DNA of 64,000 nt from Ectocarpus siliculosus (taxonomy: Eukaryota; Sar; Phaeophyceae; Ectocarpales; Ectocarpaceae), in the NCBI GenBank assembly GCA_000310025.1, contig FN649734.1, positions 4,191,178 to 4,255,177 of the forward strand, written 5' to 3'. The notes under the pieces were generated by a model. It saw nothing but the letters and a program-made list of their open reading frames with translations. It did not search any database and was not told the origin of the DNA. Positions 1-64,000 of the stretch are shown piece by piece (the first letter of the stretch is position 1; the number at the start of each line of letters is the position of its first letter). The translations under genes and the position numbers were made by a program.

Positions 1-2904
1 GGCGAGGGGGGAGGGGAGGGGGAAGATATTGACTTTCCTTTTTCGGCCACGGCTTCGTAGTTCATGCATTGAACTTCGTGGTCTCTTCTACCTTCATGGT
101 GCGAAGGTGGAGGATTCCCCGGCGGTAGCGGGGGGAGGGGCACGGGAAGGCAGGGGGTATTTGACCTTGGTTGCATATCTTCGTTATCTTCGCTACGGCG
201 GTGCTATACGTGCATGAGTGCGTCTCTTGAAAAACGTGGGGGGGGCAGCAGCAGGCATCTTTCATGCAGCGTACGGTGGGGGTACCGGTTGTCGGGCAAG
301 GAGGCCCGCAAGTCGTCGTGCAGCACCACGTTCACCACCATTACGTCCACCACCAGCACCACCTCTCCGTGCTCCAAAGCCCCGGCGTTTGAATGTTGGT
401 GTGTGGCTCTCCGGGACGGAGATATCGATGGTGGTGGTCGTAGACTGAGATATGCTGTTGGTTCGATTCATTGCTGATCTTTTCAGTCCAGCTCACACGT
501 TGTGTTGTAGTTATCGTGTGCCGTGGGTGTTTCAGAAGATAGGTCTTACAAATCGAAAGTTTACGTTTTTGCCCGAGAACGAGGCTTTTGCGTCTCCCGA
601 CGATGGTCTGTATCGTCAGGGTGGTGGGAGCGGGCGTCGATTGCAGTCCGATGCCACGTGGTACTGACTACGTCCCGCTCAATTCGAACAACGTGTGTTT
701 GTTGTTTTCGTGCGGTGGTGTTCCTTGGCGACGTTGTGGTTCGATCGATTGGATGGTAGACCGGTGGTGACATTACGTCAAATCACAAGCAGCAGTGAAT
801 TCTATCGTTTTCGGAAGAGCATGTCGCCTTGAGGATGTGCGCTGTCTGAGGCCCTCGGAACTTGTCATGACAAAGAGCAAGCAGCACATGATCGCGTGGA
901 GTTTTTTTTTTTTATGGAGTTTTTCTCTTCGCTGTTTCTGTGCACGAAGTGTCTAACCACAATGGCCTGCACGAGGACACAGGCCTCCTACCCTCTTTAG
1001 AAGTAGAGAGAACCCAGGTCTTGGTGGTATCCACTCGCTTCCCCGGGGTAGGTATCTTCTTTCATGATACTTGACGGAGGGCAAGGTCTCGGAAGAAAGG
1101 GAAGAAGACACATGCTACAAAGCGAAAAACAGTTTCTGTGGTGGGGCCTCTGAACACGCGGGTACGGTTGCACACGAAGCGCGGATGAAAATTCTTCTAA
1201 TCTCGGATCACAAATGACGTCAAATGACCGAGTGAAATTATTTCTAAAACTTAGACCAAATGACGTCACATGAACAGGTGAAAATACAACACCTCGATGG
1301 CCTCCAATTCTGCAGTTGAGCCCATGGTCGGGAAGCCCCTTTTGCACATTCCCAGTTTGATCCCTACCGCAAGCCTCCCGTTGTGTTCGGAGCAGCCGGC
1401 ATTCGGATCCCTGCCGTGGTACCACATATATAGCCCCTCCGATAGGACTTGACGCAAGGCGGGAAGGCTGTATCGGGTTTCGTGCAAAGGTGCTCTCCCA
1501 CATTGACCTCGCGGCTGACACACATCGTCTTCTCTGCTGATCGCTGTGCATCCAGGTGGGTAATTTCTACGTGTTCCGTAACATGTCCACACCACTGCTC
1601 CACACGGAGAGACCAACTGCCACTCGCTGCTGCTGCTGACCTTCATGACGGGTGCTCTACAACGTGATTACGACATGGTTGCGACAAGATATCTCTGCAA
1701 ACCGCTCTGAGGAACACCAGGGAAGTTGACAACAACCGCCACATTGGATGTATATCATTTGAAAACTTTCCGTGCTCTACTGATGTTGTTTACCAACACC
1801 AAACATAACACCAAACATAACAAGAAACAAACTAACATGATACAAACTGAATCTATGCCCTACCTACCATGCACCAGGTGCACCATTCTCATCTAGTGTA
1901 AGCATCACTGATACGTTACCCCAAAGGATCAAATACGTTTTGAAAAAGCTGCCCGTGAAATTAAAAAATCTGTAGATTTGAAAAACGAGTGATGTACTGC
2001 TGTAGCCTTCGTTCCATCTTCCATGATTACAATATTATTCCTAATATCTAACAAACCAGCAAGAGCTGCCAATAGACACTGCACCGTGTCCCCTGTGAAG
2101 GTTACATTTTGCAATACACGACATAACGGAGGGATTCTCCCCGATATTTTGTCGTTGACCCAGTAGAGAACTACAGGGGATGTGTTGTAAACTGTAAGTT
2201 GCCTATACAGACAGATGTTTTTGTACTTAGCACCAGCTGGCATCACTGATATAAATCAGCAGTGTATAGACTTAAAAAGACTCGAAATAAGTCCAGTACC
2301 CAGCCGGTTTTCCTCCACTCACTGAAAAGACTTCACCACATCCCGTTCGACTGTGGGTATATCTCGAATGGGTAGTCTTTCTGTGCGTGTATTTAGTTTT
2401 CCTTAATCACCCCTGTGTGCTTTCTGGACGAGAAACATGAAATAAATGGTGGTTTTGCACAGCGGTTTCAACACCTCAGAACACGCTCTTTTCGTCACCA
2501 CGCCCGCTCGTGGAAACGCGGTTTCCTTGCTGGATGCGCCCACCAGTGCATACAATAAATCATCCCAACAACGTGGTGTTTCGAAACAGATGCGACAACG
2601 AATGCGGTTGAATTGCGTTTATTTGCGTCATGGGGATCCGGCAAATAACGAAAAGGAAGCGATCGTGTCTTCAGCACATACATCAAGGGGAAGGACGAGG
2701 TTGCTGGAGTTATCAGCAACTGCGAGAGTAGGACAGCGCACGTAGCAGAGAGGGAGGGAAGCGACGGTTTTTGCTCCGAATTGAGAGCGATGGGTACCAG
2801 GTACAGCAGTACATTTGCCGGGTGGAACCCTCTGCGTTGGGTTTGATCGATGCTATAGCCGAAAGTGGGACTGCATGTACCGAGTCTCTGGGTGGACCAA
2901 AACG

Positions 2905-2905
<1 letters not shown>
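1..2905. other. Intergenic stretch without recognisable gene
   Basis: Reading frames on both strands are short and have no domain I recognise. Two copies of the CRE-like palindrome TGACGTCA lie close together (1215-1222 and 1261-1268). The stretch precedes the CAP-Gly gene and may hold part of its 5' regulatory region, but no promoter element can be assigned. Confidence 0.4.

Positions 2906-2978
<73 letters not shown>
2906..2978. repeat. Compound (CT)n(CA)n microsatellite
   Basis: An uninterrupted CT tract of about 50 bases passes directly into a CA tract of about 20 bases. It lies about 400 bases upstream of the ATG of the CAP-Gly gene, so it sits in its promoter or 5' leader. Length variation between individuals is likely. 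Confidence 0.95.
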
Positions 2979-3372
2979 CCTCCCTCTGCGTGTGTGACCT
3001 TCTGTTCGAGCTCTGGTCCTGTGGAATGCCAGCATGACACAACGGCCCTGCTTCATTGTTTCCGGGTTGGGCCGCTCGATTTCCCGAACCGCAACTTCCG
3101 CCCGCCGCAAAACCGCACTGCCGTTTGAGGTTTTGATTCGATGTACTTTTGGCGGGACACACCCAACCAACACACAGACCGCCCGCGTAGCGCGAGGGCG
3201 ACCGCAGCGTCTCGCGCGACCAAACCCAAAAGGACCCCCCCCCCCCCACATCGCTACTGTCGGGGTGCGAAACTCCGTCGTCGGAGTGAGATCTGCTTGT
3301 GTTGTTGCGTCACTGATCCATCAACCGGAGAACTTGCTGCAAATTCGGTTGAGTTTTTACAATTTTCCAACC

Positions 3373-6300
3373 ATGTCGGACGGAGGAAGAGGAGAGGAGC
3401 TTGACCCGAACGTTGAAAGCCTGAGGCTCTGCGTCGAGCAAGGCAGGACGATCCACACCGAAGCCAACGGCTTCCGGCTGGGCGATGGCAAGCTTCTTCC
3501 CAAGGTGGGAGAGACAGCCGATGGTACATGTAGACTATGTTGGCTACAGCGGTAGCATCGACCCACGTGTGTGTCCGCCATTGGAGGATCGTGAGTGCCG
3601 CAGGACTTTCTCTCCCCTGACGATACGCCTATGGGACTCTGATCGTGCATGACACAGTGCACAGCGCTCCTGGTAGCCAAGGAAGGGGGAGCAGGCAAGC
3701 AACGCGCGCTTCGTGATTGATGCGATCGTTGTTTGCAGCACGAAATAATATGGAAGAGAGAGACACTTTTCAAAATTCGCCGCCGTTGGTGAGTACGATT
3801 CTACAACGTCTTCGTACGTTGTTCGTACATGGTACATAGATACCGGCAGCCTCGGATTCGTTCCTTGAAGCTGCCAACTACCTGTTTCTGCCGTCTTTTC
3901 ACCGTGTCTACACCACACCACAATCGCCTCAGACATCGGCATCCAAGACTGAACATAAAGAGGGGAAGTCCAAAAACATTTGATAACACGCGCTCCGCCT
4001 TCTACTTCGTGGTAACCATTGGTCGCTCGCTCGCACATGTACTGAGACCCGAACGGTTCCAAATAACAACAACAACACCAACAACACGGTTGGATGGAAG
4101 CACCACCTCATGACACCGATAGACATATACCCACACCACTCGAGCATTGACATTGCTATGAAGAGGTTCCTTCATCATCCATATTTTTATTGAGATCATC
4201 GACTGTACTGCTGTAGGGTCAAAACTTCTCTCCTGTATGATTGTGCATGACAATGTTCATGTTTTGACAGAAACTGCTCATGGTTCTGCGCATACTGCTG
4301 TAGGAACACGTTGTCTGCTGCTAAAAATCTTCATGTAAGAACAGCAATTCACGAAGCAACTGCTGTCAAAAGACACTTGCTGTCATGTGCTCCCATGGAA
4401 GAATTTTAGTAGCACACGACGTAATGGAGGGTTGCTCCCAGCCAACTGTTGTCGCCGTTGACTATGTAAGTCTGCGAGCCTTGTAAGAGCCTTGCAAGGA
4501 GGTGTCCTCCTGTTTCGTTTTGCCTCTTGGGTGATGTTCGTCCGGCGGGCATCACCGCATTCTAGGTGCAAGGACTGCTGTAGACAGACCCAAAATATGT
4601 CCAGCAGGTGTTCCTCAACCATCGCCTTTAAGACTTTGGAATCAGGGTTGTTGTCTGGTGTGGGTAGTAAATCATTTCTCGACGCGATGCAACTTTTTCT
4701 GATACGGTCGACGGTCCCCAATAGCAGTAGGTTGTCGGGACAAGAGTTGTTGGTGCCGTTATTCAGGGCAGTTCCGCTATTCCTAGTAGCGATTGTATTG
4801 AGAGATGCCAAGCGATTTCGGTGCCGTTATTGAGGGCATTCCGCCATTCAGGGTACCGCTATAAAGGACCGCCGACTGCTGTACATGCAGTCGCTGTGGG
4901 TTTCGGTCCTCATTTGTACAGAACCTTCCTGGCAGGGACGGCCCCGCTCGGGAATATTCCCCCTCGCCTTTCCCCTGCGTCGTTGTGCTTGAAATAATCA
5001 ACTCATCCTTGATTGGCCACACGGATGCAACAACTTCCTGCCTGCTCTAGTCGATTAACCATCTCGAGAAACCGTGTTGAGGTTGCACACAAACACGCCG
5101 TCTTTTCATTGGTCAGCCGGTCAGCGGTCGCTACTAATAGCAATAATATGCAGAACACACACACGCGCGCTTGCGAAGACTTGCGTGCCCGCAGTGATTC
5201 ATGGGTTTGGGTTCGACGGCCGCAAGTTCTATTGAGGCTCGGTTGGCGATCCGACACCTTTGTTTTATCCTCCTCGCCATCCTCCCTCGTTTTGTCCCGA
5301 TCTAAACCGCTACATCAAGCGTCCCCCCAAGACCCCATCACTCAACACCGTAGAAGCCAGTTTTTCTAGCTATACCTAAGGGTAGGAATGCTATAGCTAG
5401 CATGGAATGTTTGCCACGCCTCCTGCTGCGCTTCCAGCTGCAGTCGTACGACTCACGATGGCGCAACTAAATACATGAGAATCAAGTCTCGGGTCGATGT
5501 ATTGGCAATGTACGTAGCAACGAATTGTAATCTCTTCACTCCTGAAAATTACAACTCAATAGCTCTACTGCCGTACCCCGCAACGCTGTTTAGCCTTTCA
5601 AAGGAGGGTTCGCATGTTTTCATCAGAACAATATCTCCCCACCCCGCACCCCTCACTCAAATCACGTGTTTGACATTTAATCAACCGGAAATTTCCCGGA
5701 ACTTTCGCCCGCAGGACACAATCTGCGAGTGCCCCTGGCTGGTCAAGGACGCGGAGACGAGGCAGATGGTGCTCGAGTGCGCCAGGCTGGCCACGCTTGT
5801 GCTCCTGGTTCAGAGCCCGCCGGGGTGAGAGAAAAAAATTGCTCGCGCCGTCGTTGGTTTATTTTCTGGTTTCTGCTGGTGTGTCGGATTTTTGTAACCG
5901 TTTCGCCGTTTTGACCGCAGTCCTTGCAAGCACCTTCGTAAGAATTTGGTAGTATTGTGTTGCGGGTTTGTTATCTTTCCGCGGGATACTGTAAAAGGGC
6001 CGAGTGATAGCATCCCCCCTAGACTACGTTCCAAACCTCGACTGCTCCACAACCACAGAGGGTGCGAAAACGGACCGATGCGTGAAAGCAAAGCTCTAGA
6101 GGAGATATTTCCCCGACACCGCACCGTTTGGCCGCTGGCAGCCTCCTGTTTATGGAGAAAATCGAGCTGTATGACACTCAGCCCCCCCCCTGCGGGTGTG
6201 TGTGACCACTCGCACTTTTACGGCAGGTCCGTACAGCAGTGCACGTAGAGGTCTCTGCTTTTGCAGGCGTCAAAACTCGCCCACGTGTCTCACAGCTGCT

Positions 6301-9181
6301 GAGTGTATTACTTCTATATGCTTTTTGAGGGGGAGTAAATCAACCGAGTGCAGAAACATCACGTTCTCTACCCCCCCTCGAAGTCGGAGTTGGGCGGCAA
6401 TCATGGTTGCTGCTTTCCGACATGAACCGAAGAGAGTGTGCTGGCAACACACGTGCACTATCCAACGACAGCAGCACCCCGGCGCAGGCGTCCATGCTCA
6501 CGTTACAGGAGTCGGTAGCAATCGATCGCAAGATAAACCTTTAATGTGTTATGGCAAACGACTCCGTTGTTTTTCCTCTGGGCTAGACGTGTGTGTCGCA
6601 CAAATCACCTCAAGAAGAGCGCGAGCGGCGTGTGGGGCTGCACATGAGCTTGAAACCTACTGCGCGACTGACCAGCGGCAGCTTGGCACATTGCAATTTT
6701 CGTGGGCTCGTCTGCTGTTGGCCGGCTGTGTGTGTTCTCTAGCTGCAGCTCCATGTGCGGGCGCGCGCCCAGAGTGTGTCCCGGAAACATGATAAAAGGA
6801 TGAGAAGAAAAGTAGGAAATGTTATGGAGTCCTACGTTTTTGTTGTGGCTGAAGCTTTCTTCGTTGTGTGCCTTTGCTTGGATCAGCCTGTGACCTTCAA
6901 AGGCACGGCAAAGGAAACTCTGGATAGAAAAATCGGAACGTTTTCGACATGGAGACAACGGCAACGACAATACCTTTCTGCCCCCCCTCCCCCCCCCCCA
7001 TCCCACCCGTCGCCGATGCCAGGCACACGTGGTCACAGTACATGCAAGCGTCGAAGAGGGCAAGGGTTCCGGCCCTCTCCCTGTGGTCGTTCAAAAGCGC
7101 TCAGGTACGTGTGTGTTGCGCTTGAACTGTCTGGGAATACATGCATGTTCAATGGGAGCCTGAGACGGTGAATCGGGGCCCATGAAACATGCAGACATGC
7201 TTGCGCATCAGAGTCGCAACTCCTCGCATGAACCACGCATCGTACTTGTGTTTTTGTCTATTTCTCGCTCACCCTCGCTGCTGTGTATACAAGTAGCAGC
7301 GTGAAGTTTGGTGCTAAGAGCTGCGTAACGGGCTTGAATCAACAGCGCTTTCAAGTTTCATAGCACGGCATTTGCCAGGTTCAGAGCGAAACCAGGGCGT
7401 ATCAAATGTCTGCGGGTGTAGAACATAGCATGCTTGAAGTCTGCTGCTGGTTTCATAGCACGTAGCCATCTGCGTGGGGAGCACCAGCGGCGAAAAGGTA
7501 TCGGGTTTCCCAGATGGTGTCACAGGGCAACAAATTATGCGGGTGCAAGCAAGGTACCAAGGAGTGTCACGGAACCTCTCTCTCATTATTTTTTTTTGTG
7601 GGAAATGCAATACGGTTGGGGTGGGCCGCTATGATAGAACACCAACTAAAATACCATTCCACATGCCCCCAGACCCAGCCACCGCGCCCCGGAAGAACGT
7701 CATGGAAAGTCATCAATTGCACGGCGGCATAAACATACACTACCAACACTGCTGCACCACACGCCGCCGCCGCCGCCACCTCCACCACCGCACACGATGT
7801 CTGTACTGTCAGAGATTCTTCTCGTTGGGCGCCAGCGCCTCCCCTTCCCCCGCCCGAGCCACCCTGAACCACGCCAGCCGGACGCCGAGATCGTCTTCGA
7901 TCCGTCGTGCCGGCGGCGGCGTGTCGCCGTCCTCGATCTCCCCGAAGCCGTTCGCTCGCAAGTCCGGGTTTGGTTGGGGGGCGAGGCGCTTGTTCTCCGG
8001 GCAAGGCTCTGCTGCCGCCGGTGGCGAGGGCGTGGCCGGTGATGATGGTGAGAGCGACGCCGGGGTGAGTGATGGCGCTGTCGACGGTGACGTTGCTGAC
8101 GCGCGCAGCACCGCCGGGCTCGAGACGAAGGAGGACTGCGAACCGCTGCCGCAACCACAAGAGCAAGAGCAAGAGGGGCTCGAGCAGCAGCAGCAGGAGG
8201 AGGAGGAGGAGGAGGACGAGCATGAGCGAGAGCTGGAGCTTGAGCTGGAGCACACGGTTGCGCAGCCGCTGGTGACGATAATGGAGTCGTCGCCGCCGCC
8301 ATCGTCGCCATCTTCCGCATCGTCATTGGAAGACGAAACGATTCCAGGACCGGAGCAAAGCTCAGCAGCCGCTGTGGGCTCTCCCGGACCTTCCCCCTCC
8401 ACCGCACCAGGATCAACAAGAGCGGGAGTTGGCCCAGGTCTGGCGGTTCACGAAGAGGAGAGCTCGGATCCCGGCACCACCGCCGCCGCCGCCGCCGCCG
8501 CCGCCGCAGATCCTGCCACGGTTACGCCGACTAACCCGCTCGCTAGTCCCCCGAGCACGCCGACCGCCAGCGGTAGCGCCCCCGACACTACCGGCGGTAC
8601 CGCCTCCGTCGCCAGCCCCTTCGTCACTCTGAGGAGCGCTGCCGGTGCGACAACGAAGACTGGAGATCCCGCTGCCGCCGCGGGTAACCGTGAGACGGCC
8701 GCGGCCGTAGAGGTCGCCCCGACGGGGCCCCTGAACGAAGAACCGGCGGCGGCGGCGGCGGTTGCAGATTCTCTGGCGGCGGAGTGGCCAGACGAAGCAG
8801 GAGCGGCGGAGGGATCCCTCTGCGACCCAGGAGGGATGGCAAGGGAGTCTGTTCGCGGTGTAGAAGCCGCAGGGTCTCCGAGCGAGCTATTCGCGGAACT
8901 CGACTCTCCGACCGGAGCACGGGCAATGGCTCCGCCGCCGTCGCCGTCCTCGCCGACCCCGCCCCCGCCGCCGCCGTCGACCACCCCCCGCTGCTCCCCG
9001 TCTTCCCCCCCCGGCGCCGGCGCGAAGGGCACCAGCACGGCGGAGGTGTTAACCCGCCTTGAGGGCCAAGAAGCGTGGGAGAGGTCTGCGAACTCGAAGA
9101 TGTCATCGCTGGGGGTGGAGATGGTGGAGTTCATGGTTTTGCCGGGAGATGGAAGGCGGGTGCCGGTCGTGGTTTCCCCCC

Positions 9182-9215
<34 letters not shown>

Positions 9216-10943
9216 GAGGCGGACCCCGCCGCCTCCCGCCGGCGGCCGCTATTTGGTGTCACCTCTTGAGGCGGTCGAGCCCGGAGGCGCCTTGCGCAGC
9301 ATGCGAGAGTCGTCGGCGTCGTCGTCTTCGGCGTCGTCGTCGGTGGGGGCGGGGGACAGGGTGAGTCTCCGGAGAGAGGAGCTGGCGGTGGCCAAGCAGG
9401 GGGCGACGCGGTTGGGTTCCCTGGTGAAGACGAAGTCGGGCCAAGTGGGCACGGTGAGAGCCATGTAGCCATCTCTTCTCAGAATCGCTGTTTTTGTTTT
9501 TCTTGTTTTGGCCTGGTGATGTCTCTGCTTTGATGACTACCCGATGGATGTGTGGGGGGTGGGGACCGCTGACCTGTTGGTGGTTTGTCGTGGTCGTGGT
9601 TTCACAAGCAGTATACACCACCACCGTTTGAACGGTGCCTTTCAGCCCGTAGATGCCCGATGATGAGCGTTGGCTGTACGTGATGACCCCCAAGAAGTTG
9701 TAGAGGCATGTTAATGCTGCAGAGGGTCCGTCCTGCTAGAGCCCCTCCCCCCGAGGATGGGGCCTTAGGCATTGCGTCCGATGTGAAGAGGAGGTACCAA
9801 GCTGGTCTGAGTCCCTTGGAAGCGGGGTGGGTGTCGGTAACCCTAGCGCAGACGAATGCTCTGCACGGGGAACGAGAAAATTGATTGTTTCCCATTGGCA
9901 GGCCCGGCCGAACATCTGACCCTTGCCGGGGAATGTGGTTTACAAACGCCGAGAGGGGTGTGGCGAAGGGGACCAGTCCTTGGGTTTCAGATTCTCGCCA
10001 TCGTGCTTGCGCCAAGAAACGTTATTTTTAAGGCGTTTTTTCCCGAGGAGATCATTGCGTTTTGTGCGCGTCTTGCGCCCCTCGCTTTGCTCCTACTTTT
10101 CCTCTCACTCTTGTCGTCGTGGTCGTTTTTGTCTCTTTTTGGTTCTTGGATTTGGTCAGGTCCGATTCTGCGGCCTTACGGAGTTCGCCACGGGACTGTG
10201 GCTCGGCCTGGAGCTGGACTTCCCCGAGGGGAAGAACGACGGGTCCAACCAGCTCAAGAGGTGCGGCGTAACTAGAAATTGTCGCCGGCGTTGCTGACTG
10301 CGTGGTGGCGTTGTGTTTTGGAGGGAAGAAGGCCTGGCACGCTGGCATCTGCTGTGGCGCAAGTCAGTGTTCGCCGTCTTGCTGTATTTTTCGTCGCGGT
10401 TCTTTGAGCGCAGAGGGGCGGGCTTCGTACGTGCTGCCCGCCTGCGGCGGAATAATTCTGTTTGCAGAGAGTGCTTTGAGGTGGTGAAGTCGCCCGCGCA
10501 TCGGCCAGCGGGCCGGGACGTCGCTTTCTAAGTACCACCTTCGATCTTATTTCTCCGCTCCTCCTGCCTGTATGTATTGTATTATTGTGTTTTTTTTTCT
10601 TTGCATGTCACGATGGCATTTGCATGTATTTTGAAGCCAAGATAAGGCTCGCACCCGGCGTTGCAGAAAGACGTTGCCTGCAGGTCAGGTTTTTGTGTTC
10701 GGTGTTGTTTTGCATTTGCACTACACGAAAACTAAATGCTACGCCAAGGTGTGGATGGTGATGACAGGTGTAGAGATGACGTATCTACTCCTGGTGCGCA
10801 TTCAACCGTGCTTCAAGCAACGAACGATCTGAGGGGTGTATCTTGCTGGTGGTTTGATTTGACACCAAGAGACCCCGCTCTGGATACGGTTCTTTCAAAT
10901 CCACCGGCTGAGACGGGGGGTGGGAAGTCTTCCGAGTCATACC

Positions 10944-10981
<38 letters not shown>

Positions 10982-13900
10982 TCCCTCTCCCTCTCTCGCT
11001 CTCGCTCTCTCTCTCTCTCTCGCTCGCTCTCCCTCTCCCTCTCTCCCTCTCCCTCTCTCGCTCTCTCTCTCTCGCTCTCTCTTCCGAGACCTTTCTCCTT
11101 GCCAAAATCTCACGAAAGAGCACTCCCAGCCCCCAGTAGTGTCCGAATACTGCCACGAAGTGGTTCTCCTCCTAACCAAGTTAGCTAGCCTAGACTCCGT
11201 CCTCATTGTGTAGTGCATTATTACCTGTCCATGTACTTGATACATCCGGCAATCACTCTCTGGGTAGGGTCCAGTGGTAACCCCCGTGTTTCTCCGTGAG
11301 GCAACTCTCTTGATCCGCGGACGGACACATTCTCTGTCCAACCCAACCCTGGCGGTGAGCAGAGGAGCTGGCAACCGCGTTCACCAAAGATATTCCCTAA
11401 CCCGACCACGCCCGTAGCAAACTGCGCTCTCCATCGTCCCCGCTGTTAAGGCCGCTCACTCGATCCCCCCCGTGTATTGTAAGACCCCCTCCCCACCCCG
11501 TCTGACCCTGACAGGTATTTCACCTGCCCCGAGCAGCACGGTCTGTTCGTTCGTCCCACGAACGTCACCCTTGTCTCGGCTGCTCCTCCTTCTACTTCTT
11601 CCCCCGCCGCCCCCGCCGCCGCCCCGGCGGCGGCCACGGCTTCTTTCGCGGACACCCCCGCCGGTACCTTCGAGGACGGCAGCTGCGGCAGCAGCAGCAG
11701 CAGCAGCGGCGGCGGTGGCAGCGTTGGGTTTGCGCTAGGAGAGGATGACGACCGCGGCTCCGAGGGTGGCGGCTGCGGTCTGGAGGTGAAGACCACGACT
11801 CCGACGCCGGCGACGGGGCCCCGTACCCCCCCCCGGCGCGCGGACGGGCGATCCCCCCTGACCGAGGTGACCGAGGACAGGCGGCACTCCGTCAACAGCA
11901 ACCCACCGCTATCGCGGAGCGGTTCCCCTACCGCCGCTGCTGCCGCCGCCCACCGGAAGGAGCGAGAGAGAACGCCTGGCCTGTCTTCGGAGGGTGACAA
12001 GGTGTGTGTGCGTGTCCTGTGCTGTGGGTGAAACACGCCGAGGCGATTGATGGTTTCTGGCCTTGTTGGTTGGTCGTTGATGGTAATGATTTGTTGTTAT
12101 CGCCATCGTTATCGTTGCTCATTTGGTTGTTGCTATATATGTAATTGTTGTTGATGATATAGCCATGCTTAGTGCTTGCTCGGTCTACCTCCAAGGCAAA
12201 AACCAAGACACCACCGTCTCAACTCCCCCACTTTTAACAGCCCTTGTCCCCGTCTTCTTTCGGGCGGTCCCTCTCAAACATTGCGTGCAGGCGGTTACCG
12301 CCGCATGGCTCCTGCCGTTGCCGTTGACGCCCTCCTCCAACGCCGAGAACGGGGCGGGATCGTCGTCCCCCCGCTCTTCTCCGCCGCCGGGATCGTTCCC
12401 GGGTCTTGGCCGGCCGGCAAGCACGATACCCTCGATGGCGTCGTTCTCGGACGCGCTCGCCGATGCCGAGACCGAGAACACTGCCGCTGCCATCGTTGCC
12501 GCCGCCTCTGTCGCCGCCGTTGACACCGCCGTCGCTACCGCGGCTACGGCTACGGACACGGAGGCGGCTGAAGGCTCCGGGGTCGAGGGCGGCGGCGGCA
12601 CGATCGCAGTTTCTCCCGTGGTGGACAGTGCTGCAGACGCCGCTGGAGCCGAGGAGCCTCGCGCCGCCTCGGTGTTGCCTTCGAGCTTTTCCGGTCAATC
12701 CGAAGAACGGTCCGGGGAGGGGGTCGGCGTGGCCGTGCCCGCTGGTGTCCCTACCCCCGCCTATCCTGCATTCACCGACCCGCTCTCCGCCACCACGACC
12801 TACGCGCCCGCAAAGAGTGCCGCCGGAAATGATGCGGCGCCAACGACCATCACGCCCGTGAAGGTCGTCCAGAAGAAGGCGAAGCTGGTCGGCGACAAGG
12901 GCAGCGCGCCGGTGCTGGGAGCGGCGGACGTCGCCTCGATGAAGAAGGGAGCGGTCGCGGAGAAGATCGCGCTCATGGAGGCGACGTTCTCGTCGACCTC
13001 CGCTGCCGCTGCTGCATCGACCCCGCGCGCCGGCCCGGTCACCGGGAAGGGCAACGACCCGGGCTGGGCGAGGCTTAACGCCACCGGCAGCTGGTCGAGT
13101 AACGGCAGCTGGCGATCAGCCGGGGGGTCTACCCCCGCCGATACGGACCCGAGTCCCAAGGACGCCGGTGACGCCGGTGCCCCCGCCGCCCCCGCCGCCG
13201 CCGTGGTCGGCGTTTTTTCCTTCTCGAAGGTGAACGACTCGGCGGCGACAGCAATCCCCCCGGCCGAGACAGAGGGCAGCTCAAACGCGGCGGTATCAGT
13301 TGCCGGGGCGAGTTGCGGCGCGCCGAGCAGCCTTGTTTCGAGAACGGACGACCAGACCGTGCCGTCGGCGTCTGCCGCCGATACCGGCGACGGTGCTTCC
13401 GCCGCCGCCGCCGCCGCCGCCCCCGGGGGGTGTGTGCCTGGCGATGGTAGCACGGCGACCACCGTTGCTGTGGAGAGCAACCCGGGAGGTTATACTCCAC
13501 GGCCCCATACCGCTCCCTACGGTGACACGGGCGGGCCTGGCAGCAGCGGCGACGCTTTCGGAACGACGGCTTCGGAGTCGGGGGTGGCAGACGTCGCCGA
13601 TGTCGAGCTGGGTGCGGCGGCCGAGCCGGACAACCGGGAAGGCGTCTCCGCTGTGCAGGCTATCAACGCTGATTCGGGGGCTGGTGGACTGGCCCGCGAT
13701 GATGCGCCGGAGGCGCAAGCGTTGGGCGCGGAGGCAGGAAGAGAACTCGGTTGCCAGGGCGGTGTGTTGGTGCCGCCAGAGACCGACGAAGGGGAAGGCG
13801 TTGGGCCTGGACACGACGAAGTATCAGAGCCTGGTGCGGAAGAAGTGGAAGTTGGTGAAAGCGAGAGTGGGTCCACTGCGGGCGTGGGAGACGCTGGCGG

Positions 13901-16900
13901 GGATGGTCTAGACGTGTCGGACGGCCTGTTGCCGCCGTCAGAGACCGGCAACGGCTCCCTCGAGCATGGCCATGAACAAGCAGGGGCTGATGGGGAAGGT
14001 GTGAGCGAAAGCGAGAGCGAAAGCGAAGGCGAGAGCGAGGGCGAGAGCGAGGGCGAAAGCGAGAGCGAAAGCGAGAGCGAAAGCGAGAGCGAAAGCGAAG
14101 GCGAGAGCGAGGGCGAAAACGAGAGCGAAGGCGAGAGCGAAGGCGAGAGCGAAGGCGAGAGCGAAGGCGAGAGCGAAGGCGAGAGCGAAGCCAGTGCAGC
14201 CGATGCGGGCGCGGAAGACGTTGGCGATGATCCGGACGCTTCGGTCGGTTCGATGACGCCGTTGGCGACCGACGACAACACCCTCGAGCATGGGCACAAA
14301 AAATCCGAGGCTGATGGGGAGGAATTGAGCGAGAAAGACTCGAGTGTAGCCGATGCGGGCGTGGGAGACGTTGGCGATGATCCCGGCGCTTCGGCAGGTG
14401 TGTTGACGCCGTCAGCGACCGACGAGAACACCTCCCGGCATGACCATGAAGAATCAGAGGCTGATGGGGCGGCGGTGAGAGTGGGCGAAAGCGAGGGCGT
14501 TGCTGCGGACCCGGGGCACGTTGGCGATGATCTGGACGCACCTGACGTCATGATGATGCCGTTTGCGACTGACGACGACAGCTTCCAGCACGGGCATGGA
14601 GACTCAGAGGCTGAGGGGGAGGCAGTGGAAGAGGGCGGTACGGGCATGGGACACGTTGATGATGACCTTGACGTGTCGGAGACTCTAGCAGCGACATACG
14701 AATCCGAAGACGATATTTCCCGCTCAGGGGGTGCCAGGGAGAACGTACGTGGAGAATCAGAGGCCGAGGGGGCAGAAGAAAGCGTGAGAGAACCGAGTCC
14801 CATGGAGGGTGGTGGCCACGGCGTTGGCGGGATCGTGGGTAGTGACGGAAGCAGAGCGCCGGGCCGCGGTAAGCGCCTCGCAGCGTGCTGCCTCGGCGTA
14901 ACCGTGCCGATTGCCGTGATCGTGATGATGCTGGCGGCGGGGGCGGCGCTGATCGCCGGACCGCCCGCCACCCCGACAATCATCCCCGCTACCCTCGACC
15001 GCGCGTTCGGGGCGGCGATGGACGCAGCCTCCCGCGTCATGCCAACAGGCGGCGGGGGCGGCGAGATGACCGAGCGTCTTCGCGGCGCCCTACGGGATGC
15101 GTACTTGAGTGTCGTGGACCCAAGCGCCCCAGGTCCGACCGACTCGGGGAGCGGGGCGGCAGCGGGGCAGGAGGAGGAAAAGAATAATGCCCCCGTAAGC
15201 ACGGAGGAAAGCTTACCGCCCCGTAGGCGAGGAAAGGTGGGACCGCCGGTATTGTCCGAGAAGCAGGGGAGGGTTAGGCCGGCCCAGTCGGAGCCGACCC
15301 CTAGGGCGGGGCAAGAGGCCCGTAGCGAGGACGGAGGCGTTGCTGCCGCGGGCGAGAGGCCCGAGCGGCGCCACCTTCCCCTGGACGAGAAGGAAGGGCG
15401 CGCAGGTCGGCGTCGCCAAGAGATTACGGCCGGCGGCGGCGGAAGCGGCGGGGAGCTCCACGATCGGGAGCTGCGGCTGCCGCTGGACGACGGAGGAGCG
15501 GAGGCGGGGGCAAGGGTGGCCACGACGACGGTGCCGCCGAAGGCGGCCGTCAGCTCTGTGTCGATACCTTTACCCGACGGCGTCGGCCTCGAAGAGACGG
15601 CCACGGCGGCGGCGGCGGCGGCGACGGACGGGAAGGCGCCGCCCGACGACCTGACAGAAGTCGAAGCGACCGCCGTGACTACTCCGACACTCGTCGCTGT
15701 CTACCGGGCAGCCTTGGCTGATAGACCGTTCGACGCACGGGTTTTAGCTGTTGCCGAGGGTACCGGAGCAGCGACATCGGCGGTGGCACGAGGGCCGGTG
15801 CCGGAGGCTGCAGTGCCCCCCGAGGACGGCGGCAGCGGCGGCGGCGCTACATCGACGGAGGAGGCGTTATCGGGTGCCGCCAGGGACGAAGGCGACCACG
15901 AGTTGCCCGGAACGACGGCGGAGGGTTCCAGGACCGCTGCTGCTATTGCTGTGCTGATGTCGTCCCCGACTGTTGGCGTTGCCGGTGAGGCCGGCCCGCC
16001 GAAACGGAGGGCGGCGAAAACGCCGGCGGATGGCGCGGAATCGGCGCCGAAGCCGACGACCACCGGTTCGGTGACCAACGGGACGCCTGACGGCATCGGC
16101 ACGGGCGAGGGCGCCGACGATGACAAGAGCGAGAGCGACGAGGCAGCAGAGGGGATCGCAGCCGTGACGGGGGCGGCGGCGACGGAAAGCCTGACGGCCG
16201 GCGACAACAGCGCCACGGACAATCTCGACGACGATAAGAAGAGCGCCGAGGGAAAAGAGCGGATCTCAGCGGCAGAGGCTGCGGGTGTTCTTCTTCAGGA
16301 GGAAACGGGCTCGGTGGGGGTTGAGGAGGGACGGACGGATGCAGCGAACAGCAATCTCGGCGATGGCGACGACGGCGACACGGGCGAGAAGAGCACCGAG
16401 GGAGAAGAGCGGATCGCAGTGGAAGAGGCTCCTGGTGTTGTTCATCAGGAGGAAGCAGGCTCGGTGGAGGTGGGGGATGAGGACGACGGCGACACGGGCA
16501 AGGAGAGCACCGAGGGAGAAGAGCGGATCCTAGGGGCAGAGGATGCGGGTGCTGTTCTTCGGGAGGAAATGAGTTCGGTGGAGGTGGGGGATGAGGACGA
16601 CGGCGACACGGGCAAGGAGAGCACCGGGGGAGAAGAGCGGATCGAAGTGGAAGAGGCTGCGGGTGTTGTTCTTCAGGAGGAAGCAGGCTCGGTGGAGGTG
16701 GGGGATGAGGACGACGGCGACACGGGCAAGGAGAGCACCGAGGGAGAAGAGCGGATCCCAGGGGCAGAGGCCGCGGGTGCTGTTCTTCCGGAGGAAACGG
16801 GTTCGGTGGAGGCTGGGGAGGGACGGACGGATGCAACGACGGCGGGGGTTGTGGAGGGAGGAGGGAATCAGGACGGGGTCGACGACGAGGACGAGGAGAG

Positions 16901-19639
16901 GGAAGACGTGGCCGAGATGGGACCGGGAGCGGGGGAAGAGAACGACTCCGAGGTGAGCGTTACGTTAGCGGGGAGAACATCTGGACGTGAGGTATGAACA
17001 CACAGAATAGCTGCGGTCTCTTTTCAACGAACGACGCCTTGTGCCGCTAGTCTCGTGTGTGGGTACCCCGCTGCGCCGCGCTGTACCGTTGTTGCTGTTT
17101 GTTCCTCACGAAAACCAGAGCCTAAACGTGTGAACGGTTAATGGCGAGCCAACCTCATTGGGCCTACTCGGGTGTTGCCACACAGTTCGCCTACTAGTAG
17201 ACTGGTGTTTCACTGCCTGTACTTCATGCTGTTGGATTTTTACCTCTACCTCGGCTCATTGGTCGGAGGCAGAGCCCAGTGTTGATGCGGCTGGACGAGA
17301 GGTCGATATGACGTTCCTCCTTACGTTACGGGGGTGCGCATATTACTTACTGCCCTGCTTTCCGGGATCGCCTTCGCGAGGATGTTATTTATCTATGAAA
17401 TAGAGAGGGGGGTTCCGTATCCCTAACCCTACCCCCCCTACCCCACCCCGAAACCCCTTATAAAACCAAGATTAATATAATCGCGAAGGCTACTGGCTCC
17501 AGAGCTACCTACAGCAGTGCTCTTCATCTTTGTTTTGGACCCCCAAATTGAAGAGTCGGATATTTTTTACGTGTGTTGTTTTCCTTCTCTCGTTGACACT
17601 GGGACAGCCGTCGCTCCCGGGGTTCATGCGGCCCGATGGGGGCATGGTCACCGTGGAGTTCTTGACCGGGTGCAGGGCGGCGAAGATCGCCCCCGGCCTG
17701 TCGGAGGGGTGCGAGTCAACCCCGATGCTGCTGGGGCACACCGGAAAGGTATTGTGATGCGGCCGATGTTGTTGACGAGTGATAGCTCACTACACCTGTG
17801 TGCTTTGGTGCACCACAAGAACATCGAGCACAGGAACCAAAAGTAGATCGTTTTGATGAGTCGTCGAGAACAAGAACGCCGCCGCGCTGTCGCCGTATAG
17901 CCATCGCGCACCAACCATCCCTTCGGCGTAATTGGTCAAGCCGAAGCGATTGGGGGCTATTTTGCGGCTTCCCGCCCCACCTCTGGTTGCGTTTCCGACG
18001 CCACCCATCCACCATTTGGCTTTTCCCCAACATGTCGAGTAGAAATATGTACCTGACTCCTCGTCACTCTTTTTCCCTTGACGACCGCCATTCTGTCTCT
18101 TTTCCCTGTCTTTGCTTTCGAACGTACGTCTACGTTTCTTCCCCCGACAGAACTTGATGGAGCTTATCAGGCCGGGGAAGAAGGGCAAGGTGGCCTGGAG
18201 ATCCCGCAAGTCTCTCATCAAGATAGCCAAGCAGGTACGCTCCTCTCCCCCCCTCCCCTTTCTTCTCTCTCTCATGCTCGTCGTCGTCGCTCCGCATTAT
18301 CCGAACGGGCAAGGTAATGTAGGTTGGCGTTTTTTCCCTTCTTCCTCCTTTGACTGGATTTCCGTCGGCGGCGGAATACGAACCCTCGGCAAAATACAAG
18401 CTAGGCTCCCGAACCGAAACCTGGACCGAAATCAGAACCGGAACCGGATCAGACGGTGTCCGTGTGCGTTCCTTTCGCGTGTCATTGCTGCATACAGATC
18501 AATAATGACCGAGACTTTTCTCGACTTTCACGTGGTTGTGCCCCTCGTTGTATCGTGATTGTTTTCTTGTTCAGCATTTACGGGATGTTATGGTCACAAG
18601 TGGGGTGAGCGACCCACCGCATACCCCCACACATACGTTAGACCAACAACGACCGTAATGGCCGTATGACTGTTTCGAACTTTTTCCGGGTGTGCTCATG
18701 TTGGCGTATGCGCATATTTCGAGGTCCCGTTCTCGCACGTCCTTTGCCCGTCCTCGACTCTTGGCCACGGGTTGCATTTGTCTGGTAGGCATAGTTTGTC
18801 ACAGCGCCGTCTTGGACTGTAAACGACCGAACAGGGACGGACGCGCGCGCGTTTCACCCTCCGATGGGGGTGTTCCTGTCCCTGCACTGCTGCAGCAGTC
18901 AGTTGACTTCCTGTCGGCCGGGTTGCGTGTTAGACCGTTCTCGTCGTTGCCTTTCGTGCCCCCAGCACGAGAGCGTCGTGCGCGTTTTTTGGTTTTCTTG
19001 TTACACTTGCTTCATCATATCTTTGATTTTGACCGTATTCTTGTATTTTTTCCTTGGATTTCCCGTATTTTCTTGCACACCGACTGCCGGCGTTTTCCGC
19101 TGCTGAACCACACCCGCCCCCCCTCTCCATGCCGGGCCCCTCAATCCCTTGTTTTTGTTTGTTTGTCCGTGGTGTTCCAATCGTAGTCCGTGGCGTCCAA
19201 GGTGTCCTCCCTGTTCCGCCGCAGAAGCGAATCTCCGGAGGGGGGGGGACCCTCGGGACCCGTCCCCCCCCAGGCCATCGCCGGCCTTTACCTAAGGGAA
19301 ACCTCCGACGGCAGGCTGGCCTTGATGAAGAAGGATCCCTCCGGCGGGAGCGGCGGCGTTGGCGACGGTGATATGGATGGCGAAGACCTCGGTGGGGCGG
19401 CGGGACACGACGTGGAGGAGTTCGGGGTTTTGCTGGGAGGCGTTTCGGGGGCGGGAGCGGGGGCGGGAGAGGTCGGTGGTGGAGTGGGAGATGGCGGGGT
19501 CGACGGAGAGGAGAAGTATGCAGCGATGCTCACCCCGGGCGGGGGCCTGTGCGTCTTCGGCACCCGCGGCGGGGTGCGGTGCATGTCCCGGGGTGTCCAC
19601 CGCTGGGCGACTCACGCCACGGGAGGCGAAGTTGCGTAA
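3373..19639 (+). CDS. Giant CAP-Gly domain protein, nine exons, about 2,602 residues
   Basis: The model uses exons 3373-3504, 5715-5824, about 7815-9453, 10160-10260, 11515-12001, 12291-16952 (or donor at 16991), 17608-17748, 18151-18234 and 19187-19639. Every junction has a GT donor and an AG acceptor, and the summed length is a multiple of three. The CAP-Gly domain (about residues 610-680) contains the GKNDGS signature, which in this family binds EEY/F tails of tubulin and EB1 proteins. Around it are long Ser, Ala, Gly and Pro-rich regions. Exon 6 alone encodes about 1,550 residues, with acidic repeats and one hydrophobic helix (about residues 1686-1712, VTVPIAVIVMMLAAGAALI) that could be a membrane anchor. 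A cytoskeleton-to-membrane linker is a reasonable guess. The acceptor of exon 3 is the least certain boundary, and GGC-rich exon 3 could be split further. The 44-residue first exon starts at an ATG in ACCATGT context. Confidence 0.8.
9412..11574 (+). other. CAP-Gly domain segments split by two introns
   Basis: The domain is assembled from the end of exon 3 (LGSLVKTKSGQVGT), all of exon 4 (VRFCGLTEFATGLWLGLELD, then EGKNDGS) and the start of exon 5 (YFTCPEQHGLFVRPTNVTL). All three pieces align in order with the family consensus G.VRF.G...FA.G.W.G.ELD...GKNDGS...RYF.C....G.FV. Exon 4 ends in phase 2 and exon 5 supplies the last base of an Arg codon, so the splice restores the conserved RYF. This is the strongest proof of the gene model. 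Confidence 0.9.
10948..11092 (+). repeat. Intronic CT-rich microsatellite
   Basis: A degenerate (CT)n tract with CCCTCT and CGCT interruptions fills the middle of the fourth intron of the CAP-Gly gene. Frames through it on both strands (Leu-Ser or Arg-Glu repeats) are artefacts of the repeat. Confidence 0.9.
13855..14700 (+). repeat. Coding repeats: acidic ESEGESEG tract and 40-residue units
   Basis: Inside exon 6 of the CAP-Gly gene a hexanucleotide-type repeat (14005-14190) encodes a long run of Ser, Glu and Gly. It sits among roughly five imperfect units of about 40 residues sharing GDDPDAS, ATDDNT, HGH and SEADGE. The units stay in frame, so the expansion has been tolerated as protein. 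The result is a strongly acidic, probably disordered, stretch. Confidence 0.85.
16330..16830 (+). repeat. Coding minisatellite of about 110 bp
   Basis: Four to five tandem units of about 36-37 residues repeat the words DDGDTGKESTEGEERI and EEAGSVEVGDE near the end of exon 6. The DNA copies are very similar to each other, which suggests recent expansion or homogenisation. Unit length is a multiple of three, so copy-number changes keep the frame. Confidence 0.85.
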
Positions 19640-21855
19640 GGGGTATGAAAGACGGGCGGCAGCAAGTATTTGCTTGGCAACCGCCACGCGCGGAACGAGG
19701 GAAGAGTGGCCCCGTGGTTTGAGCGGTATCAATAGCGAGGGGGGGCGGAGGGGGTCGTGGCATCCAAATCCGGTAGACAGGGGGCGTGCTTGGCGGCGGA
19801 ACTGAAGCCGTGGCCGATTTGGTGGAGTGAAGGAAGCCCGGGGCGTCTGTCCCGCTCATCCGGGTATATATCTGTTTTTTTTTAGTCCACATAGGGGCGG
19901 GTGTTTCTTGTTGTGTTGGAGACTCTAGAGGGCACTTGTCTTCTTGGGGGGTGCAATTGTTAATGTTTGTTGCTTGTTTGTTCGAGTTTGGAAATCGGGG
20001 GAGTATTGCTGGTGTGTGAGGGTCTCCAATCCGGAAACGTGCGTGCTGTGTGTAGAGCTCAAATGACGATGAAGGAGGGGAAAACGGTGGCACTAGAAGG
20101 CGGAGCTCGGCACAGCTGAGGACGATTTTTGTGGTCCCAAAGGGAAGGAGAGAGCGTTGTAGATGCTGGGTGTACCTTGTGATTAGCTCGCTCGTGAGGG
20201 ATGCCGGGCGGTATAATTTTAGTTTGTCGCTCCTTGTTTTTTTTGTCGTGTAAATGTCGCAACTCGGAAGTGTACGGTACGGATTGCTTTTGCGCGAAGG
20301 GAGTGGGGCAATATTTGTGGAGACGACAGGGTGAGATTGGGTCCGTTGGCGGCAAAAGGGACGTAGTGGGCCGCATGTGGTGGGTGTTCGTATTGTACGT
20401 AGACGTTTTGGACCCGTACTTTAGTTTATTGTTTGGCATTCATGCCGCGCACAGTACAATGTATGTACGTTCATATACTTTAACGGTCTCGGGTAGAGAG
20501 AGGAATCATGGGTAGGAGTTACTTTGCTATCGCTGCCGAACAAACATATGCGCGTGTATGCAGAAGGTTTTATTTCACGCTTGGAGGTGTCATATCTGCG
20601 TCCATACTATGCGTACTGATAGAAATATCTGAACCATCCTTCTTTTTTTTTGCTACAGCAGTAGTCGTGTCGACCGTCACTTGAAAATGCTTTTCAGCGC
20701 ATCCCCTCGAAAGAGGCATTTTCTCAAACGGGTAGTCTTGATACGAAGTAGATTACACGAAAAAAAAAGCGGAAAAGATGGTCCCAGGTTTGTTTCTAGT
20801 CGGCGTAGGAAAGGTGTGGCGAACCGTGAAGAGTGCCGCGAGGGTCGGGTAAGAGTTCAGTGAGGAAAAGAGTGGGGTAGCCGGCGCGTGGGTGTTGTTG
20901 TGTGTGGCGACGTAGGGCGCTGCTGCTTCTCCCCCTATTATTGTAGTGTACATCGTTTTCCCTGTCGGAGTTTTTTTTTTTTGCTGGCGCGGCTATTGGA
21001 TAGCTGTCCAGAGAGGGAGGGCGATGAAAATCTGTAACGTATGGTATATGTAGCATGAATCGAAGTACTTTTGCTTCATCGCCTGTGATGTGAAGGTACA
21101 TTTTCTTGTTGCTGTCTGAAATGCACGTGGACAATCTTTCATCAGCACGGATGGGTTTGAGATGAGGCCGTCTTCGCGTTGTAGCAAAGCCGCACACCCC
21201 AGGACTTGTACAAGTAGCGGTTTGTCGGTAGAAGGGGTCTCGCGAAGCGTCATCATACTTCTGTAGTCCCTGGCTTTTTCGCTGACCATAGATTCAACGT
21301 GTGGTGTTTTTTTGCCTGAAACGGACGAAACTACAATACACGGTAGAAGTACTGCATATATATGCATACAGGAATATCGGCCACTACATGCACCAGTCGC
21401 AAGAACCCCGGACCTGGGAAAGATCTGCGAGACGTTTCATGTTTCGGGCCGGGGATGGCACCCGGATAACATGCCGTAGGAGGAACTCAAAGATGCCGTG
21501 GTGAGCGCTCTCCCAGCTGCCTCCCAGTCGAAGGATCGAACCGTGGGTTCAGTCATCTACTTGTACAGGCATCTAGACTACATTGCACAGTAGTAGTATT
21601 TTTTCGTCAATGGAAGGTTCATGGACGTCCACATGAAACCGTTAAACAGAGGAGATGCATGGAGGAAGCGTGCTTGTGCACCCTCGGTGGCCGCATCTTC
21701 ACGAAGCAGATTCCTTGTCTTGCGTCAAATCGCCCAGCATCGACCCCAAACAAGAAACATTGTGAAGTAGACAATGAGGCAGAGCAGGGGCGAAAGGCAG
21801 CAACAGCAGGGAGACATGATAATAGCGACATGACGTCCATGCCAAATTCTCGACA
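19640..21855. other. Intergenic, nothing recognised
   Basis: This stretch follows the stop of the CAP-Gly gene. Its first few hundred bases probably hold the 3' UTR. Short frames, such as one of 124 residues on the minus strand (20993-21367), show no domain or splice-supported structure that I recognise. Confidence 0.35.
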
Positions 21856-22008
21856 TTGTTGTTGTTGTTGTCTTCACATTTAAAACCGTTCCGATCTCTC
21901 TCTACCCAGTACCTTTGTATGTCCGTACTGATCCAACACTCGACGCGGTCGATTCCCGTGGTCACAGGTTAACTTACCCTCAAAAGGTAAACTCAAATAA
22001 ACTGGCCC
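21856..22008 (-). repeat. Short interspersed repeat with (CAA)n tail, copy 1
   Basis: About 150 bases are the reverse complement of 62513-62681, with only about three or four differences besides tail length. On the minus strand the copy ends in GTGAAGAC followed by a CAA tail. The tail and dispersed location suggest a retroposed short element, but no polymerase III box is visible in the sense direction. Confidence 0.7.
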
Positions 22009-23330
22009 GACATACCCCGACATGGAGGGGGGCGCCTGGAAAAAAAAAAAGAAAAAGGAAGAAAGTCTAGGCCTTTCTCTCGCGAAACACCTGTATATCT
22101 CGACGACCACGACGTCGATTAACAAGTGGGTTGCTGCAGATGATGCAGAATGAGCAGGAGATGACGAAGTTGTGTCTGCGCTCTGAATGACCGTCCCCTT
22201 TTGTCCACTCTCGGATGCTGTTTTGCAGCGCACGAGCAAAATCATCGTCGTGTGCCTCTCTGTACGTACACTGCTGTACGTTTGCAACACAAGCAAGCAC
22301 GCCATCGTCTCAACAGGAGGCCACCGGCAGCCAAGTGCAGCTAGCAGCAGCACAGCGGTGATTCGAGCAACCAACATGTCGCGAGAGATGGTGCCGCCTT
22401 GAGATCCTCGCCTATGATGGTGAGTGCAGTGAAAGATCCCGCTCCCGGAGGGGAGCAGTATGCACGCCATCCCCGTCTGTACCAGAACGCCATGCAGTTT
22501 TTAGAAACCCTCGACAAACTGCCACACAGCTGCGCAGCACCCAGCATCACAGCAACAACCCGACGAACGTACACCAGACCAACAGACGCGGGAAGGGAGG
22601 ACACGCTTCATCGGGAAGACCGTTTGCACCCCGAGACCTGAAGAAGAAGAGACGTGGCACAATCGCCTCATCACAGCGGATGAACTTTGTCTCTGTCTCT
22701 TGCGCTCGCTCTCTCGTTGAGGTCCACACTGCCAGCAATACCAGACATGATGGTTCCGTCTCCCAAGCCCAGCAGGTGTGTGTGGTGGTGGAGCATGACA
22801 GGGGAGGGCATCATGTAAAGCTGCTGCTCTAAGTAGCGCGGTCGACATCAGTTTCGGTTGTTGGCTATGCGGTCTGCGCGCCATTTTCCGCGGCCAACAC
22901 TTTCAAATTCAAATCTCAGGTCTCCTCGTCTCATCTCCTCTTCCCTCTCCCACAAACAAATTGAAACCAGCCAGGTCATAGAGGCGCAAGGGTTGGTGTA
23001 TATACAAACGTAAGGGTAGTGCTGATGTTGCTATTCCATCCCTGTTTCAGTTCGATGCGCTTCTCGATTGTTTGCTTGCGCTTGGATGCTGCATGTATTG
23101 ATCAGATTGTACTGACGTGGTCTGCAGCAGGCTAGAGTACACTCGCTGTACTGACGGGTCTCTATTGTTTGCTTGCGATTGGATGCTGCATGTATTGATC
23201 AGATGGTCAAAGTCTTACGGCGGCGTTCTAGGTTCATGTTCGCGACTCCTGTACACACCAACACATGACGATCATGTTTGTGCACATCTTTCGTGCGCGT
23301 CACCATTCCTTGCTGATATGATATGATACA
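22009..23330. other. Intergenic with a 45-bp direct repeat
   Basis: A sequence of about 45 bases (TTGCTTGCG-TTGGATGCTGCATG core) occurs at about 23068-23110 and again at 23165-23206, roughly 100 bases apart. A minus-strand frame (21880-22470) begins with a hydrophobic signal-like stretch, but it has no other support. I see no other gene. Confidence 0.35.
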
Positions 23331-24233
23331 CACCACAGCGGCTGTAGCGTAACATCACGAAGTTGCACCTTGAGAAATGCACGGTTTGTCAGACGTTGGG
23401 GAGTAAAACAGAAAGATAGGCACGGTGTTGGAAAAATATATATTTGTGCGCCCTTCTATCGCACTGTGAAAATGTCATCTATATACCGTTTTGTACCAAT
23501 GCTATACTGCTCAATAAATTCAAATGGATACAACGGTGTAGTCCCAGCTTGTTTAGCAATTAAATACTCTCCTCCACCATTTCCTTCAAAAAATCAAATT
23601 CATGTATAAACGCAAAAATATTCGCTAGTTCGGGGGCTAGTGCCGTTCCCATAAAGATACCAGAGGCTTGTTGGTACATGCCGTTCCCAAATTGTACAAA
23701 TCCTTCATCCAAAATAAAATCTATCCATTTACAGACCCGTTCCCATCCAATGTGATTCGGTCGACCTCTACTAGACGTTACGTTGCTCGGGTCTTACTTC
23801 GACCAACCGATGTCCCTAACAAATGGGGTCTTATTATCAGGCCCAATACCCCATCTCAGCTGCATAGATTTGAACCCATGTCTCTCAGTTTGGTGTTCAA
23901 ACGGCAATTTTAAAGCTTCCCTCAATTTTGCCTTCAATGGTACTGCAGGGATATTAGGGTACATTCCAACCAAGTCAAATGTTTGGAAGACATGCGCATC
24001 AGTTCATCCCTCCATTTGTGCTCGAATATCGACATCCTGTGCTACCTCTAGAATACTTTCCCCGCTAGAGGTAATCCAACAGTCGGTGGCAGCAATACCA
24101 ACTTTTGCGCATTCCTCACGCCAGATCGTATGTAAACAAGGCCGGATACCAACCAGAACTGCATTAACTACCTTAGCCACCTGTTATCGTACCGCAACAA
24201 GCTGTAATTCCACGTGTCGCTACCAACGGCTTA

Positions 24234-24437
24234 CAGATGGCGCCCGCACTTAAGAACATCTTAATTTGCGTGAGGCTGGGGTTCTTAGTTGCCTGTTGAG
24301 GCTGCGAATGGCCATTATATAGGTTTTAGTGTGAGGTTCTTAACGGGGACCACTAAAATACGCTCATGTTCATGAGTTTTGGATTTTTTGAGCCTCATGT
24401 TCTTAACAGGTAGGTTCTTAAGTGCGGGCGCCATCTG
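24234..24437. mobile_element. MITE type 1, copy 1 (TA target site)
   Basis: The element is 204 bp with perfect terminal inverted repeats of about 24 bp beginning CAGATGGCGCCCGC. It is flanked by TA on both sides (24232-24233 and 24438-24439). TA duplication and CAG...CTG ends fit the Tc1/mariner or pogo group. It carries no coding capacity and would need a transposase supplied in trans. It sits inside the RT region of the Penelope-like element and is therefore younger than that insertion. Confidence 0.9.
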
Positions 24438-24545
24438 TATGTAGTTTAGCAGTGAAGTGTCGTGTTGGTAACTTCTCAGTGTTTTCATACTGGGTGTCAC
24501 CGTCCTCATCTTTGTACTGCCGTTGTGGGATGGGTAGCTTTTCAT

Positions 24546-26306
24546 CTACCAAAACTTATGTTGTCGGTCAATGGTCGTCTGTTTCACCAACTCCAACTCT
24601 CCGTGTACTGCCCTATACCCCGGCCCTTCAAGTTCTGCTTTGGCTAACCTAATATAGAACGCCTTACATGTGATACAAATGCAGTTGGCCGCTTTGTCGA
24701 CTCTTGTAAACACCACCTTCTTGTGCAATTGGTGAAAGCATGTCCTAGCTGCAGCAAAGTCTATGTGGTTCGTAAGAGGCTTAGGAACTTCTCCCTTGTC
24801 CGCGTCAGTCACTTTTTGTTCTATCGCGGCGTACAAAGCATCCTCCCAGTCCTCAATGTCACCACGTGGCACTTTGAGTTCATGGCATAAGTCGCCAACG
24901 TACGATTCTATGGCATCTATGAGCGATTCAAAGAAAGACAGGTCATTCAAGGCCTCAGCATATTCTGCTCTAAAACCAGCTTGCAGGTTTAGCACAGCTG
25001 CAGCGTTGGCATCATTAAGACATCCAGCATCTGTAGTAATCAGACGTTTCGAACTATCCTTTGCAACAACCGTGTACTTACTCCATTGGGGGTCATTACA
25101 AATACATCTATATTTACCATAATTTACATCTCTTGCTACGTTAGTGGCATTGAACATCATACTATCTAGGGTGTCACCATACTGAAAGCAATGGATAATA
25201 CGTTGTACAGCGTCACGGAATGCACGGTGTTGGGGGGGAATGTACGCTAGAATATTTGCACGCATGAACATCCCACGGAGTCCCAAGGAATCTGCAACAG
25301 AACTAGTAAAACTAATCACTACAAGTTGAGATACCTTACGTTGCTTGACCAAAGGAGGGGGGAAAGTCGCGAGGTATGCATTGCGTAGTGTCTGGAACGC
25401 TAAATGCACATCCTCTGTGATACCCACCTGCCCTACATACCTAATCATGCGCAGCATGTTTTTTGGTGCTAGCGCTTTGATGTAGGCATCGACTTTGTAA
25501 GGCTTGTACTGAATCAGCTTAGCAAGGTATTGTATTCGTCGTTTCCAATCACGGGACCGGAACATCCTCTTCTGGCAATCCCCATTCGTTGTAGTCTTGC
25601 GTGCTTCGTGTCTAGACCGTTTGATCGGTCGCGTACCAAAACCATGCGAAGGCAGACCAGGGCTAGGGGGGCATGCAATCTCTCTCTTGGTATTGTAGCC
25701 ATTTCTAACAGTGTCCATGCATGCGATCCAGGAGTTCTCCCTCTGCCGCCAGTGCAATAGTGTACCATACCTATGGCCTTCCGGCAAGTAACGGGGAAGT
25801 GTCTCGAGCTCGAAAACCGCAAACTTTGTCCAATCTAGGTCTAGTGTCCTGCCCAGCCGATCTCCGGTACCTAAGTGTCCAGCAAATCTTGCATACGGAT
25901 TGTCTACCGTGCGTCCCACATATTTCAAACCGTTCGACAAGTTCACAATAGCATATATGGTGACTATGTTCTTGCGTGGCAGTGGTCTCCCACTGTTGCT
26001 ATCTTCCCCGGATGAGATCCATATGGGATATGGCCTGCCAGTACGTTGGGGTTCGTATGCACCAACAGGGATATTCCCTCTGTCTTTTGCAGTGGCTAGC
26101 CAGGTGTCTCGTCTTCTCCATAGCGAGTAGCATTGTGGGTGGTTGCTTTCCGACGCCTGTTTCGATCGCTCGTAAACCAAGCGCATTTTCCCGACCTTGG
26201 TGTTCGGGTCCCATGTGTGATTTGGTCGAGGTCGTTTTCTACCTCTACCTGGATGTTTCCCCATGGCATTGGTTTCAGTATCGTCGATAATAAAATCTTG
26301 GTACAA
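24546..26306 (-). pseudogene. GIY-YIG nuclease plus RT fingers frame, 586 residues
   Basis: The longest surviving frame of the Penelope-like element begins with a basic region. At about residues 110-145 comes a GIY-YIG module (TIYAIVNLSNGLKYVGRT, with Arg and His following in RFAGHL). Next is a connector of about 300 residues containing CICNDPQW. The frame ends just after the RT fingers motif FTRVDKAANCICITCKAFY. In this family the GIY-YIG nuclease nicks target DNA to prime reverse transcription. The frame has stayed open for 1.76 kb while the downstream RT has decayed, so the insertion may be fairly young or this part may be better preserved by chance. Confidence 0.7.
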
Positions 26307-26452
26307 TTTGACTTCACCGAGTGAAGTACCAGTAGCCTTCCTCGCACACAGAGTCCAGGCGGTGGTCCAGTAGATGTGTGTTTGTCCGTGGTGTGTTTAG
26401 CAAAGGTAGTACTAGGAAAGGGAGGAGGGGGAGGGGGAGGAGGGGGGGGGGA

Positions 26453-26642
26453 NNNNNNNNNNNNNNNNNNNNNNNNNNNNNNNNNNNNNNNNNNNNNNNN
26501 NNNNNNNNNNNNNNNNNNNNNNNNNNNNNNNNNNNNNNNNNNNNNNNNNNNNNNNNNNNNNNNNNNNNNNNNNNNNNNNNNNNNNNNNNNNNNNNNNNNN
26601 NNNNNNNNNNNNNNNNNNNNNNNNNNNNNNNNNNNNNNNNNN
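26453..26642. other. Assembly gap (190 N)
   Basis: The gap follows a G-rich homopolymer-like run. The word GTAGTACTA occurs on both sides, so a small repeat or local duplication may have hindered assembly. Confidence 0.99.
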
Positions 26643-28193
26643 GTAGTACTAATATGTAGTTAACATAAGGATATTCCTAGTCGGACACCGACGAGGTTTG
26701 TCAATATATGCATAAAGGTACAGATATTTATTTAGCTACATAGTTACTGTTATCATGATATCACCCTGGTGGGTCAGACCTCGAGAAGTGATTAGCCTTG
26801 TGGGGACAAAACACCAAACTTGATCGACGTGTACTAACGTAGCCTTTTTGATTCCTGGTGCCAGGAAAAATATCGTCCCCAGGCAGCAAGCCACCCAAGT
26901 CAGTTCAGCACCGCTAGCATGCCACCTTTTATTTTATTTTATTTTATTTATTTTATTTATTTATTTTTTTCGTGTTTTTTCGATTTGTTGGTTTTTTGGT
27001 GTGTGTGTTGGGCAAGGGTGGGGGCAAGGGTCAGGTAGCCCCACAGGGGTGGAGGCTGTACGGGTTGGCTGAGTTATTAATTTGGGGGAATGGAGCGGAG
27101 ACATGGAAGGTTGTACCCACGAGGGGTGAGGGTATGTTTTCTTTTCTGCGTCGGCCGGTGTTCCACACGGTATCCCGAATTTCTCATTCAGTATAGGTGT
27201 AAGAGTAGAAGAAAAAAACATTGCCAGAACTCTTGAGCAAAAACAAAACGTGTGCCACACACAAAGCAAACCCACCAACAGGGGGCTCGCTGGTTCGAAT
27301 GCACACACCCCACTCTAGCTTCCCAGCTGTCTGGCGGGATCGGTTGCCAACTGCCTCCCAACCTGTATCTTCGGTGCTTTCACCACCAGGAGGTCTGGCC
27401 TAAGGTTGTAGCTGCTTCCCAACCTGTTGGGTCTGTGTTTGTACAACCAGGAGGACTAACCAAGGTTGTGACAGCCCTCCCAACCTTCAGCACCCAGCCT
27501 TGTACAACCAAGAGGGCTGGCCAAGGTTGGGGCTGCCTCCCAACCCCCCTCCACAACCTGCCCGACATTGGGGGTGCTCCCAACCTACCCCCAAGGTGAC
27601 CTTTGGCCACCAGTGCTTGATTGCACATCTTGACAACTTCATCCTTATCGGGCAACTTCTCCATAAACGAGTCTATCCCACAAGATTCAAGGCCGACTTC
27701 GACCCAAGATCGGCATCCTCCATTAACTAGGTTCAAATACCTATGTGGTCTAACCTAGGAAGAGGGGAACCAAGGCCCGCGAAAGTAAAGCCGTGACTGC
27801 CGCCTCTTTAGCCTCGGCGTATCCACGCTACGGACTGGGGGGGTGTAACGGCGGCGGCCCAATGCACGGGAAAACAACGACAATCTGTACGTTGACTGAC
27901 CGTCACCTACCTACAGGGAGGGCGCGGAATAGATCGCGGATCCATGGCTGGTCAGAGCCCCTTGATTCTCCATGGGGCACGGGGGGCTGCCATAAGCTTT
28001 GGCGGAACCCCCGGAGTAAAGTATCCCTCGCAGTTCTCATTGCGACCAATACCAAAAAAGTTAATGAGCCTGAAGCGCTAGTTATTGTCATTCCATTGCC
28101 CCCTGTCGAGCCTGGTACCGTTGCGGTGAAGCGTTGTGAGCGAAGCTAGGAGTTGGAAGAGTCTTCCCCCTTGGTTTGGGGAGCGAGCCTGTA
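26643..28193. other. Repeat-rich stretch, no gene recognised
   Basis: It contains an (ATTTT)n tract at about 26930-26970. At 27340-27560 lie about three imperfect units of roughly 60-65 bases sharing CTCCCAACC, TTGTACAACCA and GGCCAAGGTTG. A 118-residue + frame (27793-28149) has no recognisable domain. No splice-supported gene is visible. Confidence 0.4.
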
Positions 28194-28398
28194 CAGTACC
28201 GGCCCGCTCATAAGAAAGCTGCCTACAAGAAAGTGAGGCTGAGACTTTTCAAAAATTAAGAAAGTGCCCAGGCTGGGCGGCGAGTGCCACACTAAATCCT
28301 TTACATTACATGAGAAAGTGTTATCCTCGACCGTCAATCCAACATAAGAAAGTCAGGTTGGGCCCGATTTCTGGTTTCTTATGAGCGGGCCGGTACTG
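28194..28398. mobile_element. MITE type 2 (TA target site)
   Basis: The element is 205 bp with terminal inverted repeats of about 24 bp beginning CAGTACCGGCCCGCTCATAA. It is flanked by TA at 28192-28193 and 28399-28400. End structure, size and target site match the 204-bp MITE at 24.2 kb, but the sequence differs. The two probably belong to different families mobilised by related Tc1/mariner or pogo-type transposases. Confidence 0.85.
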
Positions 28399-29099
28399 TA
28401 TGCGCTTGGAACGGGAGGTGAGTGACCGCGAGACACGAGGAGACGTGTGGCGGTAGTCTCCTGTAACACCATGCATGGTAGTAGAAAGGGCACGCCCTAC
28501 AGCTTGGGCTAGAAAAAGAGGTAGAATACCTGAGCTCATGGACGTTCAGTCGCCTGCCTTTTGTCTAGAACTTTCGCCTTTCTTTCAGCGCCAGCGGCAC
28601 CTGCGGCGGCAGCTTTGTGTGCACCCCCCTGCCATGCTGAATGTCCGTCCAACGTAGCGGTGACGTCAGTGCAGATTGGAAACGCCCTGACCAGGGCAAT
28701 CTATATTATACAGTGTGGTCTCGGCGTACTACTTCCGCGCCTGCCATGCTATCGCAGACAATGTGAGGAACTCACTGAGCATGTGTGTGACTCGGCACGC
28801 CGGGGGTGGCGAGAGAGGCGCAAGGGCACGCCGGGAGGGGGGATGAAGTACCTTCACATCCTCGGCATGGTCGTCCTCTCTCTAGCTCTCTTGCTTGGCC
28901 TCGGCGGACGCATGATGAATGTGCGCCGTTGTGACGAGAGAGATGCGTCGGGGAAGTGCGTTGTGCGTTTACCCCCATCTCATCTATTCTTCTTCTTGCG
29001 GCAAGATAATACAAAAGAGCCTGATGTGGCAGTAGCAAGCAGGTTCGAACTTTTGGCGTGGCCAGGCATGTTCATTTATTTTGTCTAAATCGACCCATA
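28399..29099 (+). other. Possible signal-peptide exon, otherwise nothing
   Basis: An ATG at 28844 opens a frame starting MKYLHILGMVVLSLALLLGL, which looks like a secretory signal peptide, and continues with several Cys residues. No downstream exon can be linked to it, and the frame may be accidental. It lies immediately outside the left inverted repeat of the element that starts at 29100. Confidence 0.25.
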
Positions 29100-29817
29100 G
29101 AGAGAGAGAGAGAAAAAGGTCCCCGCAGTTTTCTGGTTGGCCAATTTTTTTGAAAGGAAATTTCCCTGTGAACGAAAATTCCATGGTCGACCGATGACGT
29201 CAGCCACGGTTGTGAGGTCGCCTTTTCGGGGAAACTCGAAAAATTCAAATTCCCCGTGATTGAGTGATGATTACTTGATGACGCCAGACTTTCACGGGAA
29301 TCGCCGGCCACACTTTCTTGTGCCCTGGAGGAACGCATTTCCTACCGGCTGCTCCGATCCACTCTAGGCTGGGTGGTGTTGAACCCACCATCCTCGCCCC
29401 TTTTCTTGTGATTTTTTTTGTCGCACCCACACGACGGACGGACGGTCTTTGAAAAAAAAGAGGAGAGCTGCGACAAATCTTGACGGGAAACAATCGTCGC
29501 CAGGAAACAACCACACGCTCACAACTGCATCGTGCCCTCACAGGAAAAGAGACATTTTCTACAATACAATCGCGCCTTCACCACACGGAGTAATCGAGAG
29601 ACAGATATATTATTGTCATCAGTCAACGGTGCCACCACTGTGGTTGACGCTTCGTGTTTAAAAAAGAGAAAAATTATGTTGGCTCATTTCAAAGAGAGGA
29701 TGGCACGGGCAACCACGGCAGCTGTATCATCACCACATGCCACCAGCTACCGGTGGTGCTACGTGGAGCAGGTAGACCAGGCCGCTCCCGTCGCAGGCAG
29801 GAGCAAACGGGTGGCGG
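29100..29817 (+). repeat. Left inverted repeat of the virus-like element
   Basis: About 718 bases match the reverse complement of 40549-41655 (allowing for an insertion there), and its outer part also matches 41656-42312. The outer end is a GA microsatellite followed by AAAAAGGTCCCCGCAG. The inner end lies about 260 bases before the first long polymerase-like frame. Confidence 0.85.
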
Positions 29818-30075
29818 TACATGGGGCCTGGAGGGGTCACCTACAGGCGCCAGGCCGTCTTCGGCACGGGGTTTAGGGTTCGTGTCTCCTTCCCTTCCTC
29901 GCCGGGGCCGGGATACAGGTGGTTCAACTCGCACCCCCTCGGAGGAGACCCCAACTACAATTTTGAAACTTGGGCGAGGACGGTGCTGCAGAGAGGCATG
30001 GTCCACCCGCGTGACGCCGAGGCTTGACGCACGGCGTTTGTAGATGTAGAGGGTGGTGGCCTTGGACAGCTGGTT

Positions 30076-31377
30076 GTGTCAGCGGCCGACGAGAGCTGGC
30101 AAGTGATCCTCTGCTGGGCGTCAGCTGGCAGGGAGATCGAAGTCGACACCCAGGGCATCCCGATCTCTCTTGTGAACCTCCAGGTCCGATCTGGTGTCGA
30201 CTCACAGAGCCCTTTTTTCAGACAGCTTAACATAGCGACCTTCGGGCACAGAGTTGTGAGATATGCCCCCATCACCGCATTCGGCAAAAAATGGCAGAAA
30301 CAGCTTCCCGGAGCCTGTCTCGCTGTCGTCGTCGCCGACGTTTGGCGCGATAGTCAAGTCTACCTGCTAAAAAACCCGGACGAGAGGAGGAGGTTTGGAT
30401 TCCGCGATGTAGATCCCACGGGTGCGTTTATGATTTCACCTCGTGGTGGTCGACCAAAAAAGGGCGCGCCTGTACACAACAAGAACGCTCTTGACGGTGG
30501 GAACTACTTCCGCAACCTGTATTCGATTCTACTGGAGCGAGACATCGGGGAAGTAGAGTTCGACACATGGGTTTCGGGGGATGCAGAACCACCCGCCTTG
30601 ACATTACTGCATATCGAAAAGTGGCTCCATGTGACCAACGCCAGCGTGGTGGTGTGGTCACATCGGGGCACTGGTGCCAACATTCTTGGACCATCCGACG
30701 GGAAAACGAACCTCCAACCGCCCACACTACACGTTGGGGTTCGTGAGGGACACGTGTACCGGCTTGTGCTCGAGGGGCCTTGGGGAGACAGGTTTGGATC
30801 GTCTCTAGCCGTGGCAATCGATCACAGCGTACGAACTCACCGTAAATTCCGTCGAACTTCTGAGATGACCGTGGAAGAACAGGAACCAGGCACGACTGGG
30901 TTTGGCACCAAGACCTTCTCGTGTGTCGCTGACATTGTGGGTGATATCATGGCCATCAACCAAACAGGGGGGGACCACAACCGACAGACGTGGTACGCGC
31001 CTCCAGGAACGGCCCTCGACGAACTCATGCTCCACCTACACCTCGCTGGGGTCTCTTGCAAGGGTAAACTCACGAAGTACAGTCGCTGGGATTCACTGTC
31101 CTTACCAGCGCACGGCGTAATCATCCGAACCTGGTGCAGCGCGAGCATGGGTGGGCTCGATCCCGATGACTTCGAGCCCGACCAGGCAACACGACTGATC
31201 GAGCTGCATAATGCCCTGGGTCTGAAGTTCCACCGCGGGGTATTGGATTTTCGAGTATCGAGCCAGTACAGCCAGTCTCTGCTCGCCCTCCTTGAGGTGT
31301 GCTGGCGGGGGCCGATCGTCGGGGCAGAGGACGCGTCCGGGAGTTCTACGGAAGGGAAGACTGGCAATGTGACATAA
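30076..31377 (+). CDS. Polymerase B-like N-terminal piece, 433 residues
   Basis: This intronless frame lies directly inside the left inverted repeat. It has no easily recognised catalytic motif of its own. Its position just before a palm-like segment, and its C-terminal stretch (LGLKFHRGVLDFRVSSQYSQ, then a Leu-rich helix), are what the exonuclease and linker part of a family-B DNA polymerase would look like. It overlaps the next long frame by about 80 bases. As part of a fossil element it is described only as a fragment. The family assignment rests mainly on the neighbouring frame. Confidence 0.4.
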   Translation: MSAADESWQVILCWASAGREIEVDTQGIPISLVNLQVRSGVDSQSPFFRQLNIATFGHRVVRYAPITAFGKKWQKQLPGACLAVVVADVWRDSQVYLLKNPDERRRFGFRDVDPTGAFMISPRGGRPKKGAPVHNKNALDGGNYFRNLYSILLERDIGEVEFDTWVSGDAEPPALTLLHIEKWLHVTNASVVVWSHRGTGANILGPSDGKTNLQPPTLHVGVREGHVYRLVLEGPWGDRFGSSLAVAIDHSVRTHRKFRRTSEMTVEEQEPGTTGFGTKTFSCVADIVGDIMAINQTGGDHNRQTWYAPPGTALDELMLHLHLAGVSCKGKLTKYSRWDSLSLPAHGVIIRTWCSASMGGLDPDDFEPDQATRLIELHNALGLKFHRGVLDFRVSSQYSQSLLALLEVCWRGPIVGAEDASGSSTEGKTGNVT

Positions 31378-33893
31378 ACGGGGCCCACACGGCCGCCCTA
31401 ATGAACATGGAGACGGTGCCCGTTTTCGGCCACATGGATGAGGTGGAGGAGTTCGATGGCCACAACATCGAGGATTGGACGCTATACATCATCAAGCTGG
31501 ACGCGCTCGGTGAGCCAGACGTATTCCTTAATGCGGATGTGACGCCGGTCTTCGGTCGAAACTACAAGCGTTACCTCGACCTCATCGACAACGCGCCTCC
31601 CCATAGAGTCACCCACTTCGTGCGACCATCCAGAACGGTCAGCAGGTGCCGCATACCCAAACTTGTAAGAGACCTGCTCGCGCATGAGCTGGGTGATCCC
31701 CTCCTCGAGGATGCCGACTGTGCACGCCGATTCAAAAAAGGGATATTCGTACGGGCCAGCGGTATGTTGCAGCAGAGATACGCGGACAGGATAGATGCCG
31801 TCATGGTTACGAGCAGTGACGAGGCTTCGGCTGTGGGTGGAAAAATTGTCCCTGTCCTGTGCGAAGTCGATCGCGTCAAGGCCGAGCTTCGTACGGGACA
31901 AGGGGACCCTGGAATCGACTCACTTCACACCGGTGATGCATACATTTGTTTCGACGCAGAACGGACCTGGTACAGAGATGGCTTCTGGGCGTTAGGTGCG
32001 CTCATTCTCGACGAAACTCGATTACGAGTGTTGGAGGCGAGGGACGCTCTCGAACTATGCGGCGCGTCCGACTTTAGCTTCCAGTGTGACGCGGTGTTCT
32101 TCAGGGGATCTTCTTCGGTGCAAGAAAATATGAGGCTCCGCTTCAACCAGTTGTTTAGCGGCAACGAAAAAAACCCCGGCACTCTCAAGTTTGAACCGGC
32201 ATTGAAGAACCCGCTGTGTGGGGAGAGGAGGGTGTTCGAAGGCATCGTGGTCAAGCTGTCGCTGGATGCGTTACCTCCGGCAATGAGGAAAATTCCTCGC
32301 CCGTTAAAACCCCGGCTTTTAGTGATCCCTCTGTGGGATGGCATCGGCACCGGCTTCAGTTCGATGGAGGAAGCTCACAACGCCTGGCGTCGTCTCGGCA
32401 AGAACACCAAGCGCAATATGTGGCCGAAAATATGCGAGGCCGAGTCACCATCGAAACTAGAAATTTTACTCCGCGACTTGTTGTCTCGACAAGGTTCAAG
32501 GATTGTTTGTGCGGTGACCGGAGAACATGGAGGGGCGGGGAAGAGTTATTGTGCCTTCAACGCTGCCAAGAATATCTTCAAAACGGGGTTGGTCGTTACC
32601 CCAACCAATAGTCTGAGAACGTCGTTCACAAACCTGCCATCCGGTTGGAATGTAAAGACCGCTGACCACCAGCTCGGGTTCTATCTCGGCGATGATTCTC
32701 ATGTGAAGAAGACGGCGGGGTTGATACGTACACTCAAGGTCGACGTGATCATCATAGAGGAAGCTGCTTATATGCCTCTCCGGACCCTAAGCATGGTCCT
32801 GGCTGCCGCCCATAGCAGCGGTACCCACGTGATCGGGACGTACGACACGCACCAACTCCAGCCCGTTTGCGAGAGCAGCGGCATGTCGATGAGCAGGGAC
32901 AACGTCAACAGAAAGGTCATCCTCGAAAAATCCTTCCCCACATGCTTTCATGTCTTCGCGCGCAAGCGGGATAAAACTGTCGACGAACAGGTGGAGATGG
33001 ACGACGGCCTCTTGCACATTCTGGCCGCAGGAAACGACAGTCACGAGGCGCAGACTCGAGCCATCGAGAGATTTGGTGGTGATTGTCTGGATGACCCAAG
33101 CCCTTCAGACTTTCATCTCGCTTACACTAGAGACTGTGCTCGTTTCTACGCGTTTCGAGGCTTGCTGGGGTGCAACGAGTCTGGAGGCTGGGACGTGCTG
33201 GGGCATAAAACAGTTGTTGGTGCACAATATCGGGACCTTGGGAACCTGGGCAGGGTTCACAAGAATCACAACTACGACATCATCTGGTCCTCAGGAGATA
33301 CCGTTGTTGTCGCGAGCGTATTCGACGGTGCTGCTAGCCTTCAGGAGACTTCACTCTGTCGAGCGGAGGCGGAAAACTTGTTTGACCCCTCGGGAGCGTG
33401 CACGGTACACGCCGTCCAGGGCCGTACGGTAGAAGGGAGACTGATCATACACCAGGCCCGACACCCTTACGCCGATGTGTACTGGATATACACGGCCATA
33501 AGTCGAGCGACCGGACCGTCGAACGTCAGGGTCATCGACGATATTCACCGAAGCAAGAGCGACATGTCAGACCGAGAGAGGGCATCGTGGGTTTCTAGGA
33601 AGGTTTCAAGTTATATATACGCCGACGTTGCGGCCGAGCGTCTCGGATCTGATGAGGGGGGACAGCACAGAGAAGCTCTCGTCCAAGAACTCCACCGCTC
33701 CTACGGGGGGAGGTGCAACTTGTGCAACCACGACTGGGTCTGGGCCGTCTATAGTGAACGCCAACCGACTCTCGATCGTCTTGACTGCGCTTTGCCGCAC
33801 ACGATCGATAATGTAGACGTGAAATGCTTAAAGTGCAACAGAGCCAGAGGAAGCCTAGGGAGAGGGAAGTCGAAAAAGAGGAAGACGAGTTGA
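31299..33893 (+). CDS. Polymerase palm-like segment, SF1 helicase and HNH-like tail, 864 residues
   Basis: Near the start DINGAHTAALMN resembles polymerase B motif A, and RIDAVMV (about residue 165) resembles motif C of virus and plasmid polymerases. An SF1 helicase core follows. It has a P-loop GEHGGAGKS (about residue 410), a Walker B-like VIIIEEAAYM (about 480), a motif III-like GTYDTHQLQPV, a motif V-like TVHAVQGRT and motif VI YTAISRA (about 730). This order is that of the RecD/Pif1/Dda group. The last 60 residues carry CNLC, TLDRLDCALPHTIDN and CLKCNRAR, the pattern of HNH-type zinc-binding nuclease modules. Polymerase-like, helicase and nuclease modules in one frame point to replication of the element itself. 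The gene is intronless. Confidence 0.6.
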   Translation: MLAGADRRGRGRVREFYGREDWQCDINGAHTAALMNMETVPVFGHMDEVEEFDGHNIEDWTLYIIKLDALGEPDVFLNADVTPVFGRNYKRYLDLIDNAPPHRVTHFVRPSRTVSRCRIPKLVRDLLAHELGDPLLEDADCARRFKKGIFVRASGMLQQRYADRIDAVMVTSSDEASAVGGKIVPVLCEVDRVKAELRTGQGDPGIDSLHTGDAYICFDAERTWYRDGFWALGALILDETRLRVLEARDALELCGASDFSFQCDAVFFRGSSSVQENMRLRFNQLFSGNEKNPGTLKFEPALKNPLCGERRVFEGIVVKLSLDALPPAMRKIPRPLKPRLLVIPLWDGIGTGFSSMEEAHNAWRRLGKNTKRNMWPKICEAESPSKLEILLRDLLSRQGSRIVCAVTGEHGGAGKSYCAFNAAKNIFKTGLVVTPTNSLRTSFTNLPSGWNVKTADHQLGFYLGDDSHVKKTAGLIRTLKVDVIIIEEAAYMPLRTLSMVLAAAHSSGTHVIGTYDTHQLQPVCESSGMSMSRDNVNRKVILEKSFPTCFHVFARKRDKTVDEQVEMDDGLLHILAAGNDSHEAQTRAIERFGGDCLDDPSPSDFHLAYTRDCARFYAFRGLLGCNESGGWDVLGHKTVVGAQYRDLGNLGRVHKNHNYDIIWSSGDTVVVASVFDGAASLQETSLCRAEAENLFDPSGACTVHAVQGRTVEGRLIIHQARHPYADVYWIYTAISRATGPSNVRVIDDIHRSKSDMSDRERASWVSRKVSSYIYADVAAERLGSDEGGQHREALVQELHRSYGGRCNLCNHDWVWAVYSERQPTLDRLDCALPHTIDNVDVKCLKCNRARGSLGRGKSKKRKTS

Positions 33894-33944
33894 TTGTACC
33901 GTGGTCGACCGGTAGCTTTTATACCAAGAAACTCAGGAAATAAT

Positions 33945-35066
33945 ATGTATTGTGTGTATACAGATAATTCAATCATGAACGATCTCATTCCGCAGTGTGC
34001 TCGTTGGTTGGAGGATAATAAAGACCCGGTTCATGTTCTTGAGGTCTTGAGGACTCTGCATCCAGGCTCTCTCAACAAAAATGTCCGGCGAGTCAGGCGA
34101 GAATGGATGCAAGTTTACGGTCCCGGCCAAAACGATGGCGCCATCAGGAAGGACCTTAAGCGCATACTCAAAGTCCTACAGAGGAAGGCGTCGTCGCTGG
34201 CCAAGAAAACCTCAAGTGATTCAAGGAAGAAATACATCTTGAAACAGCTCAAAATAGCCGAGAGCCGTATCATTTCGTTTTTCAAGTTGGATTTACTCGG
34301 CAAATGGGCAGCGCGCAATACCATTCATTCCCACAAGGAGTCCTTCACTGGGCTTGTTGATATCGACGCTCTCGTACGGAAGGTAAATATACTTCCGCCG
34401 TACGTCTCTCAGCTGGAACTCACACCGGAAGAAAAAAGTATTCCAAGGAAACGACGTCGAGAAGCCTTGGCAGCGAAGTGCGAAAAGAGCATCACAGTGA
34501 ACGCAAGCGACCTTGTCGATCTCATGGGAGCAATTATCACATACCCCCGAGCAAATTACTTTGAATTGGCGTGCGCGTTATCATTTGTTTCTGGGAGGGC
34601 GCTACCTGAGCTTGTTCGTAGTGCTGTCCAATTCACTCCGAGTGATACCGGCTCTCCTCATGAAGCTTTGGTTGCGCACGGTGGTTGTGAGGGGTCGACA
34701 ACATCCTCATTCCGGATACCATTATTATGCGAATACCAACACTTTATAGCGGGTGTCAATCGGTTGCGCGGAATGAAAGACACATCCCATCTACCGTCCG
34801 CCGAGGTAAACCGTCGATTTAGCAAATCGGCTAATTTGTGTGCCAGAAAGCTGCTTGCGGATGAAGTCGGATTTCGAGTATTCAGTGATTTGAGGACGCT
34901 TCACGTAGTGATAAGTCATGACGTGTTCACAGGGCATGAGTTTGATTTGGGTGAATGGGTACAAGTCGCACGTGGTGGGCAGACTTTGCCGGCCTTAAGC
35001 CGGAAGTGCGCGGTTGTGAAAGTGAGAGATATCAAGGACGACCATTTCAGGCAGTGGACGGTGTGA
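33945..35066 (+). CDS. Telomere-resolvase or tyrosine-recombinase-like protein, 374 residues
   Basis: The frame starts at an ATG only 51 bases after the stop of the helicase frame, a spacing typical of viral genes. The N-terminal half is helical and basic. The C-terminal half contains ALSFVSGRALPELV, then FRIPLLCEYQHFIAGVNRLR, then RVFSDLRTLHVVISHDVF. Protelomerases and other tyrosine recombinases share this layout: an Arg within an xGR..E motif, an IP.L..Y..F...LR helix, and a second Arg followed by an aromatic-rich helix. In hairpin-ended linear genomes such enzymes resolve the telomeres. The assignment is from pattern only and should be treated as tentative. The alternative is an unrelated structural or DNA-binding protein. 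Confidence 0.4.
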   Translation: MYCVYTDNSIMNDLIPQCARWLEDNKDPVHVLEVLRTLHPGSLNKNVRRVRREWMQVYGPGQNDGAIRKDLKRILKVLQRKASSLAKKTSSDSRKKYILKQLKIAESRIISFFKLDLLGKWAARNTIHSHKESFTGLVDIDALVRKVNILPPYVSQLELTPEEKSIPRKRRREALAAKCEKSITVNASDLVDLMGAIITYPRANYFELACALSFVSGRALPELVRSAVQFTPSDTGSPHEALVAHGGCEGSTTSSFRIPLLCEYQHFIAGVNRLRGMKDTSHLPSAEVNRRFSKSANLCARKLLADEVGFRVFSDLRTLHVVISHDVFTGHEFDLGEWVQVARGGQTLPALSRKCAVVKVRDIKDDHFRQWTV

Positions 35067-35395
35067 CTCCATGCTACTAACATCCTCTTCCAGTAGTGCT
35101 TTGTCGTCGACATAGTAAACAAAGAGTGAGAATCATGCAAGTGTATTTAATTTTCCCGCGTTTTGTTACCGATCTCTCGAATCAACTCCCAAATCCGCAA
35201 ATGCAGTGTGGGTGGGCAACGCGGCGCCTTCCATTCCTAGAGCACTCCCTAACCGGTGGTCTATTCCACTCCCATCACATCATCACTGGCCGGCCCGAAA
35301 TCTCGCAACTTGATGTCCAAGTGTGTGTTCAAAAAATCTACTATTCATACTAATTTTCTATTTCCACAAAAATTTCACACAAATCTCTCCAAATT

Positions 35396-35655
35396 TTCAC
35401 GCCACCGCCATCGATACAAGGTGTATGAAACAAAATGTTCAGACACGTCCGAACGACAAACCCCGGCAGAAACACTTCTTCTTCTCTACCTTGATCGGGG
35501 GGTTAACAATAATCAATTTTCACACAAACAAATTTCACACAATTTTTCACGCCACCACCACCGATACAAGGTGTATGAAACGAAATATTCAGACACATCC
35601 GAATGCTGAGACAAATAACCCTAGGAGAAACACTTCTTCTCTACCTTGGTCGGGG
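35396..35655 (+). repeat. Two imperfect tandem units of about 150 bp
   Basis: The words TTTTCACGCCACC, GATACAAGGTGTATGAAAC and TTCAGACAC-TCCGAA, then AGAAACACTTCTTC and CTACCTTG-TCGGGG, occur in the same order at about 35396-35503 and 35547-35655. The stretch separates the compact + strand frames from the convergent spliced minus-strand gene. It contains no credible coding sequence. Confidence 0.75.
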
Positions 35656-35839
35656 TTTTGTGTTGCTCAAACACACACCCACACACTACCACAAGGATAT
35701 ATGCACATAGAAGGAGGATTATCAACACCACAACGACAGCTTTTGGGCTATCTATCCCGGAAGACCCCGTGCGTGTGGCCTGGTTGTAACAGCCGAACGG
35801 CACGGATCTAACATTTGTGGTAGATGCCCGTTGTCCCGC

Positions 35840-38660
35840 CTACCCCTGCTCCTTCCCGTGATCCCTGGCCTTGTTCTTCAGGTAGCCGTCGTTTCTCATT
35901 ACCTTGGCCTCTGTCTGAACCCTTGTGCCGTCCTTCCTGTATGGGTCGGAGGACAACCTTTTGCCTTGGGAGCTGAAGTGGTGGGTGCCCAGAATCCACG
36001 CCCCGTTCTCCATGTTGCCGATGCTGTACTCGAAGAACTCGAACGTGTTGTCCGACATGACGAGCTTGTCATTCTCCTTGTAACCACGGTAGTGGAAGCC
36101 GATGGAGCGACGGTGAGGGCGATAGTCGAACTCCTTGACGCCGGCTCCACCGGGGCCTCGCGGGTTGGGGTTGGGTTTCTCTTGCTCTCCCGATTGTACC
36201 GCCCCTGAAAATGCGTTTGGAAAAATCATTCAGAGGAGACAAGTGGCCGAGTGCAAGCGTCTTGGTCGCAAGAGGAAATACGAGCTTCCACAGGCGACGG
36301 ATGTAGCGGTACAATAATGTGAACGTAACCAGAGCTGCAGCAGCGAACATCAAGAAGAGTGAAGAACATTTCGGAACACACACGAGTAAATACTTTGCAT
36401 CTCATCCAATCGCTGTTGGCGGTTGGACCCACTGCTTGCCGAAAACAAACCTACAACCACAGCATCTCATTCAACGATTCCGCTGCACGCGTTGGGGGCA
36501 CTTGAAAAGGGGCGAGCTGGGATGCGATGGAGTGCACGGAGCGTGGCACAATTTGATTGCCAGGAGGGCGAAAATGACTCGACAATAAGGCAACAACAAC
36601 ACAAACAGGAACGCCTGCAACGAACACGACGAGCGGGGGGGATAGGCTCCATCCAACCATGCACCAGTTGCTCGCCCTTAAGGCATCGCGTTCTGTTCGA
36701 TCGACTACTGTCACATAAGCAATAAAAACGTTAAATAGCACGCTTCAACAACAACAACAATAACAACAACAACAGACTCTGGGGATAGAGTGAAATACAA
36801 GAACAAGCTCACCTCCGACACTCGCGTTCTTGACGTGCACGTGTCCGTCACAGCTGCATGCCTCGCCCGACTCGGTGCAGGAACACCCGTCCACATTGCA
36901 GGAGTTGGCTGAAAATATGAACATCGAATACACGCGACACAGGAAGAGTAGGTCGTTAGGGTTTCAATAGAAAGTAAGGGAAAACAACAACAACATAAAC
37001 GCCTGCAACGAACACGACGGGCGGGGGGAATAGGCTCAATCCAACCATGCACCAGTTGCTCGCTCTTAAGGCATCGAGTTCTGTTCGATCGACTGTCAAA
37101 TTTTCATTCCAAAATTCAAATAGCACGCTTTGGCGGCGTTGTACTCCGCGAGAAACTCCATGCGGCTTGTAATGTGACAAGACAGGAAAACAACAACAGA
37201 GGTATCGGTACAGTAGCCCACAACCTACACATACATGAATCAAACGAGTCACTCACCACCCACAGAAGCATTTTTTACGTGGGAGTGGTCCTCGCCGCAC
37301 ACACACTTGCCGACCTCGGCACTGGTGCACGCGTAGCCGTCGTGGGAGCACGAGTTGGCTGCCCGGAACGAACAAAAATACAAGAAGAGAAGGGAAACAG
37401 ACGATTTGATAGGCGCGAGGGAGGGGGTCGAGATATAACACTATTCATGACACCTACAGAAGGCCGGGTGCACTGGGACAACGGGTGACGCAGGACACAT
37501 GGCAACAACACACAAGCACAATTTCACTCACTCGCTCGTCACTCATTCAATGTAGCAACAACAACAACACACCAACAGCAGCAAGAAAGCAAGCTGACGA
37601 CCGCAGAGAGCAATTACCGACCGAGACACGGAAGATATGGAGAGGCAACGAATGAATAACACCTGTCCTTCCATCAAACCACACGCAAGAAGCAGTGACA
37701 GCGGTGGACGGCACGCGCTTTGATCTATCTCACATTTCACACTCGCTTTCTTCACCATCTTGCCGTTGACCTTCACCATGGCGTTGTTGGCTTCAGTTGC
37801 TTTCCGTGAGCCCGTCGTACGCGGGGCATTCTCGGGCCAGACGAGCCTATCCGCGTAGGGGTCGATGGTTGCTCCAGGTGGAGCCGCCCTGGTGGTGTGG
37901 GCGACCACCGACTTGCGAGCACTGTCGCGGTCCTCGTCCGAGGTAGCTTGCCCATCGTTCCGGGTTGTGATGTAGTCCGCCACGAGAGTGAGGGATGTCA
38001 CGTTCCCGGGCCTGACGCCATGGACCGCTCGTACCTTCTCTCCCCGGGCGTTCGGCCCCTTCACTACAATCAGCCCGTGGACCTTGGGGACGACAATCTC
38101 GCCGAGCTCGTAAGGGCCGCGCGCAGGCTCGGCGTCTGGTCCTTTCATGAGCTTCACGAAGAACTCCGGGGGCTTCTGAGAGGGGCCATCCAGCAGGGTA
38201 AATACTGTCCGATCGTACTTCAGGTTGATGCTGTCTCGGTGGGGGTCCATGCCCGCGCCCGCCGGCCGGAGCATGGCACGGACATCGACCACTTCGTTGC
38301 GGAACCCCTTCGGCGCCGACACCTCGATGTCACTGAGGAGCCTTCCCAGTTCCGGCTTCCTCATCGTCTTGTCGACCGAGAGTCGTTGCTCCGTGGTGAG
38401 TGCACCTTTCTTGCCTGTGAGTCCGAAAAGAGACTGCTCTGCTTCGGGACGATCGACTGCGCGTACTCCACCACCAGCTCGTCCACCTCTTTGCTGATGT
38501 TCCGGCCGTCGTACGTGGTTGTGACACCCACCTCCAGGTCTGTGACTAGCTCGCTGAGAGGAAGCTCCTCTTCCGTGTCGATGGTGATGTCCTTCTTGAG
38601 CTTCTTCGCCCACGAGACTCCTCCGCCACACTTTTGTTTCTTCTTGGACGACACCGTGAC
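35840..38660 (-). CDS. Spliced gene with 2OG-Fe(II) oxygenase-like domain and duplicated Cys-rich exons
   Basis: The visible exons are 38660-37734, 37358-37257, 36908-36813 and 36204-35840, and the last three junctions are all phase 1. The large exon has a region with DPHRDSINLKYDRTVFTLLD, then GEIVVPKVHGLIVVKGP and VRAVHGVRPGNVTSLTLVADY. HxD, a distal His and alternating hydrophobic strands suggest a double-stranded beta-helix dioxygenase, but the usual spacing to the C-terminal Arg is not convincing. The next two exons are paralogous 31-34-residue Cys modules ending VKNASVGG. The last exon encodes a basic aromatic-rich domain (FDYRPHRRSIGFHYRGYKEN). The reading frame of the first exon is not continuous as given, so a short intron, an error or decay must be considered. 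It has no visible start, and exon-like pieces at 39536-39491 and 39182-39099 could belong upstream. Confidence 0.5.
36590..37360 (-). repeat. Tandem duplication of an exon with its intron
   Basis: The two Cys-rich exons (36813-36908 and 37257-37358) encode similar modules. The intron DNA beside them also matches: a block with ATCCAACCATGCACCAGTTG and GTTCTGTTCGATCGACT occurs at about 36640-36705 and 37030-37097. A unit of about 390 bp was therefore duplicated. Both exons begin and end in phase 1, so the duplication added a module without disturbing the frame. Confidence 0.85.
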
Positions 38661-40548
38661 CTGTTATGTGTCGAACGGAGTAATCGCGATTCTTCAATAG
38701 ATAGATGGAATTACTCAACCAATCCGTTGCATCCCATCAATAGAATCGCCCGTTTAGCTCACTCTCTCGATACCCTAACCCTAGATAATACCTCACAGTT
38801 ATTAAGGCGATGGCACACCTTTTCTCCCACACAATCGTGCGGGTTTGTTCGAGTCACAAAATAAAAACCAGACTTCATTCTCTCGGTGTGAGATCCACGA
38901 CGAATGATGGATATGTGGAGAGTGGGCGAGTGTGGGCGTGCCTACGGAGGGGGGGTCGGTGGCCAGGGTAAGGAGAGGCAGGCATGACTTCAACATTGAA
39001 CCGGCAAAACCAAGAGGAAGATTCGCCTCTAACATGGACGTCAGCTACTTGCGTACCCGGTACTGATATATCGATATCGTTGGTGCAAGTGTTCGTACCT
39101 CCGCGGCGGGTGAACCCGGGGGTTCGACGTTTGGCGAACTGCTTCCCAATGCCGTCGCCCTTCTGCCCCTTTTGCGTGGGGTCTACGGCGCATAGATTTG
39201 CGGGAGGGGGGCGAGGGTGGAAGGAGGATACTTGGTATGTGCATGATTGCGCGAGTGAGAAGATAGTGTCATTGATGTGGACGAACAGCCGTGTTTTTTT
39301 GTGCACGGTGGTGAATCCCAGAGAAGAGTAGGAGAGTACGGTCAGCCCGACATTGCCCCCCCCCCCCCCGCGGAAGATAACCATCCCGGCTGGAAAGGAT
39401 GCCTTGGTGCCTAAGGTAGGCCTTGGTGCTTCTGATCGTCTGCAGGAGTGAATCTACAGCAAGGAGTGATTCCAGCTCGCGAAAACTCACCTCCATACGT
39501 CTTCTCCTTTTTTGTTCGCGGGGAGCTTGGCGGTTTCTGGGAGATTGTGATGATAACTGTTGACGAGCGATTAGGTAGCATACGACGGTAGCGAAACGGA
39601 CGGGGACACATGTTGTCGGACACGCGAGTGTGGCCGGTTCACGGTAGAATCATCAGCAGTCGGTGTGACCGTACAGCGCAGAGAACAATCGAGGCGTCGT
39701 CTCCGATGTATACTTCTATATATATAGTCTATGTATATCGTTACGTGTTTTGCCACAGAACAGAGAGAGCACCGAGCTAGTTGTTGACTGAGAACACCTC
39801 AGACTACTCCAGCTCTTGCAAGACATTTGGTGCCAGCATAGCTTCTATGTTAAGCCGGCTTGCCCGAGACAGCAGCAGTGAAGAGGTCGCGGACGTGTGA
39901 GGGAGCGCTATTTCCATGGGTGGGTTTGATGAACATATAGGCGAGGAGAAACTCCCACAACCGAAGCACAGTGTGTGATCGAGAGGACGGGCGGCCGCTG
40001 TACTGCTATCTGAGGCTTAAGTACAGCGATGAAGTGAGAGCTCGTGGCGTCCATGTAGTGTCGACCATCGACAGGAACCTCGGGAGGCCGCAAAGCAGGG
40101 ACCTCGTAGAGAGCTACGTGAACAGCTTTCCTTCTGTGCACAAACCTTGTCAATACTGGCAGTATCCTGGTATTGGTGATCGTTCTCTGCCCTGTGTGAG
40201 TCCGCGCCGCACTCCAAGGGGGTTCCATGTCGACTGTCTGCTGAACAGGGTATGCATCCTCTCTCAATTGAAATCGCCCCCCCGCCCCGAAAATTGGGAT
40301 GAGGCGTTTGCCCCAAAAAAGTGCTGAAATTAGACAGCAAGCTTCCTGCTTGGCTTTCTGCCAACCTTCCTACCACGAAACCCGAGATAAGACGTTGGGA
40401 AGAGATCGTTTCGAGACCTCCCACCCAAACCAAGTGGTATGGTAGCTGGACGCTGTGAAACTTTTTGTTCGGGTCGCACAGCCGTAAAGCAGCAAAATGC
40501 TGGTAGAGTCAAAGAAGAGTTGCCAGTCTGCAGCAGATTGTCTATGCC
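38661..40548. other. Stretch between oxygenase-like gene and right inverted repeat
   Basis: The minus strand has two exon-like pieces with good splice signals (39536-39491 and 39182-39099). Their shared frame would read TKKEKTYG then DPTQKGQKGDGIGKQFAKRR. They cannot be joined in phase to the gene below them. A + strand frame (39971-40327, 118 residues) has no recognisable domain. Telomere-like CCCTAACCCTA is found near 38771. Confidence 0.3.
39579..39631 (+). repeat. 53-bp direct repeat, copy 1
   Basis: The sequence starting CATACGACGGTAGCGAAACG is identical to 42312-42364. The two copies enclose the 2.7 kb that contains the right-hand inverted repeat arms. The second copy abuts the outer end of the last arm. 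Confidence 0.9.
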
Positions 40549-41655
40549 ACCCGTTGCTCCTGCCTGCGACGGGAGCGGCCTGGTCTACCTGCTCCACGTA
40601 GCACCACCGGTAGCTGGTGGCATGTGGTGATGATACAGCTGCCGTGGTTGCCCGTGCCATCCTCTCTTTGAAATGAGCCAACATAATTTTTCTCTTTTTT
40701 TACACGAAGCGTCAACCACGGTGGTACACAGCAGCAGCAGACGCATCCTGCTGCACCATCCTCGAACCTTCTGCGACAGCGGGCTTCACCACCACGCTTG
40801 TTCACGGAGGAGAGCGGCCTGCCGCGCGTTTCTACGAAGGCGTGGGTGGTGGCTCCAGACTCTCCGGTCTATTGAGGCTATGGCGATTTTGACCAGATGG
40901 GTTGGCTCCTCAGTCTCGACTCCCAAGAACGACCGAGCACCAGCATCTCCCATAGGGAGGCAGCGGCACTATGGGGCTCTCGAGCTGGCTGGCACCGGCG
41001 AGCAAGTCAACGTCAACGATGTCGTCGAGATTTCTCGTTCTGCTGTCAAATCCGAGGCTAAGCAACTCGTAGTGTTCCCCAAACATCTTCGGCTGCCACC
41101 GTTGACTGATGACAATAATATATATATCTGTCTCTCGATTACTCCGTGTGGTGAAGACGCGATTGTATTGTAGAAAATGTCTCTTTTCCTGTGAGGGCAC
41201 GATGCAGTTGTGAGCGTGTGGTTGTTTCCTGGCGACGATTGTTTCCCGTCAAGATTTGTCGCAGCTCTCCTCTTTTTTTTCAAAGACCGTCCGTCCGTCG
41301 TGTGGGTGCGACAAAAAAAAATCACAAGAAAAGGGGCGAGGATGGTGGGTTCAACACCACCCAGCCTAGAGTGGATCGGAGCAGCCGGTAGGAAATGCGT
41401 TCCTCCAGGGCACAAGAAAGTGTGGCCGGCGATTCCCGTGAAAGTCTGGCGTCATCAAGTAATCATCACTCAATCACGGGGAATTTGAATTTTTCGAGTT
41501 TCCCCGAAAAGGCGACCTCACAACCGTGGCTGACGTCATCGGTCGACCATGGAATTTTCGTTCACAGGAAATTTCCTTTCAAAAAAATTGGCCAATCACA
41601 AAACTGCGGGGACCTTTTCTCTCTCTCACTGCGGGGACCTTTTCTCTCTCTCTGT
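40549..41655 (-). repeat. Right inverted repeat, inner arm with insertion
   Basis: This is the reverse complement of 29100-29817, interrupted at about 40732-41095 by roughly 365 bases that are absent from the left arm and from the neighbouring outer arm. Its outer end shows a short local duplication of the CTGCGGGGACCTTTTCTC end motif. The inserted DNA has no recognised coding content. Confidence 0.85.
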
Positions 41656-42312
41656 GGCATGTGGTGATGATACAGCTGCCGTGGTTGCCCGTGCCATCCT
41701 CTCTGTGAAATGAGCCAACATAATTTTTCTCTTTTTTTACACGAAGCGTCAACCACGGTGGTGGCACCGTTGACTGATGACACCGTTGACTGATGACAAT
41801 AATATATATATCTGTCTCTCGATTACTCCGTGTGGTGAAGGCGCGATTGTATTGTAGAAAATGTCTCTTTTCCTGTGAGGGCACGATGCAGTTGTGAGCG
41901 TGTGGTTGTTTCCTGGCGACGATTGTTTCCCGTCAAGATTTGTCGCAGCTCTCCTCTTTTTTTTCAAAGACCGTCCGTCCGTCGTGTGGGTGCGACAAAA
42001 AAATACACAAGAAAAGGGGCGAGGATGGTGGGTTCAACACCACCCAGCCTAGAGTGGATCGGAGCAGCCGGTAGGAAATGCGTTCCTCCAGGGCACAAGA
42101 AAGTGTGGCCGGCGATTCCCGTGAAAGTCTGGCGTCATCAAGTAATCATCACTCAATCACGGGGAATTTGAATTTTTCGAGTTTCCCCGAAAAGGCGACC
42201 TCACAACCGTGGCTGACGTCATCGGTCGACCATGGAATTTTCGTTCACAGGAAATTTCCTTTCAAAAAAATTGGCCAATCACAAAACTGCGGGGACCTTT
42301 TCTCTCTCTCTC
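41656..42312 (-). repeat. Right inverted repeat, outer tandem arm
   Basis: This is a second partial copy of the right arm in the same orientation. It starts inside the repeat at GTGGCATGTGGTGATG and lacks the 365-base insertion. It differs from the left arm by only a few substitutions and small indels. Either the terminal repeat was tandemly duplicated, or two copies collapsed or were misjoined in assembly. Confidence 0.85.
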
Positions 42313-42364
42313 ATACGACGGTAGCGAAACGGACGGGGACACATGTTGTCGGACACGCGAGTGT
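42312..42364 (+). repeat. 53-bp direct repeat, copy 2
   Basis: Identical to 39579-39631. The copy begins exactly where the GA-rich end of the outer arm stops. A small + strand frame of 57 residues (42343-42516, MLSDTRVLKKAKREDVVTGH at its start) begins inside it. Confidence 0.9.
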
Positions 42365-43332
42365 TGAAAAAGGCAAAGAGAGAGGACGTGGTCACGGGTC
42401 ACACCAACAACCATCTGTACGTTAGAGGAGGGCTGCTGTATGCCGACAATACAACGGCTGACGTGAAGACCGAAAAAGTCTGTTATTCGCCCCTAATGAC
42501 CCCGCCCCAAATTTAGGCAGATCTTGATTTCAACAACAAAAATAGACCCCCCCCCCCTTTCTTGATTTCCCCACGGTGTGGACAATTTTAGGTGAAATCC
42601 CCCCGTTCTTTTCAATCGCCATTTTCGCGATTATTTAAGCATCACAACGCATCCAGCACATTAAACCTGTGGTCGGCAACGAGTGCGGCTCTGAAAACTT
42701 GGTGAGCAGCTCTTTCTCCTGGTCCTCCCAGACGCTGACAAGCTTCATGTCGATGCCGAACACCTTTCTTTGCCGCCCCGCGCTTGCCGACTACGCCCCC
42801 GCCTTTGCATACAAGCCGGCTATAACGCAACACTTCTGGCTTTTGGTGGTTCTCATACGAGTGGCGCCCAGTGCGGCCAGCCATCCGCCGCAGCGTGAAA
42901 GGTACTTGCGGGTACTCTCTGGGAGGCGGGCCATTTTATTTTACTTTCGGGGAGGGGGTCAGCACCACCAGCTTCACCGGGAGTGGGCAAACACCCCTGC
43001 GTGCTGTCTTCCTTCCTGTTCCTCCTGAATACTTGCTCGTAGAACTTGCCCATCGTGAAGAGCTATGTATGTGTGTGTGTGTTTGTGGTTCCCCTCGGGG
43101 TAGATGTTCCCAGGGTACCCGTGTTAAAAAAAATAGTAAGATGGTCCCCTCTTTATTTACACCCGGGGTGGTACAGTTTCAATGAAAAAACAGATCCCAC
43201 CCCCGGGGGGAAATCAAGAGATGTTAAGGTACTCCGAACTTCGGGACAAACACTTGGCATGTCGGGCGACCGTCGGATCGCCACTACGCAGCCGATTAAA
43301 GAGGCATTCTTCCTTTTGGCCTCCGCGTCCCT
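42365..43332. other. Intergenic stretch, nothing assigned
   Basis: It lies between the virus-like element and the stop codon of the helicase-glycosyltransferase gene, so the part nearest 43333 should hold that gene's 3' UTR. A minus-strand frame from an ATG at 43053 (MGKFYEQVFRRNRKED) and fragments in other frames look partly coding-like. I could not connect them into a gene. Confidence 0.3.
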
Positions 43333-44432
43333 TCATCCCTTATCGCGGGCGTTGGCAGCCTTGTTGATGGCCATGTAATCGATCAATTCCTTCTCGTACC
43401 TGGATGCGACGCACAAAAACAAATCCGTACACGCATGTACATGCATACACATAGACAACACGAAAAAGAAATTAAGTGGGGAGAAAAATGAGGAAACCGG
43501 GAAGAGCACCACCCTGTCTCAGTAAGCACTTAGTGATCATCACGAACTTCGGTTCTTGTCGCCGACGCCGGCCATATTTATCCGAAACCAGGCTACACAG
43601 CCCTACTTTCCGACCACCCACGCACTATTTCACATCTTGACAAACAAACCTTCGTGCCATGACAACACATACCGTGCGTTTGGTGTTCAGAGAAAACTAC
43701 AGAAAGGCGTGTCGATGTGCCACAGCAAGCGCCCTTCTCCCGATCGTACATCATTTTCTGGTCCGCGTGGCGGAGCACTACCCATGAATCACTGCATGAA
43801 CTCCAAAAGTTTGCAAAAGTCTGCCTACGAATTAATTTCGGTTTTTTACTGATGATGTGGGTCACGTACCGTTTCAAATCATCGTCTGCTATACGCTGGA
43901 ACTGAGCTTTGATGTTCTCATCGACCCCTCTCCATTTCTCGCCCAGCACGATTCCGATCTCCGTGTCCTCCATGTCGAGGTTTTCGGCCTTGGTCTGGTG
44001 GTTGATGGTTCAAGTTTGGGAAAGCATTTGGGAATGCTGTTTCGTGTGTCCAATGCAAGGGAAAACGGTGGAAGAAAATAGTCGCGTGATGTACCATTCT
44101 GATTTGTGAAATAACAAGACAGCGTATTTTAGAATATTTCCCCCCTCACGGCGGTACTAAGAAGGTCGTGGTCTCCACATGTTGGTTGTATTGTGGCGAA
44201 ATAAAGGTTTGTCACAATCCTTGGCTTTGCTTGGGTTAGAAGACGTGCGTACTGCCCCCCCGCTGAAAGTCATAGGCTCGACAATGCGACGACACCTCGT
44301 TTTCCCCACATGGCTCACCTCTGCGAACTTGGCTTGCGAAAAGTGAACGACAGCAGACATTGCAGCTCTTGGGGCATCCTTCTTTGCCCTCTTTCGCGGT
44401 GGCGGTTGCGATTGTACTTCATTCGAGCCAGG
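43333..44432 (-). other. NLS-like linker and C-terminal HMG box
   Basis: Exon 44432-44319 gives PPPRKRAKKDAPRAAMSAVV, a basic nuclear-targeting-like stretch running into the first HMG helix (HFSQAKFAE). Exon 43994-43870 adds KAENLDMEDTEIGIVLGEKW and AQFQRIADDDLKR. Exon 43399-43333 adds YEKELIDYMAINKAANARDK and the stop. Together they match the HMG consensus, with Pro-to-Ala variation at the start and the conserved GEKW and A..D..RY..E positions. HMG boxes bind and bend DNA with little sequence preference, so this would target the enzyme to chromatin. Confidence 0.85.
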
Positions 44433-47400
44433 CTGAGGGGAGGGTGTGGGACGCACGGATAGGGCATAAGTTTGCTACATAGAACGATTCAGGGGAAAAG
44501 CCAACGTCCAGAATATTATTTGTCATGGACAGGCATGCTCACCGGCGGAGGCTCATCCGTGTCCGTGTCCTCGTCTTCGTCTGGCGGCGAATCTCGGATG
44601 GCCATGAGTTTGTTCTGGCGTAGCAAATCGGTGCACGGCATGCTGAGGGTCGTCAGACCACAATCATTAACCGTACTTTCGTCGCCTGGTGAGTGGAGGT
44701 CGGCAAAAACTACACCACACCGAACTGTGTGACAGAGTCACTCCTTATTTGTTCAGCCAGAAGCCCTCACGCCCGACTGTAAAAACGTGCGCGTGAATGT
44801 ATACCGACCTCTGTCTGGTCTGTTGTGGACATAAAACCACATATATACAAACACATCGTGTGCCGACTGTCATGACGCCCAGAGGTCGTCCGTGTTTCCG
44901 CCTGTTTTCACGCACTCGTTTCATGCAAGCAAAATTAGGTGCGAGATTGCAGACAACGCCCCGCACGCCTCACAACCAGGTAGTTACCCACCTCGTCTTC
45001 GCGCCGGTGTTCTGATGTCGACGAGAACGACAGAACGAGCAATCCGTGCCCGAGACGTCCCCCTTTTGGTTTTACAATCTTGGACCCGACCTGGGCAAGA
45101 TATTCCGCGGGTATGCATTCGTCACCAACATTTTTTGGCGGTGACATGCACGTGGCTAAATCCTCGATTATTCCATACACAATAGTGTGCTGCCAAGGAA
45201 AGTCGACGGTTGGTTGCAGCTTCTCACCTCGACGACCGATTCCGGGTCGTTAAACTCTTGCAGCCATTCGCCGATGTGATTCCCAGTGCTGCCATCGCGT
45301 TGGGGCAGGCGAGTCACGACCACGACCTCCTTGAGCTGCTGCTTGACAAGCTGGGAGACAGTGCAATAGGAACTCGCGGTCACCAACAAGGAGAGTGCAG
45401 ATCAAGGCTTTGCATACCGTACATCATAGAGACGGCAGTGGTACATCATGCTCAATCGGGGCCCGGGGGGGTACACTCACCTTGTCCGTGAGGACGTGTT
45501 TCAGGAGACCCAAGCTCTGATTTTTCACCCCTCCCAGCAGCATGATGAGGAAAACTTGAGAATTGGGAACAGTCTGGAGCTCGATCCTGGGGCTCCCCTG
45601 CTCTGGCACGGTAGGCAAGACTTCGAAAGGCGTATCCACCAGGATAACCCGACGCCTGTCGCTTGGGTATGCGATAGCCTCGGCGTAAATCGACCCTAGC
45701 ACATGGCACGAGAGGTATTTCAGCAGCGAGTTCAAGTAGTCCGTCGGAATCACCATGGTCGAACCCCTCCGGACTTTTTCGTAAGTTTCCTCTAGGACAT
45801 CCAGGCCGATATCGCCATGCTCGAACGCAAAGGGTGGGCACAATAGCGGTCCTTGCAGGTGGGGCGGCTGAAGGTTCTTCTTGGAGTGAGAAAACTTCCG
45901 GAACATGCACACCACCAGACCCTTCTCGTCGACGATGTGGTTGAATTCGACGTCCTCCCAGTATCTTTTCATGGGGTAGTAGGCCCGCTGTTTGACGGTA
46001 CTTCGCACGTTGAGTAGACAGAAGGAATAGACGCTGTGGTTCACGCCGAACGGTGTTGTGGTGGGCTTGGTGTTTTCGCCGCCTAGCCCGTGCCTTGAGA
46101 TTCCTAGCACTCCGTAGTGGTCTGGTTTGCCGCAGAAACCTGCTACTGTGGTGAGATGCATCGTCCTGCCAGGAACCGTCTGCCCACGGAGGGATTCGAG
46201 GTCGGGAGGGCAGGTCGTGCGGCTGGCGGCGTGTTTGGAGACTGACTGCTGCGCGGTATTCACAACGATGTTCGTACTGTCAGGGAGCATCAAGATTCGT
46301 TCCAGGGAATCCATGACGTGGGTGAATCCGCACGGGTTGTACTCCCCCGTATCAACGTCAAGCTCATGGCACATTTGGACGTTGTCGTCCAGCATCCAGA
46401 CGAAGGGTATGTCTCTGGTGGAAGACCACTGCTGTATGAAGTGCCGGGCGTATCCAATCCCGCCCTCCTCAGCAGAACAGTATCCACCTTCACTTTCGAA
46501 GCAAGGCATCCGACCCGGCATTGCCAGGACCACGTACTGATGGCCAAAGTGTCGCCTGTTCGCACAAATACACACAGCCACACGTGAGCTGTTCTGATTC
46601 GTGGTACACTCGCCAACATAGAGGCGAGAACAAGTTAGGAGCGAACGCCGATACCGCAATTTGCTGACGCAATATTTTTCTACTATTGTATAGGCCGAGG
46701 ACCGCCCCCCTTCAACGGCAGCTGTCCAAGCTGACTTACATTGGTTCCTCGTGGAACAGAACGAGTGTGCGATTTCGCAAAAACAAAAAAACACGGCAAG
46801 ATTTGAACCCGCGAAAATACCGCAATCTATCATTGCAAGGCGGACGGCGTGTGATGGCTTCCAGCTTTTTGATGATACCACGAATTAGGGTTTTACTGCG
46901 CAATAACTTGGCAGAAACAATCTGCATCGAAAATTACAACGACTTTCTGCCGAGGGGAATACACGACCAAATTTCATGTATGACCTTGGGCAAAAAACAG
47001 CTCTTTTCAGATTGAGCTTAGTCGGCCGTGCCATAGAGATGTAACACGGCACACCAACAACCAGAATCGTCGTCAAACGAGTCGCGCCCCGATGTTCTCG
47101 CCGAGCTACATGTATTTGCTCTGATTCTTCGAGGCTGCGTGAGGTTGTGAGCAAATATGCGCGGGATCTAGAATGCGTGCGTATGATATTTAATCTAGAG
47201 GTGTTAATTCACGACAACCATAAACACGCTCAAACCGAATTATACACACGAGTTTCGGGTCAGCGGGGGCTACCCACAGCAACAAGGCTTACAAATATGG
47301 CCTCGTCAACAGTGACGATTTGAAGAGGTCAGGGCAAAACTGTGAAATCATCCCGATGATGTCTGGACTACTACATGTATATCGTAGACCAACGTTTAAC

Positions 47401-50400
47401 ATGGTTGCACGGCCCATGCATGAGAGCGTACCTGTAGAGGGCGAACTGCTCCCAGCGAACCACCAGGACGTTGATGTGGAACCTGCATGAGGAAACGCCA
47501 AGGGGTTCGCGGTTTGTAGTCATGTGTTGCGCGCCTTTACTTGAGACGATAGGCGACGAACCCCGGCGGCCGGGAGGGCCGGGGCATTCACTTTCAATCT
47601 GGAGCGAAACCGACCTGCCAATCGCTCAGTATATTCTCATTAGTTATGCATCGCTTACAAAAATGAGGCCCCCATCAATCCATCCACACAACCCGGTCAA
47701 TATTCATCCTCAACCAATTGCATTTCGCCTTTTATTTAGGAACTCCGTGTTCATGCTTTTCGTTTGCTGGCGCATCTGTCTCCCTCCCTTGATACAGCTA
47801 TGGCGGGAATTCCGCGATTCGACACAGGGCCATTACCGCACCTCCTAGAACAGTTTTTTTTCTCCTCCCCATTTCGTTGGTTTTAGCCACATGCACTATA
47901 ACCGTTGGTAAGTGCCCCCACATATTTCTTAGGGTGTGCCATCGATCTTGTGACCACGGATGAATTCATACAAGTGTGCTTTTTCACAGTTTGGGTGGAT
48001 CATGAGTTGATGTGTGACACTCAATCAATCAATCGACCAGATTAATTCTCCATCCTTTTGCGCGGCAGTCCACCGACGACCTCATTTTGCTGTTACGGTA
48101 GACAAATCCTGTTCTACGTTCGTCCGTGCTTCGATATCAGCGCGGTATCCACCACCTCGAGTTCTCGGCTAGGACACGCTGGCTGTTGTGAACAAGCGGT
48201 CAGGGAACCCCTAGGGAGCAACAAAAACATGAAATCATTGGACCGGAACCGAAAAAGCCGATATCCATCACATGCACTTCTTTACCGATGCGTCCGATCT
48301 TGGGGGCAAGAGGCTGCACTGCAGCACAAGAGTATGCATGTGTCTACGGGATTCCGTGCTTTTGAGCAGAATAAGTCGTCTCGTATGTTCTCACCTGGTT
48401 CCCACGTCAGGCGGGTCACACCCTTGCTGCAGGGCGACTGATCGATCCAGGACCGCCTGTCGTGGACCGGAAGCGGCCCGGTTGTACGACGGGGTAAATA
48501 TCCACCTTGACGCAGTTTTTTTAGGATTAAAAAAAATGACGCCAATCTCTTCAGTGGGGATAGACACGTGTAGGCTGAACGTATGGCCACTTTCCGGTTC
48601 TCGAGGGTGCCGGAAGGTGCAGGTGCTCAAGTTGCCCTGTGCTTCTCCATTGGCCCAGTTGCACGGCGGCTGCTTCGCCGCGAATTTACGCACATGTGCG
48701 TCCTTGGCTGCAGGCCCTGCAATAAACGGGGCGAATTAAAATCACAGCAGGGTACGGGAGCTTGTTAAAATCGAAGTCCCAGCCCATGTGGTAGCTGCTC
48801 TCAGGCGATTGACAAGGGTTTTGTGTGACAAGATTAGGTTGAAACCTGAACGCGCTTCCTTTCTTTATTTACCTACACGGGTTTTTTGTCACGTTCCGTA
48901 GCCTACGACTCTTCTCGCCTTCATCGCCATCCTGAGGCATATTCCAGCGCTCATCTACGCGTCCATGTTCGCCTCCCGCTCGTGTAAGGTCCGCCAATTG
49001 TAGCGTAAGTCCCTTCCCGTAGGCGTCGCCAGCCATGGCGCACGTGCATTGACTTTCGCACGCGCAGAACTGGACACCGAGGCCAGGCTCGAATCTGCCG
49101 TCCCAATTTATGGCCTCTTTCAGGGACTCAAAACAGGCAGGTGCCGGCGTAGGGTCTCCTTCCGTATTGAACGGGGGCACAAGCTCGCGCTGCCGGAGGG
49201 CCTCAATGTATTGATTACCTATCACAGACCGCACATGCTCGCCACACGAATCGACGAGTAGAGCCGCGTACTCATCCCGCCACCTGTTGCCCTCGCAGCA
49301 GCTTTGCCTCACGAGATGTATGCGCTCCCTCACGATTCCCTCCGTGTATTTGCTAGCGAGGAGTGTGCTGTACTCGTTGCTCATGGGTGCGATGCCGATT
49401 AGAGTCCGCCAGTGCGGAAGGAGCCAGCTGAGCTCCTCTCTGGGCCACCCATCTTCGACCGGCGGGGGACAAGGAACTATTTCCGAACAGCTCGCAGTAG
49501 TCGCGTTGGTAAGCTTGGAGAGGTAGTCGAGGTAGACTCCGGTCTTGCCGATTTGGCACTCTGCTGACAGGATCAGACGCCGTGGATCTTTGCGCTCGGA
49601 CAGACCCCTGCGGTGGTCGAAGTGTTTCTCGGCCGGGCGATACGCAGAGTAGTTGTGGAGCGCGTTCTCCGTTTCAGTGTTCGGCTTTTTCTTTATCTGC
49701 ACGAACAATGTCGCAGTGGGCGGCGAAAAGCGATCGGTGTGGTAAGCTTTTTTTTTGAAATAGTAATGCCGTGGTAGACGATAGTAGTGCCGAACTCGGG
49801 TCACACCGATTGAGGCGAGCGTAGTGGGCGTTAGGGGGAATACAACTAGCACAATTCAAGCCAGTACGCTTGGAAAAGAAATGCATCATTTTCACATTGG
49901 AAAGCATGCATCTCCCAATACATCATAAAGACACGGGGGAAAGACGACGGCGTAGACAGGCAGCACACAACAATTGCCGCAGTTTGAAGAGCGACTCTTT
50001 CGTAACCGAATCGTGAGGGAAAATGGAAGGCTTCCTTTGATTTTCTTCGGCGTACAACAAGAAAACCGTGTGCAACGCTTACGTTCGTGGAACCGATCAT
50101 GTGCAAATCCATCTTGGCCATCCGGATGCACTTCGAGATTGGCGTGTTCGTCAGCCTGTGTTCCTCAACAGCCTTGAGAAGCTTTCCCATCGTGTGACTG
50201 GGGACTAAAGCTGTGGGAAGCGGGAACACGCTCTCCTCCAGAGTTATAACGTCGTCCGCGCCAATCGAGGCAATGATACTTTCCAGCAGCCACCAGGTAT
50301 CAGCCACGGACAATATGCCAGCAGGTGTTGATACCTTGACCAAGCGCTTGCGATCGAGGACCTGAGTATTTCATTTCAGCGGTCAGGGGCCAAAAGGTCT

Positions 50401-53400
50401 TCATGCTGGTGATGTTTTCCTACGTAATCATAAAGTAAAACTTCTACTACACTCGATTTGTGATGGAAAAGCACCAAAAATATGCATTGGTGTACAATTT
50501 ACCTCGTGTCATATTTCCGGGAACTATTGATGGAATGCGCCCCTTGCCATTCGGCACGCCCTCCGAATCATAGAAGCGACTCACCTCACAGCCAAGTGAC
50601 ATCGCGTCTTCGCGGGAGGGACCCGAACCACCATTGATTTTGCGAAATGCGGGATATCGGCAAAGGCGACCCAGCTCCTGCTCGAATGATGAGAAGTACC
50701 CGGCTACCCGAAGACGCAGGTCGAAGCAACCAAGCGAGTGAGGGAACGTATCGCCCATCCGCCCTTTTTCGCACAGTATGAGTATCATCGGCACATTCAG
50801 CAGATCTTCGTACGAGAGCGATGTGTTGCGCGACCCTGGTAGTTTTCGCAGCTCCACCATCCTGTTACCGAGGGTTGAAACCCCCCCTGCATCATCCTGG
50901 ACGTTGAAGCTATCCCGGAAGTACTCCTCGATGTCCTGTGACAGGTTTGTGTCTCCGTTGTCGCATACTACCGAAAACAACGGGCGCTCTGTCGGCCCAT
51001 CATGTAGAAGGAGCTCTCGCCTCGCTTGGCGCAGACAATGCTGCATACTGAGTTGTTCCTCCCTTTCGTAGACACGCATTACAACCATACGACCGTGACC
51101 TCTGTCAGAATCTCCCCTCAAGAGGTCTCGAAGTACTCGATCTGTCTCGTTGAACCAGGAATATTCGGCGCTAGTGTTCTCCGCGACAGCGCTGGCTTTG
51201 AGTTTCTCCCTCAAGATGTATCGTAGACACGATCGGTCATCGTGTGGGTTGTCTTTGAGCTCTTCCCGAGCTGCTGATACGTACGCCTGCAAATGCACAA
51301 GTGATGTGCGGCGGAAAACGGCGTGTGTCCGAGCTCAGACCAAAAAAAAACATGTTTTTTAGCTCCCAAGGCATGTATACACAGTCCTCATTTATCGTTT
51401 ACAAGTGGAAGTGAGTAGACCTCGTTTCTACCGACACAGTGTTCGATTGATATTGCAACAAGTGGCCAAACGCTGTCTCGAAGGCGGTGTTTCAGCGAGT
51501 GGTAGCGTATTCTAGTCTTGATGCTGTATTCCGACTATGGTCGCGCATCCCACTAACCAGGATCGGAAAGCATTGGTGTCAATGTCAATCATTCGTAGCT
51601 CCTTCTCGCCTGCTTAACGAAGTCCACGACGGAGTGGATGTCACAGAAACAGGGGTCTCCCTTGGTGCCAACATTGAATCTGCAGACTCTGCCCAGTCTT
51701 GTGTCGAAGCTGTCGAGGCAGTCTTCGGTCACAAGTTCGTCGAGGAAGTTGTCGGTCTCAGAACCGATGCCCGGGCTCCTCATCCGCATGGTTAGGCCTT
51801 CCTGTCGGAACATCGATAGACATACGAGGGAGAACAGGTACTCCGCCAAAAGGAGATGGCCGTCATGCAGGGCCACGGACGGCTGCCGGTCGTTTTCTGT
51901 CGGCGTACTTATGTTCTTCCCCCGACGCTGCTTGCCCCCCCGGGGTCCAAATTGCCTATTGAATCGCGCCCGCAATTCCGTAAATCCCGGGTCATCCCTG
52001 ATGCGTTGATCCTCCAGTGAACGCCCGCCAGGTTGGTCGTGGTTGCCAATTTCCCAGTCACTATCGGCGCGTATTTCGCTGTCGGGACCAAGCTCTAGCG
52101 GCAGGTTGGTGGTGAACCCTAGCTTCGCCAAAATGCTTGCCTCGTTTGTCTCGAGCCGTACGGTGAATAGCCTGCTCTTGTTCTTGACCAAAAATCGTTT
52201 CCCTCTCTTGCAGTAGCTGATCTCCATGCTAGCATTCGCATCGCATTCTCTGAGTTTAACTGCTATCTCAGCAGAGAGCGCTTCCGCGACTTCGTTGGGA
52301 GCTGTAAAAGCCTTGTCCTTGATATCCACGCGAAAGGAACTGCCTTGCCCGGTTTTAGGCACAACTTGCACATGCAGTGTGCACGCGCTAGGGTCGGGTC
52401 TGAAAGGTATGGTCCCGAGGTAAAACTCCATGCTGGGGGAAATCGTGTCGGCAAAAGGGAAAGTGGGTAGAAGGTGCGTTAATAACAAGTGACAGAGGTG
52501 CAGTTCCTCCCATTGATGAATGCGATTCGCCTACACAGGTTGTGGGCACCCTTCTTTGTCGTTTCTGCATTTGCTCTTATATACTGATGAAGAGAGGGAC
52601 GCAGTCGCAACGACAACGCTGGAACACGGCCGGCATCGTTTCAAGAGTCGAGCATACCATACGGTAATTACGGCACTTTCCTGAGAGAAACATCAGCAAC
52701 GGATAGCAGGCAAACCGGATTTCGCCCAGGTGATGTCATCGTGGTGGTCGTGCGTCCATGCTACACATACGCACGAAACAAACCCTACGCCGCACCGCAC
52801 GCGGCAGATATTTGCATTGTGGAGCTCCAATACAAGCGACGACATTGATTAACCAACATTCTGGGAACACAAACACATCGCGGTGCTCTTTTGTCTCATC
52901 TACCCAGCAGCCTTTGCTCAGCGTTGGGCCATCACCTTCTATAGATTCCGTCCTCGCGCGGATGATTTTCTTCAAACCATTCGATGACATTCGACTCGTG
53001 TACTCGGCTCTTGTCGGTCAGGCAGTTGTATGGAGTCGCGCTGGTAGCGTGGGCCCACATGATGACGAGGGCATCGCACGGAAGGGGTTCAACTAAAACA
53101 ATAAAGTCGAAGTTCAAAACGCGCGCCCTGTGCAATGCGTGGTTCCTCGGCCAAATATTTCTTAACGGCACCCTTTGAACACTCGATGGTTGTTGGGACG
53201 TTTGTCCAAGCGGCGTCGGCATGCCAAATCAAAATGAATGCCAACGGTGGTGGCGTTAGTGGCCCCCGCAAAAGTCAACAAATGAGTAGATGACCGGTAC
53301 GTGGGGCTACGAGAACAGAACCTGTTACATCATTTTGCCTGCCTACCACTTCCTGAATACAAAACTCCTGAAATACAGTCCTCCGCGGAACCCACGCACG

Positions 53401-56400
53401 CGCGGAATAGCAAACTTACGTAACATAGGCGAACTGCGCGATTGTTGACCCAAACTCGAGAAGTCCCAAAATAATCGAAACGTGAGAGGCCCTGTGGAAC
53501 ATTTGGTCGTTTCTAACAACGCTGTAGCTATTGACGTTGAACACCACAGATAGGTATTTGACTTCTCAACTTCTCCACATCTCAACATCCAGCCCATGAG
53601 TTCGGCCTTGCCCGATTCCAAACTTTCGCGCATCCCTTGTGCTTTGAACATGAACGCATGATTTTTTCCGTTAGTAGTTGGTTCCTTGCCCTCCGACAAT
53701 TTACTCCGACAAGTTGGTGCCAGTAGTCGCTATACAGGTTGATCCAGGCAAATATCCCGACAGACGCTGCCACATTGTCCTCTGTCCAAACGTATCGCCA
53801 ACCAAACCTAGAGTATCCACTTGATTCGAGACAACCGACCAGCGCTTTGGTGTCGAACTTTCAGGATCAGACTGTACGATTGTTGAGAAGGCCCATTGGG
53901 GCCGTCCAAATCGTTTACTTCTCCACACGACCCACATACGTAAGAATCGGACGCCAGTATGTTTTCCTTTGGCGACGTGGGTACGCGTTGCTAATGGCGC
54001 GAATCATTCAATTCTTCGTATTACACGTAACTCATCGTTGGTCAAACGTTAGGTGCATTGTTGCACACCAGGTTCCTATGCAAAGTCGTGCTCTTGGTTA
54101 ACACACATTTTTTCTACACGGCGGCATTTCAATGTCCCACTACTGGAAGTTTATGTATTCGGCCCATGGGCAGCGTATTGAGGGCCCACGGAGTGCCCAT
54201 GGGAGGACCAGGGGCAGTTCATCGGCAGCTCATGGGCAGCCCATGGGCTGCCGCTGGGCTGCTGCTGGGCAGTTATGGCGGGCCCGCAACGACCTAGAAC
54301 ACTTCATCAACCCAGTCCCTGCACGGCTTCCTACGTAACAATATACCAAGGCCGCAACGACCTAAAAACCTTACCAAGGCCCATCAGGTGGTCGGGCATG
54401 GTTGATGGGGATTGGTGTTAGGGTTAGTGTTAGGGTTGAAAAAGTTAGCCGCGGCGTAGCCCTGCCCCTGCTCAGCGATCTAGAACCTTACCAAGGCCGC
54501 AGTTACCTAGAACCTTACTCAGGTCCATGGACCGCCCATCGTGGGCAAAAATCGGTGAAAAATACGCTCACCATGGCGGCTCATGCCCCCCCTCATGGGC
54601 ATTCCCACAGGCGGCCCATGAGCAGCCCATTTTGCTGGGCTGCCCATGGGCGGCCAATGAGCTTCCGGTGGGCCAAATGGGCCGCCCATGGCCGGCCCAT
54701 GGCGGGCCTATTGCCCACAGGGTGCTCATGGGCTGCCCATTGCCGGCTAATGGGCAGTCCATGCGCCTTAAATGAAAACTGCCGAAAGTGTGGGTGACCT
54801 CGAAATCTTCTCCGCGAGGACAACACAAAACCAATTGACACCTGACGATTTTGTCGTTTGTGCTGATCCACCAAACGTGTGGCGTGGTGTGGGAGGGGGG
54901 CGCGGAATACCGTCCGGCCTCATTAAAATGCTTGAAGTCGAAGGAAAATGGTAAATCCGAAACACCTCCGTCCCACACCACAATTTCTGGGTATCACCAA
55001 TACTAATATCATACGTTTTGGTGTCAATTAGTTTATTTTGTCCTTGCAGGCTCGAGTGCAATGATTCAGCTGCTTATGAGCGTGTTCAGAAACTGTTGGT
55101 CCATCTGGCTGGATCAGCTCGTGACTTGCTCGAGTTCGGGTCTTCCGTCAAATTTCGAGCACAAATGCGATGATCACGACCAGTCGTTCCCTCGCTGTAT
55201 CTCAAGTCCAACCACCACAGCACCCCGCACGCTTCGTACCTGACACCCAGCAGCACGAGGTTTGCGTGGCGGTGAAGATCTTCGTCGTTAACGTACTTGT
55301 CGTGCGCGCCGCCATCCGTGCAGCCATAGTGACATTCATCGGCAACAAGGACGAAAAGAATGTCCTTATTGTCGCGGACTCTGGACTTGAAGCGTTCGAA
55401 GAGTTGATCGTGCTTTGCGCTCTTAATGTACATGATGACGCACTCCGACGCCACCTTGCCTTGTGGCAACACTCCACATTTCGCCAGCCTGTTGATTGTC
55501 TGCTGCTGCAGTGTCTGGAACGCAGGCGTCAGCACCATAAACTCGACTCCTTTGAACTCGGAGATGCACCGACTGCCCAGCACTTCATTTGTTTTGTCGA
55601 ACAATCGCTGGGCCACCTCCTGCTGCTTCGGCCAGCAGACATGTTGGATGTTATGTGAGTCCGGGCTACCCGTCTCCTGCAGAGCAGCCGTCAGATGACC
55701 AAACTCCGCCGCCGTGATGTTCAACCTTACTTTCAACAGCTGCGCGACGTGCTGGTCTTGGTCGTCGGAAATCCTGCGATGGGGCGACGGGGTCGAATGA
55801 GCTTCACAGGTGGAGGTCGACGCCCCTTCCCCAAAATGTCGGATGCCCTCGCCCCCTTGTGGAGACCTTGACAAGGTCGAACACCTTGGAGAAGACAACC
55901 AAGGCCTCGAAAGGAGTGCAATCGAGGTACTTTTNNNNNNNNNNNNNNNNNNNNNNNNNNNNNNNNNNNNNNNNNNNNNNNNNNNNNNNNNNNNNNNNNN
56001 NNNNNNNNNNNNNNNNNNNNNNNNNNNNNNNNNNNNNNNNNNNNNCGGAAAGACATATGAAACGCCATGCAGGTCACACATGAGGCATTGCTTGAGTCTT
56101 ACGTATGTGTGTGTATGTTGCATGGTTAGTTCAAAATTTTATATTTGTTCCTCAGGATCAGGCGATTTGGTCATTCTATGAGGGACGGAGGGAGGGAGGG
56201 AGGGAGGGAGGGAGGGAGGGAGGGAGGGAGGGAAGGTGTGGACCAGGTCGAAGAAAGTTCATCCGCATCGATACGTGAATCTACCTTGCCGTTGTTTCGA
56301 AGTGTCTCATTCGTGCCCCACAAACCTCTCCGCTGTCGCTCTGTGTACCCAGATGAGGAGAAAGTGGTGATTTAGATGTGAAGTTGCGTGTTCGATGGGC

Positions 56401-57543
56401 GAAAATATGCGCGATGGCAGTGCATTTGGGCTTCCGGGGCGTTTAAACAGCAGAGGGTCAATCGCTCATGGAGTTGCCACAGACCCAAGAGCCATCTCCA
56501 TGAATACAGCTAGGCGACTACGACCCGCCACACACGTACCTGCATTGCGTGTATACCGGTGTGGTATCTTCTATATCTTGAACGACCTGAACCATTTCAT
56601 TGCAGGCCATTCCATTGCAGACCACCTGCAGCGTACTCTCGTCAAGAATGGGCTCCTGCAGGTAATGGTTGAGGTCGAGTTGTCCGCGCCACTTCTGAGC
56701 CTCACAGAACTCGGCCAGTAACGTTCCCCTCACGACGTGGACATCCGCCATGATCGTCGCACTGTACACGATGTCATCCCCCTCCCCAGATTTTAGTGAA
56801 ATGTCGACTGTCACCTTGAAAACCGACGCCTGACGAGGCCCTTCATCTAAATAGTAACCATCGACATTCAGGTTTTCTTGCCCGGTTTTGAGGAGGTTGG
56901 CCAGGGGGCCGCCCAATACCACCACGAGTACGCTTTTCGTTTCGTCGTCGGTTTCGATCAGTACCGTTGACAAGGTGTTGCCGCTCCTGGCATCCACCTG
57001 CTGCCGAGCGGAAACCACCTCCCCATAGTTCACCCTGATGACACCCTCGGGAAATCGTATGTCATATAAGACATGCGGTTCGCAACCCGCATTCTTCGCA
57101 GCACTCTCAGCAGCCTTCTTCATTATTTGGTGACCTTTAGCACTGCCTGCGAAAGCTGCATTGAGTGTGTCAACGACGTCCGAATATTCACTGCACGTGC
57201 TCGCCTCCGGCATCAACTTCCGAAACGCCGTGCACAAGTGGACGAGCCGTTCACGCCTGTCGACGAGCCGTTTACGCTTCGACGCAACAGGAACATCTGG
57301 GCCCACATCAAGTTCTTCCACCACGCGCACGGCGGGAATCAGGCCTCCAACAAACTCTTCACCCACGGTCCCGGTGTCAGATGCCGAGAATATTAAAGCC
57401 ACCCTTTGGATGGCCCCTTGTGGCTCGTCATCACCGCTGTCATCGCTATTCCTCGCCACATGCGGGCGGAGGGGCGAAGGAGTCAGCCGCAACATATTTG
57501 CAGTCTGATTGCAGCCACACGCTTGTACTGTAACGTGCGTCAT
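43333..57543 (-). CDS. SF2 helicase - TAGT-like glycosyltransferase - HMG-box fusion protein
   Basis: The exons are 57543-56540, (within gap)-55808, 55773-55240, 53040-52936, 52432-51610, 51286-50585, 50361-50083, 49696-48873, 46555-45481, 45350-45228, 45090-44988, 44709-44543, 44432-44319, 43994-43870 and 43399-43333. Apart from the gap and the 34-base break at 55774-55807, all phases fit. Each junction is GT-AG except one GC-AG (51610/51286). The product is at least 2,050 residues long. In order it has an acidic N-terminal region, helicase motifs ADECHYG, SATPYN, EKGRMGDTFP and FEQELGRLCRY, a P-loop AECQIGKTG, a glycosyltransferase with WMLDDN and WEDVEF, a basic linker PPPRKRAKK and an HMG box. 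TAGT enzymes are predicted to glycosylate oxidised bases made by TET/JBP oxygenases, so a nuclear DNA-modifying role is likely but inferred. The start ATG is provisional, and exons at 58.0-58.8 kb may precede it. Confidence 0.8.
45481..46555 (-). other. TAGT-like glycosyltransferase exon
   Basis: This 1,075-base exon starts in phase 2 and encodes a GT-A-type enzyme. A Rossmann-like start (HQYVVLAMPGR) is followed by GGIGYARHFIQQW and FVWMLDDNVQMC, where DDN is the expected metal and sugar-nucleotide site. Further on YWEDVEFNHIVDEKGL supplies the ED pair typical of such folds. The GIGYAR then WxLDD order is the pattern I associate with TET/JBP-associated glycosyltransferases of phages and some eukaryotes. 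All visible catalytic positions are present. A generic stramenopile glycosyltransferase is the alternative, but fusion to a helicase and an HMG box argues for a DNA substrate. Confidence 0.65.
48873..55934 (-). other. Helicase region of the fusion gene
   Basis: Exon 55773-55240 ends in ...NLVLLGV plus AG, and exon 53040-52936 begins C-GCG-ACT-CCA. Splicing across 2.2 kb therefore creates SATPYN, the SF2 motif III, 40 residues after the DECH box. Exon 52432-51610 supplies an insert of about 270 residues. Exon 51286-50585 carries the second RecA-like domain (SVVCDNGDTN, then motif V-like KGRMGDTFP and motif VI-like QELGRLCRY). I see no P-loop before the DECH box, although part of that region is lost in the gap. 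A good P-loop (SAECQIGKTGVYL) appears only after motif VI, in exon 49696-48873. The arrangement is either circularly permuted or contains a second NTPase. Confidence 0.7.
54140..54775. repeat. Palindrome-rich GCCCATGGGC array in an intron
   Basis: Two clusters (about 54160-54290 and 54590-54770) consist of short self-complementary words built on GCCCATGGGC, GGCAGCCCATGG and GGGCTGC. They are separated by a region containing TTAGGGTTAGTGTTAGGGTT (about 54418-54437). The array lies in the 2.2-kb intron of the helicase gene. It has no coding potential. The density of overlapping palindromes would allow many alternative hairpins. Confidence 0.75.
55935..56045. other. Assembly gap (111 N) inside the helicase gene
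   Basis: The gap removes the acceptor and probably the 5' part of the second exon of the fusion gene, so about 35 residues or fewer are unknown. A (GGGA)n microsatellite sits about 140 bases away. Confidence 0.99.
56181..56234. repeat. (GGGA)n microsatellite
   Basis: About 12 tandem GGGA units lie in the first intron of the fusion gene, on the minus strand a (TCCC)n tract. Confidence 0.95.
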
Positions 57544-57544
57544 G

Positions 57545-57705
57545 ACGCTCTCACGGTTGTCATGACAGGCGTCGTGTCATGACAGAGCGCATGGCAGTAG
57601 GCATGGCGATGAGCAAGCACATGCTGCGGGCGTATGACTATCGGTATAACAAGCATCATGGCAACCGTTATGATGGTATGGTGCTACGCTGGTCATGACA
57701 CTTGT
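57545..57705. promoter_or_regulatory. Cluster of TGTCATGACA-type palindromes
   Basis: TGTCATGACA or close variants occur at about 57558, 57576 and 57691, with GTCATGAC also at the ATG itself (57539-57547). They lie in the 160 bases upstream of the provisional start of the minus-strand fusion gene. They could bind a dimeric regulator. If the Cys-rich upstream exons are part of the gene, this stretch is an intron instead. Confidence 0.35.
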
Positions 57706-58043
57706 TCTCAGACGGCTTGTCGTGACGCATCATTGAAAATAGAAAGCATCATGAAACAAGGTCTTTGGCCGTGACAACCGTTCGACCCTATGAAAGATGA
57801 TCAAGCATCCCCAGGTTGGTGCTGAATGCGAGCGGTGAACATAAGGCCAACATATAAACGCGTTAAGTCCGTGGCATCCGAATTGCCTGTTTTCCCATAA
57901 TAATATCTGTTTGCCCATCACCGTGCAAAGAATGACATCAAGTCTCGCGCGCGCTGTAAGACCTTTACTAAGGGATTGTCGTGTATGTGCAAACGGGTAA
58001 AAATATACAAAGGCAATGATTCGGAGAAGGAAGTTCCACATAC

Positions 58044-58382
58044 ATGTCAGGACGGGCCCCGTTGACGGCCTCTCGATCTTGATGACGACGACCACCGCCC
58101 CCGCCACCGCTGTATCCGCTGCCACCACCACCGCCACCGACACTGCCGATACCACCACCACCACTGCTGTTACCACCGCTGTATCTGCTGCCACCACCAC
58201 CCTGGCCGCTGTCGGGCGTCGCTGGGTTCCTCCACATTTCTTCAAATACCTCAATGTCTTGTTCCTGGTGATCGACGCAAAACCTGGAGCTGCTCATAGA
58301 TGGCTTATTACACCTGTAGTCTTGTTCGCATCCTGGTTGCTTATGCTCGCCTATACACTGAGGCATCTCAGGGACCCCCGCC
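58044..58382 (-). CDS. Cys/His cluster and Gly-rich exon, gene unassigned
   Basis: Between an acceptor (CTCTCCAGCAG, exon from 58382) and a strong donor (GTATGT after 58044) lies a frame encoding PQCIGEHKQPGC, then RCNKPSMSSSRFCVDH. The Cys and His spacing looks like a zinc-binding cluster. It is followed by an acidic helix and about 50 residues of Gly-rich sequence. An upstream frame (about 58760-58590, FIVGLPNDEPIKPPHP) also looks coding. The exon ends in phase 2. The helicase gene could accept it through an AG at 57452-57453, giving DMNSDDSGDDEP, so these may be its true N-terminal exons. A separate gene or a transposase remnant is also possible. Confidence 0.4.
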
Positions 58383-58760
58383 CTGCTGGAGAGGACAGCG
58401 AGTGAAGGCCACAGTGGTTGCATCATAGTGACGGGGGAAACGGTCAATACGAAATACGGTTTTATTGCTGAAGTTGGTCGGCCGCAATTCTTGCAACAAA
58501 TCTGTTGTTGGTGACGAGGAGGTGACACTCATGAACTGGTTCGAGTACTGGCTCTTGGGCGTGTTATTTGCCTTGCCTCTCTACGCAGACACTTTCCCAC
58601 CGTCACAACGACAGGCTGGGCATTCTGAACGAACACGACAGCATGACCCTGATGGTTCCCTAACACAGTAGCGTGGAGGAATCGCTGGGGATGGGGCGGT
58701 TTGATGGGTTCATCATTGGGCAACCCAACGATGAACGTCGTGTCCATCTCGACGGAGACC

Positions 58761-60183
58761 AATCCTCGCAGCATGATGCTTACACAAAACAAACAGTGGA
58801 GACTCGGATGCGGTGGTAGGCTCGTACATTGTGCTTGAATCGAACACTACAGCAAAGTAGGCGGATGGTGCTGACATCGCAGCGGCAGCTACGCAGAGCG
58901 GGGGGTTCCATCGCCCCAACGTCACCCTTTCATGGATCACGAAGGTTGAGTGTTGCTCTCGTTATACCGTGTACTCTATGCTCGCTATCGTGGCCTACGC
59001 TGTCGTACGTGAAACCCAGCACTGAGCGCGGTGTCACGTTTGACCCTGAAAGTTCGGCCGTCTCTAGAAATAGAAGCTTCAACCTCTCTTATTAACGCAT
59101 GCGGTGCAACAACCTAGACCGCATTGTTTCTGGTGAAGTATCAAATGCACTGCAGACGGAACATGTTTCGCGCTGTCCTGATGGGGGGAGAAGCCGACGT
59201 AGAAATATGTACAAAAACTGGCAGTCTCTGCTGGAAATGCTTGGCCGAAAAATTAAGTTTGCACACAAGAACGTCACATGTGTGGCCAGTGGCGGACGTT
59301 GTGAGGTATACGAGGGCAGGCGCAACCTGGCCGCCTTAGCAGGTGAGCACCCAATCTGCCGCCCAACGGTGGCCAACCCTAACCCAATGGTCTCGGACGA
59401 GCTGGTGGAAGGTCGGGCAACCTCGTGCCTGGGGTGATCACAGCCCCAACACCCAGATGAGTATACAAAAGCCCAGATAATCTCGGTGACATACATGATC
59501 GAAACCACAATTTATGTTCAAACCACCATCTTATTGATCAACAGTACGGTTATTGACCGCCTTTGCATCTCCTTCGGCATGCATGAATATTTATTTTTGG
59601 CAAGTATCGCCACAGGGGATTGTTTTGTCTCCGTGTTGCCTTTCGTCTCTCTTGTCTCCCGATGGTGCTCGCATATTCTAAGGAGTATTTGGTCGAGTGT
59701 GAAGATTAAGTGTTTGGTCTTGCCCTTGTTTCACCTGGGATAAATACTATCGGCAATTCTACAACACCCAGAAATCGTTCTCGTACTATTTCAAACGAGA
59801 GCATATACATCGATTTCCTTCACGACATGTTACTATTTATCCTTATTTTTTCTCCTCTACGTCAGCAGCAAGAAAAAAGGGCTCATACCAAAATAGATGG
59901 CCTGGGCTTGTGGGTTGCCCAAACTGCTTCCTTAGTTTAATTGTTTTTTTCACGGAACGCTAACAACATACATACATCTGTCTCGTCCCTTTGTATCTAG
60001 CGAATACATGCGTTCTAGACCGTGGGAGAGTACAAGTAAGGTGGCGGGTTTTACTACGGGGGCTGGGAACACGCTCTGGACTAGCCCTGCAACGTAATTC
60101 GGAAGTATTCGTTCAACGCCGACCAGAAAAATGCTTTATTGTCTCAAGTTGCGTGATGGGGCTATGAGCTACATACAGCGGTA
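58761..60183. other. Intergenic, nothing recognised
   Basis: No frame longer than about 140 residues and no domain or splice-supported structure is visible on either strand. Several ATG-started frames overlap in opposite orientations at 59.1-59.5 kb and are not convincing. Confidence 0.35.
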
Positions 60184-60387
60184 CAGATGGCGCCCGCACT
60201 TAAGAACATCTTAATTTGCGTGAGGCTGGGGTTCTTAGTTGCCTGTTGAGGCTGCGAATGGCCATTATATAGGTTTTAGTGTGAGGTTCTTAACGGGGAC
60301 CACTAAAATACGCTCATGTTCATGAGTTTTGGATTTTTTTAGCCTCATGTTCTTAACAGGTAGGTTCTTAAGTGCGGGCGCCATCTG
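60184..60387. mobile_element. MITE type 1, copy 2 (TA target site)
   Basis: This copy is 204 bp, the same length as 24234-24437 and differing by a single base (a G-to-T change in a T-rich run). It has the same inverted ends CAGATGGCGCCCGC and is flanked by TA at 60182-60183 and 60388-60389. Near identity 36 kb apart implies recent movement. Confidence 0.92.
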
Positions 60388-60754
60388 TATACTCGATGCG
60401 GGAACCCGGTACCTACGCGTGTCAAAGCTGGCACTGTATGCTGCCGTGATTGATAAATTACGCGAGTGAGACGAAAAGAGGCCTATCTATATTCTTTGAC
60501 CCCTCTCCTTCCGGGCGGCATCGAAACCGTCGGTAAGTGGTGCCTGCCCCACGCAAGAACCAACACTGCTGAGCGCACCAAATAGGCTGCGAAAGCCTCT
60601 ACTCATTGTCACGGAATCAACGCTCACACTAGAATGTATGAGAGATTTGCTCATTTCAGCCCAAACTGAAACTTCAGACGTATGCTTTGATATCTGTTTA
60701 AAGAGCCTACGTAATTTTCAGGGTACACCTCGGTACTAGTTTTTTAGGCGGATC

Positions 60755-61118
60755 CAGGCGGGGCGGTACGTCAATGTGGCGGTACTTTTTTGGCGGGTGG
60801 CGGTATGTATTTCGTTTTCCGGCGGTACCGCCTTTGGCGGTTCCCGGTACTGCCAATAATGGCGGTACTTTTTTGGCGGTACGTCAATATGGCGTTTTTT
60901 TTAGGCGGTTCCCGGTACTGCCAAATACGGCGGTATTTTTCTGACGGTACTGAAATATGGCGGTACCGCCTTCGGCGGTTCCCGGTACTGCCAAATATGG
61001 CGGTATTTTTCTGGCGGTACTGAAATATGGCGGTACCGTCTTCGGCGGTTCCCGGTACTGCCAAATATGGCGTTTTTTTTGTGGCGGTACTGAAATATGG
61101 CGGCACCGCCTTCGAGGG
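60755..61118. repeat. GGCGGTAC palindromic array 1, unit about 70 bp
   Basis: About four to five units share GGCGGTTCCCGGTACTGCC, ATGGCGGTA and GGCGGTACTGAAATATGGCGG. The GGCGGTTCCCGG word recurs at intervals of about 67-71 bases. GGTACC-centred words make the array partly self-complementary. Frames through it are artefacts. Confidence 0.85.
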
Positions 61119-61339
61119 TTGCGAGTAGACCAGAATATCAAAATATAAAATATGGCGATGCCAAACTACATTTCGGTGCCCTTGGCGCCCCATCAACCGG
61201 CGAACCTCTTTCCTCTCTTTCAGGATGGGTCTCTCTTTGTCTCTTGTATGTACGCTTGAGAGCCTGCATCTCCCATATGATTTCGTGATTTCACGATGCG
61301 ATGCATACCCATGGTCAAATCGAGCTGTTCATGGACAAA

Positions 61340-61590
61340 CGAAAGGCAACCAAAAGAAGAAAGAAAATGCAAAAAGAGAAGAGCGCGCCAAAACGCGATC
61401 CGTCGAATGCCACGGGTGTGTTCGAACAGCTGACGATCGGCGACAGATGAAAGAGGTTCCGCCGAAAAGGAACAAGGCAGAACCAAGAAAAAGAAAAAAG
61501 AATAAATGTGAACAAAGACGCACGCCAATTGGACTCGAACCACTGTTCTGCGCGAGACATGGCGTTGGAGTTAGTGCCCTATGCTACTTT
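61340..61590 (-). repeat. Possible tRNA-derived SINE remnant between the two arrays
   Basis: On the minus strand a B-box-like GGTTCGAGTCC lies at about 61524-61534. It is preceded about 50 bases upstream by TAGCATAGGGC, a poor A-box match. A T-rich and pyrimidine-rich stretch follows. The pair of boxes is the only evidence. The stretch could equally be a chance tRNA-like sequence. Confidence 0.3.
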
Positions 61591-61606
61591 AGAGGGCAAA
61601 ACTGAA

Positions 61607-61960
61607 GTATGGCGGTACCATTTTGGCGGTACTGCAGTACGGCGGTATTTTTTCGGCGGTACTGCAATATGGCGGTTCTCTTTTGGCGGTTCCCGGTACT
61701 TCGTTTTTTGGCGGTACCATTTGGCGGTACTGCAGTACGGCGGTACTTTTTCGGCGGTACTGCAATATGGCGGTTCTTTTTAGGCGGTTCCCGGTACTTC
61801 GTTTTTTGGCGGTACTTTTTCGGCGGTACTGCAATGTGGCGGTATTTTTTAGGCGGTCGGCGGTTTTTCGTTTTTGGGCGGTACCGCCTTCGGCGGTTCC
61901 CGGTACCACCGAATGTGGCGGTAATTCCCGCCAGTACCGGGACCGCCCACCACGGCGGGA
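61607..61960. repeat. GGCGGTAC palindromic array 2, unit about 100 bp
   Basis: The same words as in the array at 60755-61118 recur in a different arrangement, here as GGCGGTACTGCAGTACGGCGGT, GGCGGTTCCCGGTACTTCG and CGTTTTTTGGCGG. The two arrays have the same orientation and enclose about 490 bases of different sequence. They may be the ends of one element or one expanded array split by an insertion. Confidence 0.8.
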
Positions 61961-62512
61961 AAATAACGGCGGGAATTTTCCCGAGGTGTACCCTGGGCGT
62001 AATTTTTACTCGGCGAAAAATGGCCAAACCAACATGTGAATGCGGTGAAAATGTTCTGATGGAGGGCTTGGAAGTTTCTTATTTTACGCCCAAAAGACAC
62101 CCCAAGCACCTAGCATCGTGAGCACCGCTTGGTTGGTTGTCGTCCTCGCCCTCACCCATCATGGCTTGAAAGACAGCCATGACAATTTAGACCCTTTGCA
62201 AGAACGATCTCGCGAGTATTCATCCCAGCTGTGCGCTGGGGCACGCTAAATTATCTGATTGTCCTCCTCCTGCGCCCAAACATGTTTCGAGGGGGGTGTG
62301 GGTGTTCGTGTGCGTTGTTTACATGGAACTCTAGGGGCACGCGCTTATCTTTGCAGAGAAAGGGAGGCTAACCGTATATTCGGGCGCCCAGGGACGCAAA
62401 GGGATGCAAGCTTGATCGTAGATCCCTGCGATCTACGACAGAGATTTTGAGTAACTTTCGTGGAAATAAACACCCCGGGCGCTGAAGATCCACATTCCAT
62501 ACCAGAATATTG

Positions 62513-62649
62513 CCACCAGTTTATTTGAGTGTACCTTTTGAGGGTAAGTTAACCTGTGACCACGGGAATCGACCGCGTCGAGTGTTGGATCAGTACGGAC
62601 ATACGAAGGTACTGGGTAGAGAGAGATCGGAACGGTTTTTAATGTGAAG

Positions 62650-62680
<31 letters not shown>

Positions 62681-62681
62681 C
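62513..62681 (+). repeat. Short interspersed repeat with (CAA)n tail, copy 2
   Basis: This is the plus-orientation counterpart of 21856-22008, about 97 percent identical over roughly 135 bases. It ends in TTTAATGTGAAGAC followed by about ten CAA units. The block TGTGACCACGGG and the terminal GTGAAGAC are shared with the SINE at 63447-63758, suggesting a common 3' end recognised by the same retrotransposition machinery. Confidence 0.7.
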
Positions 62682-63446
62682 GTTGCCACTGTGTTTATTC
62701 GGGTATGGGAGGTCGTTCGAACAGACTGGAGTCTCTACGAAGAAATCACATCTCGAATTCACATTTGGTTATAAGAATGCAAGAGTCGGATCTACCTAAA
62801 TCCGGACAGAAATGGCCTGTGTGTCTTAACGGGAGATCTGCCAAATGGAAACGAGTCTCTGCAGTCCACCACGAACAACCCGAGAGGTCCGCCGCTTGCC
62901 AACTGCCAGATTGCTGTTGTGACGTACTGTTATGACGTGGCCACACCATATGGGGAGCTATCGCTCCCGAGAAGCACACACCAAACGCGTACATGGCCTC
63001 TGTGCGGTACTGACACGATGTCTATGCATATGACACTTTGAATCGACCCTTGTCCGACGGAAAGCCGCAAATTCGTCTGTGCATTTGAAGTTCGACAACC
63101 CACGGGAGATTGCCCCACAGACCAACACATCCCACACACGTTTTTTTTCGGGGCCAGTCACGTGCAACAACGATGCGCAGTCACCCTCCCGTTGGGTTGG
63201 CTTTTGGTGCTCTTTCTTCCCTCTGTGCTCGGCGGTGGATGGAGTTCGTGTGGATGGGGGTAGGTGGGCACGCGCCGTGTATGCGAGTAGACCGTATGCG
63301 AGTAGACCGTGGTCCCGCAACTATGGACGCTGTTCACCCAAATCGGGATCCGATTAAATGATTTCACCTTTTTTCAAATCCCGATTTGGTTTTGGGTCGT
63401 CCTGTTATAAGTCCTGAAGATTCGACGGGTTCCATAACTACTACAC
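62682..63446. other. Intergenic, nothing recognised
   Basis: Only short frames occur and no domain is visible. AGTAGACCGT(A/G)TGCG-type words are repeated near 63280-63310. Confidence 0.35.
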
Positions 63447-63758
63447 GGTCGCCCCGGTGGTCTTGTTGGTAGCCGCGAAACCTTCTAGAGGTCAGGTCAG
63501 GGGTTCGAATCCCGGCGTAAGCGAGCTTTTCTTGCAAAGGGAGTTTTTCTCTCGCTTCCGCTCCTGGTCTAGTGGATAGCGCTAGTTCGTGTGTACAAGA
63601 GGGAAGAGAGTGCTGAACTCTTCTCGCATTAAAAATCGAAGGCAAAGTACCGCAGGAGGGGAGGGTAGAGAGGGGCTCTTCTGTGTGACCACGGGTTGGA
63701 GTAAACGGCACTAGTGCTGTGAGCACTGATTTAAAGTGAAGACAAAAAAAAAAAAAAA
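63447..63758 (+). repeat. tRNA-derived SINE with poly(A) tail
   Basis: The head contains an A-box-like TGGTCTTGTTGGTAGCC and a near-perfect B box GGTTCGAATCC (63501-63511), spaced as in a tRNA. A second tRNA-like start (CTGGTCTAGTGGATAGCG) follows at about 63565. The body of about 150 bases ends in TTTAAAGTGAAGAC plus 15 A residues. Length, promoter boxes and tail fit a SINE of about 310 bp. The shared 3' motif links it to the (CAA)n-tailed repeat at 62.5 kb. Confidence 0.7.
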
Positions 63759-64000
63759 CATTTCAGCCAATCAACGAAAGAGTTCTGTGGATCTTCCGGT
63801 CATACTGTATAATAACCAAATCTGAATGTGATTTCGAGATCTGATTTCTTCGTTAAGACCGACCCTAAAACGAACGGGGTCACAAGTCAGACAAAAAGTC
63901 ACGGGAAAACAATCGCAGACACTACTAGCTGCAGCAGCAGATTTTCGTCTCCAAGACGGCCGTGTCGTCGTGCAACGAGTGATTTACCTGATATTTGGAT
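63759..64000. other. Window end, nothing recognised
   Basis: The last 240 bases contain no feature that I can support. Confidence 0.4.

Follow-up and report, generated by a model that had tools for sequence, protein, structure and literature searches.

Does a single brown-algal gene join a helicase, a glycosyltransferase and an HMG box in one protein and, if so, what would such a protein add sugar to? The question is raised by a stretch of 64,000 nucleotides of the Ectocarpus siliculosus genome (hereafter the window, whose first letter is position 1), for which a sequence-only reading had proposed 15 exons with fitting splice phases, apart from a gap and a 34-base break, and a protein that would add sugar to an oxidised DNA base. 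On the minus strand, between an ATG at 57543 and a TGA ending at 43333, we obtained a model of 16 exons and 2,087 amino acids in which all splice phases are compatible, the only stop is the terminal one, and the 15 introns are GT-AG in 14 cases and GC-AG in one. The exons can be joined in frame into one protein, as had been claimed, and the phase fit holds; the exon count had to be raised by one, and the gap is a run of N (55935-56045) lying within intron 1. An extra exon hidden in this run is unnecessary, since exons 1 and 2 already join in phase 2 without it. Our guess is that the 34-base break corresponds to the end of exon 7, with its GC donor G/GCGAGA at 48919 (the slash marks the exon end), where the matching position of a paralogue, which lies elsewhere in this genome on contig C16, reads G/GTGAGA. 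The exons, with their counterparts in that paralogue, are as follows.

Exon 1, 56540..57543, minus strand: start codon and a 334-residue N-terminal region whose kind is unassigned; open frame, phase 2 fit to exon 2.
Exon 2, 55240..55773, minus strand: first part of the cpSF2 helicase with motif II VADECHYG; PF20692 E=3e-33 for the enclosing ORF; paralogue exon aligned.
Exon 3, 52936..53040, minus strand: SF2 motif III SATPYN, its S codon split by an intron; paralogue exon aligned in the same phase.
Exon 4, 51619..52432, minus strand: stretch separating the two helicase halves; its donor is GTTAAG, where the paralogue has GTAAGA.
Exon 5, 50585..51286, minus strand: helicase half with CEKGRMGDTF and QELGRLCR; PF20692 E=8.3e-36 for the enclosing ORF; 62% identity to the paralogue.
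Exon 6, 50083..50361, minus strand: helicase linker; paralogue exon aligned.
Exon 7, 48919..49696, minus strand: Walker A block LSAECQIGKTG and the GC donor; PF20692 E=4.7e-10 for the enclosing ORF, profile positions 640-699.
Exon 8, 48395..48716, minus strand: linker between helicase and glycosyltransferase; paralogue exon aligned.
Exon 9, 47432..47482, minus strand: start of the glycosyltransferase region, INVLVVRWEQF; the TAGT match runs from residue 1515 after splicing.
Exon 10, 45481..46555, minus strand: TAGT core with EEGGIGYAR and WMLDDN; PF20691 E=7.9e-12 for the enclosing ORF and 8.8e-14 spliced; paralogue exon 54% identical.
Exon 11, 45228..45350, minus strand: 3' of the glycosyltransferase core; paralogue exon aligned.
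Exon 12, 44992..45090, minus strand: last exon common to the paralogue; followed by a donor in both copies.
Exon 13, 44543..44614, minus strand: short, acidic and tentative; the frame is kept if it is skipped.
Exon 14, 44319..44432, minus strand: basic, NLS-like RKRAKK and start of the HMG box.
Exon 15, 43870..43994, minus strand: HMG box core; HMG_box 22.5 bits for the exon ORF and 35.8 bits spliced.
Exon 16, 43333..43399, minus strand: end of the HMG box and stop codon.

The joins that we would trust least, both made on phase and splice signals, are that of exons 1 and 2, with no counterpart of exon 1 found near the paralogue, and that leading from exon 12 into exon 13 or 14 at the HMG end. 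For exon 1, Pfam listed nothing at E<=10, and a search of the genome returned exon 1 itself alone. By eye it contains LANLL, with other LXXLL occurrences further on, a motif so short that it cannot be distinguished from a chance occurrence. Exon 4 has no listed Pfam match either. Separately, the part of intron 2 at 54150-54760 is rich in repeated CCATGGGC-like words.

The identity of the encoded domains was assessed with Pfam, on ten single-exon ORFs before splicing and then on the spliced protein. Three of the ten ORFs exceeded the cut-off for cpSF2-GREB1, one exceeded that for TAGT and one matched HMG_box below its cut-off; exon 3 alone, at 20.4 bits, fell under the cut-off of PF20692. The spliced protein scored 320.9 bits against cpSF2-GREB1 (PF20692; cut-off 26.2, E=2.8e-95), 52.3 bits against TAGT (PF20691; cut-off 27.5, E=8.8e-14; best stretch at residues 1515-1626, C-terminal to the helicase) and 35.8 bits against HMG_box (cut-off 25.4, residues 2010-2074). 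For the helicase and the glycosyltransferase, chance is excluded by these E-values together with the existence of the paralogue, and the rise of the HMG_box score from 22.5 to 35.8 bits upon splicing supports the joining of exons 14-16. Applying the usual names of SF2 helicase motifs, namely I (GKT), II (DEXH), III (SAT) and VI (QxxGRxxR), we could locate all four, as LSAECQIGKTG, VADECHYG, SATPYN and QELGRLCR respectively, and equivalents are readable in the paralogue. Along the chain, motif I (GKT block, residue 1189) comes only after motifs II (DECH block, 478), III (SAT, 513) and VI (QELGRLCR, 1022), which amounts to a circular permutation. Both GIGYAR (1562) and WMLDDN (1583) lie inside the TAGT match, and residues 3-215 of the exon 10 protein match PHROG 842, a beta-glucosyl-HMC-alpha-glucosyltransferase, with E=7.6e-6. 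PDB sequence searches with exon 10, the exon 10 alignment and the helicase alignment returned no match at E up to 10, and an AlphaFold model from a two-sequence alignment of the glycosyltransferase exon reached a pLDDT of 31, too low for interpretation; the putative glycosyltransferase fold is thus assigned from the Pfam and PHROG profile matches. The domain set named by the sequence-only reading was borne out in these comparisons: an SF2 helicase, a glycosyltransferase carrying GIGYAR and WMLDDN (TAGT-type by Pfam profile), an HMG box and, before it, the basic, putatively NLS-like RKRAKK stretch. The comparison of exon 46555-45481 with TAGT that it had proposed gave the PF20691 match at E=7.9e-12 on the enclosing ORF.

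Our searches of the genome revealed a single further copy of the helicase-glycosyltransferase pair, the paralogue at 6299058-6307622 of contig C16, with 11 exons equivalent to exons 2-12 and 1,670 complete codons without a stop. The two proteins share 49.6% identity over 1,575 aligned codons, and the differences by codon position (562, 502 and 796 at first, second and third positions) are fewest at the second and most numerous at the third, which is the pattern of protein-coding DNA. Phase is the same at 10 of 10 compared splice junctions and 8 of these fall in the same alignment column, with the other two off by 1 and 8 columns, an agreement that is partly dependent given that the exon borders of each copy were chosen with the other as a guide. 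EEGGIGY and WMLDDN are invariant in both copies. Within the 27 kb examined around the paralogue, neither an HMG box (best profile E=0.6, best tblastn E=0.61) nor a counterpart of exon 1 (best E=2.6) was found. We also observed that SDDSGEDQEQ in the tail of the paralogue (about L020:1987-2200, minus strand) resembles SDDSGDDEPQ in exon 1 of the window gene (E=2.6); read by eye, SDDSGEDQEQ is preceded by IDLV, an arrangement reminiscent of a SUMO-interaction motif.

Judged by these profile matches, the window gene is a GREB1-family gene. According to the available text of a review (PMC6163654), animal GREB1 consists of a circularly permuted SF2 helicase, a presumed nucleic-acid binder described as inactive, fused to a C-terminal TAGT, and carries LXXLL motifs in its N-terminal part; the same text leaves a DNA role of the glycosyltransferase open. 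Two further papers cite GREB1 as an enzyme that transfers O-GlcNAc to protein (PMC12645433, PMC10446492), and one of them terms this activity cytoplasmic, with GREB1 itself confirmed as nuclear with some cytoplasmic staining (PMC10446492). The core of helicase and TAGT is therefore already known from animal GREB1, and what sets the alga apart, by its gene model, are the apparently intact ATPase motifs and a likely fusion to an HMG box. The earlier statement that no described system has this architecture does not hold for the core, which has the GREB1 layout as far as the review's available text describes it (PMC6163654); what comes on top of that layout is the HMG end. Among the literature matches listed, titles and abstract openings described no algal GREB1 homologue and no GREB1-HMG fusion, and in two of these listings (15 of 1,008 and 10 of 43 matches) GREB1 occurred 0 times in each entry.

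With its 15 introns, the window gene reads as a nuclear cellular gene, although such introns are also compatible with a viral past. Spliceosomal introns have been reported in giant viruses, according to the available text of PMC13236599. Viral and bacterial relatives were looked for and rejected. Scans of viral contigs gave 3 pattern matches with the glycosyltransferase exon, 12 with the helicase exon and 109 with the glycosyltransferase alignment, and a scan of bacterial and archaeal genomes with the helicase alignment gave 26, none of which was confirmed; these scans need short near-exact peptides, so that distant relatives may escape them. A tblastn search of 50,697 phage records returned no match at E<=1.

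Elsewhere in the window, we considered whether the ORF at 37546-38736 (minus strand) could encode a TET-like oxygenase that partners the GREB1-like gene. In this ORF and its relatives, H-x-D is invariant and so is an H further on, which is reminiscent of the metal site of 2OG oxygenases. However, comparisons with Pfam, NCBIfam and PDB and a scan of viral contigs yielded no credible match (the best in PDB being FtsE at E=0.019), the AlphaFold model has a pLDDT of 35, and both relatives, found elsewhere in the genome on contigs C455 and C9, lie about 2-3 kb from telomere-resolvase-like copies, as does the ORF in the window. On account of this neighbourhood we infer that the ORF belongs to a repeated element, and we rejected it as a partner, though without proof. 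The region 30028-35066 (plus strand), together with 37546-38736 (minus strand), is probably this repeated element, which would be either viral or a separate mobile element. It contains an ORF with matches to a Dda-like helicase (phrog_325, E=5.6e-11) and an HNH family (phrog_15463, E=4.9e-4) and a telomere-resolvase-like ORF (PF16684, 24.6 bits, below the cut-off of 27; phrog_5272, E=1.4e-9), the latter with 30 match pieces genome-wide, itself included. Endogenous giant viruses of Ectocarpus have been reported with a telomere resolvase, according to the available text of PMC13236599. A further ORF of 616 residues at 24546-26396 (minus strand) matches GIY-YIG weakly, with 20.2 bits against a cut-off of 22.6.

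What, then, could the protein do? The reading that we favour, and to which we give somewhat better than even chances, is that of a GREB1-like glycosyltransferase acting on chromatin or transcription proteins in the nucleus, aided by an SF2 ATPase and an HMG tether, where location, catalysis, sugar and acceptor are all what we infer. Most likely nuclear, the protein would grip, and perhaps move along, DNA or chromatin by means of the SF2 ATPase with its intact motifs I, II, III and VI; the C-terminal HMG box, preceded by the basic NLS-like stretch, would tether it to DNA; and the TAGT domain would, as animal GREB1 is reported to do, move sugar from a nucleotide sugar to serine or threonine residues of chromatin or transcription proteins. 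The HMG tether depends on the 3' end of the model, and it is conceivable, if unlikely, that the GREB1-like protein consists of helicase and glycosyltransferase, with the HMG box (exons 13-16) belonging to a separate small gene downstream. The open frame of exon 13 extends upstream with two ATG codons, so that an independent start is possible, the acceptor before it (tttgctacgccag) appears weak by eye, and no HMG box was found within about 12 kb 3' of the last common exon of the paralogue (best E=0.6). On the other hand, exon 12 ends at a donor at matching positions in both copies, and for this reason a further exon is expected after it; the exon 14 acceptor (cctcccctcag) looks good by eye, and its phase fits whether exon 13 is included or skipped; and the joined parts have no stop between them. 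Catalysis, too, could be doubted if the enzyme parts were degenerate and the protein only a chromatin scaffold, as has been suggested for the animal helicase, which the available text of PMC6163654 describes as non-catalytic. We regard this as quite improbable, given that both copies still show the SF2 motifs and WMLDDN; in proteins about 50% identical, such retention indicates that selection maintains them.

The acceptor is the harder question. A role in DNA would have the TAGT domain glycosylate a hydroxylated pyrimidine of nuclear DNA, in the manner of the kinetoplastid base J glucosyltransferase (JGT), with helicase and HMG box providing access to chromatin. Iyer et al. reportedly described JGT in 2013 as akin to TAGT and GREB1. 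JBP dioxygenases make hydroxymethyluracil for base J. The available text of PMC9472816 has base J synthesis beginning at hydroxymethyluracil and describes JGT as a nuclear enzyme of GT-A fold, which, like the TAGT profile match, the PHROG 842 match (E=7.6e-6) and the suitability of a DNA target for both helicase and HMG box, speaks for such a role. Against it, an exon-by-exon six-frame search of the genome (189 Mb in 492 contigs) gave 0 matches to Tet_JBP at E<=1, although the same kind of search found 4 matches to AlkB-type 2OG oxygenases; the C5-methyltransferase pieces found were just two, both on contig C2 and both matching DNMT2 best; and no credible family match was obtained for the neighbouring ORF with H-x-D...H, whose relatives sit next to a repeated element. 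The absence of Tet_JBP matches and the presence of only these two DNMT2-like pieces make oxidised 5-methylcytosine an unlikely acceptor. C5-methyltransferase genes are likewise cited as undetectable in Ectocarpus in the available text of a paper on Saccharina, whose abstract reports a 5-mC landscape for that alga (PMC8472486), so that methylation is not absent in all brown algae. We consider a glycosylated DNA base doubtful, and the proposal of the sequence-only reading that sugar is placed on an oxidised base is, as it was stated, not supported by the searches for Tet_JBP (E<=1) and methyltransferases or by the citation of GREB1 as a protein O-GlcNAc transferase; its domain set holds, the novelty of the core does not. 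A more specific variant, in which an ATP-driven GREB1 with a working helicase and an HMG tether adds sugar to nuclear DNA at a base supplied by an oxygenase other than TET/JBP, seems to us very unlikely; if true, it would be a eukaryotic glycosylated-base system outside kinetoplastids. We favour a protein acceptor, with real doubt, because O-GlcNAc transfer is the activity cited for GREB1, no Tet_JBP was found at E<=1 and the methyltransferase pieces found are only DNMT2-like. This preference is tempered by the fact that the protein O-GlcNAc role is known from citing papers, one of which calls the function cytoplasmic, and a Tet_JBP or methyltransferase domain divided among exons could escape a six-frame search.

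Steroid receptors are not known from this lineage. A GREB1 protein with intact ATPase and glycosyltransferase motifs, in a genome where no TET/JBP and, of methyltransferases, only DNMT2-like pieces were found, would allow testing of a receptor-independent function. In the cancer-relevant GREB1 family, whether the glycosyltransferase targets protein or DNA is an open question, as far as the available text of PMC6163654 goes. With its probable DNA-binding end and its intact helicase motifs, the algal protein is a useful variant for learning what the family does, and the C16 paralogue, near which no HMG box was found, provides a natural comparison for what an HMG tether adds.

Among known systems, the phage enzyme of PHROG 842 is linked to the window protein by the profile match in exon 10 (residues 3-215 of its translation), whereas no hydroxymethyl-base pathway was evident in our searches of the genome that carries the window gene. 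Kinetoplastid JGT reportedly shares with the window protein a TAGT kinship, and its pathway uses JBP dioxygenases, a domain not found at E<=1 in the six-frame search of the Ectocarpus genome; JGT is itself a nuclear GT-A glycosyltransferase according to the available text of PMC9472816. The closest likeness is to animal GREB1, in which, as in the window protein by its gene model, a cpSF2 helicase is followed by TAGT in one protein. Differences lie at both ends, with an N-terminal exon that has no Pfam match and a likely C-terminal HMG box in the alga, and in the helicase itself, which is inactive in the animal protein as described in the review's available text, in contrast to the ATPase motifs kept in the window protein.
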